Notes under the pieces: model-generated
The model's input: only the letters and a program-made list of their open reading frames with translations
Told to the model about the DNA's origin: nothing
The model's database searches: none
Part shown: positions 1 through 64,000 of the stretch, piece by piece
How the letters are laid out: each line of letters opens with the position of its first letter
Numbering within the stretch: the first letter of the stretch is position 1
Origin: Pseudomonadota bacterium
GTDB lineage: Bacteria > Pseudomonadota > Alphaproteobacteria > Micavibrionales > CSBR16-224
DNA length: 64,000 bases
Assembly (NCBI GenBank): GCA_013285465.1
Contig: CP053449.1
Coordinates: 492,001 to 556,000 of the forward strand
Direction: 5' to 3'
Position numbers and translations under genes: made by a program

Positions 1-1
1 A

Positions 2-586
2 TATCCCGGTCAGGTCAAGACAGGGCTGGTGCCGCTGGAAACTTTCGCGGGCGAGAAAATCTATCTGCCGGGTGAAGAGCCCGATGCGATCGAACACAGT
101 AACCGCGTCACCGCCTATTGGTATCCTTACCATGATGCGCTGGCGGCGGAGCTGGCGCGGATTAAAGAAGAATTCGGTTTTGCGCTGCTTTATGACGGGC
201 ATTCGATCTGCTCCACCGTGCCGCGTTTGTTTGACGGCACATTACAGGATTTGAATATCGGCACGGCACGGGGTGAAAGCTGCGCCCCCGATCTGGCGGA
301 GTGTTTTTACGGCGCCTTGCAGGATCAGGGATATTCCAGCGTGCTGAACGGGCGTTTTGTCGGCGGCTTTATTACCCGTAATTACGGCAAGCCTGCCGAA
401 GGCGTGCATGCCATCCAGATGGAGCTGACATGGAAGAATTACATGAAGAAAGAGGCCGCGCCTTATCATTATGATGCGGATAAAGCGGCAAAGCTTTCCG
501 CAGTTTTGCAAAATGCGCTGGCGCAGCTTATCCGCTTTGCGGGTGAACGGTTTGCCCGCCCCGAATTGTCGCTGCACAAGGACTGA
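2..586 (+). CDS. hutG: N-formylglutamate deformylase, 5'-truncated
   Basis: Hydrolyses N-formyl-L-glutamate to glutamate and formate, the last step of the histidine route that uses HutF. The frame is open to the left edge, so the true start lies outside the window; the GTG at 29 is internal. About 195 residues are visible of a family that is usually about 260-270. The motif DGHSI followed by PRLFDGTLQDLNIGT, then GRFVGGFITRNYG and an IQMELTW block, is typical of the N-formylglutamate amidohydrolase family. The last 59 bp overlap the 3' end of hutI on the opposite strand. Confidence is high from the motifs and the hut context. Confidence 0.93.
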   Translation, partial: YPGQVKTGLVPLETFAGEKIYLPGEEPDAIEHSNRVTAYWYPYHDALAAELARIKEEFGFALLYDGHSICSTVPRLFDGTLQDLNIGTARGESCAPDLAECFYGALQDQGYSSVLNGRFVGGFITRNYGKPAEGVHAIQMELTWKNYMKKEAAPYHYDADKAAKLSAVLQNALAQLIRFAGERFARPELSLHKD

Positions 587-1760
587 AGCCGATATAGTAG
601 GATAGCTCGGCAGGGTGTGAAATATCCCAGAGTGCGAGATCAGCGGCTTTGCCTTTTTCCAGTGTGCCGCAGTCCTCCTGCCAGCCGAGTGCCTTTGCCG
701 CATTGATTGTTGTACCTTGCAGCGCTTCCAGCGGGGTCATGCCGAACAACATGCAAGCCATATTCATCATCAGCAAAATCGAGGCCGAGGGGGAGGATCC
801 GGGATTGCAATCCGTGGCAATGGCCATCGGTACATTATGCTGCCGCATCAGATCGAGCGGGGGCAGTTTTGTCTCTTTCAGGAAATAGAAAGCACCGGGC
901 AGCAGTACGGCAATTGTTCCGGCCTCCGCCATTTTTTTGATGCTGTCTTCCGTCGTATATTCCAGATGGTCGGCAGAGAGCGCTTGATACTGCGCCGCCA
1001 AAGCGCCGCCGTTCTGATCGGAAAGCTGGTCGGCATGAAGTTTGACCGGCAGGCCGTATTTTTTTGCGCGCTCGAAAACGCGGGCAACCTGTTCGGGGGT
1101 GAAGCCGATTTTTTCACCGAAAGCATCAACGGCGTCGACAAGGCTTTCGCGGAAAACGGCGGGCAGCATTTCCTTGCAGACATGTTCGATATAGCCGTCA
1201 GGGTCATCCTTGAATTTCGGCGGCAGGGCATGTGCGCCCAGAAACGTACGCTGTACGCGTAGCCCCGTATCCGTTCCCAGACGGGTGGCAACACGCAGCA
1301 TTTTCGCCTCGGATTCCGGTGTCAGGCCGTAGCCGGATTTGATTTCAATACCTGTCACGCCTTCGCCGATCAGCGTATCAAGACGTTTGCGGGCGGCATT
1401 ATAGAGGCTATCTTCATCGGCGATATTGGTTGCGGCAACGGTGGAGAGAATGCCGCCGCCTGCCGCGGCGATTTCGGCATAGCTGGCACCGTTCAGGCGT
1501 TTTTCGAATTCCGTGGCGCGGCTGCCGCCATAGACAAGATGGGTGTGGCAGTCGATCAGTCCGGGGGTCATCCATTTGCCTTCTGCGTCATGGACTTCTT
1601 TGGCAAGCTCTTGCGGTGCGCCGGGCGGCAGGGCGGACATTTCACCCAGCCAGCGTATTTTGCCGTCGGCAATACCGAGCGCGCCGTTTTTGATGATACC
1701 GTAATCCCCCTCCGGCGCCATCGTGGCAAGATGTGCGTTGATCCAGATTGCGTCCCACAT
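528..1760 (-). CDS. hutI: imidazolonepropionase
   Basis: Opens the imidazolone ring of 4-imidazolone-5-propionate to give N-formimino-L-glutamate in histidine degradation. The product is 410 residues, the normal family length. Visible amidohydrolase features are the metal site DCHTHLVYGG (about 70-79, His72 and His74), KSGYGL (141-146), a metal His in LHADQ (242), DHLEY (264-268) and TDCNPG (316-321). It starts at ATG 1760 and is divergent from hutF across 69 bp. It converges with hutG, with a 59-bp tail-to-tail overlap, so the hut genes here do not form a single transcript. Confidence 0.97.
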   Translation of the reverse strand: MWDAIWINAHLATMAPEGDYGIIKNGALGIADGKIRWLGEMSALPPGAPQELAKEVHDAEGKWMTPGLIDCHTHLVYGGSRATEFEKRLNGASYAEIAAAGGGILSTVAATNIADEDSLYNAARKRLDTLIGEGVTGIEIKSGYGLTPESEAKMLRVATRLGTDTGLRVQRTFLGAHALPPKFKDDPDGYIEHVCKEMLPAVFRESLVDAVDAFGEKIGFTPEQVARVFERAKKYGLPVKLHADQLSDQNGGALAAQYQALSADHLEYTTEDSIKKMAEAGTIAVLLPGAFYFLKETKLPPLDLMRQHNVPMAIATDCNPGSSPSASILLMMNMACMLFGMTPLEALQGTTINAAKALGWQEDCGTLEKGKAADLALWDISHPAELSYYIGFSPCAATIRGGQTVHPQSG

Positions 1761-1829
1761 AATTTCCCCCTAGACTGCGTTAGTCGTTGCGTTTTTTATT
1801 GAAGCTTATTATCCGCATCGGGGTAGGGA

Positions 1830-4575
<2,746 letters not shown>

Positions 4576-4578
4576 AAA

Positions 4579-5016
4579 TCAGGTTTCTATTTTCTTGGCT
4601 TCGCGGCGGTAGATTGTCGCGGTGATCTCGAAGATAAAGGCCGTGCTCCATCCAAACAGCAAAAAGCCGTTCGCCGAGGCGATGCTGCCAAGCAACCGCC
4701 AGTTATCGGTCGGGATAACATCGCCGTAACCCGCCGTTGTGAAGGTGGCAATGGAATAATAAAGGGATTGTTCCAGATCGGGGAAGGCGCCTAGCCCGTA
4801 AAATAATCCGCACCATGCCCACATCTCGATGACCAGCGCGACAAAAACCGCCAGAACGACGATGGCCAGTAACAGCGCCTTCCAGATTCTGCGGATATTG
4901 CGCAGAACGCTATCCTCCAGCCAGCGTACCTTTTTGATGATGAAATCAAAGGCAAAGGCGTGAAAGACAACGGTTGCGCCGATCATAAATGTGCCGAGTA
5001 ACAGCTGTGTAAACAT
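4579..5016 (-). CDS. small two-TM potassium channel (Ion_trans_2)
   Basis: A compact membrane protein of 145 residues with two strongly hydrophobic segments flanking a pore loop. The selectivity-filter-like motif TTAGYGD lies near the C-terminal half and is followed by a second helix (GSIASANGFLLFGWSTAFIF), as in bacterial two-TM K+ channels. No RCK or cyclic-nucleotide domain is attached, so gating is unknown. The start at 5016 has GGAAG upstream; an in-frame ATG at 5046 would add ten residues and has AAGG before it. The gene converges with aatA, leaving a 3-bp gap. Confidence 0.85.
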   Translation of the reverse strand: MFTQLLLGTFMIGATVVFHAFAFDFIIKKVRWLEDSVLRNIRRIWKALLLAIVVLAVFVALVIEMWAWCGLFYGLGAFPDLEQSLYYSIATFTTAGYGDVIPTDNWRLLGSIASANGFLLFGWSTAFIFEITATIYRREAKKIET

Positions 5017-5100
5017 GGGCTTATCTTCCGAAAGCGGTGGCGGCATTATGCTGCCTTTTATCCACTATAGAAAATCCTGTGCCGCAGTGCTATGACGAAA

Positions 5101-5829
5101 TTAGCGCTTGCGATTGGGAAAAGCGGCAATCGTTTTTGGCACGCGGCGCGGTACAAGTTGATCACCCAGTGTTTTTTCACGCAGTTCAATCACTTTGGAA
5201 TAGGGGATCGGAGTGGAATCCGCCGGCGTGAACCATTCGTAACGGTATCCTGCGGCGCAGGGATAGCCGTTTTCCTCCGAATCCTTTTTTGATGCGGCAT
5301 TGAAAACGCCGCGCACAGTACGCGGTATGCTGACGACATAGGTATCGCCGTATTTATTATACATGGCCGCTGTTGTCGTATGTTCCAGACCGTAATGCCC
5401 GTTACCGCTGCGTCCTGACGGATCACGCAGATGGTCAGGGTTGGTCGGCACATCTTTTTGGCCTGTCAGTCTTTTGGCAAACAGCGCATAGGTCATCTCC
5501 AGCCCGCTCGGGATATCTTCCATTTTATCATACAGCGCCAGACCTTCCGGCGTGTCCGTATTGATGTCATAAAGGTACACGGTTTTTCCGTCTTTCTCGG
5601 TTTTTTCCTGCATGAATGTCAAAGCGGGATGCGTTGTTTTTTCGGCAAAGCGGAAGGTCGCGTTATAGCGCCCGCCTTTCAAAGACAGCGCACCGTATTC
5701 GCGGGCGATTTCATCCAGCAGCGGCTGCGGGTTTTCACAATCGGCTTCATATTTTTTGATGATCTCAAGCGTGCGTCCGCCTGCAATAAAATGTGCGTAA
5801 TGATCGGAATATTCCTGACCGAATGACAT
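5101..5829 (-). CDS. hypothetical protein, 242 aa
   Basis: I do not recognise this family. The protein is soluble-looking, with no signal peptide or membrane segment. It is rich in aromatic and charged residues and ends in a basic tail (VPRRVPKTIAAFPNRKR). A conserved-looking central block contains RDPSGRSGNGHYG (about 137-149) followed by an aromatic Thr/Tyr-rich stretch. It is preceded by AGAAGG before the ATG and by a good sigma-70-type promoter at 5872-5900. Normal codon usage and regulation signals make it a real gene; its role is unknown. Confidence 0.7.
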   Translation of the reverse strand: MSFGQEYSDHYAHFIAGGRTLEIIKKYEADCENPQPLLDEIAREYGALSLKGGRYNATFRFAEKTTHPALTFMQEKTEKDGKTVYLYDINTDTPEGLALYDKMEDIPSGLEMTYALFAKRLTGQKDVPTNPDHLRDPSGRSGNGHYGLEHTTTAAMYNKYGDTYVVSIPRTVRGVFNAASKKDSEENGYPCAAGYRYEWFTPADSTPIPYSKVIELREKTLGDQLVPRRVPKTIAAFPNRKR

Positions 5830-5871
5830 TTGCCTTCTTCCCTTTTTTGATATGAAAATTATTATATTCCA

Positions 5872-5900
5872 TAAATATGGGGTTTTGGTAGGCTTGTCAA
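5872..5900 (-). promoter_or_regulatory. sigma-70-like promoter for the 242-aa protein
   Basis: On the minus strand, TTGACA (5895-5900) is separated by 17 bp from TATTTA (5872-5877). The start codon of the downstream gene is at 5829, giving a leader of about 35-40 nt with a purine-rich ribosome site. Seen by inspection only. Confidence 0.55.
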
Positions 5901-5912
5901 GTGTGAAAAAAA

Positions 5913-6911
5913 TCAGCGTTTGGGATGCTTTTGCGGTATTTTGTGGTGTTGCAGCAATGCGGCAACCTGGGGGTTTTTGGCGAAACTGGCGGCAAAAACA
6001 CGTTTGCCGCGTATATTGGCGGGGATGCTGTGATTCTGCAGGGCTTTGATGCGTTTGATGCGCTGCTGCTCATCCTGAAAATTTTCGCGAATATAGCGGC
6101 GCATGGCTTTGTCTTTTATATCCTCCGGTGCAGGGGCCAAATCAATATGGTCACTGATGCGGATGGCTTCGATCAACGCCTCCTGATTGGACATGAAAGC
6201 CAGCGAGGTTTGTGCGGGGATGGCGGCAAGTGCCAGCGGACGGTCAGGATTTTGCGGATCCTGCAAAGCACCCCAGACGGCAACATAGGCCAGAGGTTGC
6301 GGGATTTTGACGCCGTTTTGCAGGACCGCCGGCGTATCCAGCAGTAATCCGTCGTAATTCGGTTCGGTACCTGTGATGTGACCCGCGGCTTTTGCATCGT
6401 AAAAACCGATGGTAATCGTGGCGATGGTGCCTTTATCTTCGTGAATGGTCGCAGGGACGGGGCCGCGCGCACCGACAAAAGCGCCGTGAACAACAGCATG
6501 ATCCTCCAGCGTGGCGGGAATGACGCAAACCGCCAGCGGCGTGTCGTCTTCGCTTTTGAAATGATGGAATTTGCGTGCCAGCACTTTTTGTGAGGAATTC
6601 GAACCGATACCGGCAATAGCGACCCGGTCTTTCAGAATATGCAGATTACCGTCCGTATCAGTGATTTCCAGCGTATAGGAAGGTGTTTTACGTTCAGCAT
6701 TGGGGAGTGTGATCTCTTTTCCGGGGGTGATGCGGATATTTTCCGGCGTAAAACTGCGGAAAACATCATGACCGGCTTCATGTGTGAAGAGAAATCCGTC
6801 CTTAAAATCATCATGTTTCACAAGAGGATAGCCAAGTGCGGACGTTTCAAGAGCGTGAAGCTCTTTTTCGCTGAGGGCTTTTTGCCGGAATTTTCTGCGG
6901 ATTCTGCCCAT
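5913..6911 (-). CDS. hypothetical protein, remote gamma-glutamylcyclotransferase-like
   Basis: A 332-residue protein of uncertain function. The middle holds GIGSNSSQKVLARKF (about residues 100-114), VVHGAFVGARGPVPATI and TEPNYDG. This order resembles the gamma-glutamylcyclotransferase-like fold (substrate-binding YGSN-type loop, then a PATL-type strand, then the ExNY segment). The usual Tyr of YGSN is replaced by Ile-Gly, so catalysis cannot be assumed. The N-terminus is very basic (RIRRKFRQK) and the C-terminus is Lys/His-rich. AGGAGG lies about 14 nt before the ATG, a rather long spacing. The gene is divergent from the FecR-domain gene. Confidence 0.6.
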   Translation of the reverse strand: MGRIRRKFRQKALSEKELHALETSALGYPLVKHDDFKDGFLFTHEAGHDVFRSFTPENIRITPGKEITLPNAERKTPSYTLEITDTDGNLHILKDRVAIAGIGSNSSQKVLARKFHHFKSEDDTPLAVCVIPATLEDHAVVHGAFVGARGPVPATIHEDKGTIATITIGFYDAKAAGHITGTEPNYDGLLLDTPAVLQNGVKIPQPLAYVAVWGALQDPQNPDRPLALAAIPAQTSLAFMSNQEALIEAIRISDHIDLAPAPEDIKDKAMRRYIRENFQDEQQRIKRIKALQNHSIPANIRGKRVFAASFAKNPQVAALLQHHKIPQKHPKR

Positions 6912-7017
6912 TACGGGGATTCTCGCCTCCTTTTATTTCTAAAATATATGAAAATCATTAACAAAGTCTTGCATTTGCAGGGTTTTCTTGACGTTTGCGG
7001 CGGAAAAACAAAAAAAT

Positions 7018-7049
7018 GGCGCAGGGTTTTTAAGACTGCTAACGTATTA
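7018..7049 (+). promoter_or_regulatory. shared promoter element upstream of the FecR-domain gene
   Basis: GGCGCAGGGTTTT (7018-7030), a 10-nt spacer, then AACGTATTA (7041-7049). An almost identical arrangement, with the same 13-mer, the same spacer length and AACGTATAA, stands at 32747-32778 in front of the seven-residue-repeat protein. A second CAGGGTTTT lies at 6978-6986. Two blocks with fixed spacing suggest an alternative sigma factor or an activator site; this is inference. Confidence 0.5.
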
Positions 7050-7070
7050 CAGATAGTGGGAGAATTTATT

Positions 7071-8021
7071 ATGAGAAAAATAGCATTTATTTTGATGATT
7101 TTCGCGGTTTTCACGCTGCTGCTGCCTGCTGCGGCCAAAGCAGAGGGGCAGGCAATCGGCGTTTTGCTGGAAATTGAGGGGGCGGCGCATATTACCCGTG
7201 CGGACGGCAGTGTTAAACAGGCTGTGGTTGATGATGAGGTTTTTCTTGATGATGTCATTAAAACCGGCGCAGATGGGCGCGCTTTTTTGTTTTTGATGGA
7301 TGGCACCGAATGGACGCTGTCGGAAAATGCGGTTTTCCAGGTCAATCACTATGCGTTTCATCCGGAAGATCCGGAAAAGAACAAGGCGCGTTATTCCGTT
7401 GTCTCCGGTGCCTTTCGCTATGTCAGCGGCATGATTGCCAAAACGCAGGAACCTGATATTGCGATTGATACCTCTGTCGGCTCGATCGGTATTCGCGGTA
7501 CGGATATTACGGCCGCAGTCGATACGGATGGCGGTTATGATATTTACGTTGATGAGGGCAAAATCGAAGTTGCCAATAACGGCGGTAAAATGTTTTTAAC
7601 GCCGGGGCAGGGAACTTTTGTCAAAAACAAAGGCATTGCACCCTGGCACCCCAAAAAATGGCAGCCGGAGCGTTTGCAGCGGTTGCGTCAGGCCGTTCAT
7701 TTGAAACGCGGCGAGACAATCCGTGCGCGTGCGAAGAATTTGCGGGAAAAACGCAAAGAAAAGCTGAAAAAGCATCTGCAAAAACGTCAGGAAATCTCGC
7801 CGCAGCAACGTGAGCAGTTTAAAGAAAAATGGCAGGAAAAACTGCAGGAACGCCGTGACACACCGCAAGGTGAACGTAAAGGCAATTTGCAGGAAAAGCT
7901 GCAGCAGCGGCGTGAAAATAGCGGACAGAATATCCGGCAGGAAAAACTGCAGGAGAAAATCCGCAACCGCCGCGGAGGCGGTGACGGCAAAGCCATACGG
8001 AAATGGCGCACCAATCCCTAG
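7071..8021 (+). CDS. secreted FecR-domain protein with charged coiled tail
   Basis: A 316-residue exported protein. A signal peptide (residues 1-24, ending AAAKAEG) is followed by a FecR/LysM-like beta domain (about 30-190). The domain has the typical IEGAAHITRADG, LFLMDGTEWTLSENA and SVGSIGIRGTD blocks. From about 200 on the chain is almost purely charged and helical, with repeated EKLQERR-type units (LQEKLQQRR, QEKLQEKIRNRR), likely a coiled coil. FecR domains of this free-standing type are found in periplasmic proteins rather than sigma regulators. The start at 7071 has GGGAG upstream; longer in-frame starts lack support. It shares an upstream element with the gene at 32875. Confidence 0.85.
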   Translation: MRKIAFILMIFAVFTLLLPAAAKAEGQAIGVLLEIEGAAHITRADGSVKQAVVDDEVFLDDVIKTGADGRAFLFLMDGTEWTLSENAVFQVNHYAFHPEDPEKNKARYSVVSGAFRYVSGMIAKTQEPDIAIDTSVGSIGIRGTDITAAVDTDGGYDIYVDEGKIEVANNGGKMFLTPGQGTFVKNKGIAPWHPKKWQPERLQRLRQAVHLKRGETIRARAKNLREKRKEKLKKHLQKRQEISPQQREQFKEKWQEKLQERRDTPQGERKGNLQEKLQQRRENSGQNIRQEKLQEKIRNRRGGGDGKAIRKWRTNP

Positions 8022-8030
8022 AAAGAAAAC

Positions 8031-9203
8031 TTAAGCAGAACGACGACCGGCCGCATCCGTGCGGTCGGTCTTTTTGACCGTACAGTAAGGTGCCAGTTTT
8101 GCGGCGGCGAAACGCACATCTTCTTCTGTTGTATCGCGGCCCATGGAAATACGCAGGGCGCGGAATGTTTCCTCATCCGTGAGGCCGATGGCTTTTAAAA
8201 CACCGGAAGGCTTGCCGCTGCCTGATTTACAGGCCGAACCCGTGGACAGGCAAAGATCATCCGCCAAATCCAGAAGCACATCTTCCGCTGCACAAGACGG
8301 CAGCAGCAGGTTGATTGATCCCGGGATACGCGGGCTGCGTGCGCCGTTGATGCGGATATCATCCGGCAATTCCGACAGCAGCAGATCAACCAGCCCGTTC
8401 AGTTTTTCGGTATATTGCGCCATGCCTGTGCGGGCAATCTCGGCGGCCACACCCATACCGACCGATAGCGCCAGCGGTACCGTGCCCGAACGGCAGCGTT
8501 GCTGTAACCCGCCGTTTAAAACAGGTTCCAGCGAGAGCGGCGGTTTTGTCCGCACATAAAGCGCACCGATACCGCAAGGGCCGTAGAGCTTATGTGCCGA
8601 CAGGCTCAGCATATCAATCTCCGCATCACGGATATCAATCGCTACCTTCCCTGCGCATTGGGCGGCATCACTGTGGAACAATGCGCCATATTCATGTGCA
8701 ACAGCGGCCAGTTCCTTGATCGGCTGCACTGTGCCGATTTCATGATTTGCCGCCATCACGGAAACGATACGTGTTTGATCGGAAATAATCTCCTTTAAGG
8801 CATCGGCGGTGACAAAGCCGTCCTTATTGGCGGGGATGATTTTGACGGTAAAGCCTTTGCGTTCCAGCGCGGGGATGGAGGCCAGAACGCTCGGATGTTC
8901 CAAAGCACTGATCAGGATTTCATGACGCCCGTCTTCGGGGCACAGGCCTAAAAGCGCCGTGTTATTGGCTTCGGTTGCGCCGCTGGTGATGATTAATCCG
9001 CCGGCATCGCAATTCAATAAGGCGGCGATTTGTTCTTTTGCCGTGTCGATGACGGCGGCGGCGGCGCGTCCGTTTTTATGAGATTGTGCATGCGGATTGC
9101 CGAATTTGTCATGGAAATAGGGCAGCATCGCGTCCACCGCTTCGGGGGCGCAGGGCGTTGTGGCGTGGTAATCAAAATAAAGGGGTTTAGGCTGTGCAGG
9201 CAT
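8031..9203 (-). CDS. cysteine desulfurase, NifS4-like
   Basis: A PLP enzyme that takes sulfur from L-cysteine. It has the internal-aldimine lysine in SAHKLYGPCGIG (Lys205) and the persulfide cysteine in STGSACKSGSGKPSG (Cys325); the length of 390 residues is normal. The start at 9203 is chosen because AGGAG precedes it at good spacing; the upstream ATG at 9227 would add eight residues. It overlaps xdhC by 17 bp and is the last gene of the xdh operon. In Rhodobacter capsulatus the desulfurase NifS4 sulfurates the molybdenum cofactor held by XdhC, and this position argues for the same job. Confidence 0.9.
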   Translation of the reverse strand: MPAQPKPLYFDYHATTPCAPEAVDAMLPYFHDKFGNPHAQSHKNGRAAAAVIDTAKEQIAALLNCDAGGLIITSGATEANNTALLGLCPEDGRHEILISALEHPSVLASIPALERKGFTVKIIPANKDGFVTADALKEIISDQTRIVSVMAANHEIGTVQPIKELAAVAHEYGALFHSDAAQCAGKVAIDIRDAEIDMLSLSAHKLYGPCGIGALYVRTKPPLSLEPVLNGGLQQRCRSGTVPLALSVGMGVAAEIARTGMAQYTEKLNGLVDLLLSELPDDIRINGARSPRIPGSINLLLPSCAAEDVLLDLADDLCLSTGSACKSGSGKPSGVLKAIGLTDEETFRALRISMGRDTTEEDVRFAAAKLAPYCTVKKTDRTDAAGRRSA

Positions 9204-10032
9204 TTTTATCTCTCTCCTTTTTGTCATTTTCCGCAGGATGTTTTGCTGCGGATGCTACCAATCCGTTTTGCAGCAATTCTGCGGCGACGGCGATGGCAAT
9301 CTCGCGCGGATGCTTTCCTTTTACCCCCTCGACGCCGATAGGGCAAGTCAGATCGGATAAGCGTTCGGCACTGATACCGTCCGCCTGCAGGCGTTTTTCA
9401 AATTTTGCGCGTTTCGTGTCTGATCCGATCAGACCCAGATAAGAAAAATGATGCTGCTTCAGCGCTTTTTCAACAATCGCATAGTCAAGATCATGGCTGT
9501 GGGTGATGACCAGAATATAGGTGTTGTCTCCAAGATTTTTCAGCTCGTCCACAGGGCCGGCGGTGATGATTTTTTCGACATTGCCGGGCAGCTCTTGCGG
9601 GAATTCATTGACGCGTTCATCAACCCATTTGATTTTAACGGGCAGCCCTTCCAGAACTTTCACAATCTCTTTGCCGACATGTCCTGCGCCGAACAAAACA
9701 AGTGTTTTGCAATTGGCCAGAAACGGCTCCAGCAAAACTGTGACGGCACCGCCGCAGCATTGCGCCAAAGACGGACCAAGGGCATAGTCATGGATTTCCG
9801 GTGCGGCGGCGGCATCTTCCAGCAGTTTTCGCGCCGCTGCAATGGCTTCGAATTCCAGATTTCCCCCGCCGATTGTGCCGAGCTGCTGGAATTGCGTGAC
9901 GATCATTTTTGTGCCGGATTCGCGCGGGGTGGAGCCCTTGGCAGAGACGACGGTAATCAAGACACAGGGCGTTTCATGTTTGCGCAACTCGCTTAAATCG
10001 GAAAGCCAGCGGTGGCTGATATCGGGTTTCAT
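9187..10032 (-). CDS. xdhC: xanthine dehydrogenase accessory protein XdhC
   Basis: Molybdenum-cofactor chaperone that binds Moco, helps install its terminal sulfido ligand and hands it to the XdhB subunit. The 281-residue protein has the XdhC/CoxI N-terminal block (GSTPRESGTKM, then GTIGGGNLE) and SLAQCCGGAVTVLLEP with the paired cysteines. It ends in a Rossmann-like XdhC C-terminal domain (VLFGAGHVGKEIVKVL, LGLIGSDTKRAKFEKRL, CPIGVEGVKGKHPREIAI). The start overlaps the xdhB stop by 4 bp (ATGA) and the end overlaps nifS, indicating translational coupling. Confidence 0.95.
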   Translation of the reverse strand: MKPDISHRWLSDLSELRKHETPCVLITVVSAKGSTPRESGTKMIVTQFQQLGTIGGGNLEFEAIAAARKLLEDAAAAPEIHDYALGPSLAQCCGGAVTVLLEPFLANCKTLVLFGAGHVGKEIVKVLEGLPVKIKWVDERVNEFPQELPGNVEKIITAGPVDELKNLGDNTYILVITHSHDLDYAIVEKALKQHHFSYLGLIGSDTKRAKFEKRLQADGISAERLSDLTCPIGVEGVKGKHPREIAIAVAAELLQNGLVASAAKHPAENDKKERDKNACTA

Positions 10033-12371
10033 GTCAGTTTCCGTCCTTTCCCGTTAATGGCGTTTAAAACCGCTTCGGGCGTTGCGGGGGCATCCAGATG
10101 CGGGATACTGCCGTCAGTGCGTGCGGCGCAAACGGCATCCTTGATGGCAAGAAATGTCGAAATGGCCAGCATAAAGGGCGGTTCCCCCACGGCTTTGGAG
10201 CGGTAGACCGTCTCTTCCGGATTGTCGCCCTTATAAAGTTCAATACGGAAGTCATTTGGAATATCGCGCCCTGTCGGAATTTTATAAGTGCTGGGCGCAT
10301 GTGTTTTTAAGACGCCTTTATCATCCCACCATAATTCCTCGGAGGTCAGCCAGCCATTGCCTTGAATATAAGCGCCCTCAATCTGCCCGATATCAATGGC
10401 AGGGTTAATGGAGCGCCCGACATCATGCAGCAGATCGGCGCGCAGGATATTATATTCGCCCGTCAGCGTGTCGATGATGACTTCCGTCACCGCTGCGCCA
10501 TAGGCAAAATAGAAGAAGGGGCGGCCTTTGGATTTGACGGGATCCCAATGCAGTTTCGGCGTTTTGTAAAAACCGGTGGAGGATAGTGAGACGCGGTTCT
10601 CATAGGCCAGCATAATCAGGTTTTTAAAGGAAATGCTTTCATGACCGCCAAGACGGATGCGGTTGTTTTCAAAGATGACGTCCTCTGCGGGGATGTCGAA
10701 ATGTTTGGCGGCAAATTTTATGAGCCTGTTCTTGATGGTGATGACGGCGGCTTGTGCGGCTTTGCCGTTTAAATCCGTTCCGCTGGAGGCGGCCGTTGCC
10801 GAGGTGTTTGGAACCTTGCCGGTATCTGTCGCGGTGATTCTGACGCGGTCCAGATCAACCTGAAATTCATTGGCGACAATCTGCGCGACTTTTGTATGTA
10901 ATCCTTGCCCCATTTCGGTGCCGCCATGGTTCAGCTGGATACTGCCGTCTTTATAAACATGTACCAAAGCACCGGCCTGATTGAGCATTTTCAAGGTAAA
11001 GCTGATACCGAATTTAACGGGGGTCAGGGCGATGCCTTTTTTCAGGATTTTGCTGTCTGCATTGAATTTGTCAATCGCGGCGCGGCGGGCGCGGTAACCG
11101 GAGGATTCCGCCAAAGCGGGAAGCAGTTCATGCAGGATATTATCTTCGATGATCATACCGTAAGGTGTGGTGCAGCGGTTTTGCAGATGATCTTTTTTGT
11201 CATACAGGTTTAACAGCCGTACATCCAGGGGGTCTTTGCCGAGGCTGCGGGCGATGTTATCAATCATCTCTTCTGCGGCCAGCATGCCTTGCGGCCCGCC
11301 AAAGCCGCGAAAGGCGGTATCGGAGACCGTATTGGTGCGGCAGCGGTAACTGGTGATGCGGACATCTTTCAGGAAATAACCGTTATCGGTATGGAACATC
11401 GCGCGGTCGGCAATCGCATTGGAGAGATCGGGTGACATACCGCAGCGTACGGCATGGTTCATATGCAGACTTTCGATTAAACCGTCATCGTTAAATCCGG
11501 CCTGATAAGAGACGTCAAAAGCATGGCGTTTTCCGGTCAGGGTCATATCGTCATCACGGTCAAGGCGCAGCTTGACGGGGCGTCCGGTTTTCCATGCGCC
11601 TAATGCGGCCACGCAGGCAATCAATGATGCCTGACTTTCCTTGCCGCCGAAACCGCCGCCCATACGGCGTACGCGCACAGTGACGGCATGATCGGAGAGG
11701 AGAAGGGTTTTCGCAATTAAATGCTGCACTTCCGACGGGTGCTGCGTGGATGACCAGCAGGTAAACGTGCCGTCTTCCTCCGGAATGGCCATGGCAATCT
11801 GCCCTTCCAGATAGAAGTGATCCTGTCCGCCGCTTTTGAATGTTGCGGATATTTTATGCGGAGCTGCTGCATAGGCTTTGTCGGCATCACCTTGCTGCAT
11901 GATATGGGTTTCACCGACGAAATCCTGTTTTTCCAGCGCCTCTGCCGTTGTTAGAACGGCAGGTAATTCTTCATAGTCAATAACAGCCATTTTTGCGGCG
12001 CGGCGGGCAAGGGGGATCGTATCGGCAATCACCGCCAGAACGGATTGTCCGGCATAATGCACCTCCTCCTCGGCGAAAATAGGGTCGCCGCCGAAAACAG
12101 GGGCGGCATCATTACTGCCCGGAATATCCTGTGCCGTCAGAACGGCATGGACACCGTCAATATGGCAGGCACCGGTATCGATTTTTTTTATGCGGGCATG
12201 GGCATGCGGACTTTGCAGGATATAGGCATGTAGGCAGCCCTCCGGTTCGCGTACATCATCCGTATAGACGGCTTCGCCGGAAACATGCAATACGGCGCTA
12301 TCATGGCTTTTTGCACTGCCTGCGCCTCCCTTGATCTCATGCGTCATCGGCATCTCTGCGCTATCGGGCAT
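10029..12371 (-). CDS. xdhB: xanthine dehydrogenase, molybdopterin-binding subunit
   Basis: The large subunit that hydroxylates hypoxanthine and xanthine at the molybdenum site. Motifs seen are GGGFGGKESQ, AFRGFGGPQGM, GGTEMGQGLHTKVAQ and the C-terminal AVGEPPFMLA with the presumed catalytic Glu. I choose ATG 12371 (780 residues), which has AAGGG at good spacing and overlaps the xdhA stop by 11 bp. The longer frame to 12470 lies inside xdhA and lacks family similarity. It forms a heterodimer or dimer of heterodimers with XdhA in the cytoplasm. Confidence 0.96.
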   Translation of the reverse strand: MPDSAEMPMTHEIKGGAGSAKSHDSAVLHVSGEAVYTDDVREPEGCLHAYILQSPHAHARIKKIDTGACHIDGVHAVLTAQDIPGSNDAAPVFGGDPIFAEEEVHYAGQSVLAVIADTIPLARRAAKMAVIDYEELPAVLTTAEALEKQDFVGETHIMQQGDADKAYAAAPHKISATFKSGGQDHFYLEGQIAMAIPEEDGTFTCWSSTQHPSEVQHLIAKTLLLSDHAVTVRVRRMGGGFGGKESQASLIACVAALGAWKTGRPVKLRLDRDDDMTLTGKRHAFDVSYQAGFNDDGLIESLHMNHAVRCGMSPDLSNAIADRAMFHTDNGYFLKDVRITSYRCRTNTVSDTAFRGFGGPQGMLAAEEMIDNIARSLGKDPLDVRLLNLYDKKDHLQNRCTTPYGMIIEDNILHELLPALAESSGYRARRAAIDKFNADSKILKKGIALTPVKFGISFTLKMLNQAGALVHVYKDGSIQLNHGGTEMGQGLHTKVAQIVANEFQVDLDRVRITATDTGKVPNTSATAASSGTDLNGKAAQAAVITIKNRLIKFAAKHFDIPAEDVIFENNRIRLGGHESISFKNLIMLAYENRVSLSSTGFYKTPKLHWDPVKSKGRPFFYFAYGAAVTEVIIDTLTGEYNILRADLLHDVGRSINPAIDIGQIEGAYIQGNGWLTSEELWWDDKGVLKTHAPSTYKIPTGRDIPNDFRIELYKGDNPEETVYRSKAVGEPPFMLAISTFLAIKDAVCAARTDGSIPHLDAPATPEAVLNAINGKGRKLT

Positions 12372-13791
12372 AATCGTAAACCCTTGTTTCTGTTTCGGGC
12401 TGTGTCGTTTCGATGAAAAAGCGATAGAGAAGATTTTGCGCCGTTTGCATCCGGTATGCGGCACCGGCACGCATATCGGTCAGCGGTGCGTAATCTTTTG
12501 CCATTTCTTCCATAGCGGCGCGGCAGTTTTCCTCTGTCCAGTTTTTACCTGTAAGAAATGTTTCGGTATGGTCGGCGCGTTTCGGTGTGGCCGCCATACC
12601 GCCATAGGCAATGCGGGCTTCCGTAATGATGCCGTCTGTGAGTGTTAGCGCATAAGCGCCGCAAACAGCTGAGATATCCTGATCAAAACGCTTGGACAAT
12701 TTATAGGTTTTAAACAGCACATTCTCCGCTTTGCGCGGCACGATAATTTTTTCGAGGAACTCGCCTTTCTGCAAATCCTGTTTGCCGTAAGCGATAAAAT
12801 AATCCGCGATCGGAATGCTGCGGGTTTCATCCGCTTTGCGCAGGACAAGCTGCGCCCCCAGCGCGATCAAAAACGGTGCGCCGTCACCGATGGGGGAGCC
12901 ATTGGCAATATTACCGCCCAATGTACCGGAATTTCTGATCTGGACGGAGGCAAAACGCTGCAGTAATTCCGCAAGACTGTCATCAAAATTTGCCAGATGT
13001 TCAAAAGCATCTGTGTAGCTGACGGAAGCGCCGATCTCGATAGCACCGTCCGTTTCAGTAACATGGCGCAAGGAGGAAATTTCGCCCGTATAGATCATGA
13101 CAGGCAGTTCTTTGTGATGTTTGGTGACCCATAATCCGATATCGGTCCCGCCGGACAGGATAATCGCATCGGGATATTCCGCCAGCAATGCGCTGAATTC
13201 ATGTGCTTTATGCGGTGCGAAAAATTTAATGCCGTCTGCTTCGTAAGCAAGACCGCTGCTGCGTTGTAGATTTTTCAACGCTTTATTTTCAGGGATTTTA
13301 AAGCTCCCCATATTGCGGGCGGCATCCAGAATAGGGCGGTATCCGGTGCAGCGGCACAGATTACCGGCAATCGCATTTTGAATATCGGTGTCATTTGGTT
13401 TGTCTTTATTATGCCCCAATGCGTAAAGCGACATGACAAAACCGGGTGTGCAAAAGCCGCATTGCGAGCCGTGGCAATCGACCATGGCTTGCTGGACAGG
13501 ATGCAGCGCATTGCTTTTTTTGTCACGCAGATGTTCAACGGTAATCAGATGTTTGCCGTCCAGAACGGGTATAAAAAGAATGCAGGCATTCACGGATTTA
13601 TAGCGGGTTTCTCCGTCGATGATTTCGCCGAGGACGACGGTGCAGGCACCGCAATCACCTTCGGCACAGCCTTCTTTGCTGCCTTTCAGGCGCAAATGTT
13701 CGCGCAGATATTGCAGCACGGTGGTGGTCGGCGCAAGGCCGGAGATTTCGTGCGGGACATCATTGAGTATGAATTTGATCGTGTCGCTCAA
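12361..13791 (-). CDS. xdhA: xanthine dehydrogenase, FeS/FAD subunit (TTG start)
   Basis: The small subunit passes electrons from the Mo site through two [2Fe-2S] clusters to FAD and NAD+. Cluster II cysteines are Cys42, Cys47, Cys50 (GCAEGDCGAC) and Cys70. Cluster I cysteines are in GSQCGFCTPG (Cys111, Cys114) and NLCRCTGYRP (Cys146, Cys148). The FAD domain starts near 195 with ILSGGTDIG. No ATG fits the family N-terminus: the only sensible start is TTG at 13791 with GGAGAG upstream, giving 476 residues. The longer open frame to 13995 is fortuitous and lies over the eamA gene. Confidence 0.95.
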   Translation of the reverse strand: MSDTIKFILNDVPHEISGLAPTTTVLQYLREHLRLKGSKEGCAEGDCGACTVVLGEIIDGETRYKSVNACILFIPVLDGKHLITVEHLRDKKSNALHPVQQAMVDCHGSQCGFCTPGFVMSLYALGHNKDKPNDTDIQNAIAGNLCRCTGYRPILDAARNMGSFKIPENKALKNLQRSSGLAYEADGIKFFAPHKAHEFSALLAEYPDAIILSGGTDIGLWVTKHHKELPVMIYTGEISSLRHVTETDGAIEIGASVSYTDAFEHLANFDDSLAELLQRFASVQIRNSGTLGGNIANGSPIGDGAPFLIALGAQLVLRKADETRSIPIADYFIAYGKQDLQKGEFLEKIIVPRKAENVLFKTYKLSKRFDQDISAVCGAYALTLTDGIITEARIAYGGMAATPKRADHTETFLTGKNWTEENCRAAMEEMAKDYAPLTDMRAGAAYRMQTAQNLLYRFFIETTQPETETRVYDYAR

Positions 13792-13843
13792 AATTTTTCT
13801 CTCTCCAGTATTGCAGGAAATATAGCGTTTTTGCGCGAATGTG

Positions 13844-14737
13844 TCACGAAAGAAGTATAAGCGGCACGCCGATACACATGGCGATGACGCCGAGAATTTT
13901 CGGTGTGGTAATTTCCTCGCCAAAGGCGATGCGCCCGAGAGCGATGGCGGAGATTTGTCCGATAACGCGTTTGACCGATTCCATGATGCCGACATAAACC
14001 ATTTTCAGGGACAGCATTTGCAGCCCCATTGCGCAGGCATAGAATGCGGCGACAATACCGATGATTTTCCAGCCCTCTTTTTTCGGCAGCGGGTTTTTCT
14101 TGAAGCCGCCGCGCAGAAAAATCCACAGCCACAGTAAGGCGGAGGAGACGGTAAAATGGATCAGCGCATGGGTCGGCACATCGACATGGCGCAGGGCGAC
14201 ACGGTCAAAAACAGGGGCAAGCGTCCAGAACAAAGCCGTGACGCACATGAATTTTGCCCCCGGTTCGGAAATAAAATTTTTCCAGACGCCGGCAAAGCCA
14301 AAAATTTTCTCCGGCGGTACATAGAGCCAGAGAATACCGAGAACAACCAGCACAATGCCGCCCCATTGCGAGAAGACAAGCGTTTCTTCAAGAAAGAAAA
14401 AGCCGATCAGTGCCGTTAACACAGGTGTGATTGACAGCAGCGGCACAGTCTTGCTGAGAGGCGAAGCAAAAACCGCGCGGACAAAAAAGATATTGGCAAT
14501 GACATTGGAGAGAATATTTAAAGAACCGGGCAGAATATAGGCGCGGGAAAAAACATGATTGCCCGAGGCAAAAAACAGCGCGATATAAAGCGGAATGACA
14601 GCGGTAAAAATAATGGCGACCAGCATAGCCGGACCTGCGTGCTGACTGGCCGATTTACGGGTAAAATCCGCACCGGCATAGCATAATCCGCATCCGGCGA
14701 CAGCCAGCAGGGCGGGAAGGGTCATTTCCATTGTCAT
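13844..14737 (-). CDS. EamA/DMT-family transporter
   Basis: A 297-residue integral membrane protein with about ten hydrophobic helices in two similar halves, as in EamA drug/metabolite transporters. Glutamates at the helix ends (FFLEETLVFSQWGG and FGEEITTPKILG) match the duplicated EamA signature. It lies 52 bp upstream of xdhA on the same strand and is probably the first gene of the purine operon. A purine or purine-breakdown substrate is therefore possible, but the family is too broad to say. Confidence 0.85.
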   Translation of the reverse strand: MTMEMTLPALLAVAGCGLCYAGADFTRKSASQHAGPAMLVAIIFTAVIPLYIALFFASGNHVFSRAYILPGSLNILSNVIANIFFVRAVFASPLSKTVPLLSITPVLTALIGFFFLEETLVFSQWGGIVLVVLGILWLYVPPEKIFGFAGVWKNFISEPGAKFMCVTALFWTLAPVFDRVALRHVDVPTHALIHFTVSSALLWLWIFLRGGFKKNPLPKKEGWKIIGIVAAFYACAMGLQMLSLKMVYVGIMESVKRVIGQISAIALGRIAFGEEITTPKILGVIAMCIGVPLILLS

Positions 14738-14845
14738 ACCTTCTTCAATAACACTTTTCCTGTCGTGGGGGGAGGGGGAAAACGCGCTCTTGCGCTTTTT
14801 TACCGATAGATATAGGCTTTTGGCAAAGTTTCAAGGAGAGCGGAT

Positions 14846-15685
14846 ATGGCAAGAATTCCAAGCATTATCTATGGTACCGCATGGAAGGAAGAGCGGACGG
14901 AGGCGCTGGTGCGCCAAGCGCTGGATGCCGGATATACCGCAATCGATACCGCTAATCAGCGCAAACATTATTATGAGGAAGGTGTCGGCAATGCGCTGGC
15001 GCATTTTCTGCAAACGGGCCATGTGCCGCGTGCGGATTTATTCCTGCAGACAAAATTCACCTATGCGGCAGGGCAGGATCACCGTTTGCCTTATGATGTC
15101 AATGCCTCCTTCGCACAGCAGGTGCGGCAATCCTGTCATTCTTCTCTGGAACATCTGGGCGTTGATTATATCGACTCTTATATATTGCATGGTCCCAGCG
15201 CGGGCACAGGGCTGACGAGCGCGGATATGGAAGTCTGGGCGGCGATGGAGGCGCTGGTCAACAGCCATCAAGTACGGATGCTGGGCGTCTCCAATGTGAA
15301 TCTTGATCAATTGAAATTGCTGTATCGCAATGCGCATATCAAACCGGAATTTGTACAGAACCGTTGTTTTGCGGCAACGGGGTGGGATAAGGATATTCGT
15401 GATTTCTGCACGGCAAACGGTATTTATTATCAAGGCTTCTCGCTTTTGACGGCGAATGCGCGGGAATTGCAAAATCCGGCGATTGCCGCATTGGCGAAAA
15501 GCAAAGGCAAAACCATTCCGCAAACCGTGTTCCGTTTCGCTGTGGATGTCGGGATGATGCCGCTGACCGGAACAACGGATGAAAATCATATGCGTGAAGA
15601 TCTGGATATTTTTGATTTCGAGCTGACAAAGGACGAGATTGCGCTGGTTGAAAATATCGCGCAAAAACAGGAAGGACAGATGTAG
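14846..15685 (+). CDS. aldo/keto reductase, first gene of the kynurenine operon
   Basis: A 279-residue NAD(P)H-dependent reductase of the AKR superfamily. The catalytic tetrad is visible: Asp34 (AIDTANQRKHYYEEG), Tyr42 or Tyr43, Lys70 (LQTKFT) and His115 (ILHGPS). AAGGAG precedes the ATG. It is 2 bp upstream of the SDR gene and heads a nine-gene operon for kynurenine breakdown. Its substrate there is unknown. Because no 4-oxalocrotonate decarboxylase or hydratase is encoded in the operon, it is a candidate to reduce a product of 2-aminomuconate; that is inference. Confidence 0.88.
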   Translation: MARIPSIIYGTAWKEERTEALVRQALDAGYTAIDTANQRKHYYEEGVGNALAHFLQTGHVPRADLFLQTKFTYAAGQDHRLPYDVNASFAQQVRQSCHSSLEHLGVDYIDSYILHGPSAGTGLTSADMEVWAAMEALVNSHQVRMLGVSNVNLDQLKLLYRNAHIKPEFVQNRCFAATGWDKDIRDFCTANGIYYQGFSLLTANARELQNPAIAALAKSKGKTIPQTVFRFAVDVGMMPLTGTTDENHMREDLDIFDFELTKDEIALVENIAQKQEGQM

Positions 15686-15687
15686 AG

Positions 15688-16473
15688 ATGCAGGACTTAA
15701 AAGGTAAAAAAGCAATTATTTGCGGTGCCAGTAAAGGCATCGGCCGCGCTTCGGCGATTGCGCTGGCTGAGCGCGGCGCAACGGTGACGGTATTGGCGCG
15801 CAGTGCCGCGCCGCTGGAAGATGTACGGATATCTCTGGACACGACGGCAGGACAGACGCATCTGGCGCTGGTTGCTGATTTCCATGACCTTGACGGTTTG
15901 CAAACAATGATTGATGCTCATCTGGAGGCGCATGGCGCGTTTCATATTCTGGTCAATAATTCCGGCGGCCCGCCTGCGGGGCCTGCGCATCTTGCCGATG
16001 TAAAAGATTTTGCCGCCGCTTTTTCACAGCATGTGCTGGGCGGTCATATTATGATGCAGGCCTTACTGCCGGGGATGAAGGCGGAAAATTACGGGCGCAT
16101 CATTAATATCATTTCCACTTCGGTCAAGCAGCCGTTGAAGGGGCTGGGCGTATCCAATACCGTGCGCGGTGCGGTGGCGAACTGGGCGAAAACGCTGGCG
16201 GGCGAACTGGCGGAATGGGGGATTACCGTCAATAACGTGCTGCCCGGCGCGACCGATACCGATCGTCTGGGAGAAATTCTGCAAGGCAAGGCGGATAAAT
16301 TGGGCAAGACGCTGGACGAGGTTATCGCAGCGGAAAAAGCGGGGATTCCGGCAGGGCGTTTCGGCATGCCGGAAGAGCTGGGCGCGGCTGTTGCTTTTCT
16401 GGCAAGTCCTGCCGCCGCTTATATCAACGGTATCAATCTGCCTGTCGATGGCGGGCGTACAAGCTGTTTGTAA
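15688..16473 (+). CDS. atypical short-chain dehydrogenase lacking the Tyr/Lys pair
   Basis: A 261-residue Rossmann-fold SDR with the cofactor motif CGASKGIG (12-19), NNSGG (90-94) and the active-site serine region IINIISTS (138-145). Where classical SDRs have Tyr-x-x-x-Lys, this protein reads GVSNTVRGAV, so both catalytic residues are replaced by Val (about 155 and 159). A branch of SDRs with an SN-x-VR segment is known and of uncertain chemistry. It lies between the AKR and the aminomuconate semialdehyde dehydrogenase, so it probably acts on a pathway intermediate. Confidence 0.88.
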   Translation: MQDLKGKKAIICGASKGIGRASAIALAERGATVTVLARSAAPLEDVRISLDTTAGQTHLALVADFHDLDGLQTMIDAHLEAHGAFHILVNNSGGPPAGPAHLADVKDFAAAFSQHVLGGHIMMQALLPGMKAENYGRIINIISTSVKQPLKGLGVSNTVRGAVANWAKTLAGELAEWGITVNNVLPGATDTDRLGEILQGKADKLGKTLDEVIAAEKAGIPAGRFGMPEELGAAVAFLASPAAAYINGINLPVDGGRTSCL

Positions 16474-16485
16474 GAAGGTGACAAG

Positions 16486-17937
16486 ATGCTGCCGTCAACG
16501 GAGAAAATTCTGAATTTTATCGGCGGTGAGATGCGGCAGCCGCAAAGCGGTGCATGGCTCGATAATGTCGACCCTGCAACAGGGCAGGTTTACGGACAGA
16601 TTGCAGACTCCGCGCGGGATGATCTGGAGGCGGCGGTTCTTGCGGCAAAAAACGCTTTTCCGGCATGGCGCGATGCGGGGGCGGAAAAACGCGCTGCCTG
16701 CCTAAAAAAACTGGCCGATCTGATCGAAATGCATTTTGAGGCATTTGTGCGCGCCGAGAGTATTGATAACGGCAAGCCCGTTTCATTGGCACGGGCCGTT
16801 GATATTCCGCGCGGTATTGCCAATTTGCGTGCCTTTGCCGATGCAGCGCTGGAATTTTCCGGCGAATGTTTTGAAAATGATGTGTCTGAGAGTTATACGC
16901 TGCGCCAGCCGCATGGCGTGGTTGCCACGATCAGCCCGTGGAACTTGCCGCTGCTGCTGTTTACATGGAAAGCGGCACCCGCATTGGCGGCAGGGAATTG
17001 CCTGATTGCCAAGCCGAGTGAGGTCACGCCTGCGAGTGCGTTTCTGTTATCTGCGCTGATTAATGAAGCTGGTTTCCCACCCGGTGTCTTTAATGTATTG
17101 CATGGGCGCGGTGCGGAAATCGGCGCGGCGATTACGGCGCATCCCGATATTGCCGCAATCTCTTTCACAGGTGGAACGGCAACGGGGAAGGCGATTTATG
17201 CGGGTGCGGCTGAGAATTTGAAAAAAATTTCGCTGGAGCTGGGCGGTAAAAATCCGACGATTATTTTTGCCGATGCGGATTTTGACAAAGCTGTTGAAGG
17301 AGCGAAAACAGCGGCATTTGCCAATCAGGGGCAGGTCTGTCTTTGCGGCTCGCGGCTGTTGATTGAAGAGAGTATCTTTGAGAAATTCAAAACGGCTTTT
17401 CTTGAAAAAACCGCCGCGCTGAAAATCGGCGATCCGCTGGATGAGGGAACGCAGCATGGCGCAACGGTTTCAGAGCAGCATATGCAGAAAGTGCTGTCCT
17501 GTATTGCGCTGGCAAAGCAAGAGGGTGGCAAAACTCTGACAGGCGGTGAGCGCGTGACAGTTGAAGGACGCTGCGAAAACGGCTTTTTTATTGCGCCGAC
17601 GGTGATTGAAAATCTGCCGCAGAATTGCCGCACAAATAAAGAGGAAATTTTCGGTCCTGTTGTGACATTGATGCCGTTTAAAACGGAAGCAGAGGCTTTA
17701 GAAATTGCTAACGGTACCGAATACGGGCTGGCATCTTCCGTCTGGACGCAGGATGAAGAAAAAGCGGCGCGTATGGCGGCGGGAATTGACAGCGGCATTG
17801 TCTGGATCAATTGCTGGAATTTGCGTGATTTAAATACGCCGTTTGGCGGTATGAAAAAATCCGGCATCGGGCGCGAGGGCAAACACCGCGCCATGCAGTT
17901 TTTTACCGAGGAAAAAACCGTCACCCGTCCGAAATAA
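16486..17937 (+). CDS. 2-aminomuconate 6-semialdehyde dehydrogenase
   Basis: An NAD-dependent aldehyde dehydrogenase (483 residues) oxidising 2-aminomuconate semialdehyde to 2-aminomuconate before it cyclises to picolinate. ALDH landmarks are Asn153 in ISPWNLP, Lys176 (LIAKPSE), FTGGTATG, Glu251 in LELGGKNP and the nucleophile Cys285 in GQVCLCGSR. The general ALDH fold alone does not define the substrate. The assignment rests on its place between the SDR and aminomuconate deaminase in an operon with HAO and ACMSD. AAGAAGG precedes the start. Confidence 0.9.
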   Translation: MLPSTEKILNFIGGEMRQPQSGAWLDNVDPATGQVYGQIADSARDDLEAAVLAAKNAFPAWRDAGAEKRAACLKKLADLIEMHFEAFVRAESIDNGKPVSLARAVDIPRGIANLRAFADAALEFSGECFENDVSESYTLRQPHGVVATISPWNLPLLLFTWKAAPALAAGNCLIAKPSEVTPASAFLLSALINEAGFPPGVFNVLHGRGAEIGAAITAHPDIAAISFTGGTATGKAIYAGAAENLKKISLELGGKNPTIIFADADFDKAVEGAKTAAFANQGQVCLCGSRLLIEESIFEKFKTAFLEKTAALKIGDPLDEGTQHGATVSEQHMQKVLSCIALAKQEGGKTLTGGERVTVEGRCENGFFIAPTVIENLPQNCRTNKEEIFGPVVTLMPFKTEAEALEIANGTEYGLASSVWTQDEEKAARMAAGIDSGIVWINCWNLRDLNTPFGGMKKSGIGREGKHRAMQFFTEEKTVTRPK

Positions 17938-17949
17938 AGGAGAGAGAAA

Positions 17950-18372
17950 ATGAGTATCGCCCATAATTCAGAAAAAGCGCCCGAACCGGTCGGGTTGTAT
18001 CCGCATTCGCGCCGTGTCGGTAATTTGCTGTTTTTGTCCGGCGTTGGCCCGCGCAAAAAAGGCACGAAAGAAATCCCCGGCGTGACGCTGGATGCCGATG
18101 GCAATATCACGGATTACGATATTGCCGCGCAATGCCACAGCGTTTTTGAAAACGTCAAAAATATTCTGGAATCCTCCGGCGCATCATGGACGGATTTGGT
18201 GGATGTGACGGTTTATCTGACGAATATGAAACAGGATTTCCCGATCTATAACAAAATCTGGGCGGAATATTTTTCCGAGAACCCGCCCTGCCGTACAACG
18301 GTCGAAGTGACGGCACTGCCGACCCCGATTGCGATTGAGTTGAAATGCCTTGCCGCTTTAAAGGAGGTGTAA
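17950..18372 (+). CDS. 2-aminomuconate deaminase (RidA family)
   Basis: A 140-residue RidA/YjgF-fold enzyme. It carries the family core VGNLLFLSGVGP, the TNM segment and the Arg-containing PCRTTVEVTALP near the C-terminus that binds the carboxylate of enamine substrates. In the nba/amn pathways the RidA-type deaminase converts 2-aminomuconate to 2-oxo-3-hexenedioate (4-oxalocrotonate) plus ammonia, and the operon position supports that role over general enamine clean-up. The next gene starts 2 bp after its stop. Confidence 0.88.
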   Translation: MSIAHNSEKAPEPVGLYPHSRRVGNLLFLSGVGPRKKGTKEIPGVTLDADGNITDYDIAAQCHSVFENVKNILESSGASWTDLVDVTVYLTNMKQDFPIYNKIWAEYFSENPPCRTTVEVTALPTPIAIELKCLAALKEV

Positions 18373-18373
18373 C

Positions 18374-18901
18374 ATGCTGCCCCCGATTAATTTTAAACAA
18401 TGGATTGACGATAATCGCGATAAATTAAAACCGCCTGTTTGCAATCAGGTTGTTTATCAGGACAGCGAATTCATCATCATGGTTGTCGGCGGTCCGAATA
18501 CGCGCAAGGATTATCATGATGATTGCGGCGAGGAATTTTTCTACCAGATCGAAGGTGATATGGTGTTGCGTATTATCGAAGACGGCAAACCGAAAGATAT
18601 TACGATTAAAGAAGGCGAGATTTTCCTGCTACCGCCGCATGTGCATCATTCGCCGCAGCGTTTTGAAAATACCGTCGGTTTGGTAATCGAGCGTAAACGG
18701 ACGAAAGAGGAGTTGGACGGCTTTGTCTGGTATTGTGATAAATGCCATCACAAACTTTATGAGGAATATATTCCGCTGAAAAGCATTGTGAAAGATCTGC
18801 CCGCCGTGTTTGACAATTTCTGGAACAGTGAAGCTCATCGCAGTTGTGAGGTTTGCGGTTATGTGATGCCGCTGCCGGAAAACCGCAAAAAATCCGCATA
18901 A
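18374..18901 (+). CDS. 3-hydroxyanthranilate 3,4-dioxygenase
   Basis: An iron-dependent extradiol dioxygenase opening 3-hydroxyanthranilate to 2-amino-3-carboxymuconate semialdehyde. The 175-residue cupin has the iron ligands His (KDYHDDCGEEFF, about 48) and Glu (about 54), plus the His of PPHVHHSPQR. It also has the C-terminal rubredoxin-like pair CDKC and CEVC seen in bacterial enzymes. AAGGAGG lies before the ATG. It is equivalent to nbaC of Pseudomonas fluorescens KU-7. Confidence 0.96.
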   Translation: MLPPINFKQWIDDNRDKLKPPVCNQVVYQDSEFIIMVVGGPNTRKDYHDDCGEEFFYQIEGDMVLRIIEDGKPKDITIKEGEIFLLPPHVHHSPQRFENTVGLVIERKRTKEELDGFVWYCDKCHHKLYEEYIPLKSIVKDLPAVFDNFWNSEAHRSCEVCGYVMPLPENRKKSA

Positions 18902-18905
18902 AAAT

Positions 18906-20126
18906 ATGACGCAAAAAATGGAAAAATGGGACGTTCATACGCATACGACACTGTCGCCCGCGACTTATGAGGCGTTGGGGCGTTTTACGTCTTATGCGGA
19001 TTTTGTACGTATCCGCACCCATGCGTCAAAACCCTGCTGTGCCGAAATGGTCAATAGCTGCGGCGAGATTGTGCGGGAGATTGAAGAGAATGCCTATGAC
19101 GGTGCGGCGCGGATAAAAGATTGCGATATGCATGGTGTGACGATGCAGGTGCTGTCGCCGACACCGATGATGATTCCCGACTATGTCGATAATGCAAATG
19201 ATGCGGCGGAAATTTGCAAAATTCTCAATGATGATAATGCGGCGACGGTTGCAAAATTCCCTGACCGCTTTACGGCATTGGGGGCGCTGCCGCTGTCGCA
19301 TACGGATGCTGCCTTGCGGGAATTGCACCGTTTGAAAGATGAGTTGGGAATGCGTGGTATTGAAATCAATTCCAATATCGCCGGGCGTGATCTGGATGAC
19401 CCGCTGTTTTTTCCGGTATTTGAAGCAGCGGCGGAAATGGGGATGGCGGTCTTTATTCATCCCTGGGGCGGCTTTATGTCACCGCAGGAAGAGACATTAA
19501 AAAAACGCATGAATGCCAAAAACGGCTGGCGTCCGTGGCTGATCGGTATGACCACGGAAACCGCACTGGCTTTTGACGCGATGCGGCGCGGCGGCGTGCA
19601 TGAGCGTTTGCCGCATTTGCGCGTGTTATATGCACATGGCGGCGGTGCCTTTCCGGCCTTGCTGGGACGACTGGAACACGGCGCTTATTGCCGTCCTGAT
19701 CTATTCACGGAAGATTCGGGGAAAGATCCGTATCAGGTTTTGCGCGATTGCAGCGTTTACACCGACAGCCTTGTGCACAGCCCTTTTGCCTTCGGGATGC
19801 TGCTGGATACGATGGGAGCGGGGCGGATTGCCGTGGGGTCCGATTATCCCTATCCGCTGGGGGAAATGGAGCCCTTTGAGGCACAGACGAAAAAAGACCA
19901 GCTGGGCAATGATTGCCCCTATGCGGCGCCGAAGGGACTTTACCCCGGCCATATGGTGGAACATCTGCCTGCGCCTGATGCGGATTTGGAACAGGCATGG
20001 AAAAATTTTGCATGGATTGAGGACAAAGACAGGGACGGCAATCTGCGCAATCTGCCGCGTCTGACAGATGCGCAGCGCGCACGTATTTTATCCGGTACGG
20101 CAAAGGAATGGCTGGGCTTTGAATAA
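18906..20126 (+). CDS. aminocarboxymuconate-semialdehyde decarboxylase, C-terminally extended
   Basis: Decarboxylates the unstable HAO product to 2-aminomuconate semialdehyde. Zinc ligands of the amidohydrolase fold are visible: His11 and His13 (WDVHTHT), His185 (VFIHPWGG), His244 (YAHGGGAFP) and Asp313 (GSDYPYPLGE). At 406 residues it is clearly longer than the usual 330-340. The extra part is an insertion of about 60 residues at 326-383, between the metal Asp segment and the final helix (ILSGTAKEWLGF). It lies 4 bp after HAO in the operon. Confidence 0.93.
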   Translation: MTQKMEKWDVHTHTTLSPATYEALGRFTSYADFVRIRTHASKPCCAEMVNSCGEIVREIEENAYDGAARIKDCDMHGVTMQVLSPTPMMIPDYVDNANDAAEICKILNDDNAATVAKFPDRFTALGALPLSHTDAALRELHRLKDELGMRGIEINSNIAGRDLDDPLFFPVFEAAAEMGMAVFIHPWGGFMSPQEETLKKRMNAKNGWRPWLIGMTTETALAFDAMRRGGVHERLPHLRVLYAHGGGAFPALLGRLEHGAYCRPDLFTEDSGKDPYQVLRDCSVYTDSLVHSPFAFGMLLDTMGAGRIAVGSDYPYPLGEMEPFEAQTKKDQLGNDCPYAAPKGLYPGHMVEHLPAPDADLEQAWKNFAWIEDKDRDGNLRNLPRLTDAQRARILSGTAKEWLGFE

Positions 20127-20157
20127 GATTGATGAATGAAGGGAAATCCTCTACAAC

Positions 20158-20946
20158 ATGGCTATGGAACTTGCAGTCACAATCGGCAAAAACAGCTACC
20201 GCATTGATCCTGCGGAAGGGATGGATATATCCATCCCTGTGCGTTTTGATGAAAACGGGCTGACCGCTTTTGGTGCGGAGAAAGCCTCTTCCACTGCCTA
20301 TCAGGCGGAAGGTTTTACCGGCGCTGTTGAAAAGGGTGGCAGCTGTAATTGCGGGCTGTATCATTTTTCCCCGCATCTTCACGGCACACATACGGAATGT
20401 GTCGGTCATCTCAGCAAAAACGCCCTGCATATCACCGACAGACTGCCGCAGGCTTTTGTGACGGCGACATTGATTACCGTCACGCCTGAAACGGAAGAGG
20501 GTGACAGGGTCATTACAAAACAGTCCTTGGAAAGTGCTTTGAAAGAGGCGGCTTATGATTTTATGGATGCGCTGGTGATCCGTACATTGCCCAATGATGC
20601 GGAAAAGAAATCCCGCGATTATGACGGCAAGGAGATGCCGCCTTATTTTACTGGTGAGGCAATGGCTTTTATCGTGCTGGCGGGGGTTCGGCATTTACTG
20701 GTTGATTTACCCTCGATTGACAGGATGGATGATGGTGGTGCGCTCGCCAATCACCGTATGTTCTGGAATGTGCCGGAGGGTGCCGGGGAAATTTCAGAGG
20801 GGATGGCATCGGACAATACCGTGACGGAACTGATCTATGTGCCGGAGGCGATCAAGGACGGAAAATATCTTTTGAATTTACAAGTGGCGGCTTTTGCGGC
20901 GGATGCTGCGCCGAGCCGTCCCGTGCTTTATGAGGTGATGACATGA
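20158..20946 (+). CDS. cyclase-family hydrolase, probable kynurenine formamidase
   Basis: Probably hydrolyses N-formyl-L-kynurenine to kynurenine and formate. The 262-residue protein contains HGTHTECVGH, matching the HxGTHxDxPxH metal signature of the KynB/cyclase family, though with Glu-Cys in place of Asp-x-Pro. It is rather divergent and longer than classical KynB, so the assignment leans on its location directly before kynU, whose start overlaps its stop by 4 bp. The ATG at 20158 is followed by another at 20164. Confidence 0.78.
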   Translation: MAMELAVTIGKNSYRIDPAEGMDISIPVRFDENGLTAFGAEKASSTAYQAEGFTGAVEKGGSCNCGLYHFSPHLHGTHTECVGHLSKNALHITDRLPQAFVTATLITVTPETEEGDRVITKQSLESALKEAAYDFMDALVIRTLPNDAEKKSRDYDGKEMPPYFTGEAMAFIVLAGVRHLLVDLPSIDRMDDGGALANHRMFWNVPEGAGEISEGMASDNTVTELIYVPEAIKDGKYLLNLQVAAFAADAAPSRPVLYEVMT

Positions 20947-22244
20947 TTGATTACCAGAGTGATGCGGCCTTTGCAAAACGCATGGATGCGGAAGACCCGC
21001 TGCGCGGCTTTCGCGAGCGCTTTTATATTCCGCCCGCCCCGAATGGCGGCGAGGCACTTTATTTCTGCGGAAATTCGCTCGGCTTACAGCCGAAAGCAAC
21101 GGAGGCCTCTGTCTTGCAGGAACTGGAAGACTGGAAGAATATGGGGGTGCACGGGCATCTGGGTGCGAAAAATCCGTGGCTGCCTTACCATGAATTTCTG
21201 ACGGAAAATCTGGCAAAGATTGTCGGCGCAAAACCTGTCGAAGTTGTGGCGGCCAACAGCCTGACTGTGAATCTGCATTTGATGATGGTGTCTTTTTACC
21301 GTCCGACGCAGGAGCGGTTTAAAATTCTGATTGAGGGCGGTGCCTTCCCCTCCGACCGCTATGCGGCGGTATCGCAAATTAAATTTCACGGTTTTGACCC
21401 TGCGGAGGCCTTGATCGAACTTGCGCCGCGCACCGGGGAGAAGACACTACGCATAGAAGATATTCTGGATGTGATCGAAAGCGAAGGCGCACAGATTGCT
21501 CTGATCCTGATCGGCGGTGTGCAATATTATACCGGACAGCTTTTTAATATGGCGGCGATTACCAAAGCCGGACATGACAAGGGCTGTATTGTCGGGTTTG
21601 ATCTGGCGCATGCCGCCGGAAATGTGGAACTGAAACTGCATGATTGGGATGTCGATTTCGCCTGCTGGTGTTCCTATAAATATCTGAATGCCGGGCCGGG
21701 TAGTGTGGCGGGACTGTTTGTGCATGAACGCCATGCGCAAAATAATGATTTGCCGCGCTTTTGCGGTTGGTGGGGGCATGACAAAGAAAGCCGCTTTAAG
21801 ATGGGGCCGGAATTTCACGCCATCACCGGTGCGGAAGGCTGGCAGCTGTCAAACCCGCCGATTTTGTCACTGGCGGCGGTCAAGGCATCGCTGGAAGTTT
21901 TTGCCGAAGCGGGCATGGAACGCCTTGTCGAAAAAAGCCGCAAGCTGACAGGCTATCTCGCCTTTCTGCTGAATGCTTTGGAGAGTGATGCTTTTGTGAT
22001 GATGACGCCGGATGATCCGGCGCAGCGCGGTTGCCAGATTTCCATTACCGTAACGGGCGGCGGGGGCAAAGAAATTTTTGCGGGGCTGGAAGCCGCGGGT
22101 ATTGTCTGCGATTGGCGTGAACCTGACTGCATCCGTCTGGCACCTGTGCCGCTTTATAACAGCTATCAGGATATTTATGATTTTGTCCGTATTTTTGCGG
22201 AGCAGCTGGGCTTGAACGGAAAATTGCAGGAGGCGGCAGGATGA
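20943..22244 (+). CDS. kynU: kynureninase
   Basis: A PLP enzyme cleaving kynurenine or 3-hydroxykynurenine to anthranilate or 3-hydroxyanthranilate and alanine. The 433-residue protein has the start block YFCGNSLGLQPK (40-51), PSDRYA, the cofactor-binding GFDLAHAAGN (218-227, Asp220) and the aldimine lysine in WCSYKYLNAGPG (Lys246). It is translationally coupled at both ends through 4-bp overlaps. With KMO and HAO next to it, the physiological substrate is 3-hydroxykynurenine. Confidence 0.97.
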   Translation: MIDYQSDAAFAKRMDAEDPLRGFRERFYIPPAPNGGEALYFCGNSLGLQPKATEASVLQELEDWKNMGVHGHLGAKNPWLPYHEFLTENLAKIVGAKPVEVVAANSLTVNLHLMMVSFYRPTQERFKILIEGGAFPSDRYAAVSQIKFHGFDPAEALIELAPRTGEKTLRIEDILDVIESEGAQIALILIGGVQYYTGQLFNMAAITKAGHDKGCIVGFDLAHAAGNVELKLHDWDVDFACWCSYKYLNAGPGSVAGLFVHERHAQNNDLPRFCGWWGHDKESRFKMGPEFHAITGAEGWQLSNPPILSLAAVKASLEVFAEAGMERLVEKSRKLTGYLAFLLNALESDAFVMMTPDDPAQRGCQISITVTGGGGKEIFAGLEAAGIVCDWREPDCIRLAPVPLYNSYQDIYDFVRIFAEQLGLNGKLQEAAG

Positions 22245-23614
22245 ACGAGACAAAAAAAGAAACACTGCATGTGATCGGCGGCGGGCTGGTCGGCCCGCTG
22301 ACGGCGATTTATCTGGCGCGCCGCGGCTTTGACGTCAAACTTTATGAACGTCGCGGCGATATGCGTCGCGGTGACGCGGATGCGGGGCGTTCCATCAATC
22401 TGGCGCTGACGGCGCGGGGCTTGAAAGCGCTGGAGCGGGTCGGGCTGAAAGAGGAGATCATGAAAATCACCATCCCGATGACGGGACGTATGGTGCATGA
22501 CCGCGCAGGCAAGACGGAGCTGCAGCCTTATGGTCAGAAAGAAGATGAAGTGATTTACGCGGCCTCGCGCGGGCTACTGAATATCATGCTGCTGGATGCG
22601 GCGGAGAGTTATGAGAATATCACTATTCTTTTTCACCAGCGCTGTCTTGAATGCGATGTGGAAAACGGCAGTGCCGTTTTTGAAGATATCAATAGCGGTG
22701 CAAAAACGGAAATCAGCGGCGGTCCGATCATTGCGGCGGATGGCGCGTGGTCTGCCGTGCGGAAATCCATGCTGGAGAATGTGCCGAATTACAATTACGC
22801 GCAAAGCTTTCTGGATTACGGCTATAAGGAGCTGGAAATCCCGCCCGCTGAAAATGGCGGATTCCTGATGGAGAAAAATGCGCTGCATATCTGGCCGCGT
22901 AATGCCTATATGCTGATCGCGCTGCCGAATACCGATGGCAGTTTTACCTGCACCTTGTTTTATCCTTACAAAGGGGAAAATAGTTTTGCGCATTTGCAAA
23001 CACCGGAAGATGTGACGGCGTTTTTTAAACGCGATTTTGCCGATGCGCTGGAATTGATGCCGACATTGACGGATGATTTTTTCGACAATCCGACCGGAGC
23101 GCTGGCAACGATTAAATGCAGCCCGTGGCATGATGGCGGGAAATGCTGTCTGATCGGTGATGCCGCCCATGCGATTGTGCCGTTTTTCGCGCAAGGCATG
23201 AATAGCGGCTTTGAAGATTGCGTTGTGCTGGATGATATTCTGGAGGCGGCAGGCGGAACGCCTGATTGGGCGGATGTTTTTGCCAGGCTGGAAACATCAC
23301 GCAAGCCGAATACGGATGCGATTGCCGATATGGCGGTGGAAAACTTTACCGAAATGCGTGACAGCGTGACCGATCCGCATTTCCTGCTGAAGAAAGAGGC
23401 GGGTTTTGCGCTGGAAAAGCGCTATCCGGGCAAATTCATTCCGCGTTATTCCATGGTGATTTTCCACCCGGAAATTCCCTATGCTGAAGCGCGCCGCCGC
23501 AGCATCGAACAGGATGCGATGCTGGAAGAACTGTGCCGCGACATTCAAACTGCCGAGCAGATTGACTGGAACAAGGCGGACGCACTGATGCAGGAGCTCA
23601 GCATTGCGGCATAA
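22241..23614 (+). CDS. kynurenine 3-monooxygenase
   Basis: An FAD-dependent aromatic hydroxylase (457 residues) turning kynurenine into 3-hydroxykynurenine with NADPH and O2. The N-terminal dinucleotide fold reads VIGGGLVGPL. It is followed by GRSINLALTARGLKAL, typical of KMO, and the second FAD motif GDAAHAIVPFFAQGMN lies near 300-320. It is the last gene of the operon, overlaps kynU by 4 bp and converges with the pentapeptide gene with 6 bp between stops. No transcription terminator is obvious there. Confidence 0.97.
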   Translation: MNETKKETLHVIGGGLVGPLTAIYLARRGFDVKLYERRGDMRRGDADAGRSINLALTARGLKALERVGLKEEIMKITIPMTGRMVHDRAGKTELQPYGQKEDEVIYAASRGLLNIMLLDAAESYENITILFHQRCLECDVENGSAVFEDINSGAKTEISGGPIIAADGAWSAVRKSMLENVPNYNYAQSFLDYGYKELEIPPAENGGFLMEKNALHIWPRNAYMLIALPNTDGSFTCTLFYPYKGENSFAHLQTPEDVTAFFKRDFADALELMPTLTDDFFDNPTGALATIKCSPWHDGGKCCLIGDAAHAIVPFFAQGMNSGFEDCVVLDDILEAAGGTPDWADVFARLETSRKPNTDAIADMAVENFTEMRDSVTDPHFLLKKEAGFALEKRYPGKFIPRYSMVIFHPEIPYAEARRRSIEQDAMLEELCRDIQTAEQIDWNKADALMQELSIAA

Positions 23615-23620
23615 CAGCTG

Positions 23621-24109
23621 TTAGGGCGTGTTACCGTTCTTCTTTTTCTTTTTATTCGTGAACTGTCCGGCTTTGGTCACCATCGGTGTGCCGAAGGTCA
23701 GGTAAACTTGTTCATCCGTGATTTCTGCGCTGCGCATATCGGCACCGGACATGACAGCCGTGGCGACCTCTGCGCCGGTAAAGTCAGCCAGCTTTAAAAT
23801 AGCATTGGCAAAGACCGCGCCGATCAGGTTTGAATCCTTGAAATTCGCCTTTGTCAGATTGCTCCAGGTAAAGTCGGCAACAATCAGATTGCCGTCAATA
23901 CCGGAGAAATCCATCCCACTGAGGTCTTTTTGGCTTAAATCGAGGTAGCCGCCGCTCTGGATTTTTTCCGTCCGAAGGAAGTCGCAAAAGGCTTCGCGCG
24001 ATTCAAAGCTCAGCACTTCCAACACCGTCTTATTGTCATACAGGCTACGGATTTCGACGGAAAAACCGGCGGCGGCATCTTGAAAATCTTTTTTTACGGT
24101 ATCACTCAT
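23621..24109 (-). CDS. pentapeptide-repeat protein
   Basis: A cytoplasmic 162-residue protein. Residues from about 75 to 140 form pentapeptide repeats of the A(D/N)LxX type (LDLSQKDLSGMDFSGIDGN, ADFTWSNLTKANFKDSNLIG, LADFTGAEVATAVMSGADM), predicting a short right-handed beta-helix. The C-terminal tail is poly-Lys (NKKKKKNGNTP). The frame stays open far upstream, but GGGA before the ATG pair at 24112/24109 marks the real start. The cellular role is not known. It follows a long structured leader. Confidence 0.8.
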   Translation of the reverse strand: MSDTVKKDFQDAAAGFSVEIRSLYDNKTVLEVLSFESREAFCDFLRTEKIQSGGYLDLSQKDLSGMDFSGIDGNLIVADFTWSNLTKANFKDSNLIGAVFANAILKLADFTGAEVATAVMSGADMRSAEITDEQVYLTFGTPMVTKAGQFTNKKKKKNGNTP

Positions 24110-24138
24110 CATGTGTCCCTTTCCCGTGAGAAAAACTT

Positions 24139-24213
24139 GAGAGAGGCCGAACCTTCTGCGTGGGCAGTTTCTTATATTTGTGGGTGTTCGCGCATGCGGT
24201 TCGGCACCCTCTC
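24139..24213 (-). ncRNA. long stem-loop before the pentapeptide gene
   Basis: The arms at 24139-24153 and 24198-24213 pair over GCCGAACC/GGTTCGGC (8 bp) and GAGAG/CTCTC, with a small bulge. They enclose a 44-nt loop that has its own CTGC/GCAG mini-hairpin. Read on the minus strand, the stem is followed by a T-run, then the ribosome site and start codon at 24109. It could be an attenuator, a riboswitch-like element or the end of an sRNA. Confidence 0.35.
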
Positions 24214-24543
24214 CGTCTGTCCTGCGCCGCGATTTGCACGTCCAAAGAAAAGCACGGCGGCAGGGTAAAAACTTGTCGCTGTTTTTTTTGAGATGAAAAT
24301 CACGGATGTCGGAAGGGATGCCGAAAATCGGGCTTAAAAGCCGGGCGATCAACCTTCTGACACGGATGATTCCCAAGTGTCGCACATATGTTCCATGCGA
24401 CTCTCGCGGTTTCAGCATTCCGCTTTGCGTCAGAGTTTGTACTTGTTGAACTGCCCCTCGGCCCGCATATTCCCGCTTCGTTTTTTTGAAGCATCAAGGG
24501 CGCGCTCATGCGCCGGAATAATTGGATGTGGCTTTATGGGATT

Positions 24544-24573
24544 ACATTACCGCAATAGAAATGCGTCTGTCAA
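24544..24573 (-). promoter_or_regulatory. sigma-70-like promoter of the structured region
   Basis: Minus strand TTGACA at 24568-24573 and TAATGT at 24544-24549, 18 bp apart. It lies just after the stop of the TPM gene and would start a transcript with a leader of about 430 nt before the pentapeptide gene. Confidence 0.45.
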
Positions 24574-24607
24574 TAGCGAAAATTATGGCAGTAGCGAGAA
24601 AAAGATT

Positions 24608-25669
24608 TTATTTCGGCGGATGCGGAAAGCCGTAGCGGTCAAAGCGCCAGTCGCGAAAGGCGAAGCCGTAAGGGGCTCTCAGCGGCGGCCAGTTTTGGTC
24701 GAAATGCCATTCATTGCGGTGGTTAAAACGCATGGCTTTTTGCATCATGGTCAGATCCAGACGCCATGCGCCGTCTTCAAAAACAAAGAAGAAAGGGGAA
24801 CATTGCCTCTCCTGCGGGGTGTAGCGGATGACGGCATAGCCATCGCCGATTCTGGTCTCGCCCGCGCCGCAGCGCCGGATGCTGCGGGCTTCATTATCCA
24901 TTTGCGCAGGCGTAACCGTCCATTTTTTCAGCATGGCGCGTGTGCCGGTGCTGTAAATCGATAGCGACGGATTGGCGTTGCGTTTCTCCCTTGCAGCAAG
25001 ATAAGCCTGCAACACAGCGGAAGGGGCATTGCTTTCCGAACGGACATCCGGTGCTTTACGGAAACTGTTATCTGCGCCTTTACCGATATCGGCAGGATTT
25101 GCCGCACCGCCGCCGATCGAAGTGCTTTCCATCGGCGGGGTGAATTCCTGCCCCGCTTCGGCATCCTGCGCACGGGTAAAGATCAGCTCCGTCGTGGCTA
25201 GAATACCGTCGGCGATTCTGCCCGTGCGGAAAAACGGAATCATCTGGCGGTGCTGTAAATAGGAGGTGAAGGCATCGGTGTAAACAGGTTCCAGCGCGGC
25301 GGAGACTTCCAGTCGCACTTCGTTTTGTCCGGCATCAATCAGCAGCAACAACCCGCGGCCGCTTTTACTGTATGTGCCGACCTCCCGCTCACGAAAGGCG
25401 GTATGGGACAGTTGATTGATATCGGCGGGCGTATCGCTTTTCACCGTCAGAACGCGGTAATCAATGTCATGGTCTTGCAAAAGTTTGGCGTGATATTGGT
25501 CAATACCGGCTAGCTGGTCGAGATCAAACAGATTGGCCTCGTCATAGACGGTCGGGAAGCGCGGCGGGGCAAATTTTAAATCGGTAAAAGCAAATTGCAG
25601 CAGGCCGATCGCAATCATAATGAAACCGATTGCCATCCCTGCCTTGCGCCATGCTGCTGTTTTGCCCAT
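24608..25669 (-). CDS. TPM-domain (TLP18.3/YgcG-like) membrane-anchored protein
   Basis: A 353-residue protein with one N-terminal membrane segment (about 12-30) and a TPM domain at about 38-165. The domain starts VYDEANLFDLDQLAGID and includes GRGLLLLIDAGQNEVRLEVSAALEPVYTDAF, the hallmark of this fold, which has been linked to acid phosphatase or chaperone roles. The C-terminal half (about 215-353) is an extra aromatic-rich domain I do not recognise. It is the last gene of a DUF2089-LemA-TPM operon; LemA and TPM proteins are frequent partners. Confidence 0.85.
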   Translation of the reverse strand: MGKTAAWRKAGMAIGFIMIAIGLLQFAFTDLKFAPPRFPTVYDEANLFDLDQLAGIDQYHAKLLQDHDIDYRVLTVKSDTPADINQLSHTAFREREVGTYSKSGRGLLLLIDAGQNEVRLEVSAALEPVYTDAFTSYLQHRQMIPFFRTGRIADGILATTELIFTRAQDAEAGQEFTPPMESTSIGGGAANPADIGKGADNSFRKAPDVRSESNAPSAVLQAYLAAREKRNANPSLSIYSTGTRAMLKKWTVTPAQMDNEARSIRRCGAGETRIGDGYAVIRYTPQERQCSPFFFVFEDGAWRLDLTMMQKAMRFNHRNEWHFDQNWPPLRAPYGFAFRDWRFDRYGFPHPPK

Positions 25670-25693
25670 TATTTCCGCTCCTTGCCGTCTCTG

Positions 25694-26572
25694 TTAAAAG
25701 GCGGGTTTGACAGCGTTTTCACTGCCGTCATCGGCTTCGAAATAGGCTTTGCGTTTAAAGCCGCCGACACTTGCCGCCAAGGCGCCGGGCATTTTGCGTG
25801 TGGCGCTGTTATAGTCGCGCACGGTTTCATTAAAGGCCATGCGGGCGACATTGATACGGTTTTCGGTGCCTTCGAACTGGTCTTGCAGTGTCAGGAAGTT
25901 ATCGGCACTGCGCAGTTGCGGATAATTCTCGGCCAGGCCGAACAGGCTTGTGACATTTGCACGCAGAGACCGCTGCGCATTTTCCAGCGCCGCCAAAGCA
26001 TCTTTATCTTCCAGTTTTTTATCCACATTTTTCATGGCGTCCATGGCATTGGCGCGGCTTTTTGTGACTTCGACCAGCACGCTTTCTTCGTGATCGACAT
26101 AGGCTTTGACCGTATCGATCAAGCCGGGGATCAGATCGGCGCGGCGCTGATAATTGCTTTCCACCTGTGACCATGCCGCCATGACATCTTCTTCCTTTTT
26201 CACAAGGTCGTTATAAAGATATGTGAATCCCAGTGCCGATAAAACAATCGGCAGCAGGATGATAAACATGCTCATTCCGGTTGTGACATTCTTGCTCATT
26301 TCGCCCACCTTTCCGCTTTGGTTCATAATTTCAGAGACATTTTGAATAACATCGGCATCCGGCGCAGGAGCCGTACCGCCTGTGGTAAAAAAGAAAACAG
26401 CGAGAACAGCCGCCGCACCAATACCGGCAATCAGCCCCATCGGCAGCGGGCGCCGCGCATTTTCAAAAACGGGCGTATCCATTGACCGGATGCTGGCGCG
26501 CATTTCCTCCGCCTGTTCCACCGTGATTTTTCCGGATGTTTCCATCCTTGTAATGCGATCTTCAAAGCTCAC
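25694..26572 (-). CDS. LemA-family protein with N-terminal SHOCT-like segment (GTG start)
   Basis: A 292-residue membrane protein. The first 30 residues look like a short SHOCT-type helix pair (RITRMETSGKITVEQAEEM). A membrane segment follows at about 45-65, then a second hydrophobic segment (about 101-122). The LemA domain is a long helical bundle with YNDLVKKEEDVMAAWSQVE, NQRRADLIPGLIDTVKAY-like and YPQLRSADNFLTLQDQFEGT blocks, about 120-270. The start is GTG at 26572 with AAAGGAG at 7-nt spacing, and it overlaps the DUF2089 gene by 11 bp. LemA function is unknown, probably in the envelope. Confidence 0.88.
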   Translation of the reverse strand: MSFEDRITRMETSGKITVEQAEEMRASIRSMDTPVFENARRPLPMGLIAGIGAAAVLAVFFFTTGGTAPAPDADVIQNVSEIMNQSGKVGEMSKNVTTGMSMFIILLPIVLSALGFTYLYNDLVKKEEDVMAAWSQVESNYQRRADLIPGLIDTVKAYVDHEESVLVEVTKSRANAMDAMKNVDKKLEDKDALAALENAQRSLRANVTSLFGLAENYPQLRSADNFLTLQDQFEGTENRINVARMAFNETVRDYNSATRKMPGALAASVGGFKRKAYFEADDGSENAVKPAF

Positions 26573-26921
26573 CGTTTAACTCCTTTATCTGCCGCAATCC
26601 TTTTTCCGCCGATAATGTTCCGGCTTCGATCTGTTGCAGGATGTGTCCGATTTCTTTTTCATCCTGTTTTTTCAAGCTGCGCATGGCATCAATGACCGTA
26701 TCCAGTCTTTTACGCAAAGTCGGGTAGCTGATCTCCAGCACCTCCGTTAAGTCTTTCAGATTGCCGCCGCATAAAACAAGTGCCTCGACAAATTTTTGAT
26801 GTTCCGGTGTCAGCCGCGCAAGGCGCGGGGCACGGAATGAGCCTTCAATACAGATATCACAGCTGTGGCAGGACATCTGCGTTATTTCCAGGCGCTCTGT
26901 GCATATCGGACATCTCATCAT
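26562..26921 (-). CDS. DUF2089-family protein, possible DNA-binding regulator
   Basis: A 119-residue protein. The N-terminal zinc-ribbon-like part has CPIC (4-7), then CHSCDIC (18-24). An HTH-like helical middle follows (FVEALVLCGGNLKDLTEVLEISYPTLRKRLDTVI), then a SHOCT-like C-terminal helix pair (IGHILQQIEAGTLSAEKGLRQI). DUF2089 proteins often precede envelope genes and are thought to regulate them, but this is not proven here. The promoter places the transcription start almost exactly at the first ATG, so the message may be leaderless. A second ATG follows directly. Confidence 0.85.
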   Translation of the reverse strand: MMRCPICTERLEITQMSCHSCDICIEGSFRAPRLARLTPEHQKFVEALVLCGGNLKDLTEVLEISYPTLRKRLDTVIDAMRSLKKQDEKEIGHILQQIEAGTLSAEKGLRQIKELNGEL

Positions 26922-26927
26922 ATTTCC

Positions 26928-26956
26928 AGAATATCAAAAATAATAAGTATTGTCAA
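26928..26956 (-). promoter_or_regulatory. strong sigma-70-like promoter giving a leaderless mRNA
   Basis: Minus strand TTGACA (26951-26956), 17-bp AT-rich spacer, TATTCT (26928-26933). Only six nucleotides separate the -10 box from the ATG at 26921, so the predicted start site coincides with the start codon. No ribosome-binding site can fit. Confidence 0.65.
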
Positions 26957-27033
26957 TGATAATTTTAATATAATAAAAAAATATACAGAATAATTTTAAT
27001 AATATTTAGTCTTTCTTTGTTTAATATCACCGC

Positions 27034-29349
<2,316 letters not shown>

Positions 29350-29580
29350 TGACGATCTCCTCATCATTTATGCCTGCGTCCGCCAAAACAGGCCAAGGAA
29401 AACCGTAAAATAGACTTTATATTATAAGTCGGGCGCAGCCCTTTCCGCGGACGGGAAGCCAATAGGCTTATGCGGAAAGTGTCGCGTGAATCGCGGCGCA
29501 TGTCAATATATGGCTTTGTATGTTATTTGCTTTTATAATCAAGCGGTATCCGCATTGTCGGTATTTTTTACGGTGATTTC
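29350..29580. other. divergent promoter region with nested hairpin
   Basis: The space between the DUF1835 gene and the YiiX-like gene. It contains a nested dyad, CTTTCCGC (29441-29448) with GCGGAAAG (29472-29479), and inside it AAGCC/GGCTT (29456-29469). A near-palindrome, GACTT..AAGTC, lies at 29413-29430. No ORF and no tRNA were seen. Confidence 0.4.
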
Positions 29581-30282
29581 ATGAAAAAGAAAATTTTCTT
29601 AGGTGTTGTTATGTCTCTGTTTTTACTCGCAGTCATGAACTATTTATGGCTTGAAACGACACGGGCGCAAGTCGAAAAACTGCCGGTCTTGAAATCGGGT
29701 GATTTGGTTTTTCAGACAATCAATACCGGACAAACACTGGCTGTTGCGGCAGCTTCTGCCAGTGCCTATACGCATGTCGGCATTGTGAAGATTGATGAAA
29801 ACGGTACAGCACTGGTCGTCGAAGCTGTCGGCCCTGTCCGTGAAGTTCCGCTGGAAAAGTGGTTAAGGCAGGGAATCTTTGACCGCGTTGCGGTGATGCG
29901 CCTGAACGGGTTGACGGAAAAGCAGGCCGAGAAAATTCTGAAAGCGGCGGAAAAATATTACGGCAGACCGTATGACTTCTTTTTCCTGTTTGATAAGGAG
30001 AAGATTTATTGCAGCGAGCTGGTTTATTACGCCTTTAAAGAGGGGGCGGATATAGATATCGGCAAAATACAGAAAGTCAGCGAGCTGCATATTGATAATT
30101 TCGCCGTGCGTAATCTTATCAAACAACGCTGGCAAAAATACAAACCCTGCCGCCAGCAAAAGGCAGGCACTTTCAGCGCTTGCCTTCCGGTTATCCTGTC
30201 ACAGGAACTGATTACGCCGACAAGCGTTGCCAATGATCCCCGCGCGGAAATGATTTACAAAAATTATATGTTCCGCTGGTAG
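29581..30282 (+). CDS. YiiX/YebB-like NlpC/P60 papain-fold hydrolase
   Basis: A 233-residue exported or membrane-anchored protein; residues 5-22 form a hydrophobic N-terminal segment. The permuted papain-like YiiX family is shown by LKSGDLVFQ at the start of the domain, the histidine in SAYTHVGIV (about 64) and the cysteine in KIYCSELVYYAF (about 145). Members act on amides or thioesters in the envelope; the substrate here is unknown. The ribosome site is weak. It converges with the M48 gene, with 2 bp between stops. Confidence 0.85.
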   Translation: MKKKIFLGVVMSLFLLAVMNYLWLETTRAQVEKLPVLKSGDLVFQTINTGQTLAVAAASASAYTHVGIVKIDENGTALVVEAVGPVREVPLEKWLRQGIFDRVAVMRLNGLTEKQAEKILKAAEKYYGRPYDFFFLFDKEKIYCSELVYYAFKEGADIDIGKIQKVSELHIDNFAVRNLIKQRWQKYKPCRQQKAGTFSACLPVILSQELITPTSVANDPRAEMIYKNYMFRW

Positions 30283-30284
30283 TG

Positions 30285-32666
30285 TCATTTTGCCTTTTGA
30301 TAGATGACGGTGCCGTCGATCTGTTTCAGTTTTTTCTCAAGCCCGCTGACGCCGTCGGCCTCGATAAACAGAAATTCTTCGGGCAGACCGGATTCATAGA
30401 TAAATTGCATCACATCCTCATCGACCTTTTTCTGTGAAGCCCAGAAACCGGGTTTTGTTTTATAGGCGATGACATAGCAGGGGAATTCCGGCATATATTT
30501 GACATCTTTTTGCGCCAGATAAACGCGCGCGATAATCGGATGTTTGGCGGCATGCTCGGACAGATAGGTCAGCGCTTTTTCGGGCAGGTCATGTGCTTTG
30601 AATTCGTCTGCGGACAGAATGGCATCGCGCTCGTCATTGGCGGCGCGGCTGAGATAATGCCAATCATCAAGTTTTTCGTGATAGGGCTTGGCCTCTTCCG
30701 CCCGTCCATCTTTTTCCAGAAATTCAATCGCATAGCCGCAGACATCGGCGGTATAAGAGGGATGCGTTTTCAGGAGTTTTTCCATTTCCGCCAGCTGGCT
30801 TTCGTCTTTTTCGACCATCAGCCTGTACCACAGGCAGTTCAGCAAAGCACCGGCACTGTCAGGATGGCGGCGCAGCATTTCTTCGCTGGCTTTGTAATAA
30901 AGATCATCATCTTCCATGCGCCCTGCGGCACTGACCAGCTCACGCAAATCTTCTTCTTCCAGATCGCCGACGGGTTTTGTTTTTAATTCCTCGTAACGGT
31001 TTTGCCAGTGTTTGCGCTCTTCCTGCCGTCCCTCCCAATGTTCCTGTGCTTTTTCCTGCCATTCGCGGCTGAAATCATTGGCCAGCTTTTCCGCCATGCC
31101 TTCCAGCAGGGCTGTCGCGGCAGAATGACCGGGCGTTGGCGGTTCGGGAACATTGAAATCCGTTCCCAGTGCCGCCAGTCTGTCGGAAACGGAGGGGTGG
31201 GTGCCGGTATAGTCGGTTTTTCGCTTGAGTGCTTGTTCAATACTGTCGGAGACATCCTCCAGATTGCCGAAAAAGGGAGGAATTTCCTTGTAAGGCGCAA
31301 TGTTTTGCAGGTTCTCACCTGTATCGCTGCGTTCCCAGATTTTCCGCCAGAATGTGCCGTTATATTGATCGCCGTAAACGGCGAGGGAGGAGAGCGCCTC
31401 GGCGATGGCGTCTTTTCCGGCAACGCGGGCGGAAAAGGCATCGGCCTCATATTCGCAGCTGCGCGACAGGGCAAAGCTGTAAGCGCTGAAAGTCGCGATA
31501 AACCATTCATAAAAACGGTTCAGTTTCAGCGTGTACCAAAGATGTTCAAAGCGCAGCTTGTCATCCAGTACCAGCCAGCTGTTGCGGATGCGGTAAACCC
31601 ATTGTCCCCAGACATTGTCCTTGGCGGCGACATGGCCGTATTCATGTCCGATCACGCCGGAAAGTTGTTTGGCCGTTTGCGATTGCATCAGCGGCAGACC
31701 GATGGTCAGCACAACGGGCCCCATGCCGAAAAATCCCAGCAATCCGCCGCTACGCGTGACGGAGGCATTTAGCTGGTTATCAATGAAAACGCGCTTGAAC
31801 ATCGGCCCGTTTGCTTTTTGGCAAATCTCCTCCAGCAGGGCGAAAAGTTTCGGGCAGTCCTGCGCCGTGACCTCAACGCCTTCATAATCAAAAGACGGGG
31901 ATAGCAGGGATTTCCCCATATGCCAGGCAAAACCGATCGGTACGGCGGCGATCACAAAGGCCAGTTTGGCAACGCCCGCATTGCCGCCTGTCAGCACAAC
32001 CAGCGCCGCACCAAGCCCCAACCCGACCGGCAGCATCAGCAGAATACTGCCGATAACGACCAGATAGCCCAGAAAGGCAAGCCGGATGGTTTTGCGCCGC
32101 AGCCAGAGGGGGTTGCCCTGGGCGCGGTTCTCGATGTCTTTTACCAGTTCGACAAAATCCAGATATTTGCGCTTTCGCTCCTGCGGGGTATCAATCGTGA
32201 CCTCGTCCACCATCAGCCATAATGTCAGTAATACCGGCAGGGCAAGACAGAAGAACAGTGTGAACAGAAATAAACCGTTAAAACGCATTTCTCCGATGCT
32301 GTATTTTAATCCGGCATCATGTTCCAGCCCCCATTGCGTCACAAAAGGGAAATCCTGCCGTCCTGTGATGTAAACCGCGCCCGACTTGATTTTGCGCCGT
32401 CCGCCGCCATACAGCCACTCCATGAAATCCGCTTTTATCACAACGGGGTAGGGGCCTGATTTTGTGCTGAGATTGGCGTGTATCAGCATTTCCGGCTTGA
32501 AACCGTCGAAATAAAAGCTGCGTTTTTCAATTTTCCACTTTTTATAAGGGCCTTTCCAGGCATCGCTTTGTTCCAGAGCAGGGGAAAAAGAGGTGTTTCC
32601 GGCGGCAAAAAGCAGGGAGGGAAGCCAGATCACCAGAAAAACGAGGGAGACAATCAACTGTTTCAT
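30285..32666 (-). CDS. large M48-family zinc metallopeptidase
   Basis: A 793-residue membrane protease. An N-terminal hydrophobic segment is followed by an extracytoplasmic part, then membrane segments near 135-155 and 200-255. The M48 domain has the zinc site GVIGHEYGHVAAKD and the third ligand in SRSCEYEADAFSARVAG. The last 300 residues are a helical, TPR-like extension (repeated hydrophobic/acidic helices). The start is ATG 32666 with AAAGGA; the frame also contains a TTG one codon earlier. Likely role: cleavage of membrane or periplasmic proteins in quality control. Confidence 0.9.
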   Translation of the reverse strand: MKQLIVSLVFLVIWLPSLLFAAGNTSFSPALEQSDAWKGPYKKWKIEKRSFYFDGFKPEMLIHANLSTKSGPYPVVIKADFMEWLYGGGRRKIKSGAVYITGRQDFPFVTQWGLEHDAGLKYSIGEMRFNGLFLFTLFFCLALPVLLTLWLMVDEVTIDTPQERKRKYLDFVELVKDIENRAQGNPLWLRRKTIRLAFLGYLVVIGSILLMLPVGLGLGAALVVLTGGNAGVAKLAFVIAAVPIGFAWHMGKSLLSPSFDYEGVEVTAQDCPKLFALLEEICQKANGPMFKRVFIDNQLNASVTRSGGLLGFFGMGPVVLTIGLPLMQSQTAKQLSGVIGHEYGHVAAKDNVWGQWVYRIRNSWLVLDDKLRFEHLWYTLKLNRFYEWFIATFSAYSFALSRSCEYEADAFSARVAGKDAIAEALSSLAVYGDQYNGTFWRKIWERSDTGENLQNIAPYKEIPPFFGNLEDVSDSIEQALKRKTDYTGTHPSVSDRLAALGTDFNVPEPPTPGHSAATALLEGMAEKLANDFSREWQEKAQEHWEGRQEERKHWQNRYEELKTKPVGDLEEEDLRELVSAAGRMEDDDLYYKASEEMLRRHPDSAGALLNCLWYRLMVEKDESQLAEMEKLLKTHPSYTADVCGYAIEFLEKDGRAEEAKPYHEKLDDWHYLSRAANDERDAILSADEFKAHDLPEKALTYLSEHAAKHPIIARVYLAQKDVKYMPEFPCYVIAYKTKPGFWASQKKVDEDVMQFIYESGLPEEFLFIEADGVSGLEKKLKQIDGTVIYQKAK

Positions 32667-32746
32667 CAAAAAATCCTTTTAAAATACCGCCTTTTTATCA
32701 TTGCTTAGAAAGCTTTATAAAAACTTAAAATTTTTTTTGCAAAATA

Positions 32747-32778
32747 GGCGCAGGGTTTTGCAAAAACGGAACGTATAA
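32747..32778 (+). promoter_or_regulatory. shared promoter element upstream of the heptad-repeat protein
   Basis: GGCGCAGGGTTTT (32747-32759), a 10-nt spacer, AACGTATAA (32770-32778). Both blocks and the spacer length match the element at 7018-7049. It is about 100 bp before the start codon of the repeat protein. Confidence 0.5.
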
Positions 32779-32874
32779 CCAATATAGGCGGTAAAACAGC
32801 CGATAAAAAACGAGACTTATCAACCAGTAAAATAAAAGACGCAACACATTCAAGAATTTTTAAGGAGAAGACAT

Positions 32875-33612
32875 ATGCGACGATTTGTAACAGGACGATT
32901 TTTAACAGGGCGCGCTTTAACCATGGCAGCCGTTACGGTTTTGACGGTCGGGCTTTCCGGTCCGGCTTATGCGAGAGAGGCGGCAGCGCCTGAAGTGGAT
33001 GGCGGGCCGGAATATCACCGCGATTACCGCGAAGATGTGCGTGACCGCCGTGAAGATGTCCGCGACCGCCGCGAGAATTGGCGTGACCGCCGTGAAAATG
33101 TCCGTGACCGCTATGAGGACAAGCTGGACCGCCGCGAAGATGTGCGTGACCGCAAGGAAGATGTGCGCGATCGTCGCGAGGATGTTCGTGACCGCAAGGA
33201 AGATATCCGCGACCGTCGCGAAGATGTTTGGGATGAAAAACATGACGGCGGCAAATACGATAAAATAGAAGACAGATGGGATCGCCGCGAAGATGTGCGT
33301 GATCATCGCGAGGATGTCCGTGACCGCAAGGAAGATAAATGGGATCGCCGCGAGGATGTTCGTGACCGCAAGGAAGATGTGCGCGACCGTCGTGAAGATG
33401 TCCGCGACCATCGTGAAAATGTCCGCGACCGCCATGAAAACCGTTTTGACCGCCGTGAAGATGTGCGCGATTACAAGAACGGCCCGTCAAAAGGCAAGCT
33501 TGGCCGTTTTGAAGGGCGAGGCGAAAATGCCGGCAAACATAAAGGTGATTTTAAAGGAAAGCACCGCGGCCAGCGTAAAAAACGCCCGTCCGGCCAACGC
33601 GGTAACCGTTAA
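32875..33612 (+). CDS. secreted protein of seven-residue charged repeats
   Basis: A 245-residue exported protein. A signal peptide ends near residue 33 (GPAYA). Residues 51-120 are ten tandem seven-residue units of the form R-(R/K/H)-E-(D/N)-V-R-D. After a 16-residue interruption (121-136) come nine more units (137-199). The tail (200-245) is Gly/Lys/Arg-rich and very basic. One hydrophobic residue per heptad with alternating charges suggests a single long alpha-helix or a polyelectrolyte rather than a classical coiled coil. TAAGGAG precedes the ATG. Function unknown. Open frames on the opposite strand are shadows of the repeat. Confidence 0.88.
   Translation: MRRFVTGRFLTGRALTMAAVTVLTVGLSGPAYAREAAAPEVDGGPEYHRDYREDVRDRREDVRDRRENWRDRRENVRDRYEDKLDRREDVRDRKEDVRDRREDVRDRKEDIRDRREDVWDEKHDGGKYDKIEDRWDRREDVRDHREDVRDRKEDKWDRREDVRDRKEDVRDRREDVRDHRENVRDRHENRFDRREDVRDYKNGPSKGKLGRFEGRGENAGKHKGDFKGKHRGQRKKRPSGQRGNR
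33025..33471 (+). repeat. 21-bp coding tandem repeat, 10 + 9 units
   Basis: DNA-level tandem repeat encoding the REDVRD heptads. Units vary mainly at third codon positions (cgc/cgt, gaa/gag), so the repeat is held at protein level and is not a recent exact expansion. The two blocks are separated by a 48-bp non-repeat spacer. Confidence 0.9.
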
Positions 33613-33633
33613 TATTTCTCTGTAAGAAGACAG

Positions 33634-33687
33634 CACCCCGCCCTTTATACGCTAATTATGTGTATATGATGGGCGGGGTGTTTCTTT
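33634..33687 (+). terminator. intrinsic terminator after the repeat protein
   Basis: A perfect 10-bp stem, CACCCCGCCC (33634-33643) with GGGCGGGGTG (33671-33680), has a nested TATAC/GTATA stem in the loop and is followed by TTTCTTT. It stops the plus-strand transcript before the convergent outer-membrane gene. Confidence 0.8.
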
Positions 33688-33695
33688 GTCCGCAA

Positions 33696-34727
33696 TTAAA
33701 AAGCTTTTTGCCATCCGGCAGTCAGACCGTAATCGCTTTTCAGCTGCGGGCCGTCCAGATCCTGATAAACGGGAATGGCCAGTTCCAGCGCCAGACGGTG
33801 ACCATCCAGCGTGCCGCCCTGCCGGTAAAAATTCACGCCGACAGCGGCATCAACCCGCGTACCGGCACGCAAATCCGTCCGTGCGGCAGGCATCATTGCC
33901 GGATTTAAGGCAGGGTCGCGTCCGTGAATATCCCCCCATCTTTTGCCTTCCAGACGGAAAGACAGTGATGCGGAATCATTCAAATTACGCGCAACCCAGC
34001 CTGTGGCACCGTATTCATTGCCTAGGCGGTAACCGTCGCTGTTACTGCCAAAGCGGAAGACGGTGTTGCCTTGTGCGCCCCATGACCAGTTTTGCAGACG
34101 CTGCGTAAAGGTGATGCCCAGCATCGGATCAACCGTGCCGGAGCCGAGCTGCATCGGATAGGCCAGCTTCACATTACCCATCGGTGTGGTGTCGCGTTTA
34201 TCCGTTGACCCTGTCGGCAGGCTGGCCCCTAATTTCAGCAGCAATTTGTCTTTTTTGCGCTGCTGCGCGGTGCTGTTGTTTTTATCATAAAGTGTGAGCA
34301 GGGCAGACAGTTTGGCATCGCCGATACCTTCGCTTTGCGTTTTGAAACGCACAAGCCCGACATTGACGCTGCTCATTTCCTTGCGGATATAGGGCAGCAT
34401 GGCCATCACGGTCAGATTGTCGGAAATGCCGTACATGGCACCGAACATATGCATATCCATGGTCATTTGCAACGGCGCGACCATAAAGCCCGTCAAAACA
34501 CTCGCCGGGCTAATATCGGTTGTGCCGGTGCGGCTGCCGCTCATTTCCATACGGGCATAGCGGTAGGACAGCATCCATTCGCCTTGTTTATGTGCGTGAT
34601 CGCCCATAACGCCGATCGGCGCATGGTCATCGGGAAGAGTTATTGCGGCGTCATGTGCCCGGGCCGTGGTTGCGGATGTCAGAATCAGCAGGGACAGGGC
34701 GCAAGTCATTGCGTGTTTTTTAAGCAT
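33696..34727 (-). CDS. outer-membrane beta-barrel 'transporter'-type protein, Met/His-rich
   Basis: A 343-residue exported protein with a signal peptide (1-24) and alternating beta-strand pattern to a C-terminal aromatic residue (GWQKAF), as in outer-membrane barrels. The N-terminal mature part, GVMGDHAHKQGEWMLSYRY, and the Met-rich MTMDMHMFGAMYG block resemble barrel proteins found next to copper-handling genes. GGAGG precedes the ATG. It lies 88 bp downstream of the DUF2946 gene on the same strand, probably one operon under the FNR box at 35501. Substrate not known; copper is an inference. Confidence 0.75.
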   Translation of the reverse strand: MLKKHAMTCALSLLILTSATTARAHDAAITLPDDHAPIGVMGDHAHKQGEWMLSYRYARMEMSGSRTGTTDISPASVLTGFMVAPLQMTMDMHMFGAMYGISDNLTVMAMLPYIRKEMSSVNVGLVRFKTQSEGIGDAKLSALLTLYDKNNSTAQQRKKDKLLLKLGASLPTGSTDKRDTTPMGNVKLAYPMQLGSGTVDPMLGITFTQRLQNWSWGAQGNTVFRFGSNSDGYRLGNEYGATGWVARNLNDSASLSFRLEGKRWGDIHGRDPALNPAMMPAARTDLRAGTRVDAAVGVNFYRQGGTLDGHRLALELAIPVYQDLDGPQLKSDYGLTAGWQKAF

Positions 34728-34815
34728 TTTATGCCTCCGTTATCATAGAGCCCGCGCCGGAAAACCGGCGGAGACCATATTTGTTTTGTTATATTATTGT
34801 TATGCGAGAAAGCCC

Positions 34816-35256
34816 TTAGGCGGAGGCGGGCGGTGCGCGGCTGTCATAGCTGCGATATGTGAGGGAGGTATATCGCAGATCATTGCCATGCGGATGCAAC
34901 ACGTCGTCAATAGAGGCCGGAACACGGTCCAGCGCGGCTGTGACGGAAGGCAGGATCTGTTTCACGCCGAAAACGGCCAGATAACATAAGGGACATTTCA
35001 GACGGGGATGCTGTGCGGGCTGTTCCTGCCCGTTTTGCAAATCATCGCGCGTGACCCATTTAAAGCCGTCACCGGTACAGATCAGGATTTTGTCGCCGAG
35101 CAGGGCGGAGAGCGTTTGCGATTCCGCTTTTGCAGCCAGTTTGACCGCCAGCGTCTCTGTATCATAGGCGGCGTAAAAAGGCAGTAGCGCGTTCAGCAAT
35201 AATGCCGCCGCGGTCAAAACAATCAGAAAGCGCTTTTTTAAACTGCCGTATGTCAT
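34816..35256 (-). CDS. DUF2946-family protein
   Basis: A 146-residue protein with one N-terminal membrane or signal segment (about 9-29). It has the DUF2946 core ALLGDKILICTGDGFKWV and the Cys motif KCPLCYLAV near 85-92, followed by a His-containing C-terminus. DUF2946 proteins often sit beside TonB-dependent copper receptors and copper chaperones; direct evidence of metal binding is lacking here. The ribosome site is weak. It lies between the 46-residue membrane protein and the barrel protein. Confidence 0.78.
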   Translation of the reverse strand: MTYGSLKKRFLIVLTAAALLLNALLPFYAAYDTETLAVKLAAKAESQTLSALLGDKILICTGDGFKWVTRDDLQNGQEQPAQHPRLKCPLCYLAVFGVKQILPSVTAALDRVPASIDDVLHPHGNDLRYTSLTYRSYDSRAPPASA

Positions 35257-35295
35257 GGACGCTATTGTTAAGGCTTTTGCGCCATTGTGGCAATA

Positions 35296-35436
35296 TCAAT
35301 GTGTGAAATAGTAGTAAATGAGAGGTGCCCATATAAAGACGGTTGTCAGAGTGCCTTTCACTGTCTGGTAGAGGATCCATCCGGTAAAGGCGTATTTGCC
35401 GTATTTGTGCGTTGCTTTGCTTTTTATAAAGGGCAT
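35296..35436 (-). CDS. 46-residue single-TM small membrane protein
   Basis: A short frame (46 codons plus stop) beginning MPFIKSKATHKYGKYAF and ending YYYFTH. A basic N-terminus precedes one hydrophobic helix (about 18-43: WILYQTVKGTLTTVFIWAPL). It has a clear ATG and fills the gap between the FNR box and DUF2946. No strong Shine-Dalgarno is visible. The amino-acid pattern (Lys/Arg inside, aromatic belt) is unlike random frames. A longer frame over the same DNA (35162-35497) looks like a shadow. Possibly a small subunit or assembly factor of the oxidase. Confidence 0.55.
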   Translation of the reverse strand: MPFIKSKATHKYGKYAFTGWILYQTVKGTLTTVFIWAPLIYYYFTH

Positions 35437-35500
35437 GTTCTGAACTCGACTTTATAGTGGACACCCGAAAGGGTTTTATCATATAAAAAACTTTCATTAA

Positions 35501-35514
35501 TTGATTAAAATCAA
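35501..35514. promoter_or_regulatory. FNR/FixK-type box in the divergent fnr promoter
   Basis: TTGATTAAAATCAA, a perfect TTGAT-N4-ATCAA dyad. It ends 15 bp before the fnr ATG, a position suiting repression of fnr. It is about 65 bp upstream of the minus-strand small membrane protein, with ATAAAA/TATGAT-like -10 sequences at 35474-35483. That suits activation of the 35436-33696 operon. Confidence 0.85.
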
Positions 35515-35529
35515 GTTTGCGGCATAAAA

Positions 35530-36285
35530 ATGCAGGATATGATAAAATTCCCTTGTTTCTCGGATTTGACGCCGGAGCAGCAGCAGCAGGTTGCGACGCT
35601 CTCCTCCCTGAAGCATTTCACATCCGGACAGGAAATTATCGGTTTCGGTGAGGAAGCCGCTTATATGTATTTTGTCGGCGAGGGACAGGTCAAACTGTAC
35701 CGCGCGGATGAAAAAGGACAGGATGCCGTGTTGCGGGTTGTTCCCAAGGGGGACTGGTTTTTTGAGCTTTCCGCCTTTTTCCCGATGAATGCGCCGGCAG
35801 CGGCGGTCACATTGCGGGATGCCGATATTTTAATGATCCCCTCGGGAACGATGCGCGATATCATGTGCCATAATGAAAATTTTGCGCAGAGAATTCTGGG
35901 CCATGCGGCGGAACATTTCCAAATCCTGACCAATAAAGTCATGGATATGACTTTGAAAACGCCGCTGCAGCGCGTCAGTTATTTCCTGTTGCAGGAATTT
36001 ATCCGCCATGGCGGCAAAAACAAAGAATTTACCCTGCCATATAAAAAATCACTGATTGCCAGTGAACTGGGAATGACGGCTGAAACATTCTCGCGCGTTT
36101 TGATGCGGTTGAAGGAAACGGGGATAGAGATTGAGCGCAATAAAGTGACCCTGCCGCATACGGGCGCGCTCTGCGGTGTGTGTGATCCCGCATTGATGCA
36201 TCAATGCCCGAATTTCGATCCCGTACATTGTCCCGCACAGGAGGCATGTCTTTCTGCCAGCTGCCGAAAAACGCGTGTTTCTTGA
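35530..36285 (+). CDS. CRP/FNR-family regulator with C-terminal cysteine cluster
   Basis: A 251-residue transcription regulator: cyclic-nucleotide-like beta-roll (about 8-125), dimer helix, and a winged HTH with SLIASELGMTAETFSRVL. Glu185, Ser188 and Arg189 match the FNR residues that read TTGAT, and two such boxes flank the gene. The usual N-terminal FNR cysteine set is absent (only Cys9, plus Cys113). Instead six cysteines lie at 215, 218, 226, 234, 240 and 245. Bacillus subtilis Fnr binds its [4Fe-4S] cluster through C-terminal cysteines, so redox sensing by the tail is plausible. Confidence 0.9.
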   Translation: MQDMIKFPCFSDLTPEQQQQVATLSSLKHFTSGQEIIGFGEEAAYMYFVGEGQVKLYRADEKGQDAVLRVVPKGDWFFELSAFFPMNAPAAAVTLRDADILMIPSGTMRDIMCHNENFAQRILGHAAEHFQILTNKVMDMTLKTPLQRVSYFLLQEFIRHGGKNKEFTLPYKKSLIASELGMTAETFSRVLMRLKETGIEIERNKVTLPHTGALCGVCDPALMHQCPNFDPVHCPAQEACLSASCRKTRVS

Positions 36286-36295
36286 TTCAAATCAA
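36282..36295 (+). promoter_or_regulatory. FNR box upstream of ompW-cco operon
   Basis: TTGATTCAAATCAA, overlapping the stop codon of the regulator gene. A TTATTATAAAG -10-like sequence begins about 30 bp downstream (36313-36323), fitting class II activation. It serves ompW at 36359 and, with only 36 bp between them, probably ccoN and all following cco genes. Confidence 0.85.
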
Positions 36296-36358
36296 GGACT
36301 TTTTTTTCCCTCTTATTATAAAGTCGTCGCAAAGAAACGTCACAAAAAGGGGGCTATC

Positions 36359-36988
36359 ATGCTTAAAAAACTTGCAACAACAACAATTTTGGGCGGTCTG
36401 TTATGCTGTGCGGCAGCCGGACCGGTTCTGGCCGAAGGCTTTAATTTTCAAAAAGAAAATCTGATGATTCGCCTGCGTGCGATTGATGTGATGCCGGCTG
36501 AAAGCAGTACGCTGAGCATTGCCGATAAAGCAAAAGCCGGCAATCAGGCAGTGCCGGAGCTGGATTTCACCTATTTCTGGACGGATCATTGGGCAACCGA
36601 GCTGATTTTGGCGACCTCCGAACATCATATGTCGACCAAAGGCGGAATTGATCTGGGGGATGTCTGGATTTTGCCGCCGACACTGACGGCGCAGTACCAC
36701 TTTATGCCCGATCAGAGATTCCGCCCCTATCTTGGTGCCGGACTGAACTACACGTTCTTTTATAATGAAAAAGCCGGAACAAGTATCGCGAGCATTGATT
36801 ACGATAACGGTCTGGGCTATGCTTTGCAGGCAGGTTTTGACTACGGTATTGACGATCACTGGGCTATCAATTTTGATGTCAAAAAAGTCTGGCTGAACAC
36901 GGATGTCACCACCACCGGTCCCGCTGTTACCGGAGATGTTGACCTTGATCCCTGGATTATCGGTACCGGTGTGTCTTACCGTTTTTAA
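36359..36988 (+). CDS. ompW: OmpW-family outer-membrane protein
   Basis: A 209-residue eight-strand barrel with a signal peptide (1-25, ending PVLAEG). Family landmarks are NLMIRLRAIDVMP, TYFWTDHWATELILA, LPPTLTAQYHF, RPYLGAGLNYTFFY and the final YRF. OmpW is induced by FNR in enteric bacteria, and an FNR box lies just upstream here. The start at 36359 has AAGGGGG; an earlier in-frame start would overlap the FNR box. Probably co-transcribed with ccoN. Confidence 0.92.
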   Translation: MLKKLATTTILGGLLCCAAAGPVLAEGFNFQKENLMIRLRAIDVMPAESSTLSIADKAKAGNQAVPELDFTYFWTDHWATELILATSEHHMSTKGGIDLGDVWILPPTLTAQYHFMPDQRFRPYLGAGLNYTFFYNEKAGTSIASIDYDNGLGYALQAGFDYGIDDHWAINFDVKKVWLNTDVTTTGPAVTGDVDLDPWIIGTGVSYRF

Positions 36989-37024
36989 GAATAATAAAAA
37001 GTATAAACGGAAGGGTCGGCAGTT

Positions 37025-38461
37025 ATGGCGGCAGTGCGCGAGACGCGATATAATGATGATATCGTTAAGCTTTTTACAATTGCGACAATCTTTTGGGGGA
37101 TCGCGGGTTTTTCCGTCGGTCTCCTGATTGCATTGCAGCTGGTTTTCCCATGGCTGAATATCGGTGAATTTCTGACCTTCGGACGTTTGCGTCCGTTGCA
37201 TACCTCGGCGGTGATTTTCGCCTTTGGCGGCAATGCGCTTTTTGCCACCAGCTATTATGTTGTGCAGCGTACATGCGAGACGCGGCTTTGGGGTGACAAG
37301 CTGGCCTTCTTTACGTTCTGGGGGTTTCAGGTCTTTATCCTGATAGCTGGGCTGGGCTATCTTTTCGGCGTGACGCAGGCAAAAGAATATGCCGAGCCGG
37401 AATGGTATGCCGATCTGTGGCTGACCTTTGTCTGGGTCGCCTATCTTGCCGTGTTTGTGATGACGCTGAGAAAACGGAAAGAGCCGCATATCTACGTCGC
37501 CAACTGGTTTTACCTGTCCTTTATCATCACTGTGGCGGTGCTGCATCTGGTCAACAACATCTCCATTCCGATCGGGTTGTTTGAAACCAAAAGCTATTCG
37601 CTCTGGGCCGGTGTGCAAAGCGCATTGATCCAGTGGTGGTACGGCCATAACGCCGTCGGTTTCTTCCTGACGGCAGGGTTTCTGGGGATGATGTATTATT
37701 TTGTTCCCAAACAGGCAAACCGTCCGGTTTACTCCTACCGTTTGTCCATTCTGCATTTCTGGTCGCTGATCTTTATCTATATCTGGGCCGGTCCGCACCA
37801 TCTGCATTACACGGCGTTGCCCGATTGGGCGCAGACGCTGGGCATGACCTTCTCGATCATGCTGTGGATGCCGTCATGGGGCGGTATGATCAACGGCGTG
37901 ATGACATTATCGGGCGCATGGCATAAATTGCGGGAGGATCCGATCCTGCGCTTTATGGTGATTTCGCTGGCTTTCTACGGCATGTCGACTTTTGAAGGCC
38001 CGCTTTTGTCCATTAAAACCGTCAATGCGCTCAGCCATTATACCGACTGGACGATCGGTCATGTCCATGCCGGTGCATTGGGCTGGAATGCCTTTATTAC
38101 CTTTGGTGCGCTTTATTATCTTGTGCCGAAACTGTGGGATAAGCCGCTTTATTCCATGCGTCTGGTGAATACCCATCTGTGGATTGCCACGGTCGGTATT
38201 GTCCTTTACATCAGCGCGATGTGGGTTGCCGGAATTATGCAGGGGCTGATGTGGCGTTCTTATGACGAGATGGGTTTTTTGACCTATTCCTTCAGTGAAA
38301 CCGTGATGGCGATGAAACCTTATTATATCATCCGTGCTTTGGGAGGATTGCTGTTCACGGGAAGTGCTTTCATCATGGTCTATAATTTTTATAAGACGAT
38401 ATATGCGACGCCCGTTTCCGTTAAGACGAAAACGGCACAGCTGGCGGGAGGTGCGGCATGA
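37025..38461 (+). CDS. ccoN: cbb3-type cytochrome c oxidase subunit I
   Basis: The catalytic heme-copper subunit (478 residues, about 12 membrane helices) that reduces O2 to water at high affinity and pumps protons. Visible landmarks are [16 protein letters not shown] with the low-spin heme His, [18 protein letters not shown] (Cu-B ligand region), [13 protein letters not shown] and [12 protein letters not shown]. The sequence is full length. It overlaps ccoO by 4 bp. Confidence 0.98.
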
Positions 38462-39177
38462 TGAACAAACACGCAAAAATCGAACGCAGTCCTTTTCTGT
38501 TGTTTATACTGATTGTCGTTGCCGTCTCTATCGGTGGTCTTGTCGAAGCGGTGCCGCTGTTCCGTGTTGAAACAACGATTGAACGTGTTGACGGGGTGCG
38601 TCCCTATACGCCGCTGGAGCTGGCGGGGAAGGCGATTTATCTCCGCGAAGGGTGTTATACCTGTCACAGTCAGCAAATTCGTCCCCTGCGTGACGAGGTT
38701 GAACGTTACGGGCACTACTCCATCGCGGCGGAAAGCATGTATGACCACCCGTTTCAATGGGGATCGAAACGTACAGGGCCTGACCTGGCCCGTATCGGCG
38801 GGAAGTATTCCGATGACTGGCATGCGGTGCATTTAAAGAATCCGCGCGATGTTGTGCCGGAATCGATTATGCCTGCCTATGCTTTTATGGCCAAGCGTGG
38901 CGCACGTCTTCACGATATCGGCAAAGATATGAAAGCGCTGAAAATGGCCGGTGTTCCCTATACGGATGACATGATTAAAAACGCCTATTGGGATGCGCTG
39001 GCACAGGCGAAGAATGATGCTGATACCGACGGATTGACGGAACGCTATGGTGAAAAACTGAATATGCGTGATTTTGACGGTAATCCGACCGTGACGACAG
39101 AGCTGGATGCGCTGATTGCTTATTTGCAGGTGCTGGGCACGATGGTTGATTTTGAAACCTATCAGGAGGCGCAGTAA
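38458..39177 (+). CDS. ccoO: cbb3 oxidase subunit II, monoheme cytochrome c
   Basis: A 239-residue membrane-anchored cytochrome c. One N-terminal helix (12-30) is followed by the heme site CYTCH (66-70) in [17 protein letters not shown] and a Met ligand candidate in the SIMPAYAFM segment. It receives electrons from CcoP and passes them to CcoN. Two consecutive ATG codons begin the gene; the 4-bp overlap with ccoN implies coupled translation. Confidence 0.98.
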
Positions 39178-39178
39178 G

Positions 39179-39355
39179 ATGATGTCACGTTTTTTTGCCG
39201 ATGCTGCGACAATTATGCCCTCGCTGATGCTGATACTGTTTCTGGCATTTTTCTGCGGCGTGATTGTCTGGCTTTATAATCCGCGCAATAAAGAAAAATT
39301 CGAAGAATACGGCAGAATTCCGTTTAAGGAGGAGCCTCATGGCGGTGAAAAATAA
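39179..39355 (+). CDS. ccoQ: cbb3 oxidase small subunit CcoQ/FixQ
   Basis: A 58-residue single-helix protein (MMSRFFADAATIMPSL at the start, then a helix to about 33) ending in a charged tail (RIPFKEEPHGGEK). It stabilises the CcoNOP complex. AGGAGG lies before 39179; longer frames that begin inside ccoO are not supported. It overlaps the start of ccoP by 17 bp. Confidence 0.93.
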   Translation: MMSRFFADAATIMPSLMLILFLAFFCGVIVWLYNPRNKEKFEEYGRIPFKEEPHGGEK

Positions 39356-40232
39356 AAAAAAGCCATCGCAAGGAAAAGCGGGGCGTGAAATTGATAAAAT
39401 TTCAGGTATTGAAACAACCGGCCACGAATGGGACGGCCTGAAAGAGCTGAATAATCCTTTGCCGCGCTGGTGGTTATGGGTGTTTATTCTGACCTGTGTC
39501 TGGGCTGTCGGATATTGGGTCGTCTATCCGGCATGGCCGACGATCTCGGGACATACCAAAGGGAAATACGGCTGGACGCAGCATAAGCAGCTGGCGGCCG
39601 GACAGGAAGAAATACGTGAAATTCAGGCGGCATTTCTTGCAATGTTACGCCGGACGCCGTTAACGGACGTTAAGAAAGATCCGGAACTTTACGCTTTCGC
39701 GCTGACGGGCGGAGCGGTGGCCTTCAAAAACCATTGCGCGGCTTGTCACGGTACCGGTGCGGACGGTATGGCGCATTACCCGAACCTGAATGATGATGAC
39801 TGGCTTTGGGGCGGCAGCGTGGACGAAATTTACCGCACAATCAAATACGGTATCCGCTCATCCCATGACGAAACACATATTTCCGCCATGAGTTCTTTCG
39901 GAACGGACGGCATTTTGACGCGCCCCGAGATTCTGGCAGTGACCGATCATGTGCGGTCGCTTTCGGGATTGGGGGAAGATAATGCCCGCGGTGCCGTTAT
40001 TTTTCAGGAGCAATGCTCCAGCTGTCACGGTCTGGACGGCAAAGGTGATCGTGCCATCGGTGCGCCGAACCTGACCGATGCGGTCTGGCTTTACGGCAGC
40101 AGCCGCGATGCGGTTTCCTCCGTCATTTTCTCTGCCCGTAACAGCGTGATGCCGCATTGGCATGGCGTCATCAGCGATGATAAAATTCGTCAGCTGGCGC
40201 TGTATGTGCATTCTTTGGGTGGCGGCGAATGA
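39339..40232 (+). CDS. ccoP: cbb3 oxidase subunit III, diheme cytochrome c
   Basis: A 297-residue diheme cytochrome. It has a Lys-rich N-terminus with a conserved GHEWDGLKELNNPLPRWW block, one membrane helix (about 44-65), and heme sites CAACH (133-137) and CSSCH (226-230). The start at 39339 is preceded by AAGGAGGAG. It accepts electrons from the soluble or membrane cytochrome c pool. Overlaps ccoG by 4 bp. Confidence 0.97.
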   Translation: MAVKNKKKPSQGKAGREIDKISGIETTGHEWDGLKELNNPLPRWWLWVFILTCVWAVGYWVVYPAWPTISGHTKGKYGWTQHKQLAAGQEEIREIQAAFLAMLRRTPLTDVKKDPELYAFALTGGAVAFKNHCAACHGTGADGMAHYPNLNDDDWLWGGSVDEIYRTIKYGIRSSHDETHISAMSSFGTDGILTRPEILAVTDHVRSLSGLGEDNARGAVIFQEQCSSCHGLDGKGDRAIGAPNLTDAVWLYGSSRDAVSSVIFSARNSVMPHWHGVISDDKIRQLALYVHSLGGGE

Positions 40233-41647
40233 GTGATGACGGCAATAATGGCGGGATCACTTATTTTGAAAAACAGCAGAACATTTACCCGCAACGCGTC
40301 TGGGGGCGTTACCGCAAGCTGAAATGGCTTGCAATGGTGGTGTTGCTGGGTATTTATTACGGCGTGCCCTGGCTGCGCTGGGATCGCGGACCGCATGTGC
40401 CGGATCAGGCTGTGCTGATTGATATGCCCAGCCGCCGCGCTTATTTTTTCTTTATCGAAATCTGGCCGCAGGAAGTTTACTACCTGACGGCCATTCTGAT
40501 TTTCGCCGCCTTGATGCTGTTTTTTGTGACGGCCTTGCTTGGGCGGGTCTGGTGCGGCTATGCCTGTCCGCAAACCGTCTGGACGGATTTATTTATCTGG
40601 GTTGAACGTATTGTGCAGGGTGACCGTAATGCACGGATGAAGCTGGATAAATCACCGCTGTCTTTTGAAAAGATCTGGAAAAAGGGTCTGACGCATAGTC
40701 TTTGGATATTAATCGGGGTTTGTACCGGCGGGGCATGGGTCTTCTATTTCAATGATGCACCGACATTGTGGGAGCATATCATCCATTTTGATGTGCCGTG
40801 GTCCGTCAGTAGCTGGATTGTCGCACTGACGGCATCCACCTATGTGATGGCGGGTTATGCGCGGGAGCAGGTTTGCACCTTTATGTGCCCCTATGCGCGG
40901 TTTCAATCGGCGATGTTTGACGAAGATACGCTGATTATCGGCTATGACGAGAAACGCGGTGAACCGCGCGGAAAACATAAGAAAGGCGACAGCTGGGACG
41001 GGCGCGGGCATTGCATTGATTGTATGCAATGCGTCAATGTCTGTCCGGTGGGAATTGATATCCGCGATGGGTTGCAGATGGAATGTATTGCCTGCGGCTT
41101 ATGCGTAGATGCCTGTAATAATATCATGGATAAGATTGAATTGCCGCGCGGCTTGATCCGCTATGATACGGCGAGCCATATTGAAAAAGGCACGCAGCTG
41201 AAACTGGCGCATTTTTTCCGTCCGCGGACATTCTGGTACGCGGCTTTGCTGACTGTGTTGGGGGCATTTGTAATTTTCGGTCTGACGCATCGTTCGGTTG
41301 TCGAGCTACATGTCGCACATGACCGCAATCCGCTTTATGTGATGATGTCCGATGGTGATATCCGCAACGGTTATACACTCAAGATTCTGAATAAAACCCA
41401 TCAGGACCGTGTTTACAGCCTGAGCGTGGAAGGAATTGAAACAACGAAGCTGATGTTGCAAAATGCACCGGATGCCGCTATTGAAACATTGCCTGTCTTT
41501 GCCGACAGCGTCGGGCATTACCGCCTGTTCCTGTTTGCGGAAAAACAGAAAGCGTTTCGCAGTAATATCACGTTTATAATAACGGAGCAGCAAGACGGTA
41601 TTGTGACGGAGCAGGAAACAATCTTTATCAGTGGAGAAGGGCGATGA
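40229..41647 (+). CDS. ccoG: cbb3 oxidase assembly ferredoxin CcoG/RdxA
   Basis: A 472-residue membrane iron-sulfur protein implicated in reducing copper during cbb3 assembly. It has several membrane helices in the first 250 residues, the VWCGYACPQTVW motif, and a two-cluster ferredoxin domain with CIDCMQCVNVCP and CIACGLCVDAC. An Ig-like FixG C-terminal domain runs from about 360 on. Overlaps ccoH by 4 bp. Confidence 0.97.
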   Translation: MSDDGNNGGITYFEKQQNIYPQRVWGRYRKLKWLAMVVLLGIYYGVPWLRWDRGPHVPDQAVLIDMPSRRAYFFFIEIWPQEVYYLTAILIFAALMLFFVTALLGRVWCGYACPQTVWTDLFIWVERIVQGDRNARMKLDKSPLSFEKIWKKGLTHSLWILIGVCTGGAWVFYFNDAPTLWEHIIHFDVPWSVSSWIVALTASTYVMAGYAREQVCTFMCPYARFQSAMFDEDTLIIGYDEKRGEPRGKHKKGDSWDGRGHCIDCMQCVNVCPVGIDIRDGLQMECIACGLCVDACNNIMDKIELPRGLIRYDTASHIEKGTQLKLAHFFRPRTFWYAALLTVLGAFVIFGLTHRSVVELHVAHDRNPLYVMMSDGDIRNGYTLKILNKTHQDRVYSLSVEGIETTKLMLQNAPDAAIETLPVFADSVGHYRLFLFAEKQKAFRSNITFIITEQQDGIVTEQETIFISGEGR

Positions 41648-42135
41648 GCATGGATATCAAAACAGCACCGCGTAAAAGCGATAAATTCATCCCGTTTTAT
41701 TTTGTCGCCTTCTTTTTATTCCTGTTTGCCGCTGACGGCTTTATGGCCTATCTGGCGGTCTCGACGCATACCGGTGTGGTGGAAGCAGATGCTTATGAGC
41801 GCGGCGTCAATTATAATGCGGCCTTGGAAGAAAAGGCGCGTCAGAAGGCAAATGGCTGGTCTTCTGTGATTGTGCTGACGGAGGGGCATGTCGTCGGTTT
41901 TGATCTGGCAGGAGCGCAGGGTGAAAAGATTACAGGCGCAAATGTGACGGCACAGATTGTGCGTCCGGCAAGCGCGGGGGGCGATTTTACGCAAGCCTTG
42001 TCTGAAACGGAAATGCCGGGACATTATGCGGCGGATATCACCTTCCCTGAAAAAGGGATGTGGGAAATCCGCATCCATGCGGAAAAAGACGGTGTTTCAT
42101 ACAGAAAATATAAACGCGTCATCATAGGGCGCTGA
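41644..42135 (+). CDS. ccoH: cbb3 oxidase assembly protein CcoH/FixH
   Basis: A 163-residue membrane-anchored protein with one helix (about 17-37, FYFVAFFLFLFAADGFMAYL) and a periplasmic beta domain. The typical signature AYERGVNYNAALEEKARQKANGW follows the helix. FixH proteins are needed for stable assembly of cbb3. It lies between ccoG and ccoI as in rhizobial fixGHIS. Confidence 0.93.
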   Translation: MSMDIKTAPRKSDKFIPFYFVAFFLFLFAADGFMAYLAVSTHTGVVEADAYERGVNYNAALEEKARQKANGWSSVIVLTEGHVVGFDLAGAQGEKITGANVTAQIVRPASAGGDFTQALSETEMPGHYAADITFPEKGMWEIRIHAEKDGVSYRKYKRVIIGR

Positions 42136-42151
42136 AAATGGGTCGTCTAAA

Positions 42152-44338
42152 ATGGATGTTGACGTACAATCATATCTGACGGAAGAAGGCGGCGGGCGCT
42201 ATAGTCTGGAAGCCGTTGTCGGCGGAATCCATTGTATGTCCTGTGTGCGCAATATCGAAAAAACCCTGCAGGCTTTTCCGGAAATTATCAGCGCCCGCGT
42301 CAATATGACGACGCGTCACCTGACTTTTGTTTTTCACGGAGCGAAGGAAAAAGCCAATGAGCTTTTGGGCGCGGTCAATGCGCTGGGTTTTGATGCGCGA
42401 CCCTATGTGCCGGATGCGGCGCGCGAAGCTGAAAAACGTGAACGCCGCTTTCTGTTGAAATCCATGGGGGTTGCCGGATTTGCCAGCGGGAATATTATGC
42501 TGCTATCCGTTGCGGTCTGGAGCGGTGCAGGCGGCAGCAGCGCAACGCGCGACCTGTTCGAGTTGCTGTCGGCAGCGATTGCCTTGCCGGCGCTGATCTA
42601 TGCGGGACGAGTGTTCTTTCTTTCGGCTTTTGGCGCATTGAAACAAGGGCGTGCGAATATGGATGTGCCGGTGTCGCTGGCCTTGATTTTGGCAACGGCG
42701 CTCAGCCTTTACGAGATGTTGTCGGGAACGGCGGGACATGTCTATTTCGAAGCCGTGACCATGCTGATGTTTTTCTTACTGGCCGGGCGTTATCTGAATT
42801 TTCAGGCGCGCGGCAAGGCGCGTTCGGCGGCGCAGGATTTGCTGGCTTTAATGTCCGGCTTTGCAACGGTTTTGGAGAAAAACGGTAAAACACGGCTGAT
42901 TCCTTATAAAGACATTGCGGAAGATATGCTGTTACAGGTCGCGGCGGGGGAAAAAATTGCCGCTGACGGTGTGATCGAAAGCGGATTGACCGAGCTTGAT
43001 ACAAGTTTGCTGACAGGGGAAAGCCTGCCGCAAAAGGCAAAAACAGGGCAGGTCGTTCTTGCAGGGATGGTTAATCTCTCCGCGCCGGTGACAGTGCGTG
43101 TCACACAGTCCGTCGAACGTTCCTTGTTTCAGGAAATTATCCAGCTGATGGAAAAAGCGGAACAGGGCGGCGCGAAATATGTGCGTCTGTCCGAACGTGC
43201 GGCGGCGCTTTACACGCCCGCCGTTCATACATTATCGCTGGCAGCTTTTCTGTTCTGGTATTTTGTCATGGATGCAGGCATGCATCAGGCCGTTATCTAT
43301 GCGGTGTCGCTTTTGATTATTACCTGTCCCTGTGCGCTGGGGCTGGCGATACCGATCGTGCAGGTGATGGCGGGCGGGCGTTTATTTAAAAAAGGTATTC
43401 TGATTAAATCCGGCGATGCGCTGGAGAGATTGTCGAAGGTGACGCAGATTGTTTTTGACAAAACCGGCACGCTGACGCGCGGTAAAATGTCATTGATTGA
43501 CGGGCGGGAAATCAAGCCTGCCGTGATGAAGCTGGCGGCATCTATGGCATCGCAAAGTCGCCACCCTTTGTCGCAGGCGCTGGTGGCAGGTTATGACGGA
43601 ACGCTGCAAAATCTGACTGTTACGGATATTGCCGGATGCGGGCTGGAAACGGAAAAATCCGGCAAGCGTATCCGTCTGGGGCGGCGCGGCTGGGCGCTGG
43701 CAGATGGCAGCGGTGAAACGGAAGATGCTGCGGTTGAATTATGGCTGTCCGAAAACGGCAAAGCCGTGCAGCGTTTTGTGTTCCGTGATGATTTGCGCGA
43801 GGATAGCGCCGCTGTGATGGCAGAGCTGCAAAAACGCGGATTGAAAACTGCGATCCTGTCCGGTGACCGTGACGCCGTCACGGCGGAAATTGCGGCGAAG
43901 CTGGGTGTGACAGATTATCATGCCGGTGTGTTGCCTGACCGTAAATGCACCGTGCTGGAAGAGATGAAAACACAGGGAGAGACGGTGCTGATGGTCGGGG
44001 ACGGATTGAATGATGCGCCGGCATTATCCACCGCAAATGTTTCAGCCTCCCCCGCGACCGCAATGACGGTGACGCAGAATGCCGCCGATATCGTCTTTCA
44101 GGGTGATAAGCTGGCTCCGGTTCTGGAAGCTTATGAAACAGCAAAAGCGTCCATGCGCCTGACCCGCACCAATCTTGGTCTGACAATCATGTATAATCTG
44201 ATTGCCGTGCCGCTGGCCTTTGCGGGGATGGTCACACCGCTGATTGCGGCGATTGCCATGTCAGCCTCATCCATGACGGTGGTGTTGAACAGCCTGCGTC
44301 TGAACAGGCTGGTTGAAAAAGGACTGGCGAAAAAATGA
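42152..44338 (+). CDS. ccoI: copper-exporting P-type ATPase for cbb3 assembly
   Basis: A 728-residue P1B-ATPase delivering copper for the CcoN Cu-B centre. An N-terminal heavy-metal domain holds GGIHCMSCVRN (Cys28, Cys31). The transmembrane CPC motif (IITCPCALGLAIP), the phosphorylation site FDKTGTLTRGK, the TGES-like LTGESLPQ and the hinge MVGDGLNDAPAL are all present. Overlaps ccoS by 4 bp. Confidence 0.97.
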   Translation: MDVDVQSYLTEEGGGRYSLEAVVGGIHCMSCVRNIEKTLQAFPEIISARVNMTTRHLTFVFHGAKEKANELLGAVNALGFDARPYVPDAAREAEKRERRFLLKSMGVAGFASGNIMLLSVAVWSGAGGSSATRDLFELLSAAIALPALIYAGRVFFLSAFGALKQGRANMDVPVSLALILATALSLYEMLSGTAGHVYFEAVTMLMFFLLAGRYLNFQARGKARSAAQDLLALMSGFATVLEKNGKTRLIPYKDIAEDMLLQVAAGEKIAADGVIESGLTELDTSLLTGESLPQKAKTGQVVLAGMVNLSAPVTVRVTQSVERSLFQEIIQLMEKAEQGGAKYVRLSERAAALYTPAVHTLSLAAFLFWYFVMDAGMHQAVIYAVSLLIITCPCALGLAIPIVQVMAGGRLFKKGILIKSGDALERLSKVTQIVFDKTGTLTRGKMSLIDGREIKPAVMKLAASMASQSRHPLSQALVAGYDGTLQNLTVTDIAGCGLETEKSGKRIRLGRRGWALADGSGETEDAAVELWLSENGKAVQRFVFRDDLREDSAAVMAELQKRGLKTAILSGDRDAVTAEIAAKLGVTDYHAGVLPDRKCTVLEEMKTQGETVLMVGDGLNDAPALSTANVSASPATAMTVTQNAADIVFQGDKLAPVLEAYETAKASMRLTRTNLGLTIMYNLIAVPLAFAGMVTPLIAAIAMSASSMTVVLNSLRLNRLVEKGLAKK

Positions 44339-44475
44339 ACGCGCTTATCTGGCTGATACCTGTGACGTTACTGCTGGGGCTGGTCGGCCTGCTGGCTTTT
44401 TTCTGGTGTCTTGATAACGGCCAGTTTGACGATATGGACGGCGCGGCCGAACGCATTTTGAAAGATGACGATTAA
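44335..44475 (+). CDS. ccoS: cbb3 oxidase maturation protein CcoS
   Basis: A 46-residue single-helix protein: MNALIWLIPVTLLLGLVG at the start, then FFWCLDNGQFDDMDGAAER, the conserved CcoS signature. It is required for cofactor insertion into CcoN. Its ATG overlaps the ccoI stop (ATGA). The order ccoGHIS is complete. Confidence 0.95.
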   Translation: MNALIWLIPVTLLLGLVGLLAFFWCLDNGQFDDMDGAAERILKDDD

Positions 44476-44532
44476 CCACTGATGCCGGGCTGAATAGGCT
44501 TTCAAACAGCGGTGAAAGCATGTAAATTATAC

Positions 44533-44544
44533 ATACGATCGTAT
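44533..44544. promoter_or_regulatory. 12-bp palindrome upstream of the diguanylate cyclase gene
   Basis: ATACGATCGTAT, a perfect palindrome, lies inside a wider GTAAAT (44522-44527) / ATTTAC (44543-44548) dyad. It is about 50 bp before the start codon, so it could be an operator. No regulator can be named. Confidence 0.35.
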
Positions 44545-44591
44545 TTACGGACAGATATAAAACATAAAAACAGCCACGGAATGCGACTGCG

Positions 44592-45728
44592 ATGCCTGTT
44601 CAATCTTTTTTCTCCTGTATTTTCAGTGCATGCTGCCATTCATTGATGCTGGTTATGTCGCGGACGGCATTGATACGTGACCGTGTCCGTCTTTGTGCGA
44701 TTATTCTGTCTGCGCTGATGCTGCTGTGGATACCGATTGATCTTGCTTTGCTGGGATCCGAAACCGCCTCCGGCATTCTTGCGGCACGCGGCGTTGCGGC
44801 GGCTTTTCTGATTATTCTTATTTTCCTGCGCCCGCCGAAAACGCATGCTGTTTTCGGTAAGCTGTATTTTGCGCTGCTATTGTCCATTCCGATGGTGTTT
44901 TTTTGCTATGCCAATCTGCAATTGGCAGGGCTGGAATGGACGCCGCAGAATATCTTTATCAAAAGCGCCTATGCCCATTTTCCGGTTTTGGTGGTGATGC
45001 TGCTGTGTCTTTTTCCGCTGACCGTGCTGGAATGTGTGTTATTTGGCGGACTTTTGGTGTTTTTTACTTATTTTTCCGCCTTGAATACGGCGACGCCCGC
45101 GGCGATGCTGCTGGAGCTTGGAACGATCTGGATTATGTGTGTGGTCACGGCGATTGCGGCGGTCTCCAGTGTCAGCCAGCTACATTTCATGTCAAAATTT
45201 GTCGATTTCACCACCCATGACGAGATGACCGGCTGTTTGCGCCGCGATTACGGAGAAAGCTTGCTGGAAACGATTTTCGATATGTCGCAACGCAGAAAAG
45301 CGCCGCTGTCCCTGCTGTTTATCGATCTGGATGATTTTAAAAAGGTGAATGATAATTTCGGCCATGATGAGGGCGACCGTGTGCTGGCCGCGGCGGGGGC
45401 GGCTTTGAAAAAAACATTGCGTAAGCAGGATATTGTGATCCGGTGGGGCGGAGAGGAATTCCTGCTTGTCCTGTCTGATACCACGCTGGACGGTTTGGCG
45501 CATTTTTTTCCGCGCCTGCAAAAAGACGGGATCGGAAAAAGGCCGGATGGCGTAGCGCAAACGGCAAGCTGTGGCGCGGCGGAATATCTGGAAGACGGTG
45601 TGACAACAATACGGGAACTGGTGGAATTGGCGGATAAACGCATGTTTGCGGCCAAGGCAAAAGGAAAAAACCGTGTTGTGATGAAAAATACCGATTTTTC
45701 TTTTCTGACTGACTTTAAACATAAATAA
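44592..45728 (+). CDS. membrane diguanylate cyclase (GGDEF)
   Basis: Makes cyclic di-GMP. The 378-residue protein has about six membrane helices in the first 200 residues, forming an unassigned sensor region. The GGDEF domain (about 205-370) has the active site GGEEF (286-290), the metal-binding FIDLDDFKKVND and an inhibitory RxxD site, RKQD (277-280), five residues upstream. The start is uncertain: no clear ribosome site precedes 44592, and ATGs at 44646 and 44655 are alternatives that would remove a Cys-rich N-terminus. Confidence 0.9.
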   Translation: MPVQSFFSCIFSACCHSLMLVMSRTALIRDRVRLCAIILSALMLLWIPIDLALLGSETASGILAARGVAAAFLIILIFLRPPKTHAVFGKLYFALLLSIPMVFFCYANLQLAGLEWTPQNIFIKSAYAHFPVLVVMLLCLFPLTVLECVLFGGLLVFFTYFSALNTATPAAMLLELGTIWIMCVVTAIAAVSSVSQLHFMSKFVDFTTHDEMTGCLRRDYGESLLETIFDMSQRRKAPLSLLFIDLDDFKKVNDNFGHDEGDRVLAAAGAALKKTLRKQDIVIRWGGEEFLLVLSDTTLDGLAHFFPRLQKDGIGKRPDGVAQTASCGAAEYLEDGVTTIRELVELADKRMFAAKAKGKNRVVMKNTDFSFLTDFKHK

Positions 45729-45758
45729 ATCATTTTCTTCTAAAATAAGAAGGAGAAA

Positions 45759-45785
45759 ATGGCGGATTTGTGTCTATGGCGATGA
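45759..45785 (+). CDS. eight-codon leader ORF before the ChaN-like gene
   Basis: AAGGAG-AAA-ATG opens a frame reading MADLCLWR that stops at TGA 45783-45785, overlapping the ATG at 45782 of the next gene as ATGA. The only good ribosome site of the region belongs to this mini-ORF, so it may couple translation of the main gene. Short and unproven. Confidence 0.3.
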   Translation: MADLCLWR

Positions 45786-46858
45786 AAAATTTACGGAACG
45801 GATGGTTAAAACGCGCATTTGCAGCAGCAGTGTTGCTGCCTGTTCTTGCCGGAACGGCGCAGGCCGCTTTGACCTATGAAGAGACGGGACATAAAGCGCA
45901 GAATGATGCCGCCACATTTGTGACGGACACGGCCTCCTTTGAAGGACTGGTGCAAAATATGTGTGCCGGGGCGGATGTGGTTCTGGTCGGTGATACCGAC
46001 CATACGGATTTATCACTGCGGCAGGTAATGGGGAGCCATGAGTTCGCTGATGCCTTGAAGAGCTGCGGGGTAACGGATTTGTTCTTGGAGATGCCCGTCA
46101 CGTTACAGCCGGAACTCGACAGATTTCAAGCAGGGGAACTCTCTTCTGCGGAATTTCAGAATGTTTTAAGTACGCGGCGGGATAATCTGTATTCCCTTGC
46201 GCCGGAGTCATGGCAAGAGATGAACAGGCTGGACGCTGCGTTGATAGAGAATGCACATGCGGCGGGAATGAAGATTTATGCGGCTGATCCGGGAACGGAA
46301 GGTGACAGTAGCGCCGTGATGAGTGTGATTATCTCGCAGGGGGCGCTGTTGCGTCTGAAACGCGTATTGGGCGAAGAAAATCCCGCCTATCGGGATTATT
46401 ATGATTTGTTTATGGCAGACCGGGGCGATGAAATCCCTGCTGAAGAGAAAGCGGTGTTCGAGGAAAGTTTTGTGCGTCTTTACCAAGAGCTGGAGATCGA
46501 CAGGCTTTTCACGCAGGCAGATAGTTTGCGTGAGGAAGGCATCCAAAAACGGCTGAATGACACGATGCTGGCAGGGCTGATATTGGATAAATTAGAAGAC
46601 AGCTCAAAGGCGCTTGTATTTTACGGCGCGGCGCATATGTCCTCGGCACGTCCGGACGGGCTGGATAATCTGTTGGCCGAAACCAAAAGGCTCAAGCGGA
46701 TTGATATTGCGCCCTCTATCACATCTGCCGTTTATAAAGAAGGAGCCGACAGACCGGATGCCGTTTTTATAACGGATACGAAAAGCGTCATGCAATTTGA
46801 AAAAAAGGCGGTAACGGCGGCAGTGCTGCCTGCCGCTCCGCATAACGGAAGAAAATAA
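45782..46858 (+). CDS. secreted ChaN/EreA-like (Tiki/TraB-fold) protein
   Basis: A 358-residue exported protein. The signal peptide runs from the basic start MKNLRNGWLKR to AGTAQA. The mature part has the order VVLVGDTDHTD, FLEMPVTLQPELD, AAGMKIYAADPG and a C-terminal LVFYGAAHMS. This is the pattern of the EreA/ChaN-like and TraB/Tiki superfamily, with acidic and His residues forming a probable metal or heme site. Function is unresolved. Start choice: ATG 45782 (coupled to the leader), ATG 45776 or GTG 45770 are all possible. Confidence 0.7.
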   Translation: MKNLRNGWLKRAFAAAVLLPVLAGTAQAALTYEETGHKAQNDAATFVTDTASFEGLVQNMCAGADVVLVGDTDHTDLSLRQVMGSHEFADALKSCGVTDLFLEMPVTLQPELDRFQAGELSSAEFQNVLSTRRDNLYSLAPESWQEMNRLDAALIENAHAAGMKIYAADPGTEGDSSAVMSVIISQGALLRLKRVLGEENPAYRDYYDLFMADRGDEIPAEEKAVFEESFVRLYQELEIDRLFTQADSLREEGIQKRLNDTMLAGLILDKLEDSSKALVFYGAAHMSSARPDGLDNLLAETKRLKRIDIAPSITSAVYKEGADRPDAVFITDTKSVMQFEKKAVTAAVLPAAPHNGRK

Positions 46859-46916
46859 TAGCGGTTTTCAAGAAATACGACGCCATTAAAATAATTTATG
46901 ATATAATATTAGAAGT

Positions 46917-47501
46917 ATGATGTGGCGTATTCTTTTTATAGGTGTTTTTTGTTTTTTATCAACGGGTACGGCCTATGCGGCCAGCTCCGTTCTTGATGCT
47001 GTGGCGGCCTTTATTGCCCCGGGAGGGATTTTAAAGCGCGGCGATATCAGCTTCGGCGATATTGTTGTGTCGACATTTCCGACCGCGACAGGCGATGTCC
47101 GCCTGCACCCTGACGGCGGTATTGATACCGATATTCCGGAATTTACGCTGATCGGTAATGAAAATGCCGGGCATGTGGAATATTTTCAGGATACCGGCGA
47201 TATCGAGATACGCTGTTCCGCCAATGCGCTTTTATCCAATGGCAGTGATCTGGTACGGATTGATGAAATCCGTATTGCTTTTCCGACCGCCGCGGCATGG
47301 GCGGGGGCGAGTGCCTGCAACGGAACCGCCGGTGCGCCTGCGGGCATATATGATTTGTCATCGGATGTTGATGCGACGCTGAATATTTTTATTGGTGCCA
47401 GGCTGCGCATTGACGGTGCCAATCCCCTGAACAATTCCGGCACTTATAACTCGCTCAATGCGGGTGGTACTGTCATTGAAATTGAAGTGACATTGATATA
47501 G
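46917..47501 (+). CDS. small secreted beta-rich protein, DUF4402-like
   Basis: A 194-residue exported protein with a signal peptide (1-21, ending TAYAA). The mature chain is beta-rich and Gly/Ala/Asp-rich. ISFGDIVVST, the repeated Gly-Asn/Asp turns and the end NNSGTYNSLNAGGTVIEIEVTL recall DUF4402 pilin-like surface proteins, but the match is loose. TATAAT stands about 10 bp before the ATG and the ribosome site is weak. An intrinsic terminator follows directly. Confidence 0.6.
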   Translation: MMWRILFIGVFCFLSTGTAYAASSVLDAVAAFIAPGGILKRGDISFGDIVVSTFPTATGDVRLHPDGGIDTDIPEFTLIGNENAGHVEYFQDTGDIEIRCSANALLSNGSDLVRIDEIRIAFPTAAAWAGASACNGTAGAPAGIYDLSSDVDATLNIFIGARLRIDGANPLNNSGTYNSLNAGGTVIEIEVTLI

Positions 47502-47521
47502 GTTTTCTTCTTTTTCCCTCT

Positions 47522-47542
47522 ACACTTTTAAAGTGTTTTTTT
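47522..47542 (+). terminator. intrinsic terminator after the DUF4402-like gene
   Basis: The dyad ACACTTTTAAAGTGT (47522-47536) runs into seven T residues. It ends the upstream transcript, so the histidine kinase has its own promoter in the AT-rich stretch that follows. Confidence 0.65.
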
Positions 47543-47652
47543 ATGTGGCATAGTTATTGTCGGATGTGCCTTGTATTTTTTAGGCATGTTATATTTTATA
47601 AGGTTTTTTATTTTGCTATGTTGATTTTTTTCACCGCGCAGGAACGGAGCAT

Positions 47653-51732
<4,080 letters not shown>

Positions 51733-51788
51733 AGCTTGTTTTAATTCTTCTTATCTTTTTGTTTTTTAAGTGTAAAATTCCTCAGCCC

Positions 51789-51817
51789 TTGACATATTAT
51801 GTTAAATTGTATATGCT
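51789..51817 (+). promoter_or_regulatory. strong sigma-70-like promoter of the lipoprotein hydrolase
   Basis: TTGACA (51789-51794), 17-bp spacer, TATGCT (51812-51817), about 45 bp before the ATG, with GAGGT as ribosome site. CCTCAG (51780-51785) and CTGAGG (51846-51851) form a distant dyad around it. Confidence 0.7.
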
Positions 51818-51861
51818 GTATGACATCATATTTTATCGTAATTTTCTGAGGTCTGACGCTT

Positions 51862-52974
51862 ATGGCGCTGAAAAATTCCAATTCCGTTGCGGGTGTTTTC
51901 ACCACTCTTGCTGCGAATGGCGCCTTGTTTTTGACATCAGGCTGTGCCTATTCACCGTGGAAGGGAGATGATCCGCGCGGTGTCCTTGATGCGGTTCCTG
52001 CGCCTGCGCTGGATCATACCGGCATGGTTCTGGAGGATGTGACAAGTGAAGCTTCGTTACAAACTATTTCCAATCACCCTATGTTGAAAATTGATAAGTT
52101 TTTGCATCGCAAAGATGATTTTACAGTCGAGAAATTGAATTTTACCAGCAGTAGCGGCGATAAGGCGACGGCTTATCTGACAATACCTGATGGGGAAGGG
52201 CCGCATCCGGTGATCGTGGTTTTTCCGGTGTTGTCCGATAGTCTGACGATTTCGGAAATGCTGGCAAAACAAATGGCGCGTGAAGGTTATGCCGTGTTGC
52301 GTATGACGACGCATCCGCTGGAATTTGTTGATACGGATAATATTGCAACACCGATGACGGCCTACCGCCATGCGGTTCTGGATGCGCGCCGTATGATTGA
52401 CTGGATGCAGGAAGAACGCAGCGATATTGACGGTGATAAAATTGGTGTGGCGGGGGTTAGTCTCGGCTCACTCCTTTCCTCCACGCTTATGGGGGTTGAT
52501 GAGGATATTAAAGGCGGCACCTTCTTTTTGGTTGGCGGCGGACTTGCGGAAATCATGTCTGATAGTACGAATGAAAACATCGAAGCATTTCGCCGTCGGC
52601 TGATGGAAAAACAGATGATTGAGAACCGTGATGATCTTGTTCGTCATCTACACGGCACAACACAAGCGGTTGACCCGTTGACTTATGCTGCAAATGTTGA
52701 TCCCTGCCGCGTTTTGATGATTACCGGGCGTGCGGATACCGAAATCCCGACAGAGAATTCCGAAATGCTGTGGAATGCTTTCGGTGAACCTGATTGGCGT
52801 GTCATGCCGACCCAGCATAAAAAACATGTTGCGATGTTCTTTTACTGGATGATGAACCGCGCCGCAGACCATTTTGATAAAGTCCTGCGAGAGGGCAGAT
52901 GTGAAAAACCCTCTGCGTCCGTGCCGGACTCTTCTGTAAGAGCACAGGCGGTTTCCGCAAAGGGTCTCCATTAA
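51862..52974 (+). CDS. lipoprotein alpha/beta hydrolase (dienelactone-hydrolase-like)
   Basis: A 370-residue hydrolase. The lipobox LTSGC places the lipidated Cys at 28, so it is anchored in the envelope. The alpha/beta hydrolase part (about 88-345) has the nucleophile elbow AGVSLGS (Ser200), Asp292 in GRADTEIP and a His at 319 or 322 (TQHKKH), completing a Ser-Asp-His triad. It belongs near the dienelactone hydrolase/prolyl oligopeptidase group; the substrate is unknown. It has its own strong promoter and a terminator shared with the helicase gene. Confidence 0.85.
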   Translation: MALKNSNSVAGVFTTLAANGALFLTSGCAYSPWKGDDPRGVLDAVPAPALDHTGMVLEDVTSEASLQTISNHPMLKIDKFLHRKDDFTVEKLNFTSSSGDKATAYLTIPDGEGPHPVIVVFPVLSDSLTISEMLAKQMAREGYAVLRMTTHPLEFVDTDNIATPMTAYRHAVLDARRMIDWMQEERSDIDGDKIGVAGVSLGSLLSSTLMGVDEDIKGGTFFLVGGGLAEIMSDSTNENIEAFRRRLMEKQMIENRDDLVRHLHGTTQAVDPLTYAANVDPCRVLMITGRADTEIPTENSEMLWNAFGEPDWRVMPTQHKKHVAMFFYWMMNRAADHFDKVLREGRCEKPSASVPDSSVRAQAVSAKGLH

Positions 52975-52988
52975 TCACAAAAAAGGCA

Positions 52989-53010
52989 GGCGGCTTTACG
53001 CCCGTTTTTT
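52989..53010. terminator. bidirectional terminator between hydrolase and helicase genes
   Basis: A short GC stem (GGCG / CGCC, 52989-53002) is flanked by A-runs before and T6 after (53005-53010). An outer GGCA/TGCC pairing is also possible. It overlaps the helicase stop codon. It can serve both converging genes; the stem is short. Confidence 0.45.
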
Positions 53011-54222
53011 GCCTTTATTACTGTCTTTCCGTTTCGCAAAACGCGGTTTTCCGCTTTTGAACGGTTTGCCGCTAAAGGGCTTGCCGCCGCGTTTTTTGTT
53101 ATTCTTTTTCGGTTTGAAAGGCGTAACGTCATCCGTCGTTTTAATACCCATCAATCGTGCAATCGCATGCCATTTTTTACCGTCTTCAGGAGAGACAAAG
53201 CAAAGTGCTTCACCTTTTGCTCCTGCGCGGGCGGTGCGTCCGATGCGGTGGATGTAATCTTCCGGAACTTGCGGCAGGTCGTAATTGATGACATGCGCGA
53301 TATGCGGAATATCAAGACCGCGGGCGGCAACATCCGTTGCAACCAGAATACGGTATTTCTTTTCGCGGAATTGGCGAATGACTTTTTCACGGCGATTTTG
53401 TCTTAAATCACCGTGAATGGCATCGGCGCGCAGCGCTTCGTTATTCAGTCTTTTTGCCAGACGTTCCGTGCCGTATTTTGTTTTCACAAAAACGATGATG
53501 GAGCCTTCACGCTCATTCAGCTGGTGAATCAGCTCATTGTATTTTTTGTCTGAGGCAATATGAATGACATCCTGCTTGATGTTTTGAACGGGAGTCACTG
53601 TTGACCCGACGGCAATGCGCTCCGGGTTTTGCAGATACTGTTCCGACAATTTCAAAATATTGGCCGGCAAGGTTGCGGAAAACATCAGTGTTTGACGTTT
53701 TGCAGGCATGTATTTCAAGATCCGGTCGATCTGGACGCTAAAGCCCATATCCAGCATGCGGTCGGTTTCATCAAGAACCAGAAAGCGCGTATCCTGTAAA
53801 GACAGGCTGCGGCGTTCCAGATGGTCGTTGATGCGTCCGGGTGTGCCGACAATGAGGCGCGGACGGCGGTTCAGCTGCGAGAACTGTTTACCCATCGGCT
53901 CACCGCCGATAAGAAAAGCGGTTTTAATCGGTGATTTCGGGCCGAGCAGTTGATGCATGATATCCATGATCTGTTTGCCAAGTTCCCGTGTCGGGGTCAT
54001 AACAAGCGCCGAGCCTTGCGGCGAGGACAGGAGCGCCTGTACCAGCGGAATCGCAAATGCGGCTGTTTTTCCCGTACCCGTTTGGGCGGTTCCCATGATG
54101 TCTCTGCCTTGAAGTGCCGGAGGTATTGCCTGCGCCTGGATAGGCGTCGGGACGGCATAGTTCATGCGTGCCAGCGAATCCGCCAGCATAGCGTTGAGGC
54201 CGAAGCCTTCAAAATTTTTCAT
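52996..54222 (-). CDS. DEAD-box RNA helicase, RhlE-like
   Basis: An ATP-dependent RNA helicase of 408 residues. Motifs seen: PTPIQAQAIPPALQGRD (Q motif), AQTGTGKTAAF (I), PTRELGKQ (Ia), LVLDETDRMLDMGF (II, a DETD variant of DEAD), SATLP (III), ATDVAARGLDIP (V) and HRIGRTARAG (VI). The C-terminus is a basic Lys/Gly-rich tail typical of RhlE-type enzymes. The start at 54222 has AAAGGA; the earlier ATG at 54243 adds seven residues. It lies downstream of cspA, and both are typical cold-induced genes. Confidence 0.93.
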   Translation of the reverse strand: MKNFEGFGLNAMLADSLARMNYAVPTPIQAQAIPPALQGRDIMGTAQTGTGKTAAFAIPLVQALLSSPQGSALVMTPTRELGKQIMDIMHQLLGPKSPIKTAFLIGGEPMGKQFSQLNRRPRLIVGTPGRINDHLERRSLSLQDTRFLVLDETDRMLDMGFSVQIDRILKYMPAKRQTLMFSATLPANILKLSEQYLQNPERIAVGSTVTPVQNIKQDVIHIASDKKYNELIHQLNEREGSIIVFVKTKYGTERLAKRLNNEALRADAIHGDLRQNRREKVIRQFREKKYRILVATDVAARGLDIPHIAHVINYDLPQVPEDYIHRIGRTARAGAKGEALCFVSPEDGKKWHAIARLMGIKTTDDVTPFKPKKNNKKRGGKPFSGKPFKSGKPRFAKRKDSNKGKKRA

Positions 54223-54314
54223 TATTTTTTCCTTTAATGGCATATGCCATTCACGTCAGGATGCATCCGGCACAATCGCTGGATGGCATCCCTATAATAA
54301 CGCGACGCATAGCC

Positions 54315-54334
54315 GTTCCTGATTTTTTAGGAAC
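54315..54334. other. hairpin between cspA and the helicase gene
   Basis: GTTCCT (54315-54320) and AGGAAC (54329-54334) with an 8-nt loop. No T-run follows on either strand, so it is more likely an mRNA processing or stability element than a terminator. Confidence 0.3.
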
Positions 54335-54343
54335 CGCGTTAAA

Positions 54344-54559
54344 TTATGCGGCTTCTTTCAGGTTGGTTGCGCTGGTCTTGCGGCTTTTCGGATCTTCTTG
54401 AAGATCGAATGTCACTTTCTGGCCTTCCAGAAGTGTGTGCATGCCGGCTTTTTGAACCGCACTGATGTGAACGAAGATATCTCCGCCGCCATCATCGGGT
54501 TGGATGAAGCCGTAGCCTTTTTGATCGTTAAACCATTTTACTGTGCCTGTTTTTTGCAT
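54344..54559 (-). CDS. cold-shock protein
   Basis: A 71-residue single-strand nucleic-acid binding protein with RNP1 (KGYGFIQ) and RNP2 (DIFVHIS) in a canonical cold-shock domain (MQKTGTVKWFNDQKGYGF at the start). The start at 54559 has AAAGGA; the open frame continues upstream but that part is leader. A strong promoter about 210 nt upstream produces a long 5' UTR, typical of CspA-type genes whose leader acts as a thermosensor. Confidence 0.93.
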   Translation of the reverse strand: MQKTGTVKWFNDQKGYGFIQPDDGGGDIFVHISAVQKAGMHTLLEGQKVTFDLQEDPKSRKTSATNLKEAA

Positions 54560-54802
54560 TGTTTTGTCCTTTCGCTGAAACAGTTCATTCGAGGGTATCG
54601 CCGCACCGTGCGGCCATAACACCTCAATAATTCGAGAGAGCAATATTCGTGGAGAAACTGAACTTTTCAGGAAAAGCGAGATTTTTTCAGGCCCGCCGTA
54701 TTCTTCCGCAATTCGCGGAATAAACCGCAAGTAAAAGCTCTGTTTAACAAGAGCATCTTTTCGAACAATTCGGAAACTATCAGCAATTTACGTATTTGTC
54801 AA
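54560..54802 (-). promoter_or_regulatory. promoter and long structured leader of the cold-shock gene
   Basis: Minus strand TTGACA (54797-54802), 17-bp spacer, TAGTTT (54774-54779). The predicted leader is about 208 nt and contains dyads TTCCGC-GAATT-GCGGAA and GCCGCA-CGG-TGCGGC. Length and structure fit cold-shock post-transcriptional control. Confidence 0.6.
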
Positions 54803-54858
54803 GAAAACACGCGGCGCTTCAAAAACTGCTGGCGGCCTCCTTTGATGCAGGCTAGGAT

Positions 54859-55707
54859 ATGTTTGCTATGTTACGGTTTAAAAAGGATATTCCGGCGGAA
54901 AACGCCACACTGCGCCATGATATTTATGGCGGCGATGTTTATGTGACACCGCCCTGCACCGGGTCACGCAAACTGGTGTCTTATGCAAAAGACATGATTC
55001 GCGATATTCTGAATGTGACGGATATCCGCCGCGCACATCTTGAGCTGGATGAGGAAAGTTTTTTTACCCGTATCGGAAAATTGCGCCGGACGCTTTATCT
55101 TGCGGAAGATTATCACAAACTGCTTTTCGCGACATTGGCGGAAAACGGTTTTGACCCTGAGCGTATGGCGTTTGATCCTTTGCGGCTGCGCGTTATTTGT
55201 CCGGACGGACATTTAAACAAGAAGGCCGCGCCGGTTTATTTCCCGCATCGTGATACATGGTATGCGCATCCGCAATGTTTGATCGTGTACTGGACGCCGC
55301 TGGATGATCTGGAGGAGGAAGAAACTTTCGCCATTTATCCTGATTATTTTGACCGCGAAGTTCCCAATGATTCCGAAGTCTTTCATTATGATGACTGGAT
55401 CAAGGACGGGCCTGATTTGAAAATCGGCTGGCAAAAACAGGATTCAGGTATGACGGCGACTTATCCGCGTTCCGCCGAAGGTTTTGCGCCAGGGAGGGAT
55501 GTCGGATTTTCCTGTCCGGCGGCAGGGCAGGTCTTTATCTCCGGTGCGCATTATCACGCCACACGCCCGCAAAATACCGGAAAAATCCGTTTCAGCCTTG
55601 ACGCCCGTCTGGTTCATCTGGGGGACGCCGCCGCAGGAATCGGTGCGCCAAATGCGGATAACCGTTCCACAGGTGATATCTTGAAAGATTATATCAAGGC
55701 TGCTTAA
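54859..55707 (+). CDS. putative Fe(II)/2-oxoglutarate-dependent dioxygenase
   Basis: A 282-residue protein with a double-stranded beta-helix pattern. The facial triad is plausible: His130 and Asp132 in YFPHRDTWYAH and the distal His at 231 or 233 in ISGAHYHATRPQ. Arg244 or Arg250 is a candidate for 2-oxoglutarate binding in GKIRFSLDARLV. Substrate unknown. The gene faces the biosynthetic operon and its stop overlaps the nadR-like stop region by 4 bp, so it may be a tailoring enzyme of the same pathway. It starts at 54859 or at the ATG three codons later; the ribosome site is weak. Confidence 0.72.
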   Translation: MFAMLRFKKDIPAENATLRHDIYGGDVYVTPPCTGSRKLVSYAKDMIRDILNVTDIRRAHLELDEESFFTRIGKLRRTLYLAEDYHKLLFATLAENGFDPERMAFDPLRLRVICPDGHLNKKAAPVYFPHRDTWYAHPQCLIVYWTPLDDLEEEETFAIYPDYFDREVPNDSEVFHYDDWIKDGPDLKIGWQKQDSGMTATYPRSAEGFAPGRDVGFSCPAAGQVFISGAHYHATRPQNTGKIRFSLDARLVHLGDAAAGIGAPNADNRSTGDILKDYIKAA

Positions 55708-56669
55708 ACAATCTTCTCTACGGCAGTGACGGCGGCTGTTAATTTTTCATCCCAGCTGCCCGACAGGCGGATATAAGGTTTTTGATCTTCTTCCAGACGT
55801 TTGATGCAGGATTTCATAAAGATGTCCTGTGTTTCAATTCCGTAACGATGGGCATCCTCTTGCCATGCTGCATCTGTGTCCAGCAACAGGTAGAGGTCAT
55901 AACGGTTCTCACGCGCATTGGCATTGAGCCATTCCGGGCATTTTCCCAGCAGCATCTTACTCCAGATCGCCGTCGTCATAATTTCGGTATCACAAAACAG
56001 GACACGCCGCGCCTGATAGACCAGCGCCTCTTCCGAGGCCTTTTGGGCTTGCGCAATCATTTTAAAATCATCCTCGTTTAGGTCGCGTCCGCGGTGCATA
56101 ATCAGCGTTTCCGCATATTCAGGGACGATAACGGTCTGGAAATGCTGTGCCAGTTTTGCCGTTAAGGTCGATTTCCCGGTTGATTCCGCGCCAATGACGG
56201 CGATGCGTTTGACGAAATAAGGGCGGACGATTTCGGGAATGTAATCCCAGTTTTCAGCGGGGTGGGTACGTATATCCGTGCCGCTGGTCGGGATGATGGC
56301 GCGTCCCATATTGCTGGGAACGAATGTGCCGCCCAATGTTTCCGCCAACGGCGCGCCGTAATCTTCCCCCGCGAAAATATAGTCGGGTTTTTCGGGCAGA
56401 ACGCGCATCAGGGCATCATGCCACAGCTGCCAGAAATCAGGATGTTCTTCAGGGAGCTGCGGCAGCTCGTCTGTCAGATGGATGACGTTGCAGTCAGGAA
56501 AAATCTGCCGCATCCAGTCATAGCGCAGTGTGCCGGGGATCGGCTCGTTTTGTAACGAGCAGACGACAATCGACAGTTTATCGACATAATTCTCGGCAAA
56601 ACGCGCAAGATACACATGTCCGTTATGCGGCGGCATAAATTTTCCCAGCAGCATTCCTGATGTTGTCAT
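55704..56669 (-). CDS. NadR-like NMN adenylyltransferase / ribosylnicotinamide kinase
   Basis: A 321-residue bifunctional NAD-salvage type protein without the DNA-binding domain of enteric NadR. The adenylyltransferase half begins MLLGKFMPPHNGH with the HxGH nucleotide motif (His15, His18) and has IIPTSGTDIRTHP. The kinase half has the P-loop VIGAESTGKSTL (about 160-171) and YAETL. The start at 56669 is chosen because AGGAG sits six bases upstream and its ATGA overlaps the NRPS stop. It is the last gene of the biosynthetic operon, a surprising position for NAD salvage. Confidence 0.88.
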   Translation of the reverse strand: MTTSGMLLGKFMPPHNGHVYLARFAENYVDKLSIVVCSLQNEPIPGTLRYDWMRQIFPDCNVIHLTDELPQLPEEHPDFWQLWHDALMRVLPEKPDYIFAGEDYGAPLAETLGGTFVPSNMGRAIIPTSGTDIRTHPAENWDYIPEIVRPYFVKRIAVIGAESTGKSTLTAKLAQHFQTVIVPEYAETLIMHRGRDLNEDDFKMIAQAQKASEEALVYQARRVLFCDTEIMTTAIWSKMLLGKCPEWLNANARENRYDLYLLLDTDAAWQEDAHRYGIETQDIFMKSCIKRLEEDQKPYIRLSGSWDEKLTAAVTAVEKIV

Positions 56670-59431
56670 GCGCATCTCCTGTGATGGGCGGGGCTGGAAA
56701 AAATATGGCGCAGATATAAACGGATCAAATCATCTGACGGCGGCGGACAAGCGATGCCGTAATCGCGTTCGGTTGCGGTGCAGTCAAAACGGATGCCTGT
56801 GGCTTGAAACAAATCCATTGTGCGGTAACGGTCGAAATCGTCAAGGCAGCGGCACAGCGCCAGATAGGCGGCAGATTCTTCTGTTGTCATTTCTTTGTTC
56901 TGAAAGGAGGCTTGCCAGTCTTGTGTGGGGATTTCGCGGATATTGCCGATACTCTCCATCAGCTGTGCGAGTGACAAAGAACCTGAACCGGCAATGTGAT
57001 AAATATCTTCCCGCCCATACAAGGAGAGATGCGCCATGGCCGCTGCCGCATAATCGACAGGGGTGATATCGATCAGTAATTTTTTGGCAAAACCTTCCGG
57101 CACGGAACCCAGACTGCGCATGCCGCGGGAAAACATCTTCAAAAAATCCGTTTCGGAACACAGCCCTGTTTTTGTATCGCCGGTAATCAGTCCAAAACGG
57201 TAATGGGTGATGTCGCAGGATGCGGCGGGGATTTGCAGCAGCATATATTCAGCAGCCCATTTCGTCTGGGCATAACCGCCATAGACAAATTCCGTATTTT
57301 CCAAACGGTCGCTTTCCAGAGCCGTGCCGCTGTTGCGGTCGGTCGCAACGAAAACAGACAAAGTAGAGGCAATATGCAGCTTCTTACGTTTTCCTGTCAG
57401 GGCAAAACGCAAAACTTCCTGTGTGCCGCCGATATTTGCCGCACGTAAAACCTCATATGGCTGTACGACATTCACACGTGCTGCACAATGATAGACGGCA
57501 TCAATATTGCCCGCCAGTTTTCGCCAGTCGCTTGCGGACAGCCCGAAATATTGCTGTTCCAAATCGCCAGTGACGGGCGTGATGCGCGTATCTTTGACGG
57601 GGATGCGGGCAGGGTCGCGGACAAGACAGATAATCTCCGCTGTTGTTTGTTGCAGTAATTCCGTGAGCAGCCGTCCGCCCAAAAAGCCGGTGGCGCCGGT
57701 CAGGAAAATCCGTGCGGGTTCTTTCACTTTTTTTTGCGGGCGCTTTGCTGCCGCCTCAGTCAAGGCCTGCCAGTCACTGTCAAAAGCAACATCCTGCCGA
57801 AGCCAGTCGCAGGGCAGGGCGCCGCTATCATCCGCACGGGCGGCGAGTGCCTGTGCCAGGTTGCGGATGTTCGGATATTGCACCAGTAAGGCGGGAGAGA
57901 TGCGCAGATTTCGCTTTTCTGCGGCAAGGCTGAGATGGATCACGGCAAGAGAGTCGCCGCCAAGGATAAAGAAATCATCATCAATGCCGAAACCGGTTTT
58001 CTTTAAAACGGCAGACCATATCTCATACAGTATTTTTTCCGGTTCCGTTTCCGGCGGTGCTGTGGCGGTCGGTGCGGTTTGTAAATCAAGTTTCCGCAGC
58101 TGTGCAAAATCCGGTTTTCCGGTAACGGTTTCCGGCATTTTTTCCAGCCATGCGATATGCTGCGGCAGCATCCATTTTGGCAGGGTTTTGGATAGATGCG
58201 TATTGATAGTCGTTGTTTTTTTGCCCGCGACAAAAGCAACAAGCGCCTCCGCGCCGCCATGATAAAGCGGACGTTTCAGCACGGCGGCTTTCTTGATTTG
58301 CGGATGGCTGTGCAAACACGCCTCGATTTCTTCGGGGGCGACAAGCTGTCCGCGGAGTTTGAACTGGCGGTCGCCACGCCCCAGAAACTCAATCATGCCT
58401 GCTTCATCTTGTCGCACTTTATCGCCTGTTTTGTAAAAACGCTCCGTGCCGCGCATGATAAATTTTTCCGCATTTAAGTCATCGCGGTTCAGATAGCCGC
58501 GTGCCAGCTGCAACCCGCCGATCAGTAATTCATCATTTTCTATTCTATAAATGACATTGGGAAACGGATTGCCGATCAAAGGCTTGCCCCAGTTATCGGC
58601 ATCACAGGCAATCAGGCTGGTGCAGACAGTTGTTTCCGTCGGGCCGTAAACATTGATAACGCGGTAGGCTTTTGCCCATGCGCGTACCGTATCGGGCGGA
58701 CAAACCTCGCCGCCGATGATAATTGTTTCCAGACTTGCCGGCATATCGTCAATGGCAAGAATGCCCAGCAATGACGGCGGCACATCCATATGGGTGATGT
58801 GTTTTTCCTGCAATGCGGCAACAAGTTTTTTGCCGTCGCGCAATGTGCTGTCATCTTCAATCACCAGCGTTGCGCCGGACAGAAGCGCTGTGCCGATATC
58901 GGAAATAGACGCGTCAAAAGCAATGGACAGATAAAACAGACTGCGGCTGTGTTCATTAATTTGAAACGCCTGAATTTGCGCATCAAGGAAATTCACAATG
59001 CCGCGATGTTCTACCATGACGCCCTTCGGTGTTCCGGTAGAACCTGATGTGTGCATGATATAAGCCAGCCTGTCCGGTGCGGTTTCGGCAGGGGCGGGGC
59101 GGCATCTTTCCGTCGGAATATCTTGCGCCGTTAAAACGGTTTTGATATTTGCGTCTTTTAAAATGAAGTCTTTACGGTCTTTTGGAAGATTTGAAGGAAG
59201 CGGTACAAATGCCGCGCCGGCATGCCAGATACCCAGCAGGGCAATCAGGTAATCAGCTGATTTGTCGATGGCAATGCCGATGATTTTCTCATTATGACTT
59301 TGTCCCAATTGTTTTCCAAGCGCGGCGGCCTGTTCCGACAGAGCGCGATAAGTCAAAGCCGTACCGCGATCCAGCACCGCGATATTGTCAGGGAATTTTT
59401 CCACAATTTTTTGGAAACGCTGCCAGAACAT
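56666..59431 (-). CDS. single-module NRPS: adenylation - carrier - thioester reductase
   Basis: A 921-residue A-T-R protein. The adenylation domain (1-450) has A3 TSGSTGTPKG (128-137), A4 FDASISD (172-178), A5 NVYGPTETT (260-268), A7 YKTGD (333-337), A8 GRGDRQFKLRG and the A10 lysine (Lys439). The carrier domain has LGGDSL with Ser494 for phosphopantetheine. The reductase has GATGFLGG (579-586) and the Tyr720-x3-Lys724 pair. There is no condensation domain. It should activate one amino or carboxylic acid and release it as aldehyde or alcohol. A hand alignment to GrsA gives the pocket D-A-S-D-I-G-V-V-C-K, which I cannot match to a known substrate. Confidence 0.92.
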   Translation of the reverse strand: MFWQRFQKIVEKFPDNIAVLDRGTALTYRALSEQAAALGKQLGQSHNEKIIGIAIDKSADYLIALLGIWHAGAAFVPLPSNLPKDRKDFILKDANIKTVLTAQDIPTERCRPAPAETAPDRLAYIMHTSGSTGTPKGVMVEHRGIVNFLDAQIQAFQINEHSRSLFYLSIAFDASISDIGTALLSGATLVIEDDSTLRDGKKLVAALQEKHITHMDVPPSLLGILAIDDMPASLETIIIGGEVCPPDTVRAWAKAYRVINVYGPTETTVCTSLIACDADNWGKPLIGNPFPNVIYRIENDELLIGGLQLARGYLNRDDLNAEKFIMRGTERFYKTGDKVRQDEAGMIEFLGRGDRQFKLRGQLVAPEEIEACLHSHPQIKKAAVLKRPLYHGGAEALVAFVAGKKTTTINTHLSKTLPKWMLPQHIAWLEKMPETVTGKPDFAQLRKLDLQTAPTATAPPETEPEKILYEIWSAVLKKTGFGIDDDFFILGGDSLAVIHLSLAAEKRNLRISPALLVQYPNIRNLAQALAARADDSGALPCDWLRQDVAFDSDWQALTEAAAKRPQKKVKEPARIFLTGATGFLGGRLLTELLQQTTAEIICLVRDPARIPVKDTRITPVTGDLEQQYFGLSASDWRKLAGNIDAVYHCAARVNVVQPYEVLRAANIGGTQEVLRFALTGKRKKLHIASTLSVFVATDRNSGTALESDRLENTEFVYGGYAQTKWAAEYMLLQIPAASCDITHYRFGLITGDTKTGLCSETDFLKMFSRGMRSLGSVPEGFAKKLLIDITPVDYAAAAMAHLSLYGREDIYHIAGSGSLSLAQLMESIGNIREIPTQDWQASFQNKEMTTEESAAYLALCRCLDDFDRYRTMDLFQATGIRFDCTATERDYGIACPPPSDDLIRLYLRHIFSSPAHHRRCA

Positions 59432-59437
59432 TTTTCT

Positions 59438-60220
59438 TTACGCTCCCGCAGGTTTTTCGGAAATTGTGATGCAGCGGATGGAGGTATCGGGATCAAATGC
59501 GCCGCCCTGCATATCGCCATAGAATTTGATATTCACAAAGCCGGCCCCGGTCAGCAGGTGCGTAATATCTTCCGCCGTATAAAGTTTCGCGCCGCCGCCT
59601 TTGTTTTCCTGATGCGTGCCATCGGGCGCGGTGTAGATCCAGTCCTTGTACACCATATTTGTGTCAGGCTCGTAGCGCGATTCCCAAACTGTTTTATGCC
59701 CGTCTTTTTCCGCGACATCGCGCAAGGTGTTGCTCTGTGCGAAATCCTTCAACACGCGCGCGCCGTTTTTATAGTCAAAGCCAAAAAATCCTCCCGGTTT
59801 TAACGTCTCGAAAATACGCTGCATCATCAGGATGTTTTTATCATCATTCTCGCTGTATCCGAAACTCGTCCACCAGTTGATAGCGGCATCACAGGGTTTG
59901 GACGGCGTAAAATCATAGGCGTTTCCGGTATGAAAGTCGCAGGCCAGATTTTCTGCTGCCGCTTCCGCCTGTGCGCGGGTGATATAGCTGTCAATCAGAT
60001 CAACACCGGTGACATGCAGTCCTTTCCGTGCGAGTGCAAGGCTCAGCGTGCCAAGTCCGCAACCCTGATCGAAAAAACGCATTCCGGCTTTGAGTGATAA
60101 TTTATCCATTAAAAAATCAACGGCTTCATTGACCTCTTTGTCACTGCGCTGCAAACAATGCTGTGCGAACAGATCGTCGTAAAAATCCTGATGCCATGTT
60201 TCCGCTGTGTTTTTGCTCAT
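59438..60220 (-). CDS. class I SAM-dependent methyltransferase
   Basis: A 260-residue methyltransferase with the SAM-binding motif I FFDQGCGLGTLSLAL (49-63), an acidic loop VTGVDLIDSYI, and post-motif LKPGGFFGFDY. The C-terminal half (WESRYEPDTNMVYKDWIY) resembles small-molecule N- or C-methyltransferases. It starts at 60220, overlapping the asnB stop by 4 bp, and ends 6 bp before the NRPS start. Inferred to methylate the NRPS substrate or product. Confidence 0.9.
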   Translation of the reverse strand: MSKNTAETWHQDFYDDLFAQHCLQRSDKEVNEAVDFLMDKLSLKAGMRFFDQGCGLGTLSLALARKGLHVTGVDLIDSYITRAQAEAAAENLACDFHTGNAYDFTPSKPCDAAINWWTSFGYSENDDKNILMMQRIFETLKPGGFFGFDYKNGARVLKDFAQSNTLRDVAEKDGHKTVWESRYEPDTNMVYKDWIYTAPDGTHQENKGGGAKLYTAEDITHLLTGAGFVNIKFYGDMQGGAFDPDTSIRCITISEKPAGA

Positions 60221-62139
60221 GCCGTTTTTTCTGCCAGTCCGAATTTTTGTTGCACCAGATGCGCGGTCAGAACCGTCATTAAAACAGGCTCCATCGCTGT
60301 CCGTGATTTTGCATCCTCTTGCGGCAGTTTGTCCAGCGCGGCAATGATTTTTTTGCGGTTAAAAAACGGCACGGCATTGAAAGACTCGCTACGAATACTG
60401 TCCTGAATAAAGCCGTTTAGCCCGTCATTGGAATAGACGCTGACAGGAGGTGCCATAAAGGGATGCTTCTCGCGGCGGTAAACCCGGTCGGTAATATGCG
60501 GACGAACCGCCTCACGTAGCGCGAATTTTTCCGTCACGCCTTTGATTTTCATCGATAGCGGCATTCTGCACACGGTTTCAAATAAGTGATGATCCAGAAA
60601 GGGCAAGCGGCCTTCAATCGAATGCGCCATTTCCATGCCGTCGCCCAGCGTTTTCAAAATGTAATTGGCCAGTGTGAGTTTGGTCCAGAGATAGAGGGCA
60701 TTATTAACGGGATGTTTGCCTTGCAGCTGTTCCTGCGGCACGGCGCGCATCAAATCCGCATAACAATCCGTTTTGGCAAAATCGTCTTTGTACCGGTCGG
60801 ACAGGATGTGATGGATGCGGTTTCCGAGGGCAGCTTTTGCGGCAAGAAAGGACGGCACATGACCGATACTGTTGGCGACGGCTGCGGTGGGAAGCTCCGC
60901 GCCATAGGCCAGCTGTACGCCGGTGGAAGCCAGATTACTTGCATAGAGTTTTTGCATCTGCAGGGCGGTGTTTTCATTGACCGTGCCTGATGCCAGTAAA
61001 TCCTGCCGCAAATGCGGATAGCCTGCAAAGACTTCATCCGCCCCTTCGCCCGTGAGTGCGACTTTAAATCCGCGTGCGCGGATATGGCGGTTCAGGATGT
61101 ATTTTGCGGCCAGATGGCCGTTTACTGCCAGACCTTCGCCGTAATAAACGGCATCGGGCAGCTCCCGCACCAGATCATCCTGCGAGACATTGACCACATG
61201 CAGATTGGCGCCGTTATGAGCGGCGCTCTCTGCGGCGACGGCATATTCGTCATAGCCGTCATGGGAAAAGCTGACGGTAAAAGCATCAAGAGGCTTGTCG
61301 CTTTCGCTGGCGGCAAGTCCCAGCACGGCACTGGAATCAAGCCCGCCGCTCAGGTGGAAACAGACGGGAACATCGGCACGCAGGCGCAGCCGCACGGCTT
61401 CGGAAAATTTTTCCGCAACGGCATCAACCCATTCCGCTTCGCTGCGGTTATCGGTGTCGGCTTCGGGCAGATAGTCCAGATCCCAATATTTGGAAATTGT
61501 TTTGTGCCCGTTCTTAAAAACCAGCATATGGCCGGGTTTTAACTGGGCGACATTGTCAAATAATGTACGGTCCTGCGGCACATATTGCATCGAGGCGGCA
61601 TGATAGAAGGCATAAGAATCCCAGACCGCGGGAACACCTGCTGCGAATAGCGCCTTTGCTTCGGAGGCAATGAAAAACCCCTGCGCGGTTTCCGCATAGC
61701 AAAGCGGCTTAATGCCGAAACGGTCGCGTGCGGCAAACAGCCATTCCTTGTCATCATCCCATAACAGGAACGCAAACTCGCCGCGCAGATATTGCAGGCA
61801 GTCCGTGCCGTATTCTTCATAAAGATGGATCAGGATTTCGCTGTCTGATCGGGTCGCGAATTGATGACCCTTATCTTCCAGATTTTGACGGATATCTTCA
61901 TAGTTGTAAAATTCGCCATTTACAACGGCGCGGATATGTCCTGTTTCATTGACGAGAGGCTGTTGTCCCGTCGCAAGATCAATAATGGAAAGCCGCGCAT
62001 GCCCTAATCCGGTCTTGCCGTTTTGAGACACCCAAATACCGGTGCCGTCAGGTCCGCGGTGATGCAGCGCTTTCAGCCCTGCCTGCAAATCCGTTTTGCG
62101 GAGGCCGTCGCGCGACAAAATGCCGATTATGCCGCACAT
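60217..62139 (-). CDS. asparagine synthetase (glutamine-hydrolysing) family
   Basis: A 640-residue class II glutamine amidotransferase plus ATP-pyrophosphatase. The catalytic Cys2 follows the start Met (MCGIIGILS). HHRGPDGTG, NGEFYNYEDI and SDSEILIHLYEEYG define the glutaminase half. The synthetase half has the PP-loop LSGGLDSSA and LTGEGADEVFAGYP. It could make asparagine, but its place between an alcohol dehydrogenase and a methyltransferase in a biosynthetic operon suggests amidation of a pathway acid. Its ATG overlaps the adh stop by one base (TAATG). Confidence 0.93.
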   Translation of the reverse strand: MCGIIGILSRDGLRKTDLQAGLKALHHRGPDGTGIWVSQNGKTGLGHARLSIIDLATGQQPLVNETGHIRAVVNGEFYNYEDIRQNLEDKGHQFATRSDSEILIHLYEEYGTDCLQYLRGEFAFLLWDDDKEWLFAARDRFGIKPLCYAETAQGFFIASEAKALFAAGVPAVWDSYAFYHAASMQYVPQDRTLFDNVAQLKPGHMLVFKNGHKTISKYWDLDYLPEADTDNRSEAEWVDAVAEKFSEAVRLRLRADVPVCFHLSGGLDSSAVLGLAASESDKPLDAFTVSFSHDGYDEYAVAAESAAHNGANLHVVNVSQDDLVRELPDAVYYGEGLAVNGHLAAKYILNRHIRARGFKVALTGEGADEVFAGYPHLRQDLLASGTVNENTALQMQKLYASNLASTGVQLAYGAELPTAAVANSIGHVPSFLAAKAALGNRIHHILSDRYKDDFAKTDCYADLMRAVPQEQLQGKHPVNNALYLWTKLTLANYILKTLGDGMEMAHSIEGRLPFLDHHLFETVCRMPLSMKIKGVTEKFALREAVRPHITDRVYRREKHPFMAPPVSVYSNDGLNGFIQDSIRSESFNAVPFFNRKKIIAALDKLPQEDAKSRTAMEPVLMTVLTAHLVQQKFGLAEKTA

Positions 62140-63077
62140 TATTCTACCTCGGGCTCTGTTCCCGGTTTAAAAAACACTTTTGATGTCTCACTGGTTTTCG
62201 ATGCAGCGAAGACGGCGGCAAAGCTTTCCAGATCATGCACATCACCCAGTAGATCATCAACCTGAATGCGTCCTTCGGCCATTAAAGCGATTGCCTCGTC
62301 AAAGGGGCCGTAATTGACAGCCTGCATGGTGACTTCTTTTTTAACGGCAAGGTCAAAACAGATGCCGACCGGCTCATGCTTGCGGCTGCGGATAATCACG
62401 CGTCCGCGCGGGCGGACGGCGCGGAAGATTTCTTCCATTGCGGCCTCTGTCGCCAGTGTTTCGATGGCGAAATCATAAGCGTTATCTTCCAGTTTTTCCG
62501 TTTGCGGGTCATGGATGCTGACATTATCAAAACCGTAGGAACGCATGATGCGCCGGATCAGTTTGGCAAAACGGTTATTGCCGTAAATAAAGCCGCGCTG
62601 TGCGGGAGAAATATCGGCCTTCATAACCGCGAGGGCGGCGGCGACAGGCTCGCTATAGGCACCGTGTTTAAAAGAGACATTTGCGGGAAGCTTATAGACC
62701 GTATTGGCGGGAACGCGGATATATTCGGCAAAGGCACCGTCATGGTTGATTCCCAGCATGGTCGTGTTCTGGCAGCTGTCCTTTGCGCCGGAATTGCAAA
62801 AGCCGCATTTGCCGCAGGGGATAACGGGCATGACAGTCACGCGGTCACCTTTGGCAAAGCCTTGGGCATCCGCTCCGGCATCTTCAACAATACCGGCAAA
62901 TTCGTGGCCGAGCGTAACGGTTTCATTGCCGTTGATTAACCCGTCGGCCATAAAGACATCTGTACGGCACAGCCCTGCCAATGCGATGCGGATAACAACA
63001 TCATCGGCGGATTGCACTTGCGGCTGTTCAATATTGCGGACGGCAACGTCCGTTTTGTCTTTTATCAGGGCGCGCAT
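62139..63077 (-). CDS. zinc-dependent medium-chain dehydrogenase with degenerate cofactor motif
   Basis: A 312-residue member of the zinc alcohol dehydrogenase family. Catalytic zinc ligands are Cys37 (GLCRTD) and His58-Glu59 (LGHEFAG); structural zinc is held by Cys88, Cys91, Cys94 and Cys102. The Rossmann GxGxxG is degenerate: it reads IYGNNRFAKLI (about 165-175). Cofactor binding may therefore be altered or weak. The start at 63077 has GGAG; longer frames into the AT-rich region are unlikely. It is the first gene of the operon. Confidence 0.87.
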   Translation of the reverse strand: MRALIKDKTDVAVRNIEQPQVQSADDVVIRIALAGLCRTDVFMADGLINGNETVTLGHEFAGIVEDAGADAQGFAKGDRVTVMPVIPCGKCGFCNSGAKDSCQNTTMLGINHDGAFAEYIRVPANTVYKLPANVSFKHGAYSEPVAAALAVMKADISPAQRGFIYGNNRFAKLIRRIMRSYGFDNVSIHDPQTEKLEDNAYDFAIETLATEAAMEEIFRAVRPRGRVIIRSRKHEPVGICFDLAVKKEVTMQAVNYGPFDEAIALMAEGRIQVDDLLGDVHDLESFAAVFAASKTSETSKVFFKPGTEPEVE

Positions 63078-63157
63078 CTCTTTAACTCCGTTTTTTCGCG
63101 TGTGTATTTTTATTAACATAAGAAACTTTATTTTCAAACTATAAAATAGATATACGC

Positions 63158-63202
63158 ATTTTGAGCATAAGTAAAGCGTTATTATGCTTATTTTGAGCAT
63201 AA
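63158..63202. promoter_or_regulatory. repeated operator-like motif upstream of the biosynthetic operon
   Basis: ATTTTGAGCATAA occurs twice as a direct repeat (63158-63170 and 63190-63202), exactly 32 bp apart, about three helical turns. The second copy is half of an inverted repeat, TTATGCT (63182-63188) / AGCATAA (63196-63202). It lies between the divergent adh operon and the VOC gene, so a regulator may control one or both. Confidence 0.6.
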
Positions 63203-63268
63203 ATGAAAAAAATAGGAGGGAAACTTTAAAATTGCTAAGCTGGCACGGTAAAATACAGGAGAAAAATA

Positions 63269-63706
63269 ATGGAACAGCGTATCAGTCTTATGACACTTGG
63301 TGTGTCAGACCTTAAAAAATCCCGCGCATTCTATGATTCGCTGGGCTGGAAAACGGCTTCTGAAGATATGGCGGAAGAAATCGTCGCCTATGATCTGAAT
63401 AATATGACATTGGCATTATATCCTTTCGACAAATTGATGGCGGATGCCAAGCTGACATTTGAAAAACCGCTGCATTCGGCGGTGACGATCGCCTATAATG
63501 TGCGGACGGAAGATGAGGTGGACAGCATATTGGCGGAAGCGGTAAAGGCGGGCGGTATGCTGGTTAAAGCCGGTGAAAAAGTTTTTTGGGGCGGTTATTC
63601 CGGTTATTTTGCCGACCCCGACGGTCATTTGTGGGAGGTCGCGCATAATCCTATGGCACCGCTGGGACCGGACGGGGAATTTCAATGGAAGGGCTGCACG
63701 GCGTAA
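63269..63706 (+). CDS. VOC-superfamily (glyoxalase/bleomycin resistance-like) protein
   Basis: A 145-residue metalloprotein of the vicinal oxygen chelate fold with two beta-alpha-beta-beta-beta halves: MTLGVSDLKKSRAFYDSLGW at the start and SGYFADPDGHLWEVAHNP at the end. The Glu of WEVA is a likely metal ligand. Such proteins are isomerases, dioxygenases or resistance proteins. It is divergent from the biosynthetic operon across a region with operator repeats, so a self-resistance or tailoring role is possible but unproven. AGGAG lies before the ATG. Confidence 0.85.
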   Translation: MEQRISLMTLGVSDLKKSRAFYDSLGWKTASEDMAEEIVAYDLNNMTLALYPFDKLMADAKLTFEKPLHSAVTIAYNVRTEDEVDSILAEAVKAGGMLVKAGEKVFWGGYSGYFADPDGHLWEVAHNPMAPLGPDGEFQWKGCTA

Positions 63707-63764
63707 TTCCCCCAGCGTAAAAAAACTTTAACGAATATGTAACAAAACTTTCCTACACTGCGAA

Positions 63765-63813
63765 TGACGGTATGGCGGCTTATACCGTCACTTTAATTCC
63801 CGGCAAGCGGGAA
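63765..63813 (+). promoter_or_regulatory. two hairpins in the leader of the small secreted gene
   Basis: A perfect 9-bp stem, TGACGGTAT (63765-63773) with ATACCGTCA (63782-63790), is followed by a 6-bp stem, TTCCCG (63797-63802) with CGGGAA (63808-63813). The first could end the VOC transcript; the second lies in the probable 5' leader of the gene at 63857. Confidence 0.4.
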
Positions 63814-63856
63814 AATGTTAAACATGATGTTATTGTTTTTAAGGAGCATATACACA

Positions 63857-64000
63857 ATGAAAGCACAGACAAAAACCAAAATAACAAATCCTATGACGGC
63901 AGCGGTTGTTGCCGGACTTTTTGCTGTCGGTACCATGGGCGCAAGTGCAGCCTATGCCGGTGATAAGGCGAATAGCTGCGGCGCACATGGCTGCAAAGCA
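63857..64000 (+). CDS. small secreted Cys-containing protein, 3'-truncated, possible metallophore precursor
   Basis: Forty-eight codons are visible before the window ends. A long signal peptide (about 1-36, basic start MKAQTKTK then a hydrophobic core ending ASAAYAG) leads to DKANSCGAHGCKA. A signal peptide followed directly by spaced Cys-Gly motifs recalls the bufferin/DUF2282 and related copper-binding RiPP precursors. AAGGAG precedes the ATG. The assignment needs the missing downstream genes. Confidence 0.6.
   Translation, partial: MKAQTKTKITNPMTAAVVAGLFAVGTMGASAAYAGDKANSCGAHGCKA

Follow-up and report, generated by a model that had tools for sequence, protein, structure and literature searches.

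Oxygen sensors of the Crp/Fnr superfamily are usually recognised by a set of N-terminal cysteines, and other members are called FixK or set aside, as stated in the available parts of two earlier reports (PMC4999443, PMC8510549). In canonical FNR the set is spaced CX2CX5-7C (C20-X2-C23-X5-C29 in E. coli) and is accompanied by a cysteine of the beta-roll (C122 in E. coli). The Fnr of Bacillus carries its cluster cysteines in a C-terminal extension, spaced CX2CX4C and complemented by an aspartate (Asp141 in B. subtilis), according to the accessible sections of the source (PMC3520743). Among the Alphaproteobacteria, the FnrL-type N-termini show CX2CX7C in 21 of the 21 read, and in Dinoroseobacter shibae fnrL (Dshi_0660) and a hemN (Dshi_0659) are adjacent by number, as given in the accessible part of PMC5398030. 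A literature search for Crp/Fnr regulators with C-terminal cysteines outside Bacillus found none, although an earlier description is possible, above all in subscription papers.

The regulator analysed here is encoded in a 64-kb stretch of alphaproteobacterial DNA (the window; Table 1) and has in common with FNR, FnrL, FnrN and FnrP the fold, the ExxSR residues, TTGAT-N4-ATCAA sites and the kinds of neighbouring genes, namely cco, hemN, nar and nrdD. The two domains expected of the superfamily, a cNMP-type sensor domain (PF00027, E 1.2e-16) and a Crp-type winged helix-turn-helix (PF13545, HTH_Crp_2, E 5.5e-11), were both found above the Pfam cut-off, while its tail is covered by no Pfam family. 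The preliminary description had matched the DNA-reading Glu, Ser and Arg to those of FNR, and the alignment agrees: ETFSR (185-189) is the counterpart of E209-T-I-S212-R213 in E. coli FNR (NC_000913), and E185, S188 and R189, taken with the flanking boxes, suggest DNA recognition of the FNR kind. The same description had located six cysteines in the last 37 residues and reported the N-terminal cluster ligands missing, both of which are borne out by the cysteine positions (9, 113, 215, 218, 226, 234, 240 and 245): residues 215-251 hold six cysteines, and C9 is the sole one in the N-terminal region, in contrast to the N-terminal set of canonical FNR. The beta-roll cysteine of FNR likewise has no counterpart, since C113, the one cysteine in the middle of the protein, is poorly kept among relatives (see below). 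We refer to a tail with the cysteines C215, C218, C226 and C234, here spaced CX2CX7CX7C, as type A. A pseudogene or a frame error was ruled out, as the frame is intact in the window and in the relatives L002 and L053.

Table 1. Features of the regulator locus and of the NIT-fused relatives (positions in the window unless a locus handle is given)
Feature	Position	Strand	Evidence or remark
Crp/Fnr regulator, 251 aa, type A tail	35530-36285	+	ORF, translation, domain search
Recognition helix ETFSR (E185-T-F-S188-R189), FNR/DNR type	36082-36096	+	sequence, family alignment
Four conserved tail Cys C215, C218, C226, C234, CX2CX7CX7C, proposed cofactor site	36172-36231	+	45 type A proteins
C240 to C245, two extra Cys	36247-36264	+	kept in same-genus relative, not in wider family
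FNR box TTGATTAAAATCAA	35501-35514	.	centre 22 bp 5' of regulator ATG
FNR box TTGATTCAAATCAA	36282-36295	.	overlaps regulator stop codon
ompW-family outer membrane protein	36359-36988	+	PF03922, E 5.2e-47, on longer frame 36275-36988
ccoN, cbb3 oxidase subunit I	37025-38461	+	TIGR00780, E 5.2e-225
ccoO	38458-39177	+	TIGR00781
ccoP	39342-40232	+	TIGR00782
ccoG	40229-41647	+	TIGR02745
NIT-fused type A proteins	L180:1492-3057; L181:1474-3195; L081:2-1438	-; -; +	domain search

The regulator is no lone oddity but one of at least 45 type A proteins of the Alphaproteobacteria, collected by searching 55 relatives of the same order with the window protein, and 385 genomes of the class, 142 of the order and 398 of the phylum with a 15-row alignment. 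The 45 are distinct proteins with duplicates removed; type A matches in genomes G449, G519 (two), G487 and G489 were left out of them. C215, C226 and C234 are each kept in 45/45 and C218 in 44/45, and the spacing is CX2CX7CX7C in 42 of the 45, CX2CX7CX6C in two and CX2CX7CX9C in one, figures in which the use of the tail pattern as a filter favours apparent conservation. Retention of the remaining cysteines is low (C9 2/45, C113 3/45, C240 4/45, C245 5/45), 28 of the 45 proteins have no cysteine before the column of residue 40, and the invariant cysteine columns lie in the tail only. Chance cysteine composition was ruled out by the four positions kept across 45 relatives, and a role of all six tail cysteines as ligands by the scarcity of C240 and C245. 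All 45 proteins have E185, S188 and R189, but so do nearly all relatives that lack the tail. A comparison of the window protein with its 89% relative in L002 shows a tail that evolves faster than the body, with changes at 9 of 41 positions vs 21 of 210, and none of the six tail cysteines is changed.

Several individual cases deserve mention. In L082, a type A protein, Tyr replaces the second tail cysteine (tail LCQFYD...) and the end is His-rich (CPHHHR), a replacement that may represent a ligand swap or a loss of function. A type A gene at L080 (G173:C7:55395-56112) is broken over two frames, through either a sequencing error or decay of the copy. No match was obtained in the type A searches of G002, a genome of the same genus that is 88% complete, and no relative among viral contigs searched with alignment A2. 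Near the regulator, a 146-aa ORF at 34816-35256 (-) matches no Pfam family at E 0.001 and adjoins the regulator also in L002 (149 aa), and a 245-aa ORF at 32875-33612 (+) has a signal-like start followed mostly by charged repeats of the RREDVRDRxE type.

The preliminary description had also stated that perfect FNR boxes flank the gene, and they do: the exact pattern TTGATNNNNATCAA occurs in the 64-kb window at these two places only. Genome-wide, TTGAYNNNNRTCAA occurs 27 times vs 2 for a backward control pattern; intergenic boxes of the same genome precede hemN (by 44 bp), nrdD, the nar region, moeA, the type B regulator described below and ompW-cco, and several others lie within genes, probably by chance. 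A box is kept at the same upstream place in L002 (TTGACGAAAATCAA) and in L053 (TTGATTCAAATCAA, between hemN and the regulator), and genome G003 has the arrangement hemN, box, regulator, box, ccoNOP. Since the upstream box is centred too near the ATG for activation from -41.5, it probably serves negative autoregulation of the regulator gene. The downstream box has its centre 28.5 bp before a TATAAA (36317-36322) identified by eye, and would suit class II activation of an ompW promoter from about -41.5; a consensus promoter scan, which was uninformative, did not list this promoter.

The regulator gene directly precedes ompW-ccoNOPG, the ATG of ompW agreeing with the start in L002, and the context of the window regulator is microaerobic or anaerobic. 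Counts of neighbours across the family are lower bounds, most loci having been examined with 1.5-kb flanks. On this footing, type A genes lie near narK in at least 35/45, moeA in 29/45, ccoN in 3/45, and nrdD and ubiV in 2/45 each, with an upstream box in 38/45; narK is found near 16 of 33 relatives without tail cysteines and 3 of 27 with one. An upstream box is also present in 17/33 of the former and 14/27 of the latter, and because it is so frequent in tail-less relatives the box alone is no marker of type A.

A canonical FNR appears to be missing from this lineage. No protein with the N-terminal FNR cysteine set was found in the 55 genomes of the order, and the FnrL model at E<=1e-15, in a search that does match E. 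coli, found one protein in 55 order relatives, L073 (1420-2178, -), which is without the N-terminal set and has cysteines at 4, 103, 247 and 249; its end reads DDVCGCSGN. In the regulator's own genome the same model at E<=1e-15 gave no match, and of five genes with a cNMP domain three encode Crp/Fnr regulators, all without the N-terminal set, so that a canonical FNR elsewhere in this genome was ruled out. The other two of these regulators (G000:C1:2311393-2312160 and 2298694-2299371, L039) are a type A protein by narK/moeA and a type B protein by nnrS and a radical-SAM (moaA-like) gene. Across the class, the FnrL model at E<=1e-30 matched 153 of 385 genomes and 1 of 11 type A genomes, a deficit that by itself falls short of significance (Fisher p 0.056) and in which ancestry is a confounding factor; the one of the 11 that also has an FnrL match is G346, where the N-terminus is CX2CX7C. 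The first three cysteines of type A repeat precisely this spacing of the class FnrL, which is found at the N-terminus in FnrL and at the C-terminus in type A.

The preliminary description presented an FNR-type regulator with its cysteines moved to the C-terminus. The C-terminal cysteine site and the FNR-type reading residues stand, but the scaffold is nearer to DNR than to FNR by sequence, which makes "moved" probably wrong and a new site likelier. In a phmmer search with the window protein, the 3fx3/3h3z chains scored 75.5 bits, P. aeruginosa DNR (3dkw) 61.5 bits and FNR 44 bits, and both 3dkw and 3fx3/3h3z are among the closest PDB relatives. The best NCBIfam match is FtrB (NF006901, E 2.4e-33, residues 4-222), which ends inside the tail, and at 115.4 bits, well below the curated cut-off (211), the regulator is no FtrB member. 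Given the nearness to DNR, the cysteines have probably evolved anew on a DNR-like scaffold. As for the parallel with Bacillus Fnr that had been drawn earlier, it holds for the C-terminal position in both B. subtilis and B. cereus, where the window regulator likewise has its conserved putative site; spacing and fourth ligand differ, as Bacillus has CX2CX4C and an Asp and type A has all four cysteines in the tail, on the accessible sections of the Bacillus source (PMC3520743).

A tree of the Crp/Fnr proteins with this tail, which had been suggested as a check, gave a qualified answer. In a quick tree of 121 rows, from which the tail and the L080 rows were left out, the 24 rows of type A form one clade (SH-aLRT 99) with no tail-less row inside it, which serves as a check on the bias from filtering by tail pattern. 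A more careful tree under a mixture model covered 88 rows including the 45 type A proteins; the tail and helix-cysteine columns were left out, and types B and C as well as the proteins with no or one tail cysteine were thinned. This tree requires three changes for type A, of which well-supported branches force no more than one. Here L181/L081 and L180/L027/L083/L085 are separate from the remaining type A proteins, and the tail-less, long-branched L184 groups with L082. The window protein forms a 100/100 group with L002 and L005, which is joined (100/96) to mostly narK-linked type A proteins. A single origin of the type A tail is likely on these trees.

Related regulators carry other C-terminal designs. 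Type B (16 proteins) has two tail cysteines, and types C (24 proteins, e.g. CSACSSEFPC and CSHCSSLPGEC) and D (6 proteins, e.g. CNFCSISEEC) have three, spaced CX2CX5-6C; the CX2CX5C variants share the spacing of E. coli FNR. A further cysteine, located in the first HTH helix (QRIGCFLL), is present, in the HMM alignment, in 30/30 type C and D proteins vs 6/121 of other types, where the Fisher p of 5e-26 is too small because the sequences are related. Among the six exceptions, L019 stops at a contig edge and L139 has a nearly type D tail, and in type A the same column is Tyr in 37/45. With three tail cysteines and one helix cysteine in types C and D, and four tail cysteines in type A, each design arrives at four. 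The Asp of B. subtilis Fnr precedes the first ligand of its tail by 86 residues (by residue numbers, unaligned, in the accessible part of PMC3520743), and the helix cysteine of types C and D precedes the first tail cysteine mostly by 68-72. Type C loci, including L026, L030, L032, L018 and L048, encode DNR-like regulators of the same order and beyond, and lie near ccoN in at least 10/24, hemN in 4/24 and ubiV in 5/24, with an upstream box in 16/24. Type B genes lie near nnrS in at least 12/16, with a box in 10/16. No upstream box was found in the six type D loci (L092, L117, L051, L129, L135, L140), whose tail VCxxC-x5-C resembles the N-terminal CQDCSISQLC of E. coli FNR. Three distant type A members (L180, L181 and L081) have the architecture NIT - cNMP - HTH - type A tail, with E-values for the nitrate-sensing NIT domain (PF08376) of 5e-28, 1e-40 and 1.5e-30, respectively, and narK adjoins the first two.

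With moderate confidence, we propose that the window regulator is a sensor of low oxygen, perhaps of NO, which carries a labile [4Fe-4S] cluster at its DNA-binding domain and stands in for FNR. We infer cofactor, ligands, direction of control and regulation of the neighbours as follows. The protein would be a dimeric Crp/Fnr activator and repressor with one O2-labile iron-sulfur cluster, most likely [4Fe-4S], per subunit, held by C215, C218, C226 and C234. Because the tail continues straight from the wing of the HTH domain, the cluster would be located at the DNA-binding domain, unlike that of FNR in the N-terminal sensor region; a structure prediction of two sequences (mean pLDDT 44.8, tail below 50) was too poor for placing the tail. 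Under anoxia the cluster-bearing protein would bind TTGAT-N4-ATCAA, activate transcription of ompW-ccoNOPG by binding at about -41.5 of the promoter, and probably repress its own gene via the box near the start codon, and O2 would destroy the cluster and release the DNA. In this lineage the regulator would thereby assume the role that FnrL has elsewhere in the Alphaproteobacteria, and its paralogue with the same tail may serve narK/narGHI, moeA and ubiTUV.

Zinc sites typically comprise two cysteine pairs in a short tail, and four-cysteine sites also bind zinc. The four tail cysteines could accordingly form a zinc knuckle with the structural role of stabilising the DNA-binding domain, any signal entering via the effector domain, and the further CXXC near the end of most type A tails would suit such a knuckle; the position of the tail outside any Pfam family is neutral either way. 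Nevertheless, a zinc site seems unlikely given that the first three cysteines have the ligand spacing of alphaproteobacterial FnrL, that types C and D complete their four cysteines from another helix, with the FNR-like spacing of some variants, and that the gene context is anaerobic throughout. CXXC pairs are also typical redox thiols, and a metal-free switch might be envisaged in which cysteine pairs form disulfides under oxidation and turn DNA binding on or off. RedB, a Crp/Fnr protein with too few cysteines for a cluster, is reported to be a redox regulator, its mechanism being unexplored as far as the available part of the report tells (PMC9603517), but a two-cysteine switch needs neither four kept cysteines nor a spacing fixed in 42/45 proteins, and we consider it rather improbable.

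The proximity to DNR (E 8.6e-16, against 1.9e-10 for FNR) and the type B sister regulators near nnrS would be in line with a haem-based NO sensor of the DNR type to which the cysteine tail is secondary. DNR/NnrR regulators share FNR-type DNA sites, and DNR-type NO sensors read FNR boxes too. However, the column of DNR H187, which we take to be the haem ligand, holds Glu (E179) in the window protein and Tyr in 21/45 or His in 19/45 type A proteins; although these His residues would favour haem, there is no fixed haem His, and a haem-type DNR was weakened as first choice. Haem binding would also leave unexplained the four conserved tail cysteines by which the regulator differs from DNR/NnrR, and it appears quite improbable. 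Even less credence, to the point of being highly improbable, is given to a FixK-like regulator without sensing, a constitutive binder of FNR boxes set by its own abundance, with a tail conserved for structural reasons. The box at the regulator's own start would agree with this, as would FixK proteins that are without the cysteines and controlled otherwise, in the accessible part of PMC4999443, but strict conservation of the cysteines within a fast-changing tail speaks against it. An O2-labile [4Fe-4S] cluster is thus the best reading, because the FnrL-like cysteine spacing, the anaerobic neighbourhood, the FNR boxes and the absence of a canonical FNR cysteine set would all be accounted for.

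We may further hypothesize, tentatively and with a little more doubt than belief, that in the absence of canonical FNR, DNR-like regulators re-evolved [4Fe-4S] sensing of the FNR type at the DNA-binding domain, with two or more ligand designs, type A on the one hand and types C and D on the other, and that some type A proteins became joined to NIT domains as oxygen-and-nitrate switches. In FNR the cluster controls dimerisation. If the cluster reading is true, the cluster of the type A regulators would be coupled straight to the DNA-binding domain and would work by a mechanism unlike that of FNR, one sensing chemistry would have arisen more than once on one scaffold in a clear case, and the oxygen switch of an alphaproteobacterial group would sit where screens for N-terminal cysteines miss it.

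Follow-up and report, generated by a model that had tools for sequence, protein, structure and literature searches.

Why does a gene for an NRPS-like enzyme share a compact operon with nadR, and do these genes belong together or are they neighbours by chance? The locus that raises this question lies in a window of 64,000 nucleotides (the whole stretch of DNA that was analysed), taken from a genome of 2.67 Mb in one contig. Positions 55704-63077 hold an operon with five co-directional ORFs on the minus strand in the order adh, asnB, MT (methyltransferase), NRPS and nadR. The original prediction had described these five head-to-tail genes, and both the ORFs and the protein families were found as claimed, each gene call being backed by Pfam/NCBIfam matches. 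The junctions adh/asnB (1-bp overlap), asnB/MT (4-bp overlap) and MT/NRPS (6-bp gap) were measured as predicted; the predicted 4-bp overlap between NRPS and nadR holds for a start of nadR at the third codon (MTT), which is equivalent to the position where nadR homologues begin, and becomes 10 bp if the first ATG is counted.

The predicted gene set was nevertheless incomplete: it overlooked a tandem operator upstream of adh and a sixth partner, a gene for a 2OG-Fe(II) oxygenase (54859-55707, plus strand), which is convergent with nadR and overlaps it tail to tail by 4 bp.

The enzymes of the cassette

The NRPS-like protein (56666-59431, minus strand, 921 aa) consists of an adenylation (A) domain (58094-59431), a carrier (T) domain (57845-58030) and a thioester reductase (R) domain (56702-57709), in this order (Pfam AMP-binding, PP-binding and NAD_binding_4; TIGR01733 and TIGR01746, the latter with 222 bits at a cut-off of 213 for the R domain), and a condensation domain is absent by Pfam/NCBIfam. 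The phosphopantetheine serine of the carrier domain (Ser494) is present and conserved, as is the Tyr/Lys pair of the R domain (Y720/K724), whose YxxxK motif is kept in all family members except L059 (Y..R). Domain order and catalytic residues are common to the A-T-R reductases (Lys2-type aminoadipate reductase, carboxylic acid reductase and MxcG), but the cassette NRPS forms its own clade, has its own A code, lacks a C domain and, in several lineages, bears a C-terminal NadR-like kinase. Its best full-length similarity in NCBIfam is to MxcG; with 460 bits against a cut-off of 2300, it falls outside this family of full-length C-A-T-R proteins.

The positions of the A code were placed on the alignment after those of GrsA. 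The ten-residue code is DASDIGVVCK in the window and DASD[IVLM]G[VIS][VI]CK in 40 of 40 family members (the last position being uncovered in one fragment), with positions 235, 236, 239 and 322 partly fixed by the search patterns and positions 278, 299, 301, 330 and 331 unconditioned. No match to the exact code was found among the published codes of the literature searched. The nearest are DAQDLGVVDK, a Glu/Gln code, and the consensus for Arg, which has Asp278 and Gly301 (PMC12283262); the Lys code of BacB is DAESIGSV (PMC3207962). We infer a Glu/Gln-like or basic amino acid as the substrate, the code being nearest to Glu/Gln with basic residues next, and this substrate is probably one and the same in all carriers.

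AsnB (60217-62139, minus strand, 640 aa) is a glutamine-dependent amidotransferase (TIGR01536, 443 bits at a cut-off of 267). The glutaminase residue Cys2 and the ATP loop SGG.DS are conserved across 32 members, and therefore ammonia transfer onto a carboxylate is expected. The closest solved relative is the hydroxyamidotransferase 7ylz, an AsnB-like enzyme of specialised metabolism with the same two-domain architecture; compared with AsnB-like amidotransferases the cassette protein has conserved residues of its own, for example KHPF.APP. ADH (62139-63077, minus strand, 312 aa) is a zinc MDR dehydrogenase (Pfam ADH_N, 8.8e-28) with the catalytic-zinc residues C37, H58, E59 and E143 conserved in the family alignment and the Rossmann motif GxGxxG replaced by a family-specific GxNR; its nearest solved relatives are 4ej6 (a putative zinc-binding dehydrogenase), RspB, and galactitol-1-P and threonine dehydrogenases.

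The two remaining enzymes are a class-I SAM methyltransferase (MT; 59438-60220, minus strand, 260 aa; Pfam Methyltransf_25) and the oxygenase (282 aa). The nearest PDB profile matches of MT are 9ri2, phosphoethanolamine N-MT and glycine/sarcosine N-MT; these are N-methyltransferase types, and any methylation would probably be N-methylation. The oxygenase has no Pfam match, but its AF2 model (pLDDT 90.5) is matched by Foldseek to SptF, PtlH, AndA, SnoN and KanJ, which have the PhyH-like 2OG-Fe(II) fold, and the residues H130, D132, H233 and R244 of its HxD...H...R signature (metal triad and 2OG-binding Arg) are invariant in the family. The oxygenase gene sits inside the operon in several other genomes and, within the order, is confined to cassette genomes: 8 of 13 have it, and none of the 42 genomes without the cassette does. 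G003, G042 and L046 have neither MT nor oxygenase near the NRPS, and no oxygenase occurs anywhere in the genomes of G003, G008, G035, G042 and G047; MT and oxygenase therefore look like tailoring genes. The model of a seventh, methyltransferase-like protein had low confidence.

Distribution and domain fusions

A search with the NRPS among 55 genomes of the group identified 13 carriers, and wherever contigs suffice their loci read adh-asnB-(MT)-(oxygenase)-NRPS-nadR. When GTDB contigs were scanned with the NRPS alignment, the set was also found in Obscuribacterales/Melainabacteria, Limnoglobus roseus and other Planctomycetes, Prochloron, Polyangia-type Myxococcota and in MAGs of Actinomycetota, Legionella (two), Prevotellaceae (two), Bdellovibrionales and Sericytochromatia. 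Carriers span at least seven bacterial phyla, and one phage-like DNA fragment has such a set too. This recurrence across phyla rules out chance neighbours. Among the 22 loci with adequate flanks, asnB is present in 22, adh in 21, the NadR kinase and NMNAT in 20, MT in 19 (with the caveat that the L059 protein is a class-I methyltransferase with a weak match to the family) and the oxygenase in 15, and all six partners occur together in 14; L048 and L053 have long flanks and no NadR nearby. The outgroup A-T-R/NRPS loci of the GTDB scan have none of five partner genes.

In the phylogenetic tree, the cassette NRPSs fall together on the same side of a branch supported at SH-aLRT 100, and the A-T-R relatives that lack the set are separate. 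Distances correlate with those of the NRPS at 0.91 for asnB, 0.80 for adh, 0.25 for nadR and 0.24 for the oxygenase; NadR is nearly always present but, given its weak correlation, has been swapped more often than the core. The NRPSs of Prevotellaceae group with an alphaproteobacterial MAG and those of Legionella with Prochloron and another alphaproteobacterial MAG, and these cross-phylum groupings imply that the cassette has spread by horizontal transfer; flanking genes are common only to close kin. A sample of 398 genomes spread over the phylum gave one additional match at a threshold of E 1e-100, with 35% identity, at a locus without the set in the short stretch covered, so the cassette is, by this sampling, rare and patchy. 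Plasmid carriage was rejected: the plasmid matches are other A-T-R synthetases, and the set is missing from the three neighbourhoods examined.

The phage-like fragment is a single metagenomic contig from IMG/VR (L109, 11.5 kb), on which the phage copy rests. It carries nadR-MT-adh-asnB-NRPS in one direction, adjoining T4-like genes for a portal protein and a family B DNA polymerase. Its branch in the NRPS tree is long and its placement unsure. Further scans yielded no second phage-like carrier and isolated phages no carrier. Membership in a known anti-phage system was considered and rejected, as PADLOC gave just a generic methyltransferase similarity to mads_2.

Several carriers have fused cassette domains. 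In G008, G014, G035, G040, G042 and G047 the NRPS continues straight from its R domain into a C-terminal NadR-type kinase (confirmed by a Pfam check for the protein of G042), and in these six genomes the fused kinase is a second copy of the nadR kinase domain. In L043 and L026/L040 the extra kinase is free-standing, beside or near a full NadR. The position of the fused kinase, immediately after R, suggests that it takes over the product of the R domain. L059 has its NMNAT half joined to ADH, with the kinase encoded by a gene of its own. Across these lineages both predicted NadR activities are retained although the protein may be split, and each is linked with another enzyme of the pathway. MT and oxygenase form a single protein in G005.

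On this comparative evidence, the cassette is real and conserved. The neighbours of the closest NRPS homologues carry asnB, MT and nadR, in agreement with the prediction that the genes belong together, and no characterised pathway in the literature searched matches the set, which is, as had been supposed, undescribed there.

NadR and the NAD regulon

NadR (55704-56675, minus strand) is of the NMN adenylyltransferase plus ribosylnicotinamide-kinase type, with an NMNAT domain (56220-56663; GKFMPPHNGH and SGTDIR in the family alignments) and an AAA_28 kinase domain (55743-56207; GAESTGKST, Pfam AAA_28 4.2e-34). The NMNAT motifs (H/T)xGH and (I/S)SxTxxR (positions 17-20 and 131-136) are conserved, and the Walker A motif and the lid residues D274/R277 of the kinase are kept. 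Cassette NadR matches the two best solved NadRs over the full length with about 120-135 bits, and shares two-domain order, HxGH and Walker A with the NadRs of H. influenzae (1LW7) and L. lactis (6GYE). It differs from known NadR in scoring below the curated family cut-off (273 versus 341 bits, TIGR01526), in lacking an HTH, in being found with an NRPS and in having domains that are duplicated, fused or split. A further difference is in the kinase motif EYGR, which is altered to EYA: the third residue is A in 24 of 25 cassette NadRs and G in all seven non-cassette NadRs. This change is compatible with an altered kinase substrate, without proving it.

By an alignment-based search of the order, NadR is present in 12 of the 13 genomes that have the cassette and missing from all 42 that lack it (Fisher p = 3e-11); the thirteenth cassette genome is G005, whose contig is cut inside the NRPS. 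Since cassette-free genomes have no NadR match, a role as housekeeping NAD gene is rejected for this order, and NadR is, by its distribution, pathway-specific here. The genome of the window also encodes its own nadD and nadABC.

The operators upstream of adh are two tandem palindromes on the minus strand, TTATGCTCAAAATGCGTATAT (63150-63170) and TTATGCTCAAAATAAGCATAA (63182-63202), that fit the consensus ttATRCTCannntGAGYATaa of NadQ, described in PMC5343134 as an alphaproteobacterial regulator of NAD biosynthesis. They have 1 and 3 mismatches to the full NadQ palindrome. With up to three mismatches, the strict palindrome occurs at three places in the genome, two of which are these sites. The NadQ core with up to one mismatch occurs eleven times but forms only two tandem pairs: the one upstream of adh and another at 1947328-1947366, which immediately precedes nadA of the nadA-nadB-nadC operon. 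A gene at about 780006 (G000:C1) encodes a NadQ-like protein with an NrtR winged helix.

Eight of 11 Micavibrionales-type loci have NadQ-type sites (up to one mismatch) upstream of adh, with 0.0019 expected per locus, and several have them as tandem pairs or triplets; the site is missing in three. G042 and G040 have similar site pairs upstream of nadA. Outside Micavibrionales, neither NadQ-type sites nor strong palindromes were found upstream of the cassette; riboswitch control in other phyla was rejected, as there was no Rfam match in six loci nor in the window. Operator consensus, NrtR-type winged-helix regulator and tandem nadABC sites are all as in the NadQ regulon of alpha- and betaproteobacteria, where nadABC is controlled; the members named in the accessible text of that report are nadABC, nadE and nadD, with no mention there of an NRPS operon (PMC5343134). 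The predicted operators would place the cassette in the NAD regulon of this order. NadR had been listed as a cassette member, which is correct, but it is not merely another member, given its fusions to NRPS and ADH and its operon with nadABC-type operators.

A possible product and its alternatives

The gene set, its conservation, the fusions and the operators shared with nadABC are visible in the sequences, and from them we infer the reaction steps, in a tentative order; the sequence of steps in the original prediction was likewise a guess. The A domain would load one fixed amino acid onto the carrier. In lineages that keep these genes, the oxygenase would hydroxylate and MT would methylate (probably N-methylate). 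The R domain would free the product as aldehyde or alcohol, ADH would set the oxidation state and AsnB would convert a carboxylate to a carboxamide. The NadR kinase would phosphorylate a hydroxyl and the NMNAT domain would add AMP, giving an ADP-linked, NAD-like conjugate. With its carboxamide and an amine that is possibly charged, this conjugate would look like the nicotinamide half of NAD, as would suit an enzyme derived from NadR. NadQ would turn on the cassette along with nadABC, presumably under NAD shortage.

We thus favour a dedicated, horizontally spread NAD-regulon cassette, likely yielding an amino-acid-derived product that NadR turns into an NAD-like conjugate, and regard the case for this explanation as evenly balanced. 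For it speak the co-occurrence of the genes, the SH-aLRT 100 clade, the near-invariant A code, the fusions, the NadR exclusivity and the NadQ-type operators; the tie to NAD rests on two independent lines, the exclusivity of NadR with its fusions and the operators. Against it, the correlation of NadR and NRPS distances is weak, two loci have no nearby NadR, and the operator is limited to Micavibrionales-type loci and missing in three of these. Moreover, NadR retains the catalytic motifs of a true NadR, so ordinary NAD synthesis is possible.

The same HxGH, ISxTxxR-type and Walker motifs would suit a supply gene that provides the R domain and the dehydrogenase, both users of NAD(P)H, with NAD salvaged from nicotinamide riboside (NR). 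The pathway would then yield a small amino alcohol or aldehyde amide of an ordinary kind, with NadQ control mirroring cofactor need. R and ADH are indeed redox enzymes and NadQ-type control is present, but very many NAD(P)H-using clusters manage without NadR. Nor does cofactor supply agree well with a kinase fused to the NRPS and doubled in many members, with the NMNAT fused to ADH in L059 or with the change from EYGR to EYA; the NR transporter PnuC was not noticed among the genes common to the loci, which were inspected without name query. We consider a supply role unlikely.

NAD-regulon membership and NadR would also be expected if NAD or NMN served as building block, with the amino-acid-derived piece attached to a pyridine nucleotide. 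Altemicidin biosynthesis, likewise a specialised pathway tied to NAD, is a precedent for such a use of NAD (PMC11610977); it has the PLP enzyme SbzP, whereas no SbzP-like enzyme is among the conserved genes of the loci, which have NadR instead. It would make little regulatory sense to induce an NAD consumer together with nadABC when NAD is short, and the idea is distinctly improbable.

The original prediction of a natural product pathway stands for an undescribed small A-T-R pathway, but is unsupported in the sense of a secreted antibiotic: no conserved exporter or other transporter, receptor, resistance or regulatory gene is in or beside the cassette, and the product may therefore stay in the cell. 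An ordinary antibiotic or siderophore cluster that includes housekeeping genes by chance is very improbable: A-T-R enzymes are known from such clusters and the best full-length similarity is to MxcG, but its score is far below the cut-off, there is no condensation domain and NadR is not a housekeeping gene in this order. Least probable is an alternative NAD route, in which NRPS and ADH would build a ring precursor, AsnB amidate a pyridine precursor and NadR finish NMN/NAD: the operators common with nadABC and the presence of NadR and an amidotransferase fit, but most cassette genomes, including that of the window, retain nadA, on which ground a substitute for de novo NAD synthesis was rejected, and the set has no phosphoribosyltransferase and known ring chemistry does not lead there.

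The preferred reading, an NAD-like conjugate made by a dedicated NadR, has a more specific and rather speculative form. Bacteria and at least one T4-like phage would make a non-nicotinamide NAD analogue: an amidated, amino-acid-derived alcohol, in some lineages methylated or hydroxylated, would be assembled on an NRPS of one module, and the dedicated NadR would turn it into an ADP-linked dinucleotide. If true, this dinucleotide would have a role in the homeostasis of NAD or in conflicts between cell and phage that centre on NAD.

Carriers of the six-gene cassette include Micavibrionales, Melainabacteria, Planctomycetes, Legionella, Prevotellaceae, Bdellovibrionota, Myxococcota and others, and the essentially fixed amino-acid code across phyla points to one conserved product. 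Nonribosomal chemistry is linked to NAD metabolism here by NRPSs that carry a NadR-type kinase and by operators common to the cassette and nadABC, and a link of this kind was found in no paper of the literature searched. An NAD-like conjugate, if this is the product, would be a new class of nucleotide metabolite, with clear relevance to NAD-based immunity and to predatory or intracellular lifestyles.

Operator region and a further palindrome match

In the window, the operator region is common to adh and to a glyoxalase/Fos-like gene (63269-63706) that is divergent from it; in relatives, the operator is kept with adh and the upstream gene varies. A third, weak palindrome match with three mismatches is present in the organism's own genome (G000:C1:2067085-2067105; loci L150/L180), and it is placed shortly before an ORF resembling a PRPP-synthetase relative; the match may be due to chance.

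A phage-borne cassette, additional proteins and carrier priming

A T4-like phage contig (L109, IMGVR_UViG_3300031998_007288) has a divergent nadR-methyltransferase-adh-asnB-NRPS operon (1131-11514), with DNA polymerase B and a gp20-type portal beside it: judged by its gene content, this is an NRPS pathway carried by a phage. At four other loci, a further methyltransferase-like protein with no clear Pfam family is encoded near the cassette (L039, 3074-3913; L045, 7828-8403; L046, 5352-6191; L098, 13715-14542), and a fifth locus has a distant relative (L050, 7151-8068). The predicted model, of low confidence, shows a SAM-methyltransferase-like fold. The only 4'-phosphopantetheinyl transferase domain found in the organism's own genome is AcpS-sized (G000:C1:1800916-1801203, in a frame of 141 amino acids); no Sfp-type enzyme for priming the NRPS carrier was seen there.

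NadR and the source of NAD

Where the kinase is duplicated (loci L031, L040 and relatives), the full NadR has the first histidine of HxGH replaced by threonine, and the lid region of its kinase half looks degenerate; from these sequences, it appears as if the two activities had been separated. No match to nadA was found in the cassette genome G008, which is 99% complete, nor in the less complete G002 and G047. The question is raised whether salvage may be the NAD source of some cassette carriers.
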